Of a DNA stretch of 64,000 bases, positions 1 through 64,000 are shown piece by piece. Source of the stretch: Cornus controversa (taxonomy: Eukaryota > Streptophyta > Magnoliopsida > Cornales > Cornaceae); assembly GCA_026545225.1 (NCBI GenBank), contig CM048849.1:43176336-43240335 (forward strand). The letters are read 5' to 3'. The notes below the pieces were generated by a model. The model saw nothing but the letters and a program-made list of their open reading frames with translations, searched no databases and had not been told where the DNA came from. The translations under genes were made by a program, and so were the position numbers. Positions within the stretch are counted from its first letter, which is position 1; each line of letters opens with the position of its first letter.

Positions 1-1026
1 CAAGGAATTATGGACGCCTTGATGGTATGGTGGGTAAAGGGAGAAAGTAACGGAGCCCGAAGTAATGGTAGTAGGTAGTACGATGATGTTAGTTCGTTAA
101 TGGGTTTTGGTCGAAGTTTCATTTTTTTTTCAAAAGATTATGGGCAAAGGAACTATTTTATTGGACAGATAAATTGCAGAAAAATTACACTTAATGTGTA
201 TTTTAGTAATTTTGATGCTTACTAAAGGTGATTTAACACCTTGGCCTTAATTGCAAAATTTTGATAGTTCAAGGGGATATTTGCTAGGTCACGGGGGGGC
301 ATTTTGTCAGGAGGTTTTTTTTGCATAGTGCCCTAAAATTTAATAAGAAGTTAGATCATACTAGAGAGGAAGTATAAAGATTTTAGCAAAGAAACGAGGC
401 AGAAGGAGATGTCTTATAACAATTTTGAGCATATTTAACTAATTTCTATTCCCCTCCCCAGAAAGTTGGTTACTGGGAAAAAAAAAGATAAGAAAAAATT
501 GAAAAGAATCTAGTTTTAGATGAGAATAAGCTCCCTCCTTGCCCTTCTCCCTTGCCCCTTTTTTTCCTCCACCACTCTCTCACAATCTATTTTTAGTACC
601 CACTCTTGAATTCACAATCTGATCTGTTAAGTTAGCACTTAGCACTTAGATTGTTCTGTAAAGCTTGTAGGCATCGTCATTTTTGTTCTCACTTCTTTCT
701 TTCCTTTGTTCCCAGTTTTTTGCTTTCACACCAAAATTATGAGTTGGAGTAAAAGAACTAGACAAATTAGCAAAGAATTTCAAAAGTGCCATCCCACTGA
801 TTATCCATCATCACCACCCATACCACGAGCATTACAAGCACCACTTTGCTCAAATGACCGTCAAACCAATTACCCATGATATATGGCAAAAATTGGTTCA
901 AAAGAAAGCAATAAATTGAATTAGCACGAAAACCATTCTCTTAAGTTAAAAATAACATGATCATACCAGTCAAGCAAATTAGTTAAGGCAAAACAAGTAG
1001 GCAAGTTGAGTACCCAACATTCATAC
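1..1026. other. Intronic DNA downstream of the UBX exon
   Basis: This lies 3' of the last visible PUX11-like exon. It is AT-rich with pyrimidine runs and no recognisable coding segment, so it is best read as intron continuing beyond the window edge. Confidence 0.5.
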
Positions 1027-4000
1027 CTTGATCATTGAATACTTTGCGAGGATAAGGAATGGCTAAATCATAAGAGCCAATGCCACTTGCTTGGTTTTCA
1101 TCTACATAGACTTTAACCATTCTCAAAGTGCTCATCACAGCGAACTTCTCTTGTAGGCTAGAACCATCGGGCAACCGGATATTCAAATGAACATCAGTTG
1201 ATTTAGTCATACATAAGTCTGAAACTTCAGCAGTCCTTTCTTCCACTGTTTCAGCCTTTTTATCTTGTACAGCTTCACTTGCTTCATTAGCAATTCCTTG
1301 AGAAGATACCATAGTAACTTCTGAATGATGATCGTCCACACTTGAGTTGTCTTTGGTGTCACTACATCCATCTTTAACACCGAAGGGCATATGAGCAATT
1401 CCAGTGCTGTCTTGGTCTGCCTTAACAGGATCAAGTGTTTCTTTGGCAGTTTCTGTTGATAAGACGGACCGTTCAGCCTCACCACTGTCCAATACATCAG
1501 ATGACCCAAGAGATGCTTTGTCACAAAATTTGGAATTAATTTCCTGTCCATGTAAACGAAGCATAACAGGTTAATGAAATCACGAAAACATGCAATTTAG
1601 TAGATATGTATTCTACCAACCAACGCCAGAAGTATGAGTTTACCTCAACTGAGTGTTCACAACCACTACTTTCCTTTATTATCCGAGAGTTAGTTTTAGC
1701 CTCACAGCATTGGACAAGTTTGGTTGTTGAAGGTGATGAAACATCTGTGCTTGAAGAACTTCCTTGCTCAAATGAGACGGTATCAGAGACCCCAGAAGCA
1801 TGAGGTTCGGATTTCTTTGAAGCGAGTGCTGCAGTTAGGAAACTTGCAGTTGTTTCCTACAATTTGTGAAAGAAAATTACACATCTTGTTTAAGTTAAAT
1901 GGCAAAAGAATAATTGGCAAAGTGCAAGTTCATTATATGATCTAGGATCCTAGATCATAGAGTGCGAGACCGCAGAAGTAGAATTACAAAACAATGACAA
2001 AACCAGGACTGTGTATAGAACAGGAAAACAGACTGGACTAAGGGTCACAGGTTCAATCAATATGTCAACGTTTGTTAACAGGGGGTAGGTATGCTGACCT
2101 GACAGTTGAACCAATAATCCTCAGATGAGGGTGAGGGTAGCATGACATCTGTAAATTCTATAGCACTTGTAGGGCAAGTTAGCAGGGGTAGATCAGTAGT
2201 ATAAATAACTAAACTAGGAGGAAAATGCCATAAGGTAGCTGTAAATGCACCTGAGGGAAGGTTAGTGTAATTTGCTGCACGTATAAATCCATAAATGTAT
2301 GCTTAATATATGATTATATCAATATTTCAGTTGATGATAGTTGATAACTTGATAGACAAGGATGATAATATGATACTTTCCATGCCATGTGCAACATACC
2401 AACATAAAAATTACTGTTCATCTAGAAATACACCTATAACTTGGGTCAAAACAAGGTCCAAAAAGAAGATCAGCTCAGAGAGCATTGGAGTGTGTTGAAC
2501 TGGTAGCATAGGAATCCACAACAAGAGCTCTTCCCACTACATAAGGTTCAGGGCACTAAGGATATGATAAGGTAGCATAGGAATCCACAACAGGAGCTAT
2601 TCCCACTACATAGGTTCAGGGCACTAACGATATTGATGGTACAAAACAACTGCAGAGAATTATAATAATAATAAAAAAGAAGAAACAATCTGCAGAAGCC
2701 TACCTGGATATGAAGACTCAGCCATGCCTTCTCAAGACTGGACGCCAGAATTTCAGCACTGACAAAGCCCTCTGCACATGATTCAGTTAAAGAGAAAATA
2801 AAACAAATTCGTAAGGTGTCTTGTATGATTGCCAAAAAATAAATAACGTAAGCTTCCATTTCAGAAAAATATCATACCATTTTGCCACAGTTGTACCCCA
2901 TTGTATCCAATAGCTGTTATACAAGGAACAGATTTCTGTGGATCTGAACAGGTTGATGCAAGGAAATGCACTGACTTTTCAAATATTAGAAAATTCTTAA
3001 ATATCTACTCACTAAACATACAAAATAAAACAATGACAGTTGATATCCCTAAGAAACAGAACAACTTGAAAATGTACTAATAGTGCAAGTTTAAGGTTCT
3101 CAAGGAAAAATGATGTACCTACCCAAGCAGAAAATAAATGACACATCTAACAAGAACACATCAATATTTTGTATTTGATTTAAACTTTAAAGCATGGGTT
3201 TTGGTGGTTGGAAAGGAAATGGGTGATTGCTTAATAGTCAGACAATTAACATAATAACACTAAGTATGATAAATCTGATAGCATTTAACATCAGGTGGAA
3301 TGAATTTATATAATATGGAGGGTAAGTTTACCAAGAAATCTGAAACTGAGCTACTAGAAAATGGAAAAAGTAATAACAAAAGGCATAGGTTCTAGGCGGA
3401 TATCATTAGGAAGTGACATATCTACTTAAGGAGAGGGACAGAGAGATTAAAAAGGTTTGCACAGACTAAATTGAGAAATAAAGTGGAAGGAGATCAATTA
3501 ATAGTAATTGCATTAGATTATAATTTTTTTCATAAAATAACTTAGCTGCAAAAGATGTATGTATTGATTGTTTACAGAAGATGACTGAATGTGCCAAAAA
3601 AAAAAAAGGTGATGCTAAATAACCATTTTCTTCTTTTTTTTTTGTTTTTGTAGTACTCTACCGAGTGCCCTGGTATGGATGTATACCAGAAGTGATGTCA
3701 TTTTTAATAAATCAAAGATTCAAAAGTGTAGAGCTATGTGGTCTCCCTCAAAAAAAAAAAATTTGTCCACCTGACATACCTTGCTAAAAGATATCTAACA
3801 ACCATTCAACTTCGTTAGCAAGGAAAGAAGTATAGCTACACCACTATCTGAACACCCAAAAAAGGGAAGAAGGACGACAGAATACAATTCAATCCATAAT
3901 TATATTGCTAAGAACTTGACACGCAGAAGATATCTTATTTGCAGAGCTCAATGCCAACTAATATTATGAATGGTAAAAAATTCAGTAATTTAACTTTCCA

Positions 4001-5355
4001 AAGGAATTCTGAGGAATAATAAATTCAGTAATATAACTTTCTCAAGGAATTCTGAGGAATGTCATTTAAGCATTGGATACATATTGCAGAAAATTGTGCT
4101 GCATCGGGACTCCCTTCAGAGATGTGCAACAAAATGCAATACTTCAATAATGACTCTGCGACCTGAATGCAACATGCAGCTATAAGATGGAACCAGATGT
4201 AAAACATCATGCAAAATTTATAAATCAAATATGAAAGAAATTTACTGAAGGAGAACCAACATTTGATTCATTCCATGTGCAGTTTTCTAAACGAAGTGAC
4301 TCTGCATCATCACCTAAAAATGAGAAACTGAAAAAGTTAATAATTCGAATAATTTTGTGAATATAAATTAAAATGAGAAAAGAACTGAAGTTGAAGGTCA
4401 ATAGTGACAAGTCTAAGCTCTAGATGAACCTAGACAATAAATAATGGTGAAAGAATCAATAGTTCAAATGCACGTCTCAAAATAGGATTATTTTATAGAA
4501 CAGCAGCACCATCAAAATATAAAGCTGGGGGGGGGGGGGGGGGGAAGGATGAATTTTCGAACCTAGCAAGTCTAGTGACCAACAAATCTGTCCATAGCGA
4601 AGTGAATAGTTTTATTGCAAAGAAAACAAGAGGAAAAAATACCAAACTTACTGTTAATATATTCAACAATTGATGTCTTACGGACTTAAACTAACTAATC
4701 ACATATTGCATGATTTTGTATGGACTTCAACTAACTAATCACAATATTGCATGAACAAGATTTGATCTATGGTGCCCAGAAGCTACTTAGTCTCACAGTA
4801 ATTGAACAACTCAACCACCGTAACTGAAAAAAAAACAGCCTCTATGTTCCATTCATTGTCTACATTTATATCAGATAGGACCAGCTAGCTCCCAAAATAA
4901 TATGCATTGGGTGTATCAAACACTAAACAATATGGATCACATGCCGCCCAAAAACAATTATGGTAGCTCCTACAACAAATACCACTACACTCCAAATTAT
5001 TATTTTAACCCTCAATAACTTAGAATTCATCTTCCTCACTGCCCCGGGGGTTGGGGGAAAGACTTCAGAGTTGATCTTTGCCAAGCAAATCTGATTGGAT
5101 GTCCCTCATGTTTGTCATAGATATCAAAATAAGTTACAGCGCTATCTCATTGATATTAGACACTGCAACAGAACTTTATTCTAATGTTTATGAAGAGAAA
5201 TGTGGCATAGCGGATTAAACACTATATTCAGTCAAGTTGACATCTGTTGTGCATAAGAGATGCAATAAGGCGATCTAATCAGAGAGTTGAAAAACATCTC
5301 CAATTATAAATTATTAAGGTTTTAACATTTACCTGCAAAGAGGTTTATATTATAT

Positions 5356-5403
<48 letters not shown>

Positions 5404-6394
5404 TTCTTCTTGGTGAATGTTGAGGTAGTTCTGGCGTTAGGGGAGACTCGGGAGGAATTGCCACAATTTTCACAAGAAGACAGTCACTCAAAGGCAAAGC
5501 TCTAGTATCTCTCATACTTCTATCTTTATGAAGCCAAAGCCAAAGAAAAACAACGGCAACTATATATTGAATAGATATCAATTACTTGTCTTCAAACTTA
5601 TCCAAAAAATAAAAATACTTGTCTTCCAAAAAGAAATATTCTTTTCTTTTCATGCTGAATCCTGTATTTAGTGTGAATCAAGAGTTGACTGGGGATGGAT
5701 GTTAAAGATATAATATAAATAGTAACCTGTCTATAATTTATTGCTAAAAAATGAAAAAATAAAACAGTTGTAACAAGTTTTTCCGGCATCACAAAATGAC
5801 ATGCTGGCAAAGCACATAAAAAAATTATATGAAAAAGAAAAAGGCTACAATAAAGTTCCAAGAAAGAATCCTTCATCTTCCATGAGCTTGTTTTATTTTC
5901 TAATTATGTCCTAGGTAGGCAAATTAATATAAAACAAAACTCGTGATGAATGTAAGTTTTCAGTGTCACCGCAAATACACGCCTCAGGCACACTTTTATT
6001 TTACCTTTTCTTCTTTTGTCAGAACTCATCAGTGCAATTCACTTCAGTAAACAGAGAATTTGATATGTCATGATGTTGCTTCTCAATATATATTGCAAAA
6101 TTATTTATAATGGAAGTATTGATTCAGTGTGTCATCAGAACTACATGCCTTGGGTACATTTTTCAACCCCTCTTTCCTTTTGAGAGATCTTAACTATTCA
6201 CTCCAGTAAACAAAGCATCATTAAATTGCACCTTAGGCACATGTTGCAACTCCAAGAAAACGTAAAAGTACAGATCAAATATACAAGAATTTACCTGAAA
6301 TGTAAACTACAAAAAGTTTTCTTTGCCTTTTGGCTTCGACAATTGCTTCAGAAATCGAGCCATTGAATGCGAGAGAGGATATAGACTGTTCCAT
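1027..6394 (-). CDS. PUX11: PUX11-like UBX-domain protein (partial, C-terminus off window)
   Basis: Likely adaptor of the CDC48/p97 ATPase, related to animal UBXN4. I place seven coding exons on the minus strand: 6295-6394, 4246-4313, 4081-4162, 2878-2943, 2704-2771, 1644-1856 and 1027-1543; phases agree and give about 371 codons. The start MEQSISSLAFNGSISEAI follows a splice acceptor, so an intron lies in the 5' UTR. Residues 1 to about 125 form the thioredoxin-like region of the UBXN4/PUX11 group (AKRQRKLFVVYISGDDAES, FSAIYPQKSVPCITAIGYNG). An acidic, Ser-rich linker follows. The UBX domain is at the end of the 1027-1543 exon (DVHLNIRLPDGSSLQEKF, SYDLAIPYPRKVF). The donor at 1026-1025 is good, but I found no continuation in 1-1026, so the last exon, which in the family bears the hydrophobic C-terminus, lies outside. 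The donor of exon 4246-4313 is the least certain; the chosen one adds four residues (GSPS). Confidence 0.9.
2503..2637. repeat. Two-copy tandem repeat, about 68 bp, in PUX11 intron
   Basis: A unit starting GGTAGCATAGGAATCCACAA occurs at 2503 and again at 2571, with few differences. It lies just 3' of the 2704-2771 exon. Confidence 0.85.
3981..4061. repeat. Two-copy tandem repeat, about 43 bp, beside PUX11 exon
   Basis: The unit begins TTCAGTAATTTAACTTTC and ends AAGGAATTCTGAGGAAT. Copies start at 3981 and 4024, within 20-100 bp of the donor of exon 4081-4162. Confidence 0.8.
4527..4543. repeat. Poly-G tract
   Basis: An uninterrupted run of about 17 G lies in a PUX11 intron; on the transcribed strand this is poly-C. 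Its length may be imprecise because such runs are error-prone. Confidence 0.8.
5350..5405. repeat. TA dinucleotide microsatellite followed by T run
   Basis: More than 20 TA repeats are followed by a T tract in the largest PUX11 intron. Confidence 0.9.
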
Positions 6395-6596
6395 CTGTTT
6401 GAAAAACATTAAATTACAGTGAAAACTTCAATGGACCCCATGTGGACTCAAAAAAAAGTAATGAGCATATTTAAGGATGAAATGAAAAATATGATTTTCA
6501 CATCTTCAATAAATATCATTACAATTATCTAGTCTAAGGGGCATAACGTAATATATTATAAACAAAAAATAATACTAGATTTATAATTATTTAAAG

Positions 6597-6740
6597 TTGG
6601 TGCAACGGTAAGGTTGCTCCATTGTGACCTAGAGGTCATGGGTTTGAAACGGGAAAAGGCCTCTCTGCACACGAAGGTGTGGCTGCATACATCTGACCCC
6701 CATAGTGGCTGGAGCCTCGTACACTCAGCTAACCCTTGAT
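6597..6740 (+). mobile_element. tRNA-derived SINE (Au-like)
   Basis: The 144-bp element has pol III promoter-like boxes: box A-like TTGGTGCAACGGTAAGG and box B-like GGTCATGGGTTTGAAAC. The stretch GCTCCATTGTGACCTAGAGG and the following CCTCTCTGCA recall the widespread Au SINE family, as I remember it. It is flanked by an imperfect 14-bp target-site duplication, ATAATTATTTAAAG (6583-6596) and ATAATTATATGAAG (6741-6754). It sits in the 5' UTR intron of the PUX11-like gene, on the opposite strand. Confidence 0.8.
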
Positions 6741-7042
6741 ATAATTATATGAAGTTTTAAACCATCAAGCCTAACAACTGGCAATAAAAGACAAACAAGA
6801 TACCAAGAATAGCTTAGGTTACTTATAACTAATGACCATAATGGGAAAGAAGTTGCAGAGAAAAACACTTATTGTACATCATAGTATCCTGCAAAATGAG
6901 CCAATGAGTCTCTAAACTGATTTTTCAAGAACAGCAGCAACAATGGATCAATTCTTCGAGCTGACAGAAATCATGGCAGACTCATAAAATTCTGTTCAAC
7001 TTGAAGCACAACTCAAAAGCAATTGAATCCAATTTCCCCTTA

Positions 7043-7400
7043 TGTTGTGTTTGGTACGCAACAATGGAATGGAATGCCAATATTACCTTTTTGGATCCAT
7101 TCCTTTGTTTGGTAAGAAAAACTATAGTGGGAATGACCATTTCACGTCATTTCTTTAGAATGAAAAAGAATGAAAATTCATTCCACTACTCAACCTATGG
7201 AATGGTCATTCCATTCCCAATAAACATTAAAAAATAAAATCTAGTTACCAAAAATAATGTAATCAACATTCCATTCTTGCATCATTTCATGTTTGAAACC
7301 AAACAGTAGAATGGGAATGATCATTCCATTCCCATTCTCATTCTATTCTCACTTTAATAGAATGCTCATTCTATTCCATTGTTGTGTACCAAACGCAGCA
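7043..7400. mobile_element. Tourist-like MITE with TTA target duplication
   Basis: Terminal inverted repeats of about 34 bp, TGTTGTGTTTGGTACGCAAC at the left and TGCTGCGTTTGGTACACAAC read inward from the right, enclose 358 bp. Both ends are flanked by TTA (7040-7042 and 7401-7403), the PIF/Harbinger hallmark. There is no coding capacity. It lies in the PUX11 5' UTR intron. Confidence 0.85.
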
Positions 7401-8302
7401 TTAAAGTTATGAGAATGATCAAAGAAAGTTACTTAATAAAATAAAAAATAAAAATCCCTAACTCTGGTAAAAGAGATGAGAATGTTCAAGTATTATACTT
7501 AATCAAGAAAATTTGCCCGGTTTCTGTTCTAGGTGATCCTATGTGCTGCAGTGGAAAGATATTGAATTAGATACTTAATTGCCAAAATTAAGACAAAAAA
7601 AAAAACTCAAATTACATAAATAATTGGGGATGTGGCATTTTGAGGGATTCATGTTCTTTTTGTCCAAAAAATTGAAAAACAAAAAGCTTATAAGATTATG
7701 TTGGGGATTCGGAGCTGAAAAGAAAGTAAGATAATTTCAAGCATAAACTAAAGATATACATCACACACAATTACCGAAGTGGAATTTTCAGGGTTTTAAC
7801 TTTTCCTTTTTCTTTTTAAGTCTTACAGCCATCTTTGAACGCAATGAACTTTTATAATAATGTTCTTTCTATTATCTATCGATCCCCAATTATTTCGGAT
7901 TGGTCATTCAAAATTTTAGCAGAACAAATCAAAAAAGAAACAAAAAAACCCATTGCACATCTCAGTACAAATCGATTCATGGCACAATTTGCAACCAGAA
8001 GATCCAGTCTTGCAATTTCGACTCTAAGCACTAATGGTCGTCCATTTGACTACTGAGAAGGCGTGAGAAAATGATAAAAATAAAATTGCGAATCTCGAAT
8101 TTGCATAATTCGGAATCAAAAGAACAACAGCGAGTACCCACAATTGAACCCTAAGGCAAATACCTGGGGATCAGTTGATTTTCTTGGAAACCAAAACAAC
8201 ATAAATCATAAGAAATGAAAATCTGTTATTTTCTCGAGAACCAAACGGATGAGAACTATCCACATCTATAAAAGCCAATCGAAAATGATACAGAATTCGT
8301 AC

Positions 8303-8410
8303 CTGTATCTGTAGTAAAAATTAGGGTTAAAGAAGAAGAAGAAGAAGAAGAAGAAGAAGAAAACTTGTGTGGAAGTGATAGAATGTTCGCTCTTCTCTTC
8401 GTAGTTTTAC
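8303..8410 (-). promoter_or_regulatory. PUX11: Probable 5' UTR exon and transcription start zone of PUX11-like gene
   Basis: The coding start at 6394 sits immediately after a splice acceptor, so a non-coding first exon must lie upstream. A strong donor (CAG|GTACGA on the minus strand) ends at 8303, and the sequence above it carries a GAA/CTT run at about 8331-8360, common in plant 5' UTRs. The outer boundary is a guess. A second possible donor lies near 8165. Confidence 0.45.
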
Positions 8411-8569
8411 ATTGGAGTATTATTATTACAGTATTACTTATTAGGTGTGTCTTGGCGGGTTCGTTTTGGGACCATTTTGTGGGTACCACTTCTTGATCTG
8501 GCAGGTCAGACCACACGTGTATAATGCTCACTTGGGCTCGATCCGATCTCTATTTCGGAGTTTAAATCC

Positions 8570-10265
8570 GAATCCTTTGCCATGCATGTTAGTGTACACT
8601 AGGAAATTAAATCACACCACTTAATTAAAAAATGCAACCATGACAAGACGATATCTCCGCGTAAATATGTTACACGAGTGTTACAATTTCTTGCGGTACA
8701 TTATTTTCTCAATTTAAAATATACATGATTATCTAATAAATTGAAGATGATCATAATTCTTTGAAGGTTATATTACTTGAGATTGAATCTTGTGAAAGTT
8801 AAGAATTACTAATCTATACTACTTTAGTCTAATGCATTATCGTTTTTGCTTCTTGTTCGGTTAAAAGCGTGCTACTCAATTTGTTACGTTTAAGTCTGAA
8901 TTTGTTATTGGCAACGGTCATGCTGCTTATAAGTCGTGCAAATATTTCTAGTGTTACAGCACATATGACATGTGGTTTTGAATAATATGAATAATTATTT
9001 CAAAAGTTCAGTTACTTCGACCTTGAGGCTCTGCTGACTTTCTTAAAGTGTTGTTTTTGTATTTTGATGACTTAAGAAAGATAAAGGGAGAGAGAATCAA
9101 GTAACACTCAACAAAATAAATGCAACTTTTCATTTGTTAACATCAGTTTGTCAAATGAAGATCACTACAGTTTTGTGAGTATTATATCGTTATTGTCCTA
9201 ATAATGTTTTAAACACCAATATCCCAAGATTACATGAAATAAAAGAAGATGCTCATTAACTACTTACTTTTTACAATATTGAACCACAATAAATAAAGGC
9301 AGACAGTAATTGAAGGGGTATAGTTTGAAAGTTGGAAATGCAAAGAAAAATAATCTTAAATTACACAAGAAAACAATGCATGTTTTGCGATTAGGCAAAC
9401 AAGGTTACAACCTTGGGAGCTAACACGGTAGAGTAGCAGGCTTCAAAATAATATTTAGTTATCCGCAGGAATAGTTTGATACACGTGTGTGTGTGTGTGT
9501 TGATTAAGTGTTTTAACTCAGACATAAATAAGTTGTATTTATAGCAATATTTGAACTCAATTGGCCGTTGGATTGTCTTTTACGTGGAGGGCTGAGATTG
9601 AACCCTGAATCAATATGATACTTGATCACTTGACTAGCTCAATAATTTGAGGTAAGATGGTGAAACTTTCAACTAAAAGAGTACGTTTTCTTTAGCTGAA
9701 GTAATCACTACTAAAATATTATTTGGATGATAGTATTCAAATGCATGACTTAAAAGAAATTTGTAATTGATTTTCCAAATTATATTTCTTGATCTTGATT
9801 TGTTGAGTGGCTGACAGTGATAACTGATAAGGGTTGTTTGCCTACTGATTATGCACTACCTGGCACTATCTCTTCTTCGAAAGGGAATGTATTTTGACAA
9901 GGGTAATCATCAGTAGCGTACTTGCTTATATCTGAACATTAAATACAATGATGTTAGAGCAATAAATACTCTAATGTGCTCTACAGGCCCAACACCAAAA
10001 TTCCATTGTGGGCACAAACATTGGAATCCCATATTAGGTCACAATAAAAAAAAGGTGTGACACAATGACTTCTCAAGATATCACCCATCTTAGTAGACTC
10101 TCAGCAAGCATACTTAAGAACTTTCGTTTAATAGCTACACAATTGAAAAATACTACTAATTGGGCAACCCAAACCTTACCTTTCGAAGAGTTGATGCCGT
10201 ACCACTAAGGCCAAGGGCCTAGTGGTTACAATATAGAATTAGACAGAAGATAAATATATTTTGTT
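8570..10265. other. Left edge of array, spacer without gene
   Basis: AT-rich DNA. From about 8700 it matches spacer blocks found again upstream of each unit (around 19440-19620 and 31060-31210), so it is the outermost, most diverged array spacer. A short GT run lies near 9486-9500. I see no coding sequence. Confidence 0.6.
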
Positions 10266-10438
10266 GGGAACTGATATTTGTACTCTTATTTTTTATATGC
10301 ACTCCCTGTTTTTTTCTATTAATTTGAATGACTAGAAATACTTTTAATACTAAATTATTTAGGAGTTACGGACATTATTATCATTTTATTTAAAAATTGG
10401 AGTGTATTTATCATAAGGAGATTGCGAATATCACTCCC
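10266..10438. mobile_element. Short MITE, GATATTTG-type, in array spacer
   Basis: It begins GGGAACTGATATTTGTACTC and ends with the rough inverse, GAATATCACTCCC. The same family recurs beside nearly every array unit and at 58315. Confidence 0.65.
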
Positions 10439-10439
10439 T

Positions 10440-12029
10440 TCCTTTTCATTGGAGCACCAATGAGTGATGATAGTCATTATTAAGTATATTTTCATTGTAC
10501 GATAATGATTTCTTACTATGAAAGAAACTAAACAAACAAACACCCTACCCATGGAAGCATCCATATTTCTTTCATATATATGATGAGCTAAAAATTAAAA
10601 TATCAAGAAACTAAACAAAAAAAAATACTACACATGGTAGCATCCATATTTCTTTCATATACTAAGTCACACAATCCTTTTGAAAAGGTGTTGCTCTCAC
10701 GCCCGACGACTCTACAAAATCGAGAGAAAACCGACATTTACGTGGCAATAAGCTAATGGTACTCTTCAAGTCTCCCAATGCATATTAAATACGATAAGTA
10801 TTTTAGACAAAAATACCCTTTTCACCACTTTCATCGTTTTCATTCTCTTTTCTTTCCATTCTCTCTGTATATCTGTCACTCCTCATCTTTTTGTTGCATT
10901 TGAAATACTAAGTTGCATTGCTCTAAATATATATATATATATTTCTTTGTTTCCTTCCACTAATATTAGATATGGCTAATATTCTGAATATATATATATT
11001 TTTCTTTGTTCCTTTCTACTAATATTAGATATGACTAATATTCTGAAAATAAGTTGTTGGTGTTGTTGTGTCTAAATCTAGGTTTTCTGGTAACTATTTA
11101 AATATATTCCAAAAATTTGTTGAATAAGGTTAGTGTTGTTTGAGGATGGATTTGGATAAGGAGAGAAAAGATGATTAACGGTGGAGAGAGTGGGGGTACT
11201 TATTGGTTGAGGAAAGAGAGAACATTTTCTGTAAGGATAGTTTAGTCTGAATTTTTTTATATTTTTAATGTTTTGCAAAAACTAAGCCACGTTAATGCCA
11301 TATCACCAGTAGTTTGAGGGTCGTGTTAAATCAGTCTGTAGCATTACTCTTTCTTATTCAATGAATTATGGACAACTCCATGTGACATTTATTATGGATG
11401 GCAATTACCAAAATGTACATAATATTGACATCCTTGTCATATTGTTGTTTGCTTTAGATCACTTTTGTTTCATTATTTAACTCTAAAAATATTAAATGTG
11501 TGTGTATAGTGTGTAGCACATATACAATAGCAAACAAGTTATATAAATACTTTTTAGTTTTACTTTATTTAGTTAAGAAGTTTGCTATTTTATAATTATT
11601 TAAAGTAATCATTTCATGTACACAAATTTAAACAATAACTCTTTAAGAATCTAGAATAAATATAGAGATTTCTCATCATAGAAGAAATAAGGTTACTTAT
11701 AATTCAAACACATTTTCTAGTGCTTATGAAATTACATTTTTATTATTCCACAAATTATACAATGTCTTTTAGCATATGTACAAATATTGAAAACATTTTA
11801 CATACATAATAGCATACAAGTGTACAAGTGCTCTCAAGGTGCTCTTCCTCTAACCAAATTTTAGATTTTACCGCTTTTGCGTGCTTGCTTTCGCTCCCCC
11901 CTCTATGTGACTTAGTTCATATGTATGATAAACTAGAAATTATAAAATATCACTTTTTTCTAAACTTTTGGTTACTAACAAAATTTTACCCATACAACAA
12001 ATTAGGGTGGGGTGGATCAGATTTTGTAT
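10440..12029. other. Array spacer between left edge and copy A
   Basis: AT-rich. A duplicated TA-rich segment lies at 10925-11040 (unit with ACTAATATTAGATATGGC, twice). The block 11340-11830 is repeated at 16440-17090 and, in part, at 22285-22640, so it belongs to the unit. No gene is seen. Confidence 0.6.
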
Positions 12030-12815
12030 AGTGTCGAGACTTAGAGTCTCTCAAAAGCCTATTATATTTTGGGTCTGATAGTGGTGCAACATAGCCACCT
12101 TGTACTAGGTTGAGCTTGACCGAACCATCTTCTTGTAAGTGGCAAACCCACCAAGTTTGGAGTTTGAAACTTTAGCAAACTCGTGGCCTGTGTACTGGAA
12201 CCTAGAATATAGTGGATTTGTGTTTGATAAAGAATGTGGAGATCCAACAAAACCATGCATATGGGCTTTTGAAACAGATGGAACAGGTGGAGATGGAACT
12301 TAGCTATGGTGTGAATCTAATAGACTCTCTTGATACCAGCTACGAAGTGGGTTTGGACTTGATAGAACTTTTTTCTTGACATCAAGGTCCAAATGACGTT
12401 GGCTTGGGCCTGAAGGAGGAACTGGCCTCCTCATATGAACAAAATCAGAAATTTTTGCTTTATGAACATATGGAGGTTGCCTGAAGTGATGAAATGGTGC
12501 TAGGTTTGATTGAATGTGCCTTGCCCTAGTATGCGAGAAACTGAGAGATTTTGAATCAAAAACAAGTCTATCATGGTTGTCATCGATGTCTGGAGATTTC
12601 GAATTGAAAATTAGTTGATCACGGTCACCATCGACATCCGACATTCTCGACAAAACAAGTGTTTTAGAGACTACATGATCCTCCACTCCTTTCATTTGGA
12701 AAAAAGGCAAGAATAATGATGATGATCCTCCACTCCACAAGAACATTGAAGAAAATGCAACAAGAAGAATCATAAGAAACAACATTGTGACACTCCTTTT
12801 CGTAAGCACTTCCAT
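12030..12815 (-). CDS. Type I peptide-precursor-like gene, copy A (171-codon ORF)
   Basis: The ORF 12300-12815 starts MEVLTKRSVTMLFLMILL: a basic n-region, a hydrophobic stretch (about residues 9-27), then SGGSSS, read as a signal peptide or single membrane anchor. Two copies of a D-D/V-D-x-x-x-D-x-L-x-F-x-S-K-S unit follow. The IDA-like box is RRPVPPSGPSQRH and the CLE-like box is KKKVLSSPNPLRSWY. The ORF stops soon after (LLDSHHS, TAA) where sister copies have a Ser codon; homology to the full-length C-terminus continues in frame to about 12030. It is either a shortened functional form or an early pseudogene. A TATA-like TATAAA (minus) lies at 12870-12875. Function is not known. Confidence 0.6.
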
Positions 12816-13832
12816 CTCTCACAAATGAACCCTAGAGGAGCTTGTGAACATTAATGGATGAAACTTGTGTTTATATAGAGCTCAACCCTGATTTATATAG
12901 AGAAAGTATTGTAATTGATATAGAAGCTTTACCAAATGAACGTTATGATGTTCCCTATTTTGGGTAGTGTTTGGCAATCCCACTAACCAAATTTCTTTAC
13001 TCGTTAACTGAATTTTGCAATTTTAATTTCATGCCCTCATGTAATTGTAAGATAAAAAACCAACATTTAACAACTCCCGGATCAACTTTGTTTCCCACTT
13101 GACACTTGAAACTTCAAACCCTACCTTTTGAAGAGGTGACTGCCACATATTAGGATCCCCTCCAGTTGAGGGGAATCCTTTGCTATGTCCTACGGTAAAA
13201 AATGTCACCATTTTGCAACTCTTTAATATTGCTTTGTTCAACGTTACCATTTAATGATGTTTTTGCGGTTTAATGAATAAAATAATACTTTTTATTGCAA
13301 ACGAGTTTCAAAAATTTCAGGTAAATATAGACCTAGTTCAAATTCCTAAATTTCTTTCTCTCTTGAGACCGTTTGGATTGCTTCTCAACCATTCAAAATA
13401 CTTTTTATTCAAAAAATTGCATTCATAAGTGATTGGTGATGAAAAAAAAGTGTGTTTATGAAGTAAAGTTGTAATCCAAAATGCGCTTAGAGTTTTTGAA
13501 ATTGTGTTCGAACTAGATGTAAGATATTTTAGTCACTTTTATTTTTTGGACAATTTAATCATGTTTATTTTTTATAAATACAATATTATCTCTTATGCAA
13601 ACAAACGTGTTGAGTTTGGGACTTTCTACGATCACTGGTATCACCAACATAAAATGTCCTCATGGAATATAGTGAAACTTTTTCACTTTTGTGCTACCCA
13701 AAGAATTAGGATATGATTTTGTTTTATTGAAATTGAACTAAATAAATATCAAAGTTATTTATATTTGCACTCTCATTATCTATAAAATTAGAGATATTAA
13801 ATAATTAGAGAGAAGATAGATGTATTTTTTTT

Positions 13833-13958
13833 GGAGTTGATATTTTTACTCTCGTTATTTATATGCAATCTTCTTAAAATTTAAATAACAAAAATTAATA
13901 TCATTTTATGTAAAAACTGGAGTGCATTTATCAAGAAGAATTGCGAATATCATCTCTC
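13833..13958. mobile_element. Short MITE, GATATTTG-type, before copy B
   Basis: It begins GGAGTTGATATTTTTACTC and ends GCGAATATCATCTCTC, a diverged copy of the array MITE. Confidence 0.55.
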
Positions 13959-14094
13959 TTCCATTTCTAGGGTTGAGTGTATTTTCATTACCCTATGATA
14001 TCTATGAAAGAAACTAAACAAAGAAATATGCCACACATTAAAACATCCATAATTTTTTCATATATAAGATGAACTATAAATTATAAAATATCAC

Positions 14095-14154
14095 TTACTT
14101 CTAAATTTTGGGATACTAACAAAATATTCCCCATACATATATATATATATACAT

Positions 14155-14191
<37 letters not shown>

Positions 14192-14815
14192 AAATGGTGG
14201 GGTGGATCAGATTTTGTATAGTGTCATGGCCTAGAGTCGCCCGAAAGCCCATTATATTTTGGGTTTGATATTGGTTCAACATAGCCTACTTGTATTGGGC
14301 CTGAACTTGACAGATTCATCTTCTTGTATGTTGCAAACTCAGCAAGTTTAAAGTATGAAACTTTAACAAACCCACAGCCTGAGTAATGAAACCTAAAATA
14401 TAGTGGATCTGTGGTTGAAGAATCTGGGGATTCGAGAAAATTCATGGATCTGGGCTTTTGAAACAGACAGAGCAGGTGGAGGTGTAACAGAGCTTATGGT
14501 GTGAATTTGATGGACCCTCTTGACCAGTTCTGAATTGGGTCTGGGTTTGATGGAAATTTTTTCTTGACATCAAGGCCCAAACTATTAAAACCTCTCCAGG
14601 TTTGTGATAACATTGGCTTGCGCCTGAAGGAGGAACTGGACTCCTCATATGAACAAAATCATAATTTTTTGCTTTGCGAACATATTGAGGTTGCCAAAAG
14701 TGATGAATTGGTGAACACGCCTTGCCCTACTTGGTGAGGAACCTTAGAGATTTGAATTGATCAAAACGAGTCGATCATGATAGTCTGGCGTTCTCGACTG
14801 AACAAGCACAGCAAA
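14095..14815 (-). pseudogene. Type II (5'-deleted) copy B
   Basis: Homologous to the type I genes from just before the DxDGxRD unit to the C-terminus, but the frame is broken: the IDA-like box appears as RSPVPPSGASQCY and the C-terminal part in other frames. Like all type II copies it has an insertion after the PSQ of the IDA-like box (read as HKPGEV) and lacks the signal peptide and promoter. A mixed CA/TA microsatellite (14138-14192) has expanded within the C-terminal part. Confidence 0.7.
14138..14192. repeat. TA/CA microsatellite inside copy B
   Basis: TA repeats, then about 13 CA repeats, then TA repeats, replacing the sequence ATCAAATTACG found at this place in sister copies. Confidence 0.85.
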
Positions 14816-14989
14816 TTTGTTTGATAGTTGGTCACTCACATATATGTATACATACACGGTATATACCCCCAATATGAAATATTGGAAATACTGTCCAGGA
14901 CGGTAAGTCTGTAACCAGAGTGGTATCTAGTTTGAGAATTCAAGTTTCATATCACAAAAAAGTATGTGAGTTGCTTGCAGTATAAAATT

Positions 14990-15265
14990 TGAAACCAAAA
15001 ACCATATATATTAATTTCCCATTTCAGGGAATAAAAAAGATCTTGTAATTCACTTATGCAGTATATTGTTAAGCTGAAAAATGACGTGTATGTAAATCAG
15101 AAGCAAACATGAGTTCTCATATTTTAGGCTTAAATAACTGCTTTATGAAAAAACAAAAAATGAAAAATTGAAGTATATAAGCTAAATAATGTCTTGCATG
15201 AGTATATAAATAAAAAATTAAGATACAAGCTTCATAATGTCTTGTCTATTACATTTCTATCATAC
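14990..15265. repeat. Block derived from NOPCHAP1-like 3' flank (unit B)
   Basis: Matches 38320-38520, immediately 3' of the NOPCHAP1-like gene: CATTTCAGGGAATAAAAAAG, then AGTTATTTGTTAAGCT-like, then AAACATGAGTTCTCA. It lies upstream of copy B in the same relative orientation as the source. Confidence 0.75.
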
Positions 15266-17090
15266 AAAATTACTAATAATTGGACAACCCAAACCTTACC
15301 TTCGAAGAGTTGATGTCACACCACTAAAAGCCAAGGGCCTAGGGGTTTGAAAAGCAATGTTCATCTCGAATTCAATTCGAAATATGTATCTCTAATATGA
15401 TGTGGTGATGTGGCAATGATTAAAAAGACAAAAATGTCCTCTATTTTGTTACATATTTCACTCTATTAAAGACGATTTTGTGATTAGATTATGCTTCCAT
15501 CTAATTACTACAAGGGAAGGTAAGAACAACAAATTGAATTGAGTTTCTCTCTATTATTTTTTATCACACACACTCTTCTACTTACTCTCTCTCTTCCTTT
15601 AGAACTCTATCTTTAATGGGTCTCTCTTTAATTACACACCTCTCTCTCTAAAATTCAATCAAAATATCAAATGAAAATACAATATAGAAGCTTTAAGTAA
15701 ATTACATGTTTATCTAATTATTCACACATGTACATCACATGTAGATGGCTAAGAAAATTAGGGTTCTTATTCACAAGAAAATGGATGCTATGAAAGAATT
15801 GTAAATTTAAAGGAAATGATATTTCAAACGAAAATACCAGATTGAATTCAAGTTAGTGAATTATGTCGGAATTTGAATTCTATAATGATAACAAGTTTTG
15901 CTATTTTTCTCTCTATCTTACTCTATATTCCCTCAAGAAAATTACTTTTACAATACACAACTTGCCGTATCAACACTTATTGAAAAAAAAAGTTGTCATA
16001 TCATCGATCCCTAATTCGGGATACTATATCGTGAAAATAATTTGTGATGTTTAGCATTTTTCAATTGCCCAATGATAAATACACTCCAAATTTTCAATTC
16101 TAATACTTAATTATTTAGGAGTTAGGACATTAAAGTCATTTTATTTTAAAACTGAAGTGTATTTATCCGTAAGGGGAATTGAGAATATCACACCCTTCCT
16201 TTCTAGGGAGTCACTAATGAGTGATGATAGTCATTATCAAGTGTATTTTCATCCTAAGATAATGATTTGTAACTATGAAAAAAACTAAACAAAGAAATAT
16301 ACTACCCATGAAAGCATCCATATTTCTTTCATATACTAAGTCACACAATCCTTCTCAAAAGGTGTCGCTCTCACGCTCCGTGCACAAATTGGTATTCTGG
16401 GAGCAAATTCTTCCACAATTTCGTGAATTCAATTTCGTCAATCTTCGAATTTAATTTGCAATTTCTCATTCAATGAATAATGGGCAACTCCATGTGACAT
16501 TTATTATGGATGGCAATTACCATATTGTACTTAATATTGAATAAAATGGTTTAAAATGTGCAGAACTAAGAATAAACCAACAAAATAAAAAAGAATAATA
16601 AATCTTTGTCATATAGTTCTTTGCTTTATATTGATCACTTTTGTTTCATTATCAAAGTCTAAAAATATTAAATGTGTATGTACAATGGATAGCACATATA
16701 TAATTGGAAACAAATTATATAAATACCTTTTAGTTTTACTTTATTTAGTTAAGAAGTATACTATTTTATAATTATTTAAAGGAATTACTTCATGTACAAA
16801 AATTTAAACAATAACTCTTTAAGAATCTAGAATAAATATAGAGATTTCTCAGGTCACATTTCTTTAAAAATAAAAAACATACTATATGTTTTGTATTTTA
16901 ATTCTTGCTAATATTATATATCTCCTAGCAAAGAAGGAATAAGGTTACTTATAACTCAAACACATTTTCTAGTGCTTATGAAATTACATTTTTATTATCA
17001 CACAAATTATACAATTTCCTTTAACATATGTACAAATATTGACAACATTTTACACACATAAAAGCATACAAGTGTACAAGCGCTCTGGAG
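15266..17090. other. Array spacer between copy B and copy C
   Basis: AT-rich, no gene seen. 16081-16197 holds a truncated GATATTTG-type MITE (right end GAGAATATCACACCC). The 16440-17090 block is shared with the spacers downstream of copies A and E. Confidence 0.55.
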
Positions 17091-17242
17091 GTGCTCCCAC
17101 TTTGACCATATTTTAGATTTTGTTGCTTTCACGCTCCCGATTTTGCACTCACTCTATCTTTCGCTTTCATTCGCCCCCTATGTGACTTTGTTCATACATA
17201 TGATGAACTAGAAATTATGAAATATCACTTTTTTCTAAACTT

Positions 17243-17998
17243 TCAAATACTAACAAAATTTTCCCCATACATCAAATTACGATGGGGTGGATCAGATTTT
17301 GTATAGTGTCGAGGCTTAGAGTCTCCAGCACCTTGTACTAGGCCTGAGCTTGACTGAACCATCTTCTTGTAAGTAGAAAACCTACCAAGTTTGGAGTTTG
17401 AAGCTTTAGCAAACCCACGACCTATGTAACGGAACTTAGAATATAGCGGATCTGGGTTTGATGAAGAATCTAGAGCATGTGTAGGTGCAACAGAGCTATG
17501 GTGTGAATCTAATAAACCCTCTTGATACCAGCTATGAAGTGGGTTTGGGCTTGATGGAACTTTTATCTTGACATCAAGACCCAAATGACGTTGGCTTGGG
17601 TCTGAAGGAGGAACTGGCCTCCTCATATGAATAAAATCATGAATTTTTGCTTTATAAACATGTGGAGGTTGTTCGAAGTGATGAGATGATGCTAGGTTTG
17701 ATTGAACATGTCTTGCCCTACTTTGCAAGGAACTGAGAGATTTTGAATTGAAAAAAAGTCGATCACGGTTGCCATCCACGTCCAGAGATTTTGAATTGAA
17801 AACGAGTTGATCACGGTAGCCATCGATGTCTGACATTCTTGACAAGACGAGTTGTTTAGAGGCTACATTGTCTTCCACTCGATTCATTTGAAAAAAAGGC
17901 AAGAATGACGATGATCCTCCATTCCACATGAATATTAAAGGAAATGCAATAAGAAGAATCATAAGAAACAATATTGTGACACTTCTTTTCGTAAGCAT
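17243..17998 (-). CDS. Type I peptide-precursor-like gene, copy C (251 residues, open)
   Basis: Continuous ORF of 251 codons. The original start (ATGGAAGTG in sisters) reads ATAAAAATG here, so translation would begin at MLTKRSVTILFLMILL, two codons later, keeping the hydrophobic signal-like segment (about 7-24). Two DxDGxRDxLxFNSKS units lie at about 57-87. The IDA-like box is RRPVPPSDPSQRH (116-128) and the CLE-like box KIKVPSSPNPLHS (134-146). Ser/Pro modules follow: SSNPDPLYSKF, then KKMVQSSSGLVQG, then SKPRHYTKSDPP. Compared with copy H it lacks two segments of 14 codons each, both in frame. TATA-like TATAAA (minus) is at 18064-18069. Likely secreted if expressed; function unknown. Confidence 0.7.
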   Translation of the reverse strand: MLTKRSVTILFLMILLIAFPLIFMWNGGSSSFLPFFQMNRVEDNVASKQLVLSRMSDIDGYRDQLVFNSKSLDVDGNRDRLFFNSKSLSSLQSRARHVQSNLASSHHFEQPPHVYKAKIHDFIHMRRPVPPSDPSQRHLGLDVKIKVPSSPNPLHSWYQEGLLDSHHSSVAPTHALDSSSNPDPLYSKFRYIGRGFAKASNSKLGRFSTYKKMVQSSSGLVQGAGDSKPRHYTKSDPPHRNLMYGENFVSI

Positions 17999-18339
17999 TT
18001 TTATCTCTAATAAATGAAACCTAAAGGAGCTTGTGAAGATTAATGAATGAAACTTGTGTTGTGTTTATATGGAGCTCAACCTTGTTTTATATAGAGAGAG
18101 TATTGTAATTGATATAGAAGGTTACCAAATGAACGTTATGATGTTCCCTATTTTGGGTAGGGTTGGCAATTCCACTAACCAACACCGAATTTCTTTACTT
18201 GTTAACTGAATTTTGCAATTTCAATTTCATGCCATCATGTAATTATAGGATAAAAAACCAACACTCAACAACTTCCACATCAACTTTGTTTGATAATTGG
18301 CCACACACACACACTTTGGGAAGCTGAACTCAGATTCTC

Positions 18340-18864
18340 TTCTCAAATACCTCACTGAATTTTCAAAAACCTCTGTCTACTATCAATTTCTCTCATATAA
18401 GGACAAATTTAAACAACTCCGTTAGTTGAATCTGAAAGTACCAAAATGTCCTCCTTTTATTTAATAAAATAAATACATAAAAAAATGTTATTTGTAAATG
18501 ACAGATGTGCCTTTTATAGGGGGTGAAGGTGCAATTTGAGAAATTTAGAATGTAAAGGGGGGTTTCTTATTTTTGCCCAAAGTAGGTCATCTTCTCCTTC
18601 AAGTCACATTATGCTACTGTAAATTTTAAATTCCACCATTTTATATTTTTGAAGCTTTCTCTCTTCAAATTGAACCTATATAAAGCCGCAAAACTCAAAT
18701 TAAATTTAGGTTTATTATTAATCTACAAATTTTGAATCCTAATATTCAATATTTATTCAACTATTCACAGTTTAAGAAAAAAAAATTATTCTTAGTTAGG
18801 GTTCTTGTATATACACACCCCTCATACAAACATTACATGTTTTAACATTATCAATTATACTATA

Positions 18865-18916
<52 letters not shown>

Positions 18917-18940
18917 GTATATATAATAGCAACAAGTATG
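18340..18940. other. Unit-specific insertion upstream of copy C
   Basis: At this place other type I copies continue with GTTTTATCCTACTTTATTG-like sequence. Here about 600 bp of unrelated AT-rich DNA intervenes, ending in a CA then TA microsatellite (18867-18916). I see no coding sequence and no clear ends. Confidence 0.45.
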
Positions 18941-18946
18941 TAATTA

Positions 18947-19216
18947 GGGTTAAAATCATAAAACCCCCTCTACTCTATAAAAAAATTCTCATAAAACCCC
19001 CTTACTATGAGGGTATTTTAGACCTTTAACTTTAACAGATGCATCAAGTGTAATTTAGTCATTTACACACCACTTAACGGCTCATGTAAGATACACATGC
19101 GATTTTTCCATTTAATTCAACCAAAAACTAACGGGAGGGAGCAATTTGGTTGATTTTTTTAGTAAAGGGATTTTATGAGAATTTTTTATAGTAGAGGGGG
19201 TTTTATGATTTTAACC
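18947..19216. mobile_element. Tourist-like MITE with about 50-bp inverted repeats
   Basis: Left end GGGTTAAAATCATAAAACCC and the inverse at the right (GGTTAAAATCATAAAACCC read inward) continue matching for about 50 bp. TTA flanks both sides (18944-18946, 19217-19219), and copies E and G show the empty site (TAATTAAATC). The near-identity of the ends suggests a fairly young insertion. Confidence 0.88.
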
Positions 19217-19880
19217 TTAAATCAAGAGCAACACCATGCAATAAAATTAATTGAAGATACCATACTACTAAATAAAAAATACAGCAATAATAAAAAGGCA
19301 TTGCATTTCCAATTCAATAATATTGTAATATAACATCTCAATGTAATATGTTGTATAGGTATTGCCATTCGCCACACAAATATATTGCATGAGTGTTTGT
19401 AGTGGTGTTGTATTCTCATGTACTGCGTTGTATCTTCAATTTGAAGTATACATGACTCTCACTCTCTTAATACATTGGAGAGGTTCTTGATTCTTCCTTC
19501 TTCAAAAGGTATATTACCTGAGTTCGACTCATATCAAAACATTGTATAGAATCAAAGCTTTATACTACTTAGGCTAATGGTCTAACGATAATGCATTGTT
19601 GTTTTTGCTTGTAACGTTATCTTTAGGCTTCACTATTTTTCACATTTTTTCTCAGAAATTAAAACTTTAAGCCAGTAAATTAGAAGCCCATAAAAAGGGG
19701 TGCGACACAAGGTCTTCTTACGATGTTACCCATCTTAGTACAACTCTCGTCCAGTATGCTTAAGACTTTGGTTTAAGACTTTAAAAAAATTTGAAATAAA
19801 CTTTCAAATTTGACGAGTATCAAATCCATGTAATTTCTTTTTATTGCTGGAGAATTAGAGGGAAGATAGATGTATTTTTT

Positions 19881-20038
19881 GGGAACTGATATTTGTACTC
19901 TCATTATTTTTATGCACTCTTTTTCTTTTATTTTTTTTAATTTAAATGACAAAATACTAATAATTTTATTTATGAGTTATTATTTAAAAAACTGGAGTGC
20001 ATTTAACAAGATGGGGGTTAGGAATATCACCTTTCTTC
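19881..20038. mobile_element. Short MITE, GATATTTG-type, before copy D
   Basis: Left end GGGAACTGATATTTGTACTC; right end GGAATATCACCTTTC. Confidence 0.65.
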
Positions 20039-20075
20039 CTTTTGTTTGGGATCATCAATGATAATCACTATTAAG

Positions 20076-20212
20076 TCTATATTTGGCTGCATATAATTAG
20101 GGCCTTGGAATTGGAATGTGAGAAAATTTTATTCGGGATTCCAAAATTTTCTCCAATTTCACCAATTCCAATTCTAAGGCTATAATTCCATGCAACCGAA
20201 CATAGCCTGATG
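20076..20212. mobile_element. Small inverted-repeat MITE (GGCTGCAT-type), unit D
   Basis: Ends CTATATTTGGCTGCATATAA and, read inward from the right, GGCTATGTTCGGTTGCATGG. The related copy in unit F is at 25557-25672. Confidence 0.7.
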
Positions 20213-20340
20213 TTGTGTTTGGGAGCACTAAATCGGACCCTTAGAATTAGAATTAAAGGAAATTTTGTTTAAAGTTTGAACTAAATTTCTTTCAATTCCA
20301 ACTCCAAGCCACTGACTCAGTGCTTCCAAACATGTGTTTT
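20213..20340. mobile_element. Small inverted-repeat MITE (GTTTGGGAGCAC-type), unit D
   Basis: Abuts the previous MITE. Ends TGTTGTGTTTGGGAGCAC and, from the right, ACATGTTTGGAAGCAC. Related copy in unit F at 25673-25797. Confidence 0.65.
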
Positions 20341-20461
20341 TTCATCATAGGAAGAAAACTAAACAAAGAAACATATTATACATGGAAGGATCCATATTTC
20401 CTTCATATATATGAGGAATTATAAATTATAAAATATATTTTATTTCAATATTTTTCAGATA

Positions 20462-21130
20462 CTAACAAAATTTTCTCCATGCATCAAAATACGATGGGGG
20501 TGGATCAGATTTTGTATAGTGACAAGGCCTAGAGTCACCCAAAAGCCCATTAGAATTTGGACTTGATAGTGGTGCAACATAGCCATGTTGCATTGGGCCT
20601 GAGCTTGATGGAACCATCTTTTTGTATGTTGCAAACCCACCAAGTTTGGAATCTAAAATTTTAGCAAAACAACGACTTGTGTAATGGAACCCAAAATATC
20701 TAAAATCTGGGGTTGAGGAATCCGAAGAATCAAACAAAACCATGGATTTGGGCTTTTGAAATAGATGGAGGTGGAACAGAGCTATGGTGTGAATCTGATT
20801 GACCCTCTTGATACCAGTTATGAATTGGGTCTAGGCTTGGTGGAACTTTTTTCTTGATATCAAGGCCCAAATGTTGAGGTGGAGGTGGGTGAGGTGAGTC
20901 ACAACAGTGCTCTTTCCCAACTATTAAACCCTCTCCAGATTTGTAATGACATTGGATTGGGCTTAGAGGAGGAATTGGACCATCTGAACAAAAGTGATGA
21001 AATAATGTTAGGTTTGAAACATGCCTTACCCTACTTGGTGAGGAATTGAGAGATTTTGAATGAAAACGAGTCAATCACGATCACCATCAACTTCCGGGGT
21101 TATAGACGGAACGAGCACATCAAATTTGTT
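20462..21130 (-). pseudogene. Type II (5'-deleted) copy D
   Basis: Reads as two overlapping ORFs in different frames (20730-21074 and 20462-20743). The first holds RFHSKSLNSSPSRVRH, the altered IDA-like box GPIPPLSPIQCH, the type II insertion (KSGEGLIVGKEH) and the CLE-like box KKKVPPSLDPIHNWY. The second holds YKKMVPSSSGPMQHGYVAP and HYTKSDPP. No signal peptide; upstream sequence is joined directly to what is promoter-distal DNA in type I copies. Judged a pseudogene. Confidence 0.7.
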
Positions 21131-21324
21131 TAATAGTTTGATACACATATATATACATATACGCAGTATATACCCCAATATGAAATTTTGAAAATACTGT
21201 CAACGATGAATTTATGTCTGTAACCTAGTGGTATCTAGTTTGAGAGTTCAAGTTTCATAGTACAAAAAGTAAGTATGTGAGTTACTTGCAGTATAAAATT
21301 TGAAAACAAAAACTTTGAGGAAGT

Positions 21325-21545
21325 ACAATATCATTTAAGGGAATAAAAAGATCTTGTAATTCACTTATGCAGTTAATTGTTATTAACCATGAGTTCTCAC
21401 ATTTTTGGCTTAAATAATTGCTTTATGGAAAAATAAAAATGAAAAATTGAAGTATACAAGTCTAGAATTAAGTTATCATCTTGCATGAGTATAGAAATAA
21501 AAAACTAAGATACAAGCTACATAATGTCTTGTCTATTACATCTGT
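21325..21545. repeat. Block derived from NOPCHAP1-like 3' flank (unit D)
   Basis: Contains TAAGGGAATAAAAAGATCTT, ACCATGAGTTCTCACA and AAGATACAAGCTACATAATG, matching 38325-38520 downstream of the NOPCHAP1-like stop codon. It ends where the Copia LTR begins. Confidence 0.7.
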
Positions 21546-21547
21546 AT

Positions 21548-22283
21548 TGTTGAAATATATTAGTATATTTTATATATAACCTTTTCAATATCAAATTAGG
21601 ATTCCTATGAATGGGGACTTACTATGTATAGGATAACTTGCTCCTCACTCACCTACCTCTTTTCCTTCTCCTATATATATGATCTCATTATATATTGTTT
21701 ATATACCATTCATTAATATAATTAAGAGATAATTCACTCTCTTTTTCTCTTATTTTAACATGGTATTAGAGTTAGGGTTTTCAAAACCCTCAATTTCTTC
21801 TTCCACTTAATTGTTCTCATCATCTAAAGAGAACTCTTTTTTATTTGGTGCCAAAAATCTATCTTCTGGACACTTTTTGATCTTTTGGACATATCAAAAT
21901 GAAGCCCTTGACTAGATGATCAAGTCATCCCAAAAATCAACTCTAACGAACCTCCACATGCCCCCACGCACTACCAGAGTCTTCTGGGTTTTTTTTCAGT
22001 GACACGCGTCGCCACGCGTCATCATGCGCCACCACGCACTGCCTCGCACGCTAAGTCAGCGTTGACTCAGATTTCAGTGCCACGTTGTCTCCCACATCAT
22101 CATCCACGTCAGTAGCAAATGTACATAATATTTACCACGTCATCAGACACGTTATCTGCCACGTCATTTTTTTGTCATGCCAACTACCACGTCAGCAACA
22201 TTACCTGAATTTTTTTTCTCGAGCCTACCCCACTTGAAATTTCACGCTGATTCTAATTTTCTAGTCTATTTTGTCTATTTTGT
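21548..22283 (+). mobile_element. Ty1/Copia-type LTR plus leader, truncated fossil
   Basis: The LTR runs 21548-21760 (213 bp), starting TGTTGAAATATATT and ending TTTTAACA. It is followed directly by TGGTATTAGAG, a primer-binding site of the initiator-Met tRNA type typical of Copia elements. About 500 bp of leader with many CACGTCAGC/CACGTCA motifs follows and ends abruptly where array DNA resumes near 22283. The element is broken: no coding domains and no second LTR remain. Age cannot be judged without a partner LTR. Confidence 0.8.
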
Positions 22284-22809
22284 TATATAAATACTTTTTA
22301 GTTTTACTTTATTTATCTAAGAAGTATACTATTTTATAATTATTTAAAGGAATTACTTCATGTACAAAAATTTAAACAATAACTCTTTAAGAATCAAGAA
22401 TAAATATAGAGATTTCTCAGGTCACATTTCTTTTAAAATAAAAAGCATACTATATTTTTTGTATTTTAATTATTGCTAATATTATATATCTCTTAGCAAA
22501 GAAGAAATAAGGTTACTTATAACTCAATCACATTTTCTAGTGCTTATGAAATTACATTTTTATTATCACACAAATTATACAATGTCCTTTAACATATGTA
22601 CAAATATTGACAACATTTTACACACATAAAAGCATACAAGTGTACAAGCGCTCTGGGGGTGCTCCTACTCTGACCAAATTTTAGATTTTGTCGCTTTCAC
22701 GCTCCCGATTTTGCACTCGCCTATCTTTCGCTTTCACTCACCCTCTATGTGACTTTGTTCATACATATGATGAACTAGAAATTATGAAATATCACTTTTT
22801 TCTAAACTT

Positions 22810-23613
22810 TTGGATACTAACAAAATTTTTCCCATACATCAAATTACGATGGGGTGGATTAGATTTTGTATAGTGTCGAGGCTTAGAGTCTCCAGCACCT
22901 TGTACTGGGCCTGAGCTTGACCGAGCCATCTTCTTGTAAGTAAAAAACCTACCAAGTTTGGAGTCTAAAACTTTAGCAAACCCACGGCCTTTGTAATGGA
23001 ACTTAGAATATAGCGGATCTGGGTTTGATGAAGAATCTAGAGATCCAACAAAACCATGGATCTGGACTTTTGAAACAAACGGAGCATGCGTAGGTGCAAT
23101 AGAGCTATGGTGTGAATCTAATAGACCCTCTTAATACCAACTACGAAGTGGGTTTGGGCTTGATGGAACATTTATCTTGACATCAAGACCCAAATGACGT
23201 TGGCTTGGGTCTGAAGGAGGAACTGGCCTCCTGATATGAATAAAATCATGAATTTTTGCTTTATGAACATGTGGAGGTTGTTCAAAGTGATGAGATGGTG
23301 CTAGGTTTGATTGAACATGCCTTGCCCTAGTTTCCAAGGAATTGAGAGATTTCAAATTGAAAAAAAGTAGATCACAGTTGCCAACGACGTCTAGAGATTT
23401 TAAATTGAAAACGAGTTGATCACGGTAGCCATCGATGTCTGACATTCTTGACAAGATGAGTGTTTTAGAGGCTACATTATCCTCGACTGCATTCATTTGA
23501 AAAAAAGACAAGAATGATGATGATCCTCCATTCCACAAGAACATTGAAGAAAACATAACAAGAAGAATCATAAGAAATAACACTGTGACACTCCTTTTCG
23601 TAAGCACCTCCAT
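22810..23613 (-). CDS. Type I peptide-precursor-like gene, copy E (160-codon ORF)
   Basis: The ORF 23131-23613 starts MEVLTKRSVTVLFLMILL, with the signal-like segment, two DxDGxRD-type units (the second degenerate, DVVGNCDLLFF), the IDA-like box RRPVPPSDPSQRH and the CLE-like box KINVPSSPNPLRSWY. The stop follows the CLE-like box immediately (TAA for the CAA of sisters). Downstream homology continues in frame to about 22810 and shares with copy C the absence of the 14-codon YVAPLSSPKSN segment, so C and E are close relatives. Either a shortened precursor with the CLE-like box at the C-terminus, or a pseudogene. TATAAA (minus) at 23673-23678. Confidence 0.6.
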
Positions 23614-24240
23614 CTTTGATAAATGAAACCTAGAGGAGCTTGTGAAGATTAATGAATGAAACTTGTGTTGTGTTTATATAGAGCTGAACCCTAATTTATA
23701 TAGAGAGAGTATTGTAATTGATATAGAAGGTTACCAAATGAACGTTATAATGTTCCCTATTTTAGGTAGGGTTGGCAATCCCACTAACCAATGCTAAATT
23801 TCTTTACTCGTTAACTAAATCTTGCAATTTCAATTTCATGCCATCATGTAATTGTAAGATAAAAAAACCAACATTTAACAACCCCTACATCAACTTTGTT
23901 TGACAGTTGGCCACACACACATATATATACTTTGGGAAGTTGAATTCGGACCCTCTTCTATGCATGATTTGCCCTACTTTATTGTATAATTAAATCTAGA
24001 GCAACACCATGCAATAAAATTAATCGAAGATATATACCATACTACTAAATAAAAAATGAACCAATAATGAAAGGCGTTGCATTTCCAATTCAGTAATATT
24101 ATAATATTACATCTCAATGTAATATGTTGTATAGGTAATATTATAATATTACATCTCAATGTACTATGTTGTATAGTTATTGCCATTTGTCAAGCAAATA
24201 CATCGCAGGAGTGTTTATATTGGTGTTGCTTTCTCATGTA

Positions 24241-24747
24241 TTCAAGGACGGAGCCAGCATGGGCTAGGGGGGGGGGGCATGTCCCTTTTAATTTTTTATA
24301 TACTAGTTATAAACTAATAAAATATTATAAACACCCTCCCTAAAATTATTCTAATTCTCCCGAAGCCTATGTTTTTCCATTAAATTATTTTTACATACTT
24401 GTATACAACTTATAAAATTTTAAACTTGCCCCTCTAAAGTTATCTTTTTCCTAAAATCTCTCTAATTCTTTCGTTATTTTCCTTCTTACTCTTCTTCTTC
24501 TTCCATTTTTTTTATTCCCTTAAAAAAAATTGCATTCCCTTTTTTTCATCTTCAAAGTTCTATCATATATATATATTTTTTAATTTCTTCTTTTTTCTTA
24601 AAAATTTTATTTTTCTTGTACTTATGTATGATGTATATGCATCGCAATTACACTTCTATCTTTAGGCTTGTTGCACCGTTAGTTTAAAAAAAAAAATTAT
24701 TATTTCTACTATGTCCCTCCTAAAACACATTCCTGGCTCCGTCCTTG
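24241..24747. mobile_element. Inverted-repeat transposon relic (GGACGGAGCCAG-type)
   Basis: Left end CAAGGACGGAGCCAGCAT and, from the right, CAAGGACGGAGCCAGGAAT, flanked by CATGTA on both sides (24235-24240, 24748-24753). Other units show the empty site. Internal poly-G run at about 24270. Non-coding; superfamily uncertain. Confidence 0.75.
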
Positions 24748-25217
24748 CATGTACTGCATTGTCTCCTCGATTTGAAGTATACACGAATCTTGATTCTTCC
24801 TTCTTCAAAAGCTATATTAGTTGAGCTCGAATTCTGAGGATGGCTCATATTAAAACATTGTATAGAATCAAAGCTTTATACTACTTAAGCTAATGGTCCG
24901 ATGATAATGCATTATTGTTTTTGCTTGTAACCTTATCTTTAGGCTTCATTATTTTTCACATTTTTTCTTAGAAAGTAAACATTAAGCCATTAAATTAGAA
25001 GCCCATCAAAAGAGATGTGACACAAGGTCTTCTTAGGATGTTACCCATCTTAATATAACTCTTGTCTAGTATGCTTAAGACTTTGTTTTAAGACTTAAAA
25101 ATTTGAAAAATACTTTCAAAAAAAATTGAAATAAACTTTCAAATTTGACGAGTATCAAATCCATGCAATTACTTTTCCTTGCTAGAGAATTAGAGGGAAG
25201 ATATATGTATTTTTTAT

Positions 25218-25372
25218 GAGCTGATATCTGTACTCTCATTATTTATATGCACTTTTTTTCTTTTAATTTATTTTAATTTAAATGACAAAAATACTTAATT
25301 CTTTTATTTATGAGATATTATTTAAAAACTGGAGTGCATTTAACAATAAGGGGTTAGGAATATCACCTCCCT
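25218..25372. mobile_element. Short MITE, GATATTTG-type, before copy F
   Basis: Left end GAGCTGATATCTGTACTC; right end GGAATATCACCTCCC. Confidence 0.65.
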
Positions 25373-25556
25373 TCCTTTCGTTTGGGATCATTAATGATCA
25401 TCATTATTAAGGGCCAGACCCAAAATAAATTCATGTTCTAAAATCCCGACCCAGGCCCATCCTGAGATTTAATATATAGTGCCCAAGCCTGAAATTTTTT
25501 GGGCTGGGTTTGGGTTGGGTCAAGTTGAACCCGCCCGAGTCACAACCCTAATTAAG

Positions 25557-25672
25557 GCTATATTCAGCTACATGCAAAATTTTGTTCATGATTCCAAAAT
25601 TTTTGTCCAATTCCACAAATTCCAATTCTAAAACTCCAATTCCATGCAGCTAAATATAGCGTGATGTTACGT
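25557..25672. mobile_element. Small inverted-repeat MITE (GGCTGCAT-type), unit F
   Basis: Ends GGCTATATTCAGCTACATG and, from the right, GCTATATTTAGCTGCATGG. Orthologous in position to 20076-20212. Confidence 0.7.
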
Positions 25673-25797
25673 TTGGGACCACCAAATCGGAGTGAATTAG
25701 AATTGAAAGAAATTTAGTTTAAATTTTGAACAAAATTTCTTCCAAATCTCAACTCCAAGCCACCGACTTGGTGCTTCCAAACACAGCATTAGTGTAT
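25673..25797. mobile_element. Small inverted-repeat MITE (GTTTGGGAGCAC-type), unit F
   Basis: Ends TGTTACGTTTGGGACCACC and, from the right, TGCTGTGTTTGGAAGCACC. Same position as 20213-20340. Confidence 0.65.
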
Positions 25798-25914
25798 TTT
25801 CATCATAGGAAGAAAACTAAACAAAGAAATATATTACACATGGAAGGATCCATATTTCTTTCATATATATGAAGAATTAGAAATTATAAAATATATTCTA
25901 TTTTTATATTTTTT

Positions 25915-26750
25915 CGATACTAACAAAAATTTTCCCATACATCAAAATACGATAGGGTGGATCAGATTTTGTATAGTATCAAAACCTAGAGTGCCCATTA
26001 GATTTTGGGCCTGATAGTAGTGCAACATAGCCATGTTGTTTTAGACCTAAGCTGGATAGAACTATCTTCTTGTATGTGGCAAACCCACCAAGTTTGGAGT
26101 CTAAAACATTAGCAAACCCACAGCCTGTGTAATGGAACCCAAAATATAGTGGATCTGGAATCAACAAAACTGTCTGGGCTTTTGAAACAGATGGAAGTGA
26201 AAGTGGAACAAAGCTATTATGTGAATCTGATGGACCCTCTTGATACCAGTTATAAATTGAATCTGGGCTTGATGGAACTTTTCCTTGACATCAAGGCCCA
26301 AATGTTGAAGTGGAGGTGGGTGACTTTCCCAATTATTAAACCCTCACCAGGTTTGTTATAAAATTGGCTTGGGCTTGAAGGAAGCAAGAGCAATGATAGG
26401 GAGTTCAAATCGGACTAGTCGGAAAGTAGTTTTATGTGAGAGGGGTGGTGGGCCTTACCATATGATGTCATGGTGATGTCATACGGTGGGGGCACACCAC
26501 TTCATTCACATAAAAGTAGAATTGAACTAGTTTGATTTGACCTTTAAATCATTATTATTTGAACAAAATAATGAATTTTGGCTTTGTGAACATATGGAGG
26601 TTGCCAAAAGTGTTGAAATGGTGCTAGGTTTGAATGAACATGCTTTGCCCTACTCAGTGAGGTACTGAGAGATTTTGAATTAAAAACAAGTCAATCATGA
26701 TCGCCATTGACGTTTGGGGTTCTCGACGGAATGACCACATCAAATTTGTT
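25915..26750 (-). pseudogene. Type II (5'-deleted) copy F
   Basis: Homology to other type II copies in several frames: AKSLSSS-like N-part with SSKARHVH, the type II insertion, and C-terminal YKKIVLSSLGLKQHGYVAL and LSGPKSNG. A stretch of about 170 bp (26385-26570) not seen in sisters interrupts the region before the IDA-like box. No signal peptide. Confidence 0.65.
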
Positions 26751-26969
26751 TGATAGTTGGATACTCACATATATGTACATATACACGGTATATACTCCCA
26801 ATATGAAATATAGAAAATACTGTCAATGACGACTGTAAGTCTGTAACCTGGTGGTATCTAGTTTGAGAGTTCAAGTTCCATAGTACAAAAATTTAGTATA
26901 TGAGTTGTTTGCAGTATAAAATTTGAAAGCAAAAAACTTTGAAGAACCACAATATATATATATATATAT

Positions 26970-28660
26970 ATATTCCCATTTCAGGGAATAAAAAAGACCT
27001 TGTAATTCACTTATGAAGTTAATTGTTAAACTAAAAAAATGGCATGTATGTAAATCAGAAGTAAACATGAGTTTTCAGATTTTAGGCTTAAATAACTACT
27101 TTATGGAAAAATAAAAAATAAAAATGTGAGTTACGCAATGCAGAAATGATTCAGTTCATTTAGAGGAAGATGCAAATCCTTAGATCGAGAGGCGGGTGAA
27201 TGGGTGGGTCTTCTTGCCTTATTTTTATGATTGATTAATTACCCACAATGATTATCAATTAAGCATCCAAACCAATCACAAAATAAATAAAGCAAGTAAG
27301 GAAAATTAGAGATGACACTGGAAATTTTACATGGAAACTTTAGGAAGGAAAAACTACGGGGGTGAGGCAGAAGCCTGTAAAGAAACCAATCCATTATCTA
27401 AAAGCAAAGTACAATAGACTATGTCCTAAACTCACACCCGCTCCACTTTGACGAGAACTTTGATGCGGAACGCCTCAGACTTACTTTTGTGACTTGTTCA
27501 ATTGCTACAGACTCCTGGCTAACATTACAATTCTTCCAGAAGGGTAGTTGAAAGAACACAAATACTCCTAAAGTATTTTATCCTCTTCGTAGTGATCATT
27601 TCTTCTCACTCTTCAGATAGAATCAAGTAACGTCATGGAACCACCTCTGATGATCTAATCAAACTGTATAGATTGATGATGTCTTTTAAGAACCCGGTTG
27701 ATCAGATTGAGAAGAGTATCAAAACTTAAACACTCGATGTGTGTATGCTTTCCAAAATATAGACAGTAAAATAAAATTCTCTATTGAAAAATATTTCTTC
27801 TGTTTTCTCTCTCTAAAAAGATTTTTTTGATATGTAATGAAAGATCCTTGAAAGCATTAATTTTTCCTCCTCTCATAGAGAGAAAACATATGAGGGTTTA
27901 TATAGATAACAAAGCCCTAATTTTTCTTGAAAAATAAGTTAAAAATCAATAGAAAATAAATCTCGATGTTTTAGGAAAGTTCGGGGTCAAATCCGTGTCA
28001 AAACAGGACAAAGAAGGCAAAATCCCATAGAACATAAGCCTTGGACAGGTATAGCTCAAACTTGGACCAGTCCAGCTCTTGTAGCAAGAAGCTGAGACCT
28101 TTTGGACTAATCTAGCCTTTACTTGGACCGGTCCAACTTTGTTAGTGACCAAATTTGAGGTCCTAAGAGCTCTTGGACTGGTCCGGGTTTGACTTGAGCC
28201 GATCTAACTTTGAAAATTATAAAATTTTAACTTTGAAACTCTATTTTTTAGATCATAAAACACGTTGTAAAAACCTGTGTCCTCACGAACTTACTTGGAC
28301 TAAATGATGTTCAAATCATGATCAACGACGTTCATTCTCACTTATAGCCACTTGAATGCATCAATCAACCAAAGTCTTTGTTGAGGCACTCTTTAGATAA
28401 TGCATTGATGAAAAACACGCCCCAAGCTCTTAGTCTTCAACTCCATGATCGATTACAAAAATATGAATGAAAGATTACAACTCGATCAACATAGTTTTGA
28501 CACCGAATATTGCTAATTACAAATATATACGTTACAAAAAATTGAAGTATATAAGACTAGAATAGAGTTATCAGTATAGAAATCAAAAATTAAGATACAA
28601 GCTACATAACGTTTTGTCTATTACATTTGTATCATACGAAATTTTCACAAATAACTCTGG
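26970..28660. repeat. NOPCHAP1-like 3' flank block of unit F, split by a solo-LTR-like insertion
   Basis: 26970-27124 (CCCATTTCAGGGAATAAAAA, AAACATGAGTTTTCAGA) and 28537-28660 (TATAGAAATCAAAAATTAAG, AAATTTTCACAAATAACTC) together match 38325-38665. The second part reaches almost to the stop codon of the source gene. Confidence 0.75.
27125..28536 (-). mobile_element. Probable solo LTR, about 1.4 kb (family uncertain)
   Basis: On the minus strand the insertion starts TGTAACGTATATATTT and ends GCGTAACTCACA (TG...CA), with AAAAA on both sides as a likely 5-bp target duplication. A TATA-like TCTATATAAACC (minus, near 27905) fits an LTR promoter. No coding region or second LTR is seen, so it looks like a solo LTR fossil. 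Confidence 0.55.
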
Positions 28661-28674
28661 CAAGCAGGAATAGA

Positions 28675-28850
28675 TCTATTAAGGGACCAATGGAGTAGCC
28701 GACCCCACTAATTTTTTTATTTACAGAATTGCCTATAATTTTTGTTAAAATCTTAAAAATGCCGCCACTCAATTTTTGATAACACCATACTATATATTCT
28801 TGTTGTTCAAGGCTGCCTCCTCTCATATAATTTTTTGGCTCCGTCACTAC
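28675..28850. mobile_element. Relic of GGACGGAGCCAG-type element
   Basis: Ends with TTTTTTGGCTCCGTCACTAC, close to the end of the 24241-24747 element; the left end is degraded. Confidence 0.4.
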
Positions 28851-29027
28851 GGACAAATTGCATCTTTAAATCTTGGTATGCATTATTCTTTTTGCTTGTA
28901 ACCTTATTTTTAGGCTTCATTATTTTTCACATTTTTTTTCGTTGAGAAAGTTAATTTTGTTTGACAGTTGGTCAAGGGCCTGGTGGTTATACATATAGAT
29001 TTAGAAATAAGATATATGTATCATTTT

Positions 29028-29208
29028 GGGAGTTGAAATTCCGCTCTCTTTTTCTTTCTTTTTTAAATGAATTTATTTATTTTTAATATTTTTCATAATT
29101 TAGATGATAAAATCATAAAAATACTCTTGATACTTGATTATTTTAATTATGAGTTAGGATTAATATTGTGAATTTACAAAGAAGGGGATTATGAGAATAT
29201 CACCTCTT
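29028..29208. mobile_element. Short MITE, GATATTTG-type
   Basis: Left end GGGAGTTGAAATTCCGCTC; right end GAGAATATCACCTC. Precedes the type III relic. Confidence 0.5.
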
Positions 29209-29274
29209 TATCCTTTTTTATGGTCTTTCATATATATGATGAACTAGAAATTATAAAATATCACTTATTTATAA

Positions 29275-29630
29275 ATTTTCGAATATCAACAAAAGTTTTC
29301 CTATACATGAAATAGGATGGGGGTGGATTAGATTTTGTGTAGTGTTGAGGCCCAGAGTCGTCTATGATTTTGAAATAAGAAAATAGTCTATCTGACTTTC
29401 AGACCCCATAATGACGAGTCTCATAAACTGAACATGTCGAGACCATCTTCTTGTATATAACAAAACCACCAAATTTGGAGTAACAAACCCTCGACTTGGA
29501 TCTGGGCTTTTGAAATAGATGGACCAACAGAGCGATGGTCTGAATCTGATATTAGACCCTTTTGATGCTAGTTATGAATTGGGTTTGGGCTTGATGAAAG
29601 TTCTCTTGACATCAAGGCCCATATATATGA
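29275..29630 (-). pseudogene. Type III C-terminal relic, first copy
   Basis: Only the C-terminal part of the family gene, diverged, with a block (GAAAATAGTCTATC) not found in types I and II. It abuts the next type I copy directly. The same arrangement occurs at 36760-37130. Confidence 0.6.
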
Positions 29631-29639
29631 TGTAGAAAT

Positions 29640-30455
29640 TATAAAATATCACTTTTTTTTTAACTTTCGAATACTAACAAAATTTTCCCCATACATCAAA
29701 TTACGATGGGTCAGATTTTGTATAGTGTTGAGGCTTAGAGTTGATCGGAAGCCCATTAGATTCTGGGCCTGATAGTGATGCAACATAGCCACCTTGTATT
29801 GGCCTGAGCTTGACCGAACCATCTTCTTGTAAGTGGCAAATCCACTAAGTTTGAGTCAGAAACTTTAGCAAACCACCCACGGCTTGTGTAATGGAACCTA
29901 GAATATAGGGGATCTGTGTTTGATGAAGAATCTGGAGATCAACAAAACCATGGATCTAGGCTTTTGAAACGGATGGAGCATGTGGAGGTGGAACATAGCT
30001 ATGGTGTGAATCTAATAGACCTTCTTGATACCAGCTAAGAAGTAGGTTTGGACTTAATGTTTCTTGACTTAAAGGCCCAAAGGACGTTGGCTTGGGCCCG
30101 AAGGAGGAATTGGCCTCCTCATATGAACAAAATTATGAATTTTTGCTTTATGAACATATGGAGGTTGCCTAAAGTGATGAAGTGGTGCTAGGTTTGATTG
30201 AACATGCCTTGCCTTGCTTTGCAAGGATCTGTGAGATTTCCAATTGAAAAGGAGTCAATCACGGTCACCATCAATGTCCGATATTCTTGACGAGACGAGT
30301 GTTTTAGAGGCTACATGATCCTCCACTCCATTCATTTGGAAAAAATGCAACAATGATGACGTTGATCCTCCACTCCAAAAGAACATTGAAGAAAATGCAA
30401 CAAGAAGAATCATACGAAACAACAGTGTGACACTCCTTTTCATAAGCACTTCCAT
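29640..30455 (-). pseudogene. Type I copy G, pseudogene
   Basis: Starts MEVLMKRSVTLLFRMILL with an intact signal-like segment, but a TGA replaces an Arg codon after 66 residues (ORF 30255-30455). Homology resumes: HHFRQPPYVHKAKIHNF, RRPIPPSGPKPTSFG (IDA-like box damaged by an indel) and LLDSHHSYVPPPHAPS. TATA-like TATAAA (minus) retained at 30510-30515. Confidence 0.75.
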
Positions 30456-31504
30456 CTCTCACAAATAAACCCTAGAGGAGCTTGTGAACATTAATGAATG
30501 AAACTTGTATTTATATAGAGAGAGCTCAACCCTGATTTATTTAGAGAAAGTATTGTAATTGATATAGAAGCTTTACCAAATGATGTTATGATGTTCCCTA
30601 TTTTGGGCAGTGTATGGCAATCCCACTAACCAAATTTCTTTACTCGTTAACTGAATCTTGCAATTTCAATTTCATGCTTGTAAGATAAAAAAAAACCAAC
30701 ATTTAACAACCACCACATCAACTTTGTTTGACACTTGGCCACACACAAACATATACTTTGGAAAGTTGAACTCGGATCCTCTTGACATGTTTTATCCTAC
30801 TTTATTGTATAATTAAATCAAGAGCTACGCCATGCAATAAAATTAATCGAAGATACCATTCTACTAAATAAAAAATGCAGCAATAATGAAAAGTGTTGCA
30901 TTTCCAATTTAGTAATATTGTAATATTACATCTCACTGTAATATGTTGTATAGTTATTGCCATTCCCTACGCAAATATATCGTATGAGTGTTTGTATTTG
31001 TGTTGCATTCTCATATACTGCTTTGTCTCCTTGATTTGAACTATACACGACTCTTCAGTGCATTGGGGAGGATCTTGATTCTTCCTTCTTCAAAAGCTAT
31101 ATTACTTGAGCTCGAATTCCGAGGATGGCTCATATTAAAACATTGTATAGAATCAAAGCTTTATACTACTTAGGCAGTTAGGCTAATGATCCGATGATAA
31201 TGCATTATTATTTTTGTTTGTAACCTTATCTTCAGGCTTCATTATTTTTCACATTTTTTCTTAGAAAGTAAACTTTAAGCCATTAAATTAGAAGCCCATA
31301 AAAAGGGGTGTGACACAAGGTCTTCTTAGGATGTTATCCATCTTAGTACAACTCTTGTCTAGTATGCTTAAGACTTTGGTTTAAGAGTTAAAATTTTGAA
31401 AAATACCTTAAAAAAAATTAAATAAACTTTCAAATTTGATAGAGTATCAAATCCATGCAATTACTTTTCCTTGCTGGAGAATTAGAAAGTAGATAGATTT
31501 TTTA

Positions 31505-31662
31505 GGAGCTAATATTTGTACTATCATTATTTATATGCACTCTTTTTCTTTTAATTTTTTATAATTTAAATGACAAAAATACTTAATTCTTTTATTTATG
31601 AGTTATTATTTAAAAACTAGAGTGCTTTTTAACAACAAGGGGATTAGGAATATCACCTCCCT
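31505..31662. mobile_element. Short MITE, GATATTTG-type
   Basis: Left end GGAGCTAATATTTGTACTA; right end GGAATATCACCTCCC. Confidence 0.6.
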
Positions 31663-31824
31663 TCCTTTTGTTTGGAATCATTAATGATAGTCATTATTAA
31701 GTGTACTTTCATCATAAGAAGAAAAATAAACAAAGAAACATACTACACATTGAAGAATCCATATTTCTTTCATATATGTGGGGAATTAGAAATTATAAAA
31801 TATCTTTTATTTCTATATTTTTCA

Positions 31825-33055
31825 AATACTAACAAATTTGTCCCATACATCAAAATACGATGGAGGTGGATCAGATTTTGTATAGTGTCAAGGCCAAGAG
31901 TCGCCCGGAAGCCCATTAGATTTTGACCCTGATAGTGGTGCAACATAACCATGTTGTACTAGGCCTGAGCTTGACAGAACATCTTTTTGTAAGAGGTAAA
32001 GTCCTAGAAAGTATGGATACTGATACGGGACATGGGTATGATATGATACAGGTACGGCGATACGACAAATCTTAAAAAAATAGGATACGAGTATAGTAGG
32101 ACACAACAATATAAAAATAATAAATTCTATTTTTATATATACAAAAAATTGAGTTATGAACATTTCTTTATAAAATATTATGATTAACAAACAAAATAAG
32201 AGTTAAGAATTATATTGGATAATTTACATGGATAGATTTTGTATTAAATTATGAAATATATCTCAACACTTCTTTTTAAGTAAATTTAAACTTTTCTTAA
32301 CAATTATACTATGATATTATTGTTAAAAAAGCTACATTTTAATGTTCAAAACTTGTTAAAAATGTGTTCTAAAGTATCTGACAAGCATCGGATAAGTGTT
32401 AGAAATAAAAAATATATTTTAAAATTATGAATACATTTAGAAAGTATCGGACACGTATCTGCGAGAATCCGAGGAGTATCAGTATTCGATATGGTACGTT
32501 ACTCTTGTAGAAGTATCCGTGGTTCATAGTGGTAAACCCACCACATTTGGAGTCTGAAACTTTAGAAAACCCATGGCCTGTGTAATGGAACCCAAAATAT
32601 AGTGGATCTAGGGATGAAGAATTTGGAGAATCAACAAAACCATGGATCTGGGCTTTTGGAACAGATGGAGGTGGAACAGAGCTATGGTGTGAATCTGATG
32701 GACCCTCTTGATACTAGTTATGAATTGGGTATGGGCTTGATGGAACTTTTTTCTTGACATCAAGGCCCAGATGCTGTGGGTGAGGTGGATCAGAATAGTG
32801 CTCTTTCCCAACTATTAAACCCTCTCCAGGTTTGTTATGACATTGGTTTGGGCCTGAAGAAAGAACTAGGCCATATGAACAAATAATGAATTTTTGCTTT
32901 GTGAACATATGGAGGTTGCCAAAAGTGATGAAATAGTGCTAGGTTTGAATGAAAATGCCTTGCCCTACTTGGTGAGGAACCGAGAGATTTTGAATCAAAA
33001 ATGAGTCAATCACGATCGCTATCGACATCCACATCAAATTTGTTTGATAGTTGGG
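31825..33055 (-). pseudogene. Type II copy J, interrupted by a transposon
   Basis: C-terminal half 31825-32000 and N-terminal half 32528-33055, separated by the element at 32001-32527. Readable pieces include SSGPNQCHNKPGEG, then PQHLGLDVKKKVPSSPYPIHN (type II insertion and CLE-like box). No signal peptide; disrupted. Confidence 0.7.
32001..32527. mobile_element. Mutator-like non-autonomous element with 9-bp target duplication
   Basis: Inserted in copy J. Flanks AGAGGTAAA (31992-32000) and AGTGGTAAA (32528-32536). Ends contain GTATGGATACTGATACGGG and, from the right, GGATACTTCTACAAG; the interior has many GTATCGGACACG-like words typical of a common plant repeat. A related fragment is at 51470-51720. 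Confidence 0.65.
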
Positions 33056-33203
33056 ACACTCACATATACACAATATATACCCCCAATATGAAATATTGAA
33101 AACACTGTCAACGATTGTAAGTTTGTAACCTAGTGGTATCTAGTTTGAGAGTTTAATATATGAGTTGCTTGCAATACAAAGTTTGAAAGCAAAAACTTTG
33201 AAG

Positions 33204-33206
<3 letters not shown>

Positions 33207-33251
<45 letters not shown>
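33207..33251. repeat. TA microsatellite at a spacer junction
   Basis: More than 20 TA repeats. Left of it is unit J upstream DNA, right of it is the spacer block (GCCATTCGCCACAC), so unit material has been lost at this point. Confidence 0.8.
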
Positions 33252-33253
<2 letters not shown>

Positions 33254-33727
33254 CCATTCGCCACACAAATATATTTCATGAGTGTTTGTATTGGTGTTGC
33301 GCTATTTATCATCTACTGCGTTGTCTCCTCGATTTGAAGTATACATAGCTTTTTAGTGCCTTGGAGAGGATCTTGATTCTTCCTTCTTCGAAAGGTATAT
33401 TACTTGAGCTCGAATTATGAGGATGACTCGCATCAAAACACTGTATAAAATCAAAGCTTTGTACTACTTAATTAGGCTAATGGTCCGATGATAATGCATT
33501 ATTGTTTTTGCTTGTAACCTTATCTTTAGGCTTCAATATTTTTCACATTTTTTCTTAGAAAATAAAATTTTAGCCACTAAATTAGAAGTCCATAAAAAGG
33601 GGTGCGACACAAGGTCTTCTTAGGATGTTACCCATTTTAGTACAACTCTCGTCCAGTATGCTTAAGACTTTGGTTTAAGACTTGAAATTTGAAGGAAAAA
33701 AACTTTAAAAAAAAGAAGAAGGAAAAC

Positions 33728-35132
33728 TTAGATTTTGGTGACCAATCCTGAACAAAATTACTCTAAAGTGACCATAAAGTCTGAAAAAGATGAATAGTCA
33801 CCAAAATTTAATTATCGATGATTGACCATTTGAGGTTAATTTGGTAAAAAATACTTCATATTTATTAAACATTCTAAAGATAACTTTTAGATGACTAAAT
33901 TACCATTCAATATAAAAGATAACTCCTTGAATTCATGTTCCCCTCTCTCTTTCTCATCCATCACTCTCTTTTTTCCTTTTTAATTTGTCAGTCTACCAAT
34001 TAAAAAAGATAGGATTTCTTTATCATCTTTGTCTCTTTTCTCATTCTCTCTACCATGGTCTCAAAACATACTACATAACCGAGAGGATATGAAGTTACAT
34101 AACAAATTTGAGACACATTAAGAGTTGCTTAAATTTGCTTACGAAGTGTTTGAGAGAACGAAAAATAAGAATTTTTTTTTTCTTGCAAAGTGATCAATTT
34201 TTTTTATTAGATCAACAAAATATATGGTATAGAAATGGACAAAATTGAGGTTACCAATATATGACAAGTATAAACTTTAAAGATATAAACTGGAAGTGTA
34301 TTGCTTTTCAATTTCTATGCTAACAAAGAGGAAAAGAAAAGTCATTCTACTTGGACCTGAGAAAAAAATGCAAAAAAATCAAACCAAATGCTTCTGCAAT
34401 GCCATTTATATTGCTCCAATTTGAAGAAGATTAAACAACCTCAACACCATTCACAGACCATGCCATTACGTGCAAAAAATTGGTATTTGGGTTTGCTGGA
34501 ACAATTTATTTTTTAACATATACTATCAATTATCGAAAATCAATAAAAAGAAATTCATTTCCAATAGCTAAACAAGACCATCATGAAAAAGAAACAAAAT
34601 CACTACAAGATCCAATTGTATGAGAAAAGGATTTTAATTGTTGCCGCTCTAAATTATTGTTTCTTATTCTAGTTGTTACTCCAATATTCTGGTTGTCATC
34701 ATCAAATAACTTCTAGCATCACCTGCAAATAAACAATAAAAACTAAAAATTATATAAGAATATAAATAATACAATATATGAAAATAAAAATAAATAATTA
34801 TTAGTTAAAAGTTCTTTCTAAATATTTATTAGGTAATTTGAAAGAGCCGCGACTTATTAGGCAACTTGAAGCAAAGTGTTAAATTGAGGGTAATGTAAAG
34901 GGTAAGTTTGTCCAATTATAAATAATTTATTAGAGGAATGATATTTAATTGAGATTAATGTAAAGGGTAAATTTGTCCAATTATAAATAATTTATTAAAG
35001 GAAGGATATTTACGTAATAAGTGATTAAATGGTCATTCATTAGCCATTAAATTTTAATTTTGGTGACTATTCATCTTTTCAAGACTTTATAACTTTAAAG
35101 TAATTTTGTTTAGGATTGGTCACCAAAATCTA
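33728..35132. mobile_element. Mutator-like element with about 100-bp inverted repeats, non-autonomous
   Basis: Left end TTAGATTTTGGTGACCAATC and the inverse at the right (same word read inward from 35131), matching for roughly 100 bp, including GATGAATAGTCACCAAAATT on both sides. The interior (1.2 kb) has no recognisable transposase; it holds a two-copy repeat with GTAAAGGGTAAGTTTGTCC at about 34890-35000. A target duplication was not clear. Confidence 0.75.
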
Positions 35133-35169
35133 ATTTTTCTAAAAAAGAATTGAAATAAACTTTCAAATT

Positions 35170-35507
35170 TGAAGAGTATTAAATCCATGCAATTACTTTT
35201 CCTTGTTGGAGAAACAAATGGAAGAATGTATTTTTTGGGTGCTGATATTTGTACTCTCATTATTTATATGCACTTTTTTTTTATGAGTATTAAATTCATG
35301 CAATTACTTTGTTCTTGTTGGAGAAATAGAGGAAAGAATGTATTTTTTGCGAGCTGATATTTGTACTCTCATTATTTATATGCACTCTTTTTATTTTATT
35401 TTATTTTTAAATTATATGACAAAAATACTTAATTCTTTTATTTTTGAGTTATTATTTAAAAATTGGAGTGCATTTAACAAGAAGGGGATTAGGAATATCA
35501 GCTCCCT
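35170..35507. repeat. Partially duplicated GATATTTG-type MITE and flank
   Basis: A segment of about 115 bp (AGTATTAAATCCATGCAATT through CATTATTTATATGCAC) occurs twice in tandem, so the MITE has two left ends (near 35237 and 35350) and one right end (near 35507). Confidence 0.7.
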
Positions 35508-35659
35508 TCCTTTCGTTTGGGATGATTAATGATAGCCATTATTAAGTGTATTTTCATCATATGAAGAAAACTAAACAAAGAAACATATTACACAAGGAAG
35601 AATCCATATTTTCCCATATTTCTTTCATATACATGAGGAATTAGAAATTATAAAATATG

Positions 35660-35790
35660 TTGCCCTGCTTGCTGAACATGCCTTGCCCTACTTGGTGAGT
35701 AGCTGAGAGATTTTGAATTGAAAATGAGTCGATCACGATTTCCATTGACCTCTGGTGTTCTCGATGGAATTAGAATATCAAATTTGTTTG
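35660..35790 (-). pseudogene. Type II fragment K
   Basis: Only the DxxGNRDRLIFNSKSL and SPSRARHVQ part remains, with the usual type II upstream junction; the rest is deleted. Confidence 0.65.
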
Positions 35791-36164
35791 ATACTTGGAC
35801 ACTCACATATATGTACGTATATACGGTATATACCCCCAATATGAATTATTGGAAACACTGTCATGGTAAGTCTGTAACCTAATAGTATCTAGTTTGAGAG
35901 TTCAAATTCTATAGTACAAAAAATTAGTATGTGAGTTGCTTGCAGTATAAAATTTGAAAGTAAAAACTTTGAAGAACTACAATATATATATATGTTGCAT
36001 CTTTAAATCTTGGTATGCACTATTGTTTTTGCTTGTAACCTTATTTTTAGGCTTCATTAATTTTCACATTTTTTTTCGTCAAGAAAGTTAATTTTGTTTG
36101 ACAGTTGGCCAACGGCCAGGTGGTTATACATATAAATTCAGAGAGAAGATACATGTATTCTTTT

Positions 36165-36445
36165 CATCGATCATCATCATACTTGCCTTTATCCCATAGA
36201 GATGGGGCCGGCCATGTAAATTCTCTTTTTTCATTCTTTCCTATTATAAATCAGGTCCTCTCTTAAATTTAGATTTTTTTAGTCGCTTTTAATTATTTCA
36301 TTTCACGTAAGTTTTGATCGGCCTCTTTGTCGCTTACTCTCTAAACAAATAAATCTTCCTCTCTTTATGAGTGCATCATCAGGTCTGTGTTGAATATGAC
36401 CATATCACCTAAGTTTATTTTTTCTAATTTTCTCATATACGCGCT
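36165..36445 (-). mobile_element. RTE-type LINE, 5'-truncated 3' end
   Basis: Minus-strand translation gives, with stops, LR-YGHIQHRPDDALIKRGRF and further on KKRIYMA-type residues, matching the C-terminal end of RTE-clade reverse transcriptase proteins. The 3' tail is ATGATGATG-like, as is usual for RTE. A 14-bp target duplication flanks it: ACATGTATTCTTTT (36151-36164) and ACATGTATCCTTTT (36446-36459). It split the MITE flank present at 28998-29030 in the sister unit. Confidence 0.8.
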
Positions 36446-36459
36446 ACATGTATCCTTTT

Positions 36460-36585
36460 GGGAGCTAAAATTCGCTCTGATAAAAATCACAAATATACTC
36501 TTAATACTTGATTCTTTTATTTATTAGTTAGGAACATTAATATCATTAATTTACAAAGAAGAGGATTGGGAGAATATCACCTCCC
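36460..36585. mobile_element. Short MITE, GATATTTG-type, shortened
   Basis: Left end GGGAGCTAAAATTCGCTC; right end GAGAATATCACCTCCC. Confidence 0.5.
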
Positions 36586-36759
36586 TATGCTTTTTTGGTG
36601 GTCATTAAATTTTGAAGTGTATTTTTATCATAACATAATGGTAACTTAGTATGAAAGAAACAAAACAAAGAAACAAACTACACATTGAAGTATCCATAGT
36701 TCTTTCATATATGTGATGATCTAGAAATTATAAAATATCACTTATTTGTAAATTTTCGA

Positions 36760-37130
36760 ATACCAACAAAAGTTTCCCTGTTCATCAAACAAGGTGGGGT
36801 GGATTTGTATATTGTCGAGGTCTAAAATCGTCTATAATTTCAAAATAAGAAAATAGTCTATTTACATGAGAATGTAACACTGCGTACATCTGACATTTGT
36901 CTGACCCAAAATGACCGAGTCTCATAAACTAAATTTGTTGGAACCATCTTCTTGTATCTAACAAAACGACCACATTTGGAGTAACAAATCCTCGGCCTGG
37001 ATCTAGGCTTTTGAAACAGATAGATCAGGTGGAGGGGGAACAAAGTGATAGTCTGAATCTAATGGACCCTCTTGATGCCAGTTATGAATTGGGTTTGGGC
37101 TTGATGAAAGTTCTCTTGACACCAAAGCCC
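36760..37130 (-). pseudogene. Type III C-terminal relic, second copy
   Basis: Same structure as 29275-29630 (GAAAATAGTCTATTT block, then ACCATCTTCTTGTAT), directly abutting copy H. Confidence 0.6.
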
Positions 37131-37162
37131 CGCATATATTATGAACTAGAATTTACAAAATA

Positions 37163-37981
37163 TCACTTTTTTCTAAACTTTCGGATACTAACAAAATTTT
37201 CCCCATACATCATATTACGGCGGAGTGGATCAGATTTTGTATAGTGTTGGGGGTTAGAGTCGCCCAGAAGCCCATTAGATTTTGGGCTTGATAGTGGTGC
37301 AACATAGCCACCTTGTACTGGGCCTGAGCTTGACCAAACCATTTTCTTGTAAGTGGCAAACCCACTAAGTTTAGAGTCTGAAACTTTAGCAAACCCACGG
37401 CCTGTGTAATGGAACCTAGAATATAGTGGATCTGGGTTTGATGAAGAATCTGGAGATCCAACAAAACCATGGATCTGGGCTTTTGAAACAGATGGAGCAG
37501 GTGGAGGTGGAAGAGAGCTATGGCGTGAATCTAATAGACCCTCTTGATACCAGCAAGGAAGTGGGTTTGGGCTTGATGGAACCTTTTTCTTCACATCAAG
37601 GCCCAAATGACCTTGGCTTGGGCCTGAAGGAGGAGCTGGCCTCCTCATATGAACAAAATCATGAATTTTTGCTTTATGAACATATGGAGGTTGCCTGAAG
37701 TGATGAAATGGTGCTACGTTTGATTGAACATGTCTTGACTTACTTTGCAAGGAACTGCGAGATTTTGAATCGAAAACGAGTCCTTCATGGTCGCCATGGA
37801 CATCCGGCATTTTCAACGGAGTGAGTGTTTTAGAAATTACATGATCCTTCACTCCGTTCATTTGAAAAAAAGACAAGAATGATGACGATGATCCCCCACT
37901 CCATATGAACATGGAAAAAAATGCAACAAGAAGAATCCTAAGAAACAACACTGTGACACTTCTTTTAGTATGCACTTCCAT
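37163..37981 (-). CDS. Type I peptide-precursor-like gene, copy H (272 residues, intact)
   Basis: Best reference copy. I start at 37981 (MEVHTKRSVTVLFLRILL), the codon shared with copies A, E and G, although an in-frame ATG lies 12 codons upstream. Residues about 8-27 are hydrophobic, followed by SGGSSSS: signal peptide or anchor. One DxHGDxExLVFDSKS unit lies at about 60-74. IDA-like box RRPAPPSGPSQGH at 113-125; CLE-like box KKKVPSSPNPLP at 131-142; then SSSNPDPLYSRF (179-190), KKMVWSSSGPVQGGY (212-226), LSSPKSN (230-236) and DSNPQHYTKSDP (241-252). The C-terminus is basic (IRKFRKK). TATAAA (minus) at 38037-38042 implies a very short leader. I recognise no exact family; a secreted multi-motif peptide precursor is inferred, not shown. 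Confidence 0.75.
   Translation of the reverse strand: MEVHTKRSVTVLFLRILLVAFFSMFIWSGGSSSSFLSFFQMNGVKDHVISKTLTPLKMPDVHGDHEGLVFDSKSRSSLQSKSRHVQSNVAPFHHFRQPPYVHKAKIHDFVHMRRPAPPSGPSQGHLGLDVKKKVPSSPNPLPCWYQEGLLDSRHSSLPPPPAPSVSKAQIHGFVGSPDSSSNPDPLYSRFHYTGRGFAKVSDSKLSGFATYKKMVWSSSGPVQGGYVAPLSSPKSNGLLGDSNPQHYTKSDPLRRNMMYGENFVSIRKFRKK
37556..37645 (-). other. Paired IDA-like and CLE-like boxes in copy H
   Basis: 37607-37645 encodes RRPAPPSGPSQGH, compared with the IDA/IDL core PIPPSAPSKRHN. 37556-37591 encodes KKKVPSSPNPLP, compared with CLE motifs such as RxVPSGPNPLHN; the near-invariant Gly is Ser here. Both are preceded by basic residues (RR, KKK). Confidence 0.6.
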
Positions 37982-38036
37982 CTCTCGTAAATGAACCCTA
38001 GAGGATCTTGCGAACATTAAATGAATGAAACTTGTG

Positions 38037-38042
38037 TTTATA
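38037..38042 (-). promoter_or_regulatory. TATA box of copy H
   Basis: CATATAAACAC on the minus strand, about 56 bp before the ATG. The same element is kept at 12870-12875, 18064-18069, 23673-23678 and 30510-30515 in the other type I copies; type II copies have lost it with their 5' deletion. Confidence 0.6.
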
Positions 38043-38309
38043 TGGGGCTCAACCTTGATTTATATTGATAAAGTACTGTAATTGACATAGAAGCTTACCA
38101 AATGAACGTTACGATGTTCCCCATTTTGGGTAGGGTTTGGCAATCCCACTAACCAAATTTATTTACTCGTTTAACTGAATCTTGCAATTTCAATTTCATG
38201 CCACCATGTAATTGTAAGATTAAAAAAAAAAAAAAAAAAACCAATATTTAACAACCCCCACATCAACTTCGTTTGACAGTTGGCCACACACACACATATA
38301 CTTTTCTTT

Positions 38310-38674
38310 TTCTTTTTTTCCACATTTCAGGGAATAAAAAAAGACCTTTAATTCATTTATGCAGTTATTTGTTAAGCTAAAAAATGACATCTCTGTAAAT
38401 CAGATGCAAACATGAGTTCTCAGATTTTAAGCTACTATGGATTTCATCTCAACTTCTCTCTGCCTTGAATGAGTATAGAAATCAAAAATTAAGATATAAG
38501 CTACATAACGTCTGCCTATTACATTCTGCATCAACTATAAAAGCAACAGACGCATAATTCCCAATTCGTCAGGAAATTCTTGAAGGTTTTCAACTCATAT
38601 CCGTACCATTACAGAACAACAGTTCCGCAGATACAAATTTTCCACAAATACCTCTGACAAATTGAGAAAAGGTT
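38310..38674 (-). other. 3' flank/3' UTR of NOPCHAP1-like gene, source of array blocks
   Basis: This lies directly after the stop codon of the NOPCHAP1-like gene. Diverged copies sit in units B, D and F. A poly-A run on the plus strand at about 38223-38240 marks the border with copy H upstream DNA. Confidence 0.7.
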
Positions 38675-41600
38675 CTATGAGAGCTCAATAATCTTGGGTC
38701 GCTTTTTTGACTGATGATTTCTAGCAGGTTTAGATCTTTTAGATTTCGTAGGAGAGCATGTGTCATTGTCATCGTCGTCGTCATCATCATTGCTGTCATC
38801 ATTATTATCGTCACTGTCATTGTCATCATCGTCGCTGTCATCACTGCTATCTTCAGATTCCGTCCCACTACTGCTACCAGCCAAAGAAATCACTGGTTGA
38901 TCACCGGCAATTGCTGACTCAGCTGCAGCAACAGCCTCAGGGGTATGAAGATCAGCAACACCCAGCATCAAATCCTGTGATTTGATGCGCCAAATAATCA
39001 ACTTAGAAACATGTTGGCTGCCAATTGTCGGAAGGCAAAGAAAATAAAAAGAAAGCCCTCATTTACCATTTCAATGTATTCAGCTTCGTTTCCAGTGAGC
39101 ACTTCAATGTCATAGTCCTTAGAACTGTCCTGCATTTTATCAAGGCACACTAACATCAGAATTTAAGAGAATGAATGGAATTAGGATAGAAAATTTGATT
39201 CCTTTACAAGATGTGAATATTATGTTTACCTTTGCATCTATCTGCAGCCTTTGATTTGCTTCCGATATGACACCCAAAAAATCCTTCACTTTTCCCAGAA
39301 CTGAAGTAGTGACAAAATAAGCATAAGCTGTAATGGGAATATTGCTTCTACTTTTACCTATTTACTCTAGGGTAGAACCGTAGAAGCATCAGTTTTATTC
39401 GGGATACTAAAACCTTATGAAGCACGGACACTTAGGACTAAATGGACACTACCTCATCTGACACTAGAAAAGAATCAGAAGCAGGAAATATGCATCAATT
39501 CTTCTTTCTTCTTTTTTTTTTTTCCTTATTTGTTTCAAAAGAAATTGAATATTATACACATGATCAAAATAAGTCAAGCATTTAATAATGGACACTTCAA
39601 GAATCCACCACTAAGAAAGGGATATAACGAGGAATTAGTGGTTGTACACATGATATTTGTTGAGTGTATACTTCCAAGTTATGCAACTTTGAATTGATCA
39701 AATTATATGTTTCTCCCATATTAAATATTTACACATATATTGAATCTTGTCCCATCCAATCATTTAAAATTACCATTTCAGTGTGTCCTTGCCATGATGT
39801 GTGTCCATATTCATGCTACATAACAACCTCTAACATATATTATATAACTAAGCTGGGACTCTGATTTTCCATATGAATACTTAAGTTTGTAATAATACCC
39901 TCAATTATTTTCTTTATCCCACTAAGCAAGTAGTTGCTATCAATACTATATTCACAACAAACAGGAGGACGAACAGAGACAGGGACTGGTTCTTGGCTCA
40001 TCAGTTTTCTTAACAGATTCAAGATAAATTCACAAGGCAGTGGCATCTCTTTAGCATCTACAGCAGCATGCGTAGCAATAGCTGTATATCAGCTGCATTC
40101 ATATCTATTTCTTTAGCTATTGGACCTAGCAAAACGGATTCATCGAACCATACAGATGATCAAGTAATGATAGAATACAACAACGAAAAGGAGATTTCTA
40201 GATCTCACATCTACTTAAATCATGGAATATAATAATCTACTTCATAAAATATTACAGACCAACTTGTCAAATTCACATTACTCCCCGATTTTCACTTACC
40301 AACGTGAAACTCATAATGCACAGAAATAAACTAAAAAATTTCCATTGATTTCTGGTTCAAATCTAGGATGGCATAGTTGTGCCAGAAAAAAAAAAAGAAG
40401 GGCATAAGACTCCACAAATGCATTTGGTTTGGGGGAAAATAGCTCACTTGATAGAATTCCGCTCTTCCAATTGGGTTGTTCCAATTACATGTTTGGATAT
40501 TTATTTGTCCGGGCGGTAATAGTATCTTGTGCCTCACTTTTTCAAGGTCAATAAATAAGAACAACTATTCTATGTCCAAAACTCGGTCTGCTTGCTCCAG
40601 CAAAAGTTCATATACTGTGTCTCCAACACACTATATGAGAGAGAGAGGGGGAGAGAGAACTCTCCTTGTACGAGTTATTTCTTGACTGTTCCCTTGTACT
40701 TTTTTATGAGGTAACAATGATTGAAATTTCTTAAACACAAATTGAGGTCTTAGCTGTCGCAACTAAAGTGATAATTTTGTATGAAAAGAAGTTACAAATC
40801 ATCAACTTCATAAGACTTGATGGTTAGATTACCTATAAGCCTTTAAAGAAAGAAACAAAAAACAAGCAAGTTTCAATTATCAATCATAACAGTGCCCACA
40901 CTGCTCTTAAGAGCAATTTTTACAGTGTAAAAGTAAAAACCTCTACTTGACAATATTTCGGAGACTGCGCAAAATTAGAAGAAAAGTGCTCAGGTAAATC
41001 ACTTATAACCAATTAATATTAAAATGTTAAAATAATAACTGAATCACCTGGGTTGCTAAAAGCGATTGAATTTGTTTTTAGTTTTCTCATTTATAAACAA
41101 AAGAACAATGTATTTTGTTTTAATATATTAACTTTTTGCAATTAAAATCTGTTTGGTAACTACCGAACAAGAATCAAATTTTCATAGGTGGGTAAGTCCC
41201 TCTTGCTGCATTATAAGAAATATAATGATCCTCAAACATTTTTTTTTTTTGAGGAGTGTTTTTCATCATCAATTTTTAAGTCATTTTTTTGCTTACAACA
41301 TTAAATTCTATTCTCATATCTAAAATGTTAACAATACTAGAGAAATTTAAATGCTACTTTTAACTTAGAAACTGTATTCTGTTTGTATAAATAGAAAATA
41401 ACTTTTTAACCGTATCGATGCACAATCTTACTATCAGAAAAAGCCCTAATTAAACAGAGATTATCAATATAATTGTTCTCCACCAGAATCTAAAACTTAG
41501 ACCATTGCAGTCAAGTGTGGAAAATGGAACAACAGTTCGACGTCAGGAGATCAAACATTATGCAACATTAGGGATGCAAAAGACTTGGAAACAAGGTTTC

Positions 41601-42293
41601 CTGCCCTGCCACTAAAGAGATGGATTGAGGAAGAATCTCAATTAGGCAGGGAAGGTTTGGCAGAAAATATGATACCCAACAAATCAAACACCCAGCAAAA
41701 TTATCTCCATTTTAAACCAATCTTGATAGTTTCACTCAACACGTGTGTCCCCTTTAAATTTGCTTGAAATTATATGTGGGTTTGTGGTAAAAAAATTGAA
41801 GAATCCATTGGAAACTCTGTTTCAATATTTCAGACCCATTTCCCCAGAATTTCCACAACCTATGTATAACAACTTGCTTCCAATTGATATACTGGCTCTG
41901 AACAATATATGGATATGTATATATAGATGTATATGATTATACACGTAGTATGAAAATACGCACACATATAAGATTCACAGTGAAGCACCTTGGCTTTTGG
42001 GAGCAGAAGTCATGGGCTCTCCATTAGGAGGTTGGGACTTTGTGGTCTGAGGCTGCAACAAGTCATCATTTTTGCAAACAACAAGCTTGGATTCTGCAAT
42101 AATAATACAATGATTTAGTAGAGATTAGATTAGCGCACATAAAATTATATTACATACACATATATATAACAAACATACAGTGAAAGAAAACAGAACATTA
42201 AGACAGAGAGATCATGAGAGAGAGACCTATAGTTGAGGGAGAGTTCTTGCCCTCCAACTGCAGAAGATCTTTGCTGTTACCTTTGCCCTCCAT
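38675..42293 (-). CDS. NOPCHAP1 (C12orf45)-like protein, DUF4598 type
   Basis: Five coding exons: 42227-42293, 41989-42093, 39230-39300, 39067-39129 and 38675-38974; all junctions are GT-AG with matching phases, giving 201 residues (MEGKGNSKDLLQLEGK to RPKIIELS). The core is VLGKVKDFLGVISEANQRL, then YDIEVLTGNEAEYIEMDLML; it resembles human C12orf45/NOPCHAP1 (VKxFLxxxxxANxxL, then a conserved IExxxGxExxxIxMDxxL). The human protein helps load NOP58 onto R2TP during box C/D snoRNP assembly; a similar nucleolar role is inferred. The C-terminus is a long Asp/Asn/Ser run encoded by GAT/GAC repeats (38775-38850) followed by a Lys/Arg-rich tail, perhaps a nuclear signal. The intron 39301-41988 is large and holds no second gene that I can see. 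Confidence 0.82.
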
Positions 42294-42339
42294 CTCTCTC
42301 CTCTCTCTCTCTCTGAAGTAGAGGCGATCTAGGGTTTAA

Positions 42340-43161
42340 GGTTGTTGGGTAACATGAGTGAGCCAGTATCCTCTGCCCTATTCGGTATGTGCCCTACCCG
42401 TGCCCTACCCATGCCCTACCCGGATTCTACGTCGTTTTAATTAGTTACCTAAAAAAACTGACCTCCTTCCTCTTCCTTCACCGGTCACAATATTTTGTTA
42501 GTTTAATATTATATTAATATTTTATAATTATAACTTTTGCTTTCATTCCTTTTAGCTGCACGTGTACTCTAACATATTATATTAATATTATATAACTTTT
42601 GCTTTTTATTTCTTTTAGTTTAAATTTTTTTTTAATTTTTTATTTTTTTATGTGCTAACTACTTATAAGTTTTTCAATTGTTATTAATTTTATTATTAAA
42701 ATATCAGTAACTTAAAGTTCAATGTTATTATATGATATTTTTTCAATTAATTTCTAATTAATTTTTTTTTTGTATACATAATCAATGGCTGAATTTTTTT
42801 ATTTACAAAAAATTATTTCTTAGCACAAAAATGCAAGTTTTTTTTAAGTTATAAGGATGATGAATTATAGATTTGAAGATAGTGAAATATAAACTTTCTT
42901 ACGGGTTGTGTTATTTTATATGGAGTATTTCACTGAGTTTAAGGTTGTTTTCTACTTGCTAACTTGTTAATTCGAGCTCGATCCATGTTCGAGTTTTTTA
43001 GTTTGGATTAAATTAAAAATTGACTATAAAATTAAATTGAATGTGGATTAAAACAAACTAAGGACTGTAATACTTTAAAACTAGAAAATATTTAAAAACT
43101 AAGAAAAATAAACATGTGCAGTATATTTAGATTGGTAACTTTGGATTGGGTTCAAGTTGAA

Positions 43162-43196
<35 letters not shown>

Positions 43197-43563
43197 TGGG
43201 CTTCGCTTGGGTTATGTAAATTGGTTGGGTTAAACTTGTTAATTAGTTGATTTAATTTGCCATATCTGACATAATAACTGATAATCAACTTACAACAGTG
43301 GATTGCCAATTTTAAATACGTGAGAGAAAGGTTTTATTAAAGTTATTTTTTAATTTTATTTTATAATTTGTAAAAAAAAAAAATCATTATCTAACAAATT
43401 ACTTTGTTTTGCCACCTTGAAGAAAGGGTGCTGTGAAAAGATAAAAATATAAAAAAAATAATAAAATAAATAAACTTTTGGCCCATTAGTATTTCCTCTC
43501 CCTTTAAAAAATAAAAGGCAAAGATTTCGAGTCTTCCCGAGCAGGCACGGATGCCCCCACTGA

Positions 43564-43607
<44 letters not shown>

Positions 43608-44299
43608 TTATAAGTTAGTCTAATTTTGAAAATGCCCCCATTGAAATTATAAAAAAAAGCAATTCTAGTGCACGAAATTCATATTATTGCGGGATGGTCA
43701 AATATACAAAACCTTACCTCCTCCGTATGCGAAGAGTTATTTTTTTTATTTTTTTATCAGGCAAGTAAAACCACACATGCACACTACCTCCACTGAAGCT
43801 TGAACGTAAACTTCCCTTCGAAAATGTAAAACCTTTATGTCACTCGACCAATTGGTCTTTGGCCGACTCTTACTTTGTTTAATTGGTCGACTCTTACTTT
43901 GTTTCGACCCGGTGACCTTCAAGTCGAGCAATACTTCTAGTTAAAGAAATGTTATGTTTGGAAAGTTATACCAGACAACATGCAGTTCTCAAGCAAAATA
44001 TAAATCAATGAGCAACTATAGTATTGACATGATTTGTTTGCTATATAGTAGATATATCTATATATTATTCCCCTGGAGGATGAAATTTTCGTACATAGGC
44101 TTCTCATGTAGCCGATAGGGTATAATTAAGCATATATCTCATATTAAGCAGCAAGCTCGTGGAAGAATGGAGGAATTCTCATCCAAGCCTCTCCCATACC
44201 GTCACTGATATTCGACCCCGGCACATCTCTGTAAATGCTACGATTCACTGGAAATGCACAGCCAGAGATTTAACTTGTAACACGGTTGGTGAAATTGAG
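42340..44299. other. Intergenic, promoter side of NOPCHAP1-like gene
   Basis: Very AT-rich with two TA microsatellites (43163-43192 and 43568-43607). CT-rich sequence at 42294-42320 is probably the 5' UTR. Near 43545 and 43633, GATGCCCCCACTGAA and ATGCCCCCATTGAAA look like remains of the GGACGGAGCCAG-type element. No gene seen. Confidence 0.55.
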
Positions 44300-47200
44300 C
44301 TATTTAGAGTTGTCAACAAAGAGTATCTTCTCGGGATGGAAAGGACCGCGCTCACTGTGTGTAACATGGCCATTCCACCTCATCCGGTCTGTGATGCTTT
44401 TAACTTTCACAATGACATCCACATGATCTCTTATTACAACGGCCCCTTCAGGGCGAAGAATCCGATACATTTCAAAAAGAATGCCAATAATGTCACACCT
44501 GCATAAAGACCAGATAAGTTTAAGATAATAACATTACATTATCAACTTGTATCTTCTAATTAATTTTCTCTCTGCCCACATAGTGAAGAAATTCAACAAA
44601 CCAAACCAAGTACTGCTAGAGAGAGTAGAAACTGAGAAAAGTATCTACAAATCTATCAACACTTTCACTTTCCTACACACCTCAAGCTAAGTAAATGTAT
44701 GTGAAGAATAGTTACTAAATTCTTTCCAAACTAAGTACTCTCTTCCAACCAACAAAACCAGAAGATTTTAGTAAAAAAGTCATCTAGACAGTTGCACCAT
44801 TTGCACCAAATTCCATATATGAAAGAAGAAAAGCAGAACATTCAAAATTAAAACTGACTGCTATTGCCTTCGTAGCATTTGGATGACTCACAGAAATAGC
44901 ACCTATCTATTGGGTTTTATGAAATATTTGAATGACAGTTAATTATTGCATTTAAGCAAGTCAAGTTGCTTCAATAAATAGAAGACAGAAAAGTTTCCAA
45001 TACCTTAATAAATTTCTTCTTTGAAAATTATACTTTCTATCAACTTACTAGACCAATTTATGAGTCAAATGCCAAGTAAAACACAAAGAGAGGGTTAATT
45101 TTCCACGGGACATCTAAACATCTCCTATAGAAACGCTAGGAATTTAAATACTTACTTGTTCATGTACATGCTAAATAAACCATCAGCGTGTATAAAGTCA
45201 TATGTTCGAGGGTAAGTTGAGAAGGGCTCACACCTGCAAGCAAGAATATCTTGTAAAATCAGCAGTTTAATTGGAAAAACAAAATATTTCATAATTAACA
45301 AACTTGCTATGGTTTTCTAAATTCATAGAACAAATTAAAGTGGATTAATCTAATAATATCAAAGAGTGATGAAACCAAATACGACGGCCAAGTGTCAAAC
45401 AGTTGCTCTGTTAGATTACAAGGAAAATGCTGGTGGAGACATCACACTTTGATGCTTTAAGTGAAAAAATCAGGAACACACAAAACCAGAAAACTAGAGA
45501 AGCCAGAGAAATCCAATTCCAATCGTTGAAAGATTTTTTCATGTCATCCCAAATTTGTGGTTACTTAATTTGTGGAGAATCGGTAGTACCAGCAGCAAAC
45601 ACCTTATTTTCCTTGTTATAGTTCAACTTCTAATTATAAAAACCTAAGCTCTGTGGTGGTAATAAATTTAACATATAACACAAACTGTGGGTTAAGAATA
45701 TTGTTATTTTTTGACGTAGACATGGTTAGGCCCTGTACATACTTTTAGCAAATGTCAGATGTATTTAAAGATCTTATTTCATTCAAGTTACTAGCATAGC
45801 TATCCAACAATGCTACTCCAGGTTTTAGACTCAGATGCTTTAATAAGCAGCAAAATTCCAACATTTACAAGCAAAAAATGACTGAACAATCATTAAGTAT
45901 GTCACAAAAGACAATAAACACTTTTCTCTCTTTCATTTTTATTTTTATTTTTATATCATCCGAAAGAAAGAAAAAAGGAAAGAAAAAACCTTCAAGTCTC
46001 ACCAGTTCATGTATGTTCCAATAAGGCCACGTTCATAGATCACACCAAGCGTATTGTTATTTGCATCAACAGGAACCACATTCATAACCCAAACTGGGTA
46101 CTTGGAAAGTGCAGCTGCAAAACCTCCTAAGCCAGCATTCATGTCCATAATATTTCTATATCTACCAGCAAAGAGAGATTTGAGAATACTTCCATAGTAC
46201 AGAACTCTCCTTTTCCATAATTGATTATCTTCATTAAAGGTCCTGATGGTAGTGCCTTTCACCATGCCGCTTTTAATTCTTGGTGGAGCAGTAATCAACC
46301 TTTGAGGCCATTTTTCAAGAGCACCCCCAGCAGTATCCTGGATATCTGTCACCCTTGGAAGAGGAGTAATACATGTATCTATCTTCTCGTACCTAGAGAA
46401 AAAAGTTAATATTTTCAAAATGATGAATTTTTCTTATAGGGGTCACTGCTTCGTGCAATAGTAGAAACTTGGGTTGCAAGCGTCAAAATGCCAGTTTGAA
46501 TGCAAGAGCAGCCACATTTTACAAAATAATGCAAAAAGTTAAGTTTGTTTCTATTCTCTACCCTCCCAGCACCCTGCTAGGTGGGAGCAACATTAGGTAA
46601 TGGCCTTTTAGAGAATTTTATTAATAGCTTGCTTTTTTACATATCATTTACAACATTGTGAAATTCCATAGAAAGTAGCCAGAGACTACATACCCAAAAA
46701 GAAACTTGCCTAGAAATTGTGCAATTACAATGTCTCAAAATTGACTTATGCTCAGTAGAATGCTGATGATGGAGGGAGAAAAAAGATATAAATTTGAATT
46801 TTAGAAAAACAGTTCCAACCCCTCGAAAGTTGTAATATTCAAAAGTTCTCTCCCTTTCCCGCTTCTCAGTAATCATACGTTACATTTCAAAAAGGAACTA
46901 GATTGTAGACAAAAGTATGTTAAATGCATCGGAAACGTTTTGGATTGTAAATTCTGGCCTCTTTTAGGGGGGGAAAAAGAAAAAAGAAACAAATTAGAGA
47001 CTAAAACGAGGAAATTAAAACTTAGGAAATTAATTGACGAAAGATGAATGGTAGCTTGGATTCTAAAATGAGCTCTAAAACTTTTGGTACTGGAAATTTG
47101 GATTGATGTGAAACAGCACATGCAAAAGCTGTGTAGAAGGATGCTTTTATGTTACCAATATTGAGGTAGAAGCAATATTGCACAAGCCAATTCAATTTTT

Positions 47201-50200
47201 ATGCTTTTACTCCAATTGCACAAGCCAATTCAATTTTTATGCTTTTACTCCAATTGGACAAGCCAACTTGCTTGTGTGGTAGAAGTAATATTGAGCAGAA
47301 ACACCAGTGATTTCACTTTGTTCTGATGCAAAAGATTAGAAATTTGAATTCATTTCAGGCATCAACAATTGTGCCCTCATCTTTGTTACATAGTAAAAAA
47401 AGTGAAGAATAAACTTACCAACCGGCATCAGGATCAGTTTTAGCACAAAAATGGGGAGATTTCCAAGTCTTTAACTTTTGACTGCAATGAATGTGATTAG
47501 TAGGCTTTCTCCATACTGCAATTGCTCCCCTTTCTTTAATCTTCTTCCAGCAGAGTCGCCTAGCAAGATCTTCTAAACTATTTTGCTCTTTTTCCAAGTC
47601 TTGCACCGTTCTCTCCCAGCCCTTATAGTTTACCCTCCAATTTATAGGTGGCCCAGACAATACCCAGTAGCCACCGGGACGCAAAATACGATCAATTTCC
47701 ATCAGATATAGCCCACCTGGCACACATATTAAGGAAAAAATTATTAGATTATGTGAATGTAATGTAGATAAATATGTGCAGAGCAAACACACACCTCCCA
47801 ACATGAACCTAATCATTAAATTTTATGTTGTATTGAAATGAATGTTTATTTGTCAAGGGGTTTCAATTTGAATTAAGAGTACCGAATATGTAGGATCAAC
47901 TCATGAGTTCAATAAATGATATTGCCTCAAATTTAACAAAACTCCCTAGGAATGCCTTAATAGAAAAAATATGAGGATCCATAATTAAAGAATAGATTTT
48001 TGCTCATAAAAAAGAAAAGAAACAAAACCATTTTATAGTGGTGGCAATATGTGCCCAAAAGAATTTGAAATTCAAGTACCGTAACCAAGCCATTGTACAA
48101 GGCATCGTGAACAGTGAGCCATGTCAAAAGATCTCGACGGGTATGGTAACCTGTAGGTGCTAAGTACACCAAGCATTGCAGGAAGTCCTCTTTCCAAGGC
48201 AAACTGTACTTGAGCCTCATGAATATCTCTCGGTGCTATAGACATTGTCAAAATGTTATAGTCCATGAGTGAGGCCCCAAAGCTTGCAACCTGAGAAAAA
48301 TGTAATTAACACCAAAATTTCCATTAAGTATGAGTATACAAGTCCACTATACAATTCAATTTAATGACTAGACATGGCTGGCTATACATTCCTCTTTGAC
48401 AGCAGAGGAGGTAGAGGATGACAGAAGGAACAACCTATTTTCTTGCCAGGTCTTGGCCAAAATCAGAAATCCTCTCATTTGGCCAACTGATGAAACAGAA
48501 AAGGAAAAAAAAAAGAAAAAGAAAGGCCATAAAATGCTTAAAATTAAACTTAAAAGTTAATTTATTGTTTGTGTGAGTTCATTCAGTGGCATTTATGGGA
48601 ATTTTAAAACCAACAGGAGAGAAAATATAATTATCATCACAAACGCCAACAAAAACAGATTTAACTAAAGTTACTAGCCTTTTATAAAGAAATCAGAAGT
48701 CAAGAATGGACTAAAATCCGTACTAGCTGCATTAATATTGGACATCTTATAGAACCAGGGAACGCAAGTCTGTTAAGTAAAGAGGGGATGAAAATAAAAA
48801 ACTCAAAATAAATTGTTGTGAAGCACAGACCGTGGGAAACATATTTCATTTATCTCTGTCCCTATCATTATCGCATGCACTTAAGTACACCAAATTTGAT
48901 AAAAGCTATCAATACTGGAAGTAGAATTGCCAATACCAAAAGACACAACAAACTGATTCATCTCATATTCCCTCTTTTGCTCCGTATTTTAAGTAATTTT
49001 AAGCCTTAAAAGAACCCTTGACAGTAAAACAGGAGGAGCTGAGATAATGAAATTTCAATCTCCAGTAATTATTTGTCATATAGAAATACCACCAGCTGTT
49101 AGCTTGAGTGGTATCTCCAGTGATATCTCTAGCCGCCCACATAAGGAAAGTTGCAAAGTTCAAGTCTCAGTTGGAATGTGCAAGTGTGTGCCTTAAAAAG
49201 AAACAAAAACAAAAGAAAAAGTTAAGGCTAAAATTTGAAAGAAAACGAAATCTTGGATGAGGGTATCAATTCTTTACATGAAGTTGTGGTGGTTTCGTTA
49301 TTCTATGCTATCGTTGCATTTGCTTAATATAAGATATATAACCTGGGAATGAAGGACGATTTCCTCAAAATACCCTTCCCAAGTTTCTGACCATTTCCGG
49401 TGAACATTATCAAACATCATTGAGAAAAGAAAAAGAAACCTTTTTTTACATGAAAATATAGAAGATTTACATTTTTATACTCAACTCTATAAACCTTGTC
49501 CCATCTATCTGGGTTTAGTTACATGAAAAGGCAAACAAACACTTGACATAATGTTGGAAAATAGAAGGTAAATACTTGAGACAATGTTTGGAGAGGATTA
49601 CACGATAACCACTTGTATTATACATTAGTATCACTACTTCAAACAGAACTATATAATTATTGAATTGATTAACCTAAAAATTATATGCTATAATAAATAT
49701 ATAGTTAACTACAAGTAACTAACTAGACAGAGCAATTAGAATAATAAATTATAAAAGCTGAAAAGCCTCAGACACAAACATTATATGTAACAGAGCAATT
49801 AGAATAATAAATTATAAAAGCTGAAAAGCCTCAGACACAAACATATTATATGTAACAATAACTTACTCCAGATAAAACAAATACAAAAAATAAGTATATC
49901 AAGAACTTTAACAAATAACCAACTGGAAGAAACACATTGCAGTGACACTCACCCCACAACCCAGATCAAGGACTGTCCTTATATCCCCCGACTTCAATGG
50001 CACAACCCGCTTTAATTCGTCGATATAACCCTTAATCCCCTTCGTAAATGAAGTGCCACCGCCGGGGAAAACCAGCCGGTCGCCTTCTAGTCGAACCCAA
50101 TTCTGGGCTTTCTTCGACACAATCAGTCTTTTAAAGGGTACATTTTTGAACCAAGCATAGTCTCTGCTCTTCGGCCATGGAAATGGCCTCCTGTAGCCGA

Positions 50201-50621
50201 CCGGCCTCGGGACCAAACACCGGAGAGCATCCGCGGTGTCAGGGCAGTGCCGCTCTCTGTGGAAACGATTTTCAGTAACGAAAGAAGTTTCCCTTTTTGG
50301 GTCTTGACAGGGACAGTAGTCTGTGAAGTTCTTGGGGCAGTATGTGAATAATTGGAGGGTTTGTGGGGGGTCTGGTGGGAGCGAGAGAGTGTGTTGGGGT
50401 TCAAAATGGAGGGACTGAGAAAGGGTTTTGTGGGTTGTGAGGTTTTGGAGTTGGAGACAGTTTGGGACTTGAAGAGGGTGTGTAGAGGTTGCATTGTAGG
50501 AGTTTTTATTGTAGAAGCCCAGAGTGTAGGAGAGTGAGCAGAGGATGGTGATGAGGAAAACCCTAATCAAGGGTTTTCTCAGAGGGTTTGGAGTAGGTGG
50601 TTGGTGTGGTGGTGTTGCCAT
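44300..50621 (-). CDS. PMT19: Probable pectin-type methyltransferase of the PMT15-19 clade
   Basis: Six exons: 49953-50621, 48080-48290, 47419-47716, 46003-46392, 45156-45233 and 44300-44498; phases agree and give 614 residues, the family's usual length. Start [16 protein letters not shown] at 50621; the upstream in-frame Met at 50696 gives an odd extension. A type II membrane anchor ([17 protein letters not shown]) is followed by a Pro/Thr stem and a Golgi-lumen methyltransferase domain (Pfam Methyltransf_29). Visible family motifs: [38 protein letters not shown] (SAM site), [60 protein letters not shown] and RDHVDV. No damage seen. Members are thought to modify wall polysaccharides. The symbol rests on clade similarity and on the PUX11 neighbourhood, so it is tentative. 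Confidence 0.9.
47180..47255. repeat. Two-copy tandem repeat, 38 bp, in PMT intron
   Basis: GCACAAGCCAATTCAATTTT with its flank TATGCTTTTACTCCAATT occurs twice without change. Confidence 0.9.
49728..49853. repeat. Two-copy tandem repeat, 63 bp, in PMT intron 1
   Basis: A unit with CAGAGCAATTAGAATAATAA and GAAAAGCCTCAGACACAAAC starts at 49728 and 49791; nearly identical, so recent. Confidence 0.9.
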
Positions 50622-50699
50622 TTTGTGTGCTTTGGTGAGGTTTGCATTGCAGGGGTTCTGTGATGGAGTGATAGTCCTTACTTGAGTACCTCTCACTCC

Positions 50700-51012
50700 A
50701 GAACGAATTAGATGGACTCATATGGGACACGTTTAATTATATCTGCACATGGAAAGCACATTTAGTCATTCAGTCTTATTATATTATAGAATTCATTTCA
50801 CAGTGCAATATGAATACACTTTAAAAAGAATAAGTGATAGTAAAAATAAAGAAAGTGATGAAAACTTTATTTATACATTTAAAATTTCAAAATGTATTTG
50901 AAAGAATTTCTAATTATTACTTAAATTGCATTTTTATACTGAATTTTCAATTTTTTAAGTAACACCTTTCATTGCATAGATAGAAGATTAATGATATATT
51001 CTCCTTATATTT
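50700..51012. other. Upstream region of PMT gene
   Basis: AT-rich, no repeats or genes recognised; the promoter of the PMT gene must lie here but I see no clear TATA box. Confidence 0.4.
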
Positions 51013-51222
51013 CAGGTTTCTTTTATAGATAAAAATTTGATATGAAAACTTAAACAATAAGAAGTTCAACAAAAGGTACAAAGGGATGAAAGCATAAAAA
51101 TAATTTAACTTATAATTCAGATTTCTTTTATAGAAAAAAAATTGATACGAAAACTTAAATCGATAAGAAGTTCAACAAAATGTACAAGAGTTGAAGGGAC
51201 GAGAGCATAAGAATAACTTACT
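51013..51222. repeat. Diverged two-copy tandem repeat, about 105 bp
   Basis: Units begin CAGGTTTCTTTTATAGATAA (51013) and CAGATTTCTTTTATAGAAAA (51118) and share ATAAGAAGTTCAACAAAA. Confidence 0.85.
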
Positions 51223-51224
51223 TG

Positions 51225-51449
51225 CATCTCTTAATATCTCGCCTAGTTGAAATGAAGAAGATACCTGATGGTCTGTTACTATAATGTAACTACTAAACAC
51301 TGTCATATAAAAAGAAGAGTCGACAGACTAAAGGTACATCTCTTAATATCTCGCCTAGTTGAAATGAAGAAGGTACCTGATGGTCTGTTACTATAATGTA
51401 ACTACTAAACACTGTCATATAAAAAGAAGAGTCGACAGACTAAAAGGTA
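51225..51449. repeat. Recent two-copy tandem repeat, 112 bp
   Basis: CATCTCTTAATATCTCGCCT through GAGTCGACAGACTAAA occurs at 51225 and 51337 with one substitution and one single-base length difference. Confidence 0.92.
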
Positions 51450-51469
51450 CAAGAAAAATTAACAAAATT

Positions 51470-51720
51470 TTCTGTTTTTTAACAATTATACTATCATATT
51501 ATATTTGGAAAAAAAATATACATTTTAATGTTTAAGACTAGTAAACGTGTCACTAAGATATGGAAAGTGTTGAATATATGATCAAAATATTTGAAAAGTA
51601 TTGATTAATTGTTCAACATTAAAAAGAATATTTTTAAATTATGAATATCTTTAAAAAGTATTAAATAAGTATTTGCAAGTATTCAAATTTGTTACCAACG
51701 CGATTAAGGATACATTCTCG
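51470..51720. mobile_element. Fragment related to the element at 32001-32527
   Basis: Shares TAACAATTATACTAT, ACATTTTAATGTT and AAATTATGAATA in the same order as 32297-32440. Ends are missing. Confidence 0.6.
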
Positions 51721-52271
51721 ACACTAACTTTATTTTTCTATGTGTTTGGTTAGGTGTCTAAGACATCAAATATATGTGATACTTTCTCACATTTCAAAGT
51801 CTTAGAACAACTTTCAAAGTAAAAGCTCAAGACATAGGCAATAGTTGACAAAAACTTCGTGGATTAAACGGTGTTGCATTCTTAGGATAGCTCACTGGTT
51901 TTGAGTTCATGACTATACAAAACCTATTTAAGTATTGGAAATTGGTTGTCGTGCTTGAACCAAACCCAAACACTGATTCCAAGTCAGAATAGTTAGATCT
52001 AGATTATGCTTTGATCCCATGGATTAAAGTCCACGATGAAGAACCGTGTTCACTAATCTTCCTGAAAGCCTATTGGTTAAAGGGACATACTATGGTTTAA
52101 ATGGTCTGGTTGGATGATTAAGGAAAATCAAGTTGACATATTGTTATCCCCTTTCTTGTGAGGGGAATCAAATTTTAGGTGAGATAGGGTTTGATTGGTT
52201 TGAAAAAAGGCCAACTAACTTCTTCTTCTACTACTACTATTACTATTACGAGGGCGAATGAAATTTTAGGT

Positions 52272-52455
52272 GAGTTAGGGTTTGTTTGGTTTGTCACTTA
52301 GAAAATAGCTTTTAAGAAATTTGTGTTTTCTCATAAAACTAAAAAAAAAAAAAAAAAAAGGACAATTATTTATATCTAAGTTTTAGAAAATAGAAACTGT
52401 CAACCAAGTAAATTATTTTACAATTTTCAAAAAATTGAACCAAACAGACCCTTAG
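52272..52455. mobile_element. Small inverted-repeat MITE
   Basis: GGGTTTGTTTGGTTTGTCAC at the left and, from the right, AGGGTCTGTTTGGTTCAA; an A run lies in the middle. Confidence 0.5.
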
Positions 52456-53064
52456 TACGACTAAACCTTCATTTGGGGAAAAGGCCAACTAACCTCTTCT
52501 TCTTCTTTTTTTCATGTAAGTAATGTGACTCTCGGTGTAGATTTTTTGAGTTGATGTATATTCTTTCCAATTTTAATGTGAATAATTTTTTTGAAAAAAA
52601 TGATGTAATAATATTTTGAACTATATCTTTGATAGAAGAGGATTTTTATTACTTCCATATATTTGTTGTTGATGTATAATTTTTCTTACTTGGTAAATCT
52701 AGGTATGAATGTATCCAACTAGTTTGATTTGAGAAAACATAAAAATTCTCAAATTTAACTTTGTTTTGAGAAACAAAAAAAATTACCCTCATTAATAATA
52801 ATTTGTTCTCTCTTTCATAAATTTTACTTGCGAAAGTGACAGCAGAGTAATAGGATATAGATTCTTTCAGTTCTATTCCTCTCTTATCATTCATGGGTTG
52901 GAAAATTCTTAGGGTGTTCTATTGTCAAAGCATACTAGTGGCAGACAATTTATTTGTGGAACATTGAAAACAGCTAGTAGTATATACTATATAGAGTAAC
53001 TTTTCTAGTGGAAATTGAAAGGAAAATAAAGAAAATGTAAAGGATTGATAGCTCATTAATTTAG

Positions 53065-53375
53065 GATCCGTTTGACATGCGTTTTGTTTTTGTTATTTTG
53101 TTTCTGCTTAAAATAGAACAAGTGTTTTATTATGAGTGTGTTTTAAATAGAATCAAAAACACGTTTGGTAAGGAAAATCTGTTTTAATTGTTTTTTGTTT
53201 TTTTTTTCTGCTACAATTGCTGAAACACAATAAAAATATCAAAATGATGTTTCTAATTCCGGTCCAAAATTTTGAAACGTTTTGACACTATTCAAACACA
53301 ACGGATCGTACTGTTTTTAAAATGCAGAAACCAAACAGAAAAACAAAAACAAAATGCATGCCAAACAAGGCATAA
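53065..53375. mobile_element. Inverted-repeat MITE, about 310 bp
   Basis: Left GATCCGTTTGACATGCGTTT and right, read inward, CCTTGTTTGGCATGCATTTT, continuing as TTGTTTTTGTT on both sides. Target duplication unclear. Confidence 0.65.
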
Positions 53376-54014
53376 AGGATAAGAAGAGAAACAAAATGAA
53401 ATTAAATAAAAGAAATAGTAGTTTAACACTAACTATATAATGGAAAAACATACATATAAAGTTTTGATGTAACTCATATAATTCTTTAAATGAGTGTCAC
53501 TCTCGTTCTGCCACTTTCTTTGTATAATATAAAATTTGTTGCTCTTGTACTCCTGTTCTTGCACATTCAATGTGTGACTTAGTTTTTGATTATTTTTTTT
53601 AAAAAAAAGAATGAACCTAAAGGCAACAGTGAAAGCCCAAAAAAATTCCACAATCACATTGAGGTCATCCATTGATGTTTGCCTTTTTTTGTTAAAATGA
53701 ACCTCACATTGGAATCTTTCAAAATGTAAATTAATCAATTAAGACCCAAAACCATGCTTTTGTTAAAGATAAAAGGGCCAAAAGGCAATAAATCAAAAGG
53801 TGAGAAGGGTAAAAGGTTATGTCACATTATGCGGCCGACAGAAAATACATGTGTAGGCAATGTCTTGATGGGAACCTTGAAAATTCTATTCTTTGAAACT
53901 GATTGATGATATATTTGGGGGCAAAAGTGGAAAATATTCTCCTCATATTTTTCAAATGCGCAAATTCTAACATTCGAACTATTTTTTTTTAAAGTAAATC
54001 AATTATTCAGCTTA

Positions 54015-54772
54015 TAAAAGTGGATTACTTAATTCCGGACATAATTATAATGATATGTATAGTCTGTATTATGTGCATTATGGAGTTTTCTATATAAATA
54101 TAATGTTTTCTAAATATATATTTTTTAAAATAAAAAATAACTAGATAAAATTCATAAATAATAAGTTTAAAAACATAAAAAAGTAAAAAATCAATATAAT
54201 TTTATTTAACAATTTTATCAAACTATTTTTTAATTTTTTATTTAAAAAAACACTATCATTATAGAGAAAATAGTATATATTTCATTATAGTTGATTAAAT
54301 TTTTATTTTTAAAAAAATCTTAAATAAAGTTCTATTAGTCTTTTTATTTTATTTTTATGTTTCTAAACTTATTATTTAGGAATTTTATCTAACTATTTTT
54401 GTTAGAAATAAAGAAATATAATTATATTTGATTTAATTGATATATAATATTGATATTATGAACAATACATAAAGGTCTATTTATAAATATATAATTTTGG
54501 AGGCTAAGTAAACTTATGAGACAAGAAATCCTAGTCCTAGATGGTTTAAGAAAAAATATAAGAAATCCTAGTTTCAGATAATTTTGGAAAGAGTATAAGA
54601 AACCTATTAAGAAAATATTTATAATCTATAATAAAAAATATATAATCTAATAATTTTTATTTTTTGAATTTTAGAAAATACTATATTTATATAGAAAATG
54701 ACATAATGGACATAATAAAATAAATATATATCATTATAGTTTTATCACATGATAAGTTGTCCACTTTTATAA
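54015..54772. mobile_element. AT-rich inverted-repeat element, about 760 bp
   Basis: Left CTTATAAAAGTGGATTACTT and, read inward from the right, CTTATAAAAGTGGACAACTT, both followed by a TATAATGATAT word. The interior also contains inverted AT-rich segments (54150-54360). No coding region. Confidence 0.6.
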
Positions 54773-54774
54773 GA

Positions 54775-54898
54775 TAATGGACGGATTTGATTTAGAAAAG
54801 TTCGTGGGGAGGGGGTTTACACTTTATCGTGTATTTGGATATAGTATGAAAGTTGGAATCCTGGAGTGCAATACATGTGTTTTACTGTTTATTGACGA

Positions 54899-54940
<42 letters not shown>

Positions 54941-55500
54941 GGAGATAATTGCTTCAGAAAATTTTGCAATCTCGAATTTTTTTCAAAGATTAGTGGTTTG
55001 CGGATTTATTAAGGCAAAAGAACATGTCAATTTTTTTTCTTAGATTAGTGATTTGCGGATTTACTAAGGAAAAATAGAACTTTTCTTTGTTTGGTTCCTT
55101 AGAAAATTGAAGAGAAAAAAACCTAGAAGTAGAGTCAAAATTTTTTTTTTTTACCAGAAACAATATATTTATAGAGAAAAGAGAATAATGGTCATAGCAT
55201 ATAGTCATTATAGTTCTGCCATGGAGTCAACATGTCAATTTTTTGTAATACGAGAGACTAATTTGTTTAAAAAATAGTTCATTGGTAAAATTGCACATCT
55301 AAAAAAAATTAATTTGTTCTTTTTGCACTTTTCCCTTTCAACTATCATTAACTTTTAATTAGATGTGTTAAATTTGGTTGAAAAACATATAGGTGGTATT
55401 GACTCCGGAAATATAGAGTTAATCTCTTCTTTACAAGTAAAGATATAAAAAATACATTCATAGCACAAACAAGAAAAGGGACCCTTTTTTTTCAACCAGT
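54775..55500. other. Intergenic AT-rich stretch
   Basis: Contains a TA microsatellite (54903-54930) and a short tandem duplication with TTAGTGGTTTGCGGATTTA (54989 and 55043). No gene seen. Confidence 0.5.
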
Positions 55501-55503
55501 AGG

Positions 55504-56032
55504 TAGGGCTGCAAATGAACTGAACCGAGCTGAGTTTTAGGTTGCTCGGGCTCAGCTCGTTTGTTCATAGACTCGGCTCGGGCTCGTAATTAATGCAAAA
55601 AAATTGAGCTCGAGCTCAGTTCAGCTCGGCTCGTTTAAGAAAATAAATCTAAAATATTTAAATTCATTGTATTTTAAATTTTTTTTCAATTTTTTAAATC
55701 ATAAAATTTGAATTATCTTTTATTATTTTTATATACATATTCATATACTGAAAGAGTGAAAGGTGATGTGTGTAATATAAGTTTAGATAAATAATACAAT
55801 ATAACAATCATATAAGAGCCTTGTTTACTAGCCTAAACGAGCTTTAACGAACCAAGCCTATTCGAGCCTACACGAACCAAGCCCAACACTACTCGGGCTC
55901 GGCTCGTTAATGAAACGAGCCTAAAAATTGGGCTCGAGCTCGGCTCGTTTCATTAACGAACGAGCCCGAGCTGAGCCCTTAACGAGCCGAGCCCGAGCTG
56001 CTCACGAACAGTTCAGTTCATTTGCAGTTCTA
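55504..56032. mobile_element. hAT-like MITE (GGGCTGCAAATGAAC-type)
   Basis: Left end TAGGGCTGCAAATGAACTGA and, from the right, TAGAACTGCAAATGAACTGA. Flanks CCAGTAGG (55496-55503) and CTAGTAAG (56033-56040) are a likely 8-bp target duplication with two differences. Both arms are rich in GAGCTCGGGCTCGG-like words. Non-coding. Confidence 0.75.
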
Positions 56033-56207
56033 CTAGTAAGTCTACATCGAAAAGAAAAAATAAAATGAATCTGACTATAGTCTTATGGAGCAAATTGTAA
56101 ACTTGAACGTCTTAGATTTGATTTTTAAAGATTTAAAAAAAAAAAAAAACCATGATATGTGTGATTTAAGAGTGATTGCGGATGAATCTACCTTGCATTC
56201 TTGTATA

Positions 56208-56446
56208 CCGAAGCTTATTAGGTGTAGAATTTCTCGTTATAAAAAAATATATATATATATTTAAAACATTGTTTTGCATTAAAAATTGGACATTTGGTCC
56301 ACATGACTTGTGTACAAGTCCAATGTGGTACGCACGCTTGTGTATCAACGTTTATTAGGCGTAGAGTTTCTCGTTACAACATTGTTTGGACTCAAATTGG
56401 ACATTTGATGCTACGACTGATGTACAAGTCGAATGTGGTGCTAACG
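56208..56446. repeat. Diverged two-copy tandem repeat, roughly 130 bp
   Basis: Words GTATACCGAAGCTTATTAGG, TAGAATTTCTCGTTA, ATTGGACATTTG and TACAAGTCCAATGTGG recur in order in the second half. Confidence 0.7.
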
Positions 56447-56989
56447 AATATGGACCAATCCCAAGGCCTGTTGTTGTATTCAGACACGTGCTGAAAGTGA
56501 CATGTTTAGTGAACAAAGATCAAACAGGGAATAAAAGTCAGTGAGTTTAAAAATAATTCCAAGTTGTTTTGTCCTCATCAGATATTCCCTACTTTCTTCA
56601 ACGTAGCAGAGCAAACGTCCCATCATTACGAGTTCCAACTTGCTGAAGAAACTTGATCGCGGCCATCTACGTGAAAACTAATCCAACGACTGAAGGTCTC
56701 CAACCTTGCCTATCTCTCGTCTCTGTTGCCTTTTTTTTTTTTTTTAACTTAAATTTAATTTACTTGCAATTATTGTTTTATGTCTTTCAATTCAATAGTG
56801 ACATCAAATATCTTGAGTTATTTGTAATCATTGGAGCTTTGCTTTTGAGCATGTAATAGTATAGTATAGCTAGGATCAAAACTCTGTATCACTTGATAGC
56901 TTGTAATTGATTTTCATTCGAAAATATAAAAATATAGTACTTCAAGAAAACAAATAATATTGTTTAGGCCAAAATGAGTGTCGTGGTGA

Positions 56990-57910
56990 GAGTGTCATTG
57001 TAACTATTTGTTGTACCACATGATATGATATTGTCCGCTTAATTCTAAGCTCGCATAATTTTGTTCTTAAATTTTATTTTAAAATGTCTCATATTATTTG
57101 AAGAGAACACATTACATATAAGCATATCCTCTTCTCCATACTCAAGCAAAATGAGATTGAGCACCCTGTAACCTGCTAGTGTGGTAACTCACCCAACGTC
57201 TCTCGCACCTAAGGATGCCAATTTGTCTCGTCTCGTCAAGTACCCGCCTTGCCCGGTTTAAAATCAGTTTACGAAACTGTTTAAGGAAACAGGGTGGGAA
57301 TGAGATTAGAGCAAATAACCCGCACGAGTTCAGGGCATGAACGGGTAAGACCCTACCCCGATGGATACTCACCCTGCCCTGTCACGTTTAAGTATATATA
57401 TATTTATACTTATATATTTAATATATAAAGAAAATATTAATATTATATATATAATACAACTATAAGTTATATTATATTATATATATCATAAAGAATAACT
57501 ATTGTGTTATTGTGTTATATGTACCTAAATGTGTGTGTTTGGTGTATATGTATCTAAATATTAAATTTATTATTATAAAAATTTTTGCATTAAAATAATA
57601 TAAAAAAAAGTATAAATGGGACGGGAAAAATTAAACCGTTGCGGGAATGAGAAAGTCAAAACTCGCTTCCGGCTGGATTTAACTCTAATACTATTTGTAA
57701 CAACCCGCTCTATCACATGGTATGCTATTGTCCGCTTTTAGTCTAAACTCGCACGATTTTGCTCTTGAATTTTACCTCAAAATGTTTCGTATTATTTGGA
57801 GAAAATACACTATATATAAATATATCCCCTTCACACCCAGACGATGTGAGATTGAGCACCCTGTAGCCTGTCAGTGTAATAGCTCTCGCCAGTATCTCTC
57901 GCACTCGCCC
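56990..57910. repeat. Repeat pair around an inserted element
   Basis: Segments near 57000-57180 and 57700-57890 are about 75% alike by eye (ATGATATTGTCCGCTTAATT-like, GAGATTGAGCACCCTGTA, TCTCTCGCAC). Between them a different repeat runs from GGATGCCAATTTGTCTCG to about 57690. It may be part of an old LTR-type element, but I cannot assign it. Confidence 0.4.
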
Positions 57911-58162
57911 ATATCACACCCGCTCACAAGAGTCACCACAATCATTCTTAGGCTTCACAATATTACAAGTCAAATAAAATACTATAGGCCGCAACGACTA
58001 TAGCACTAAGAATATTTTCTAGGCTCTTGATCGCTAACCAGCTAATTCAGACTTGAATGTCCTGCCAACTAATTGGTAAATTCGAACTTGGACGACTAAC
58101 AAACTGCACTTTTGATGCCATACTTTGAACCAAACAAGCACAAAACAGTATAATAAAATTTT

Positions 58163-59462
58163 ATTTTATTTGTTATTTTCACTGTCCACGTCACTCAATT
58201 TAAAAAATTTCTTAAAACATAAAATAATTTTATTATAATAACCTATATTTTATTTGTTATTTTCCCTGTCCACATTACTTAGCTTAAAAAAATCTTAAAA
58301 CATAATTTTTTTTAGGGAGCGATATTTGCACTCTCCATTTCTATAATTACACTCCACTTACCTTTTTTTTTAAAAGAAAATGACAAGAATGTCCACAAAT
58401 TAATTAATGCATCATCTCTTATTTTATAATACCACAACTTCCCTTTATACTATAAAGTTAAACTCTCTTTTACCTTCTTTAGTTTTTTTATTATGTTTTT
58501 TTTTTTGGGTCTTATCAAGAGATAAAAAATTTTACATTTTTTTACTTTCTTTATTATTATTTTTTTTAATCTTGTCAAAAGAGATAATTTGTTCATAGTT
58601 TTTTTTTGTCTTCTCAAAATGGATAATTTATTCAACAAAAATAAAATTTTTTTGGTTTCTTCCAATAGAGATAATTTTTTTTGAACCTATCAAAAGATAT
58701 AATTTATTCAATAACGATAATTTTTTTTTTGGGTACTCTCAATGTAAATAGTTTATTCAATAAGAATAAAATTTTTTATATACTTTTTTTTTAGTTCATG
58801 TCAATAGAGAATTTATTTAACATAAATAACTATTTTTTGGATACTTTTTAATTTTTAATTACTACCAAGAGAAATAATTTATTTAACAGAGATTTTTTTT
58901 TTTATCTCACGACAAAAGATATAATTTCTTCAACTTATATATATATATATTTTGGTCTTGTCAAAAGAAATAATTTATTAACATAGATAACTTTTTTTGG
59001 GTTGTAAAAAGAGAAAAAAAATTTTGGATGATTTTTTTTTCGAATATTTTTTTGGGATCCGATCAAAAGAGACCAAAAACATTAAAGATAAGAGACAAAG
59101 AGAATGTTTGAAATGGTAGTTTAGTATTTTGAAACAAATTAATCATTCACATGTAAAATAAGGGTTAGAAGTGACATTTCTTCTAAGATGGGAGTGCAAA
59201 CGTACAAAATGAGAGTGCAAATATCACCTCCCTTTTATTATTATAATATCTTTTTATTTTATTTGTTATTTTCACTGTCCACATTACTAGGCGTAAAAAA
59301 ATCTTAAAACATATATATTTTTTATTATAATAACTTGTTATTTTCACTGTCCACATTACTCAGCTTAAAAAAATCTTAAAACATATATATATATATATAT
59401 ATATTTTTATTATAATAACTTTTTATTTAATTTGTTATTTTCGCTGTCCGCATCACTCTGCT
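58163..59462. repeat. Minisatellite of about 85-bp units, split by a MITE
   Basis: Units with TTATTTGTTATTTTCACTGT, CCACATTACTCAGCTTAAAA and TCTTAAAACATA occur about five times, two before and three after the MITE at 58315-59232. Confidence 0.8.
58315..59232. mobile_element. GATATTTG-type MITE, long form (918 bp)
   Basis: Left GGGAGCGATATTTGCACTCT and, from the right, GGGAGGTGATATTTGCACTC; TTTTA on both sides (58310-58314, 59233-59237). The interior is a T-rich minisatellite with AAAGAGATAATTTATTCAAC-like words. It is the best preserved member of the family found in the array spacers. Confidence 0.78.
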
Positions 59463-59469
59463 TATAGTT

Positions 59470-59998
59470 GCGAGTCCAACGCGAGTAAGAAGAATTGTGA
59501 TCAAAACTTGTGCATAATGTACGCGCGCCGCACAAATATGTACACAAAAAAAATTTGTACGCTTTTAATTGTTGCTGTCATTTGACTACAACAACTGAAA
59601 CAAAAACTACAAATAATAGTCTATCATGTCATTCACTCTCCAAATTCAACGACTTAAGAATGCACACGCAATTCTAAAGAATCTGGGAACTCGTCATAGC
59701 CATTGATTTTTCACTGAAGGGTGTCAGATTAAACTCTCCTTTCTTTCAAGTATCATCAGCATATTTATTCATGTATAACCTTCTATTGTGCTGGTGTCTA
59801 CATCTATGTATATATCTACATATATCTAAGAAGAAATCTTAGTGGGTCATCACTTTTTATGGCTCTTAATGCTCTTTACGGAAGATTGAGGTCTTGGACA
59901 ATAATGGGTGTTCTGTGATTGGGTTTCTGAGTGTTTGGTGCTATTCTTTGAATTGGGTATTAATTAGTTTTGTTCAAATTTTAGAGAGAGGCTAAAAT
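59470..59998 (+). promoter_or_regulatory. Promoter and 5' UTR of SLC35F-like gene
   Basis: A TATA-like TATGTATATATC lies near 59808; the following 190 bp are less AT-rich and lead into the ATG at 59999. Approximate. Confidence 0.4.
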
Positions 59999-62900
59999 AT
60001 GATGAATTTTAAGGAATTCTGGACCAAGAAAACGCTTGTTAGTCTTGGTCTGGGGCAGTTTCTTTCTCTTCTAATCACTTCAACAGGCTTTGCATCGTCC
60101 GAACTCGCCAGAAAAGGTCTTTTTCTCTTTAATCATGTATTTCATGTTATTTTGTGACTCTTATTTTATCTGCAATTGAGAACAATGCATTATATATTTT
60201 AGTTATGCATCTGTTTTTTATTTTTATTTTTTAATGTTGTTGTAACTTGGTAATTATTATTGAGAATAAACTGGTTTTCTCATTATACTATTAAAAGATC
60301 ACTTTTTTCCCCCATCTTGCAATGGCATTCAATTGTTGGTTTTTCATTTTTGGGTTACTTTTATTATGACAGAGTATTGTCAATTAACATATGTTTTTAA
60401 CACCTAAAACTCTCAATCCAATTTTCCTTATTTTCTACTGCATCTTATTTATTTTTTCTGCCATTTCGTTGTTTGGCTGTATTTTAATTTGATCCTATAT
60501 ATATATTTGTGTGTTTTAGGAATTAATGCACCAACTTCACAGTCTTTTCTAAATTATGTGCTCTTGGCGTTGGTATATGGAGGCATCATGATATACCGAA
60601 GAAAAGCTCTGAAGGTTAGTTCTCTATACTCTTATGTGTAGCCTTTTTGTGATTAAATTGATGTTCTTGTTGGTCCATTATGCAATGCTGTCATTTTAGT
60701 TGTTGGAGTTGTGGTACTTGAAAGTTTCATGGAGCAAACTAATGATTAAATCGTACACTAGCAAACTAATGATTAAATCGTATACTCTCAAGATGACTGT
60801 AGCCAAGGATAGTTTTTGAGGTCAACTGATAAACATATAAATATAGAATTAGAGACACTAGAGAGAGTAACAAAGCAGCTCCTACAAGGGAATGTGAAGT
60901 GGGCTGATGCTTTATGCCTTTATACTCTTGCTGGTATTCGTGAGAGCATACAAGCCTCTGAGTCCAACGGATATGAAAAAATCATTGGTAAGAATTTTCT
61001 GTTTTGGTCCAATCTGGGAGACAGAGGCATCTCTTCCATCCAACCTTTTTACATCTTTTCTAGCATGTTTACATCTTTTCTAGCATGAGTATGCACTAAC
61101 TGGAATGAGCTACCTTATAACTCTTATAGGAAACTGCTTCCCACTATATATCGAAACAAAGCTAAAATTATGGATGTGTCTAGGTTGATGACATGTCAAA
61201 GGAATATCTGGAGTCAGGGAGTTTGAAGCCTTTCCAAGAATCTCCTTGAACTATATTTCAACTACGAACCATATGTCTGATTTTATTCTTGTCCCTGCCT
61301 TATAAGCTTCCCCATTGTCTGCTAATTATTGAACACTCTCTTGGTTGCTGCTATGGAAGCTCCAATGCAGTCTCGGATAACCATACCCACTCCTGTTGTC
61401 TCATCTCCCTTCAACAATGAATCATCCATATGAAACTTTGATGCGGGGCAAGTGTGTGAAAACACTTCTCTATAAGCTCAATACCAAAATTGATGTGAGA
61501 CCGTGCTAAATAGGATTTGTATGGTTGAAATACTCTTTTAATTTGTAGGTAACTATAAATGTTTATGAAATTATGGAGTTTGAGGGTTTTATAATGGTGC
61601 AAGGAGAGTTGCATCTTTTGTGTCTATGATATATTGAAGAAAGACGAAAGTTTTGGGGATGTTATAGAACTGTGAACTGTACCTGTGAACCATATATAGG
61701 GGCTTGGTTGGAGTTCTAAGGTGTTTGGGTTGAAGGATTGAAGCAGGGAATGAGTTGGGCTTGTTGAATGGGATTTTAATAGAAGTCAAGACATGTCTTG
61801 CTTTTGAAGGCTCAAAAAGTGCAGAAAAGTTGAAAGTGAGAAGAAGAGAAGTAGAAGAAGTTATGCATCCCATCTAGATTTCCTCAAGCATCACACTGTC
61901 CCAAGAGCTTTTAAGTGCTACATTGGATTGAAGGAATTACATAACAATGTATAGGCTTTACTACTGCTTATTCTAGCAGGTCTGGACTCCAAATTTATCA
62001 AGTATGGAATTCAATTGGTAAGATCCATCTTCGAACTACTAAGACGACAATAGATAACCTATCTACTAACAAATTAAATCCCATGGTCAGCACATGTCTA
62101 AAAAGTCTAGTAAGCATCAATATGCCCTGATTAACATAGAAAGATATAATGAAGCTGAACCAACAACAATCTGACTTAAAGAAAGTGTAAAATAATGTCT
62201 CATCACATTGTTAGATTAAAAATGAAAGAGAATAATCAATGCACAGCCGTGTTGACTTTTTTTCACTACTAACCTCATTTTGCATGTAGTGATTATCTTC
62301 CTCTGGCTTGACATATATACTCTTCCTGATTAGCCTTTTTTTTTTGGGGCCTAAATTTAGTTTGTTTTGTTTGGAAGCAAATTTTGGACTGAATAGGATT
62401 ACATGACATGCAACTTTCAATAGCCCGTCAGATTGATGGATTGATGGCTGGTATTGTTGGTGGAGACCTGACAAAAACTGTTCTGGTAGAATCATGAGAG
62501 GGAAGAGACCGGCTTATGTAACTGTGTTCTTCTTGGGGTTTAATTAAGCTGTAATGGAAATTTAATAATTCCAAATGAGCTGAGCGGTCCAGCAGGGAGA
62601 TCAATGCTGGCCAATAAGGAACAACTTAGTATAGTGGTGATGAGGATGTTCTGATGGACAGTATATTGCACTCTGAAACTGAAAATTTGTAGGGGACTTG
62701 AGAGGGAGCACAGAGTGAGTGGTCTGGAATCAATGGCGAGAGTGAGACCTACAAGAAATGATTTAATTAATTGAGGCACAGACACAGGTATTGTTGGGAT
62801 GCGGTTTAGGCATTGTGGGTTGATTGATTTAGAAGTCAGTACAATTATTTCCATTATGAGTTTATATACTTTTTAATGTTGAATATTTGCTATGTTGGTC

Positions 62901-63040
62901 TCTCTTTCATTGTCTAATATATGCTAAGTCAGTACCTGTTATTATTAAATGCATGCTTATTTCTTTTCTGGAATATATGCAGGCAAAATGGTATTATTAT
63001 GTACTCCTTGCATTGGTAGATGTAGAAGCCAATTTTCTTG
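59999..63040 (+). CDS. SLC35F1/F2-like (DUF914) membrane transporter, first three coding exons
   Basis: Exons 59999-60116, 60520-60614 and 62983-63040, all GT-AG and in phase, give MMNFKEFWTKKTLVSLGL, a first membrane helix (GQFLSLLITSTGFASS), a second (FLNYVLLALVYGGIMIYRRK) and the start of a third (WYYYVLLALVDVEANFLG). The DxEANFL/DLEANYL motif after a basic loop and an aromatic-rich start is characteristic of the SLC35F/DUF914 drug-metabolite transporters, whose members have ten helices; substrate unknown. A second in-frame ATG follows the first directly. The rest lies beyond 64000; I found no further exon in 63041-64000. Confidence 0.85.
60853..60987 (+). other. Exon-like orphan ORF in SLC35F intron 2
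   Basis: Frame ACACTAGAG... encodes TLERVTKQLLQGNVKWADAL and then CLYTLAGIRESIQASESNG, YEKIIG. It is preceded by an acceptor-like AATTAG and ends at a strong donor (CATTG|GTAAGA). The composition is protein-like, yet it is not expected in a DUF914 protein and I do not recognise it. It may be a captured exon or gene fragment. Confidence 0.4.
61280..61447 (-). mobile_element. LINE-type RNase H fragment
   Basis: Minus-strand reading gives DETTGVGMVIRDCIGASIAA, then, one frame away, LADNGEAYKAG: the pattern of the RNase H domain (RVT_3) of plant L1-type LINEs. The frame is shifted once and stop codons are present. The surrounding 61100-62500 may be further eroded LINE sequence. Confidence 0.65.
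61450..62982. other. Remainder of SLC35F intron 2
   Basis: No convincing coding sequence on either strand; open stretches on the minus strand show no family I know. Confidence 0.45.
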
Positions 63041-64000
63041 GTGAGTATTTCATGCTTCTGGTCATGTGCTTCTGAAGTAGAATGTAGAATATGTTCTGCT
63101 TTTAGTGCTTTGGCTAAAAAATTCAACAAAAGATGCTGCACAAATGTTTTCTTTTTGCTTTTGCTTAATGTTTAAAAAAGAGCTTTGTGTTGTAATTCAT
63201 GGATGATCTCAGAGCAATTGACTAGTTGCATTTATGTATTGCAATGAGAATTCCATTTTTATAGTCTAAATAACCATTTTAATACTTCCAGTCCTATAAA
63301 TATTCTACTACCTTTGAGTTAGTATCTGGTTATTTTCAATTACCTTAGATCCTTACACGCGGTTTTGTATTGTGATTTTTGGTTTCCTGTAACTACTTCA
63401 ATTCAATCCAACATGACATTGTGAATTATGTTGCTTTCTGCCTTGTACAAGTCTTTCATCACTGAGAAACCTACTATTCTCACTGGATCATTCCCCTTCT
63501 GAAAAAATGCTGTGAAATTTTATTTAAGTTTCTTGCACGTAAAAGTTATTGTGACCTGCGGATGTAATATCATATGTGCCACCTGATGATCTGAAGTGTA
63601 ACTTTGGAAACAAATTTCATGCTAAAAGACTTCTAATATGGTGGGAATAAAGTGCAAGTGTGCAACTTCAAAAAGGACCCTGATTGCAAGTAAGCACAGT
63701 GTAGTTTTCCTTTTCAACTTGCTATTTCTTATTCTATCCCTCTCTAGAGCAATTATTCCAACCTCAAAACATTATAAATTTCTAAATTGAATGCGATCTA
63801 AAACAAGAAAGTATATAAGTTCAATGAAAAGTAAACTTTCTTATACTTGTTTGCACATCTGATTATGTGTATATTTTTTCAAAAAAGATAGTAACATCTT
63901 ATATGATATATATACTTATATATATCAATATTAAGGCCAAAGATTGCTCGTTGTTCTATTTATATGGACTTGTGCATGTCATGCGTACTTGCTGTGTGTC
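63041..64000. other. SLC35F intron 3 (continues beyond window)
   Basis: AT-rich, no exon with the expected VKAYQYTS-like sequence. TA-rich runs near 63900-63930. Confidence 0.5.

Follow-up and report, generated by a model that had tools for sequence, protein, structure and literature searches.

In plants, the peptide hormones of the IDA, PIP and CLE families are secreted, hydroxylated, cut to short peptides and read by receptor kinases of subclass XI, and the precursors of the IDA and CLE families usually hold one type of peptide. According to the published descriptions, IDA/IDL precursors are shorter than 120 amino acids and combine a secretion signal with a C-terminal motif that ends in His-Asn (PMC4627355), CLE precursors of 60-120 amino acids carry in their last third a dodecamer with a critical Gly6 and His11 (PMC2254619, PMC5570945), and PIP/PIPL precursors carry GxGH at the extreme C-terminus after an SGPS motif (PMC4526919). 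A motif-clustering study placed with IDA a set of seven PVPP-type genes, for each of which PVPPSGPSPCHN is the predicted peptide, and also proposed a shared ancestor for CLE and IDA (PMC7552357).

Precursors with more than one box are described in the same body of literature. Multi-CLE genes are found in legumes, some of them in tandem (PMC5570945), Arabidopsis PIP2, PIP3 and PIPL1 carry double SGPS motifs (PMC4526919), and AtCLE18 unites a CLE and a CLEL peptide in one precursor (PMC4526924, PMC4526919). The first box of Medicago CLE68 is given as RKVPSSPDPIHN, with Ser in place of Gly (PMC2254619). The multi-CLE Medicago sequence was later identified as MtCLV3, in which an intron leaves one of three boxes translated (PMC4526924), and CLE68 is therefore a precedent for the word and a less certain one for a multi-box protein. 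The literature searched, the coverage of which excludes most subscription papers, yielded no plant precursor reported to unite an IDA-type with a CLE-type box.

The window considered here is the whole stretch of 64,000 nucleotides of Cornus controversa DNA that was analysed, for which an initial annotation had proposed an undescribed family of multi-peptide precursors with both kinds of box in one protein. The locus is probably a partly decayed local tandem family of secreted, SGP-rich (IDA/PIP/CLE-group) precursors in which an IDA-like box is followed by a CLE-like box. The proposed family thus survives in part: the precursor look of the frames and the hormone-like boxes of sister copies speak for it, while membership in IDA or CLE fails and one local array is what it comprises. 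The word "undescribed" holds within the literature searched, as far as its accessible text goes, and is claimed no wider.

Architecture of the tandem array

When copy H was compared with the window, a minus-strand tandem array was found between 11.9 and 38.1 kb, comprising about nine gene copies that are mostly broken (Table 1), with fragments near 29.2-29.6, 35.7, 36.7-36.8 and 37.0-37.1 kb. Copies A, C, E and G match H at full length, and B, D, F and I are without the 5' part. In an unrooted tree of the shared 3' part, from which alignment columns found in fewer than seven of the nine copies were removed, B, D, F and I split from A, C, E, G and H with an ultrafast bootstrap of 100, and D, F and I group together with a value of 98. 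B, D, F and I are referred to as long forms because the stretch that joins their boxes includes a segment missing from the short forms; the extra segment measures 25 codons in D. An intron between the long-form boxes was considered and rejected, as a GT...AG pair can be drawn in I but, by eye, D and F have no AG there.

At the 5' side of the long forms, the promoter and signal peptide of the short forms are replaced by a block that reaches about 440 bases. B and D have the whole of this block, and F, I and J are preceded by parts of it. Two small stretches upstream of H (38323-38374 and 38464-38524) also match it, and a further piece lies at 28537-28632. The genome and viral contig collections searched, which are not plant collections, yielded no homologue from outside the window, and "family" therefore denotes one local array here. 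A pattern search for relatives in non-plant collections returned nine matches in genome contigs and one in viral contigs, none of which was confirmed.

Two intergenic repeats were also observed. Pieces of the first (16715-17014, 22283-22582 and 11539-11762) are 94-96% identical and lie downstream of C, E and A, suggesting recent duplication of the whole unit; this repeat occurs nowhere else in the window, and no long open frame was found among its six frames. The second (24885-25124, 19569-19808, 31178-31417 and 33472-33714) is 89-93% identical, lies near D, F and I, has shorter matches at 10048, 28878 and 36015, and is without coding sign. At one codon, TGA is present in D, F, I and G (near 21073, 26693, 33008 and 30257, respectively) and CGA in B, C and J, which matches the expectation for methyl-CpG decay in unread DNA.

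Table 1. Coordinates of the array copies, their boxes and associated elements within the window.
Feature	Position	Strand	Remarks
Copy H, complete open frame, 272 codons plus stop	37163..37981	-	upstream in-frame ATG at 38017 would give 284 aa
H residues 1-30, hydrophobic, signal-peptide-like	37892..37981	-	hydropathy and modelled helix
H IDA-like box PAPPSGPSQGHL	37604..37639	-	
H CLE-like box KKVPSSPNPLPC	37553..37588	-	
H TATA-like word TATAAA	38037..38042	-	starts 61 bases before ATG
Copy C, complete open frame, 251 aa	17243..17998	-	match to H 17198-18147; first ATG of sisters missing and start shifted two codons downstream; 42 bases deleted in frame at two places, the second deletion common to E
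C IDA-like box PVPPSDPSQRHL	17582..17617	-	
C CLE-like box IKVPSSPNPLHS	17531..17566	-	sole His11 among A, C, E, H
Copy A, 171 aa	12300..12815	-	match to H 11921-12954, homology running on to ~11921; stop 12 residues past CLE-like box; one-base gap beyond
A IDA-like box PVPPSGPSQRHL	12390..12425	-	
A CLE-like box KKVLSSPNPLRS	12339..12374	-	
Copy E, 160 aa	23131..23613	-	match to H 22765-23756; stop two residues past CLE-like box; same frame beyond open to 22792, the common end
E IDA-like box PVPPSDPSQRHL	23191..23226	-	
E CLE-like box INVPSSPNPLRS	23140..23175	-	
Copy G, full-length, broken	29590..30597	-	stops; coding gaps of 7, 1, 1, 1 and 5 bases
G first box PIPPSGPSQRPL	30078-30113	-	
Copy B, long form	14062..14779	-	frame broken between boxes
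B first box PVPPSGASQCYH	14604-14639	-	
B second box KKFPSNPDPIQN	14527-14562	-	
Copy D, long form	20407..21110	-	both boxes in one 114-aa open frame without signal peptide
D first box PIPPLSPIQCHY	20943-20978	-	
D second box KKVPPSLDPIHN	20817-20852	-	
5' block of long form D	21120..21560	-	matched wholly or partly before B, F, I, J
Copy F, long form, broken	25865..26734	-	
F first box LLLPSSPSQFYN	26355-26390	-	
F second box GKVPSSPDSIYN	26249-26284	-	
Copy I, long form, broken	31783..33030	-	stops and ~500 bases of extra DNA
I first box LVLSSGPNQCHN	32834-32869	-	
I second box KKVPSSPYPIHN	32717-32752	-	
Fragment with CLE-like box RELSSSPNPIHN	36998..37130	-	box at 37081-37116
Similar fragment, box RELSSSPNPIHN	29497-29624		box at 29571-29606
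Copy J, short mid-gene fragment	35673..35768	-	neither box

Anatomy of the encoded precursors

The prepropeptide anatomy predicted for the frames supports the view that they look like secreted peptide precursors. The signal-like N-terminus annotated for A, C, E and H was borne out as a hydrophobic stretch, with a best 15-residue Kyte-Doolittle mean of 2.5-3.2 that starts at residues 9-12 and values that never exceed 1.1 beyond residue 45. In the AlphaFold model of H, a helix spans residues 3-27, a four-residue helix lies at 106-109 and no other helix is present; the mean pLDDT is 45 and no confidently folded domain is seen, a poor model being expected anyway from an alignment of just four sequences. 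Pro and Ser together make up 19-25% of the frames, and basic residues precede both boxes, RR the first and K[KI][KN] the second.

A profile or structure search that placed the protein in another family had been named in advance as a finding that would count against the annotation. Pfam and the Protein Data Bank gave no convincing match: Pfam returned nothing for C, A and E and a single match for H with E = 4.9, which is not meaningful, and the Protein Data Bank matches, to chloroplast S14 alone (E = 0.048 and 0.17), were judged to be chance. The message RNA of H folds with z = -1.35, and 2 of 20 shuffles fold equally well. All five full copies have a TATA-like word, which lies at -62 to -71 in A, C, E and G; a second such word at -83 to -95 is present in A, C, E and H and absent from G. 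A bacterial promoter scan is meaningless for plant DNA.

Composition of the two boxes

The annotated succession of RRP[VA]PPS[GD]PSQ[RG]H and K[KI][KN]V[PL]SSPNPL[HRP] is exact in the frames of A, C, E and H. The gap between the boxes, given as five to nine residues, is five in all four copies; the boxes with their spacers read RRPAPPSGPSQGH-LGLDV-KKKVPSSPNPLP in H, RRPVPPSGPSQRH-LDLDV-KKKVLSSPNPLR in A, RRPVPPSDPSQRH-LGLDV-KIKVPSSPNPLH in C and RRPVPPSDPSQRH-LGLDV-KINVPSSPNPLR in E. The first box ends in His-Leu in these four copies and in Pro-Leu in G, and none of the five short forms has Cys10. Among the four long forms, three have Cys10, two have Asn12 and one (copy I) has the complete Cys-His-Asn end. 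Asn12 is missing from both boxes in A, C, E and H, and His11 of the CLE-like box, found in two of the four long forms, is present in C alone of these copies. Taken over the four long forms only, the most frequent letter at each position of the second box gives KKVPSSPDPIHN, identical to the first box of CLE68 at 11 of 12 positions; agreement with the CLE68 box extends to 8-10 positions in the individual long forms and to 6-8 in A, C, E and H. Judged by their letters, the boxes of the sister copies B, D, F and I resemble known hormones more closely at their ends.

The match of each frame to known peptides was compared with 4,000 shuffles, the first 32 residues being left out except in D, where the frame was used whole; the reference dodecamers were picked after the boxes had been seen, and the figures therefore somewhat flatter the match. 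The best IDA-type match (five dodecamers) covers 10, 9, 9 and 8 of 12 positions in A, C, E and H and was equalled in 0, 0, 1 and 4 shuffles, respectively. For the best CLE-type match (five dodecamers), the corresponding values are 6, 8, 7 and 7 positions and 157, 1, 15 and 24 shuffles, which makes the CLE word of A weak when taken alone. In the D frame, the IDA-type match (6/12) was equalled in 455 shuffles and is not significant, and the CLE-type match (9/12) was equalled in none.

An alternative reading is that the frames encode a different Pro/Ser-rich secreted protein in which both words are chance matches. Their Pro and Ser content, the lack of a family match, the weakness of the single CLE word in A and IDA word in D, and the fact that 64 kb had been scanned for any known motif would all agree with it. 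However, both words jointly occurred in none of the 4,000 shuffles in each of the five frames (A, C, E, H and D), and the long forms, which the initial annotation had not cited, approach published peptides at the diagnostic ends; chance matches are thus considered improbable. It is also conceivable, but highly improbable, that the boxes and the similar words downstream of them are copies of one ancestral unit within a tandem-repeat precursor. Such an origin could account for KA[KQ]IH[DG]FV in both halves of H and for the likeness, by eye, of KKKVPSS and KKMVWSS, but the alignment of one half of H with the other was equalled by 122 of 2,000 shuffles.

Relationship to described peptide families

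By the criteria tested, which are those given in the cited reports, the predicted product is not a member of the IDA/IDL, CLE, PVPP-type or PIP families. Shared with IDA/IDL are Pro3, Pro4, Ser5, Pro7, Ser8 and His11, all present in A, C, E and H, and an N-terminus that resembles a secretion signal by hydropathy and predicted helix. In contrast to IDA/IDL, the frames are 160-272 amino acids long instead of fewer than 120, the box starts at residues 115-131 and is not C-terminal, and its end is His-Leu instead of His-Asn, the latter being found only in the broken copy I. Of the four copies, A alone fits the pattern [PL][VI]PPS[AG]PS exactly, C and E having Asp6 and H having Ala2. The central position of the IDA-like box had been recognized as a weak point by the initial annotation; multi-CLE precursors and AtCLE18 offer precedents for it, while the C-terminal placement typical of IDA is still lacking.

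The resemblance to the PVPP-type genes is closer in wording, the first box reading PVPPSGPSQ- and the long forms sharing Cys10 (three of four) and Asn12 (two of four) with PVPPSGPSPCHN. However, the nine copies match this peptide at 5-9 of 12 positions, with A the best (9/12) and none identical, the open copies have Arg or Gly at position 10 and Leu at position 12, and a CLE-like box lies downstream. On its letters, the likeness is therefore a resemblance at diagnostic places and not an identity. An SGPS core like that of PIP/PIPL peptides (PMC4526919, PMC4154866) is found in A, G and H and extends to SGPSQRH in A and to SGPSQGH in H; in C and E, Asp stands at the place of the Gly. Assignment to PIP was rejected, GxGH being absent by eye from the frames of A, C, E and H. 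From its predicted sequence, the gene fits the looser SGP-rich group (PMC4154866).

The CLE-like box shares the V[PL]SSPNPL core in A, C, E and H and VPSSP-PIHN-like words in the long forms, and multi-box CLE precursors of up to 347 amino acids as well as tandem CLE genes are known (PMC2254619, PMC5570945, PMC4526924, PMC7552357). It differs in Ser6 instead of Gly6 in A, C, E and H, in the absence of His11 from A, E and H, in Lys or Ile at site 1, and in being a single CLE-like box beside an IDA-like one. The substitution of Ser for Gly, likewise flagged as a weak point, has a precedent in the CLE68 box, and the critical Gly6 is still absent. None of the four frames is 60-120 amino acids long; the box lies in the last third in A (148-159 of 171) and E (147-158 of 160) and outside it in C and H. 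No open copy has the His-Asn or His-His end of CLE. Ser12 is known in 26 of 2,156 CLE candidates in one survey (PMC7552357), and Ser12 of A, C and E therefore need not mean loss. AtCLE18 similarly has two peptide types in one precursor, one of them in the variable region, but its second type is CLEL where the present one is IDA-like.

Conservation of the reading frame

The frames of H and C run uninterrupted to the end, those of A and E are closed by a stop shortly past the second box, and G is broken; the initial annotation mentioned neither these early stops nor that G, B, D, F and I are broken or missing their 5' part. Within their frames, H, A, C and E differ by indels of 48, 3, 42 and 42 bases; all four are multiples of three, compared with one of six in the broken G (P = 0.048), which supports past translation of the short forms. 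Ratios of dN/dS were obtained for H, A, C and E in all six pairings from Nei-Gojobori counts without transition bias, a procedure that tends to inflate the ratio; the counts omit codons that contain a gap or a stop, continue past the stops of A and E, and do not include G. Over the whole frame the ratio is 0.64-0.92 (0.77 for H versus C, P = 0.36). The N-terminal and pro region gave 0.44-0.87, with an excess of silent changes that is nominally significant in three of the six pairs. The two-box stretch gave 0.70-1.56 in five pairs and is undefined in the sixth, and the tail gave 0.62-1.90. The two highest tail values (1.90 and 1.39) belong to pairs with A, the third such pair giving 0.87, and the tails of A pairs are read almost entirely beyond the stop of A.

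At the level of codon counts, constraint is visible on the N-terminal half only, and weakly. No protein-level constraint on the boxes is visible by these counts, and with 0-3 silent changes per pair in this stretch selection is hardly detectable either way. The confinement of constraint to the N-terminal half speaks against the boxes as the present functional core, an argument that is tempered by the small number of silent changes.

These observations bear on the reading that the array stems from a peptide-precursor gene that is now dead, with H and C open merely through youth and no peptide made. In accordance with such a history, seven of the nine larger copies are truncated, frameshifted or without the signal-peptide part, besides the additional fragments, the whole-frame ratios lie in the range given above, and in A, C, E and H alike both box ends deviate from hormone ends. 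A dead array is nevertheless judged rather unlikely: H and C, although about 100 substitutions and two 42-base deletions set them apart, share an open frame some 250 codons long, the similarly diverged G has five frameshifting gaps, and silent changes are in excess in the pro region of half of the pairs. The TATA-like words kept in five of five copies point the same way, but such a word is also present in the broken G, which makes the argument weak. Overall, the gene can be taken with moderate confidence to have been a peptide precursor in the past, and with low confidence to serve as such today.

Proposed processing and significance

For the favoured partly decayed family of secreted SGP-rich precursors, known families suggest how the product would be processed. 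The precursor would be secreted and its prolines hydroxylated, cleavage would occur at the basic residues ahead of each box, and two peptides of about 12 residues would be released. Their readers would be receptor kinases of subclass XI, HAESA/HSL-like for the first peptide and CLV1/BAM-like for the second. The long forms suggest that the ancestral boxes ended in His-Asn, although the tree is unrooted and the older state of these ends is therefore unproven. The open copies may have lost the end of the first box together with the segment that followed it, and that of the second box by substitution. Peptides of the open copies, if released, would thus be altered or weakened, and the altered ends would be expected to weaken recognition by receptors.

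Whether one precursor supplied IDA-type and CLE-type peptides to two receptor groups, with both ends changed recently, is a doubtful but consequential extension of the favoured reading. If true, it would be the first precursor joining the IDA and CLE families within the literature searched, in its accessible text, and a trace of the proposed common origin of the two. Such a pairing could release two signals in a fixed ratio to related receptors. One receptor, HSL1, shows strong binding of IDA peptides and weaker binding of CLE9 (PMC8847575). Additionally, since degraded and better-ended sister copies stand side by side, the pairing is amenable to simple comparison in related species.

Additional features of the window

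No Rfam family reached the gathering threshold in the window, and no tRNA was found with bacterial search settings. Pieces of a gene of the plant-specific Methyltransf_29 family lie at 45999-50717 on the minus strand, where three open stretches cover positions 1-132, 198-289 and 290-417 of the 506 in the profile; their presence marks the window as plant DNA. An open frame with a UBX domain (Pfam E = 4e-13) is located at 983-1570, also on the minus strand, and another open frame at 38675-39058 contains a long run of Asp, Ser and Asn, with sub-threshold Pfam matches only. At 53985-54799, two inverted repeats with arms of 130 and 77 bases are 75% and 79% complementary, respectively, and are perhaps a decayed hairpin element.
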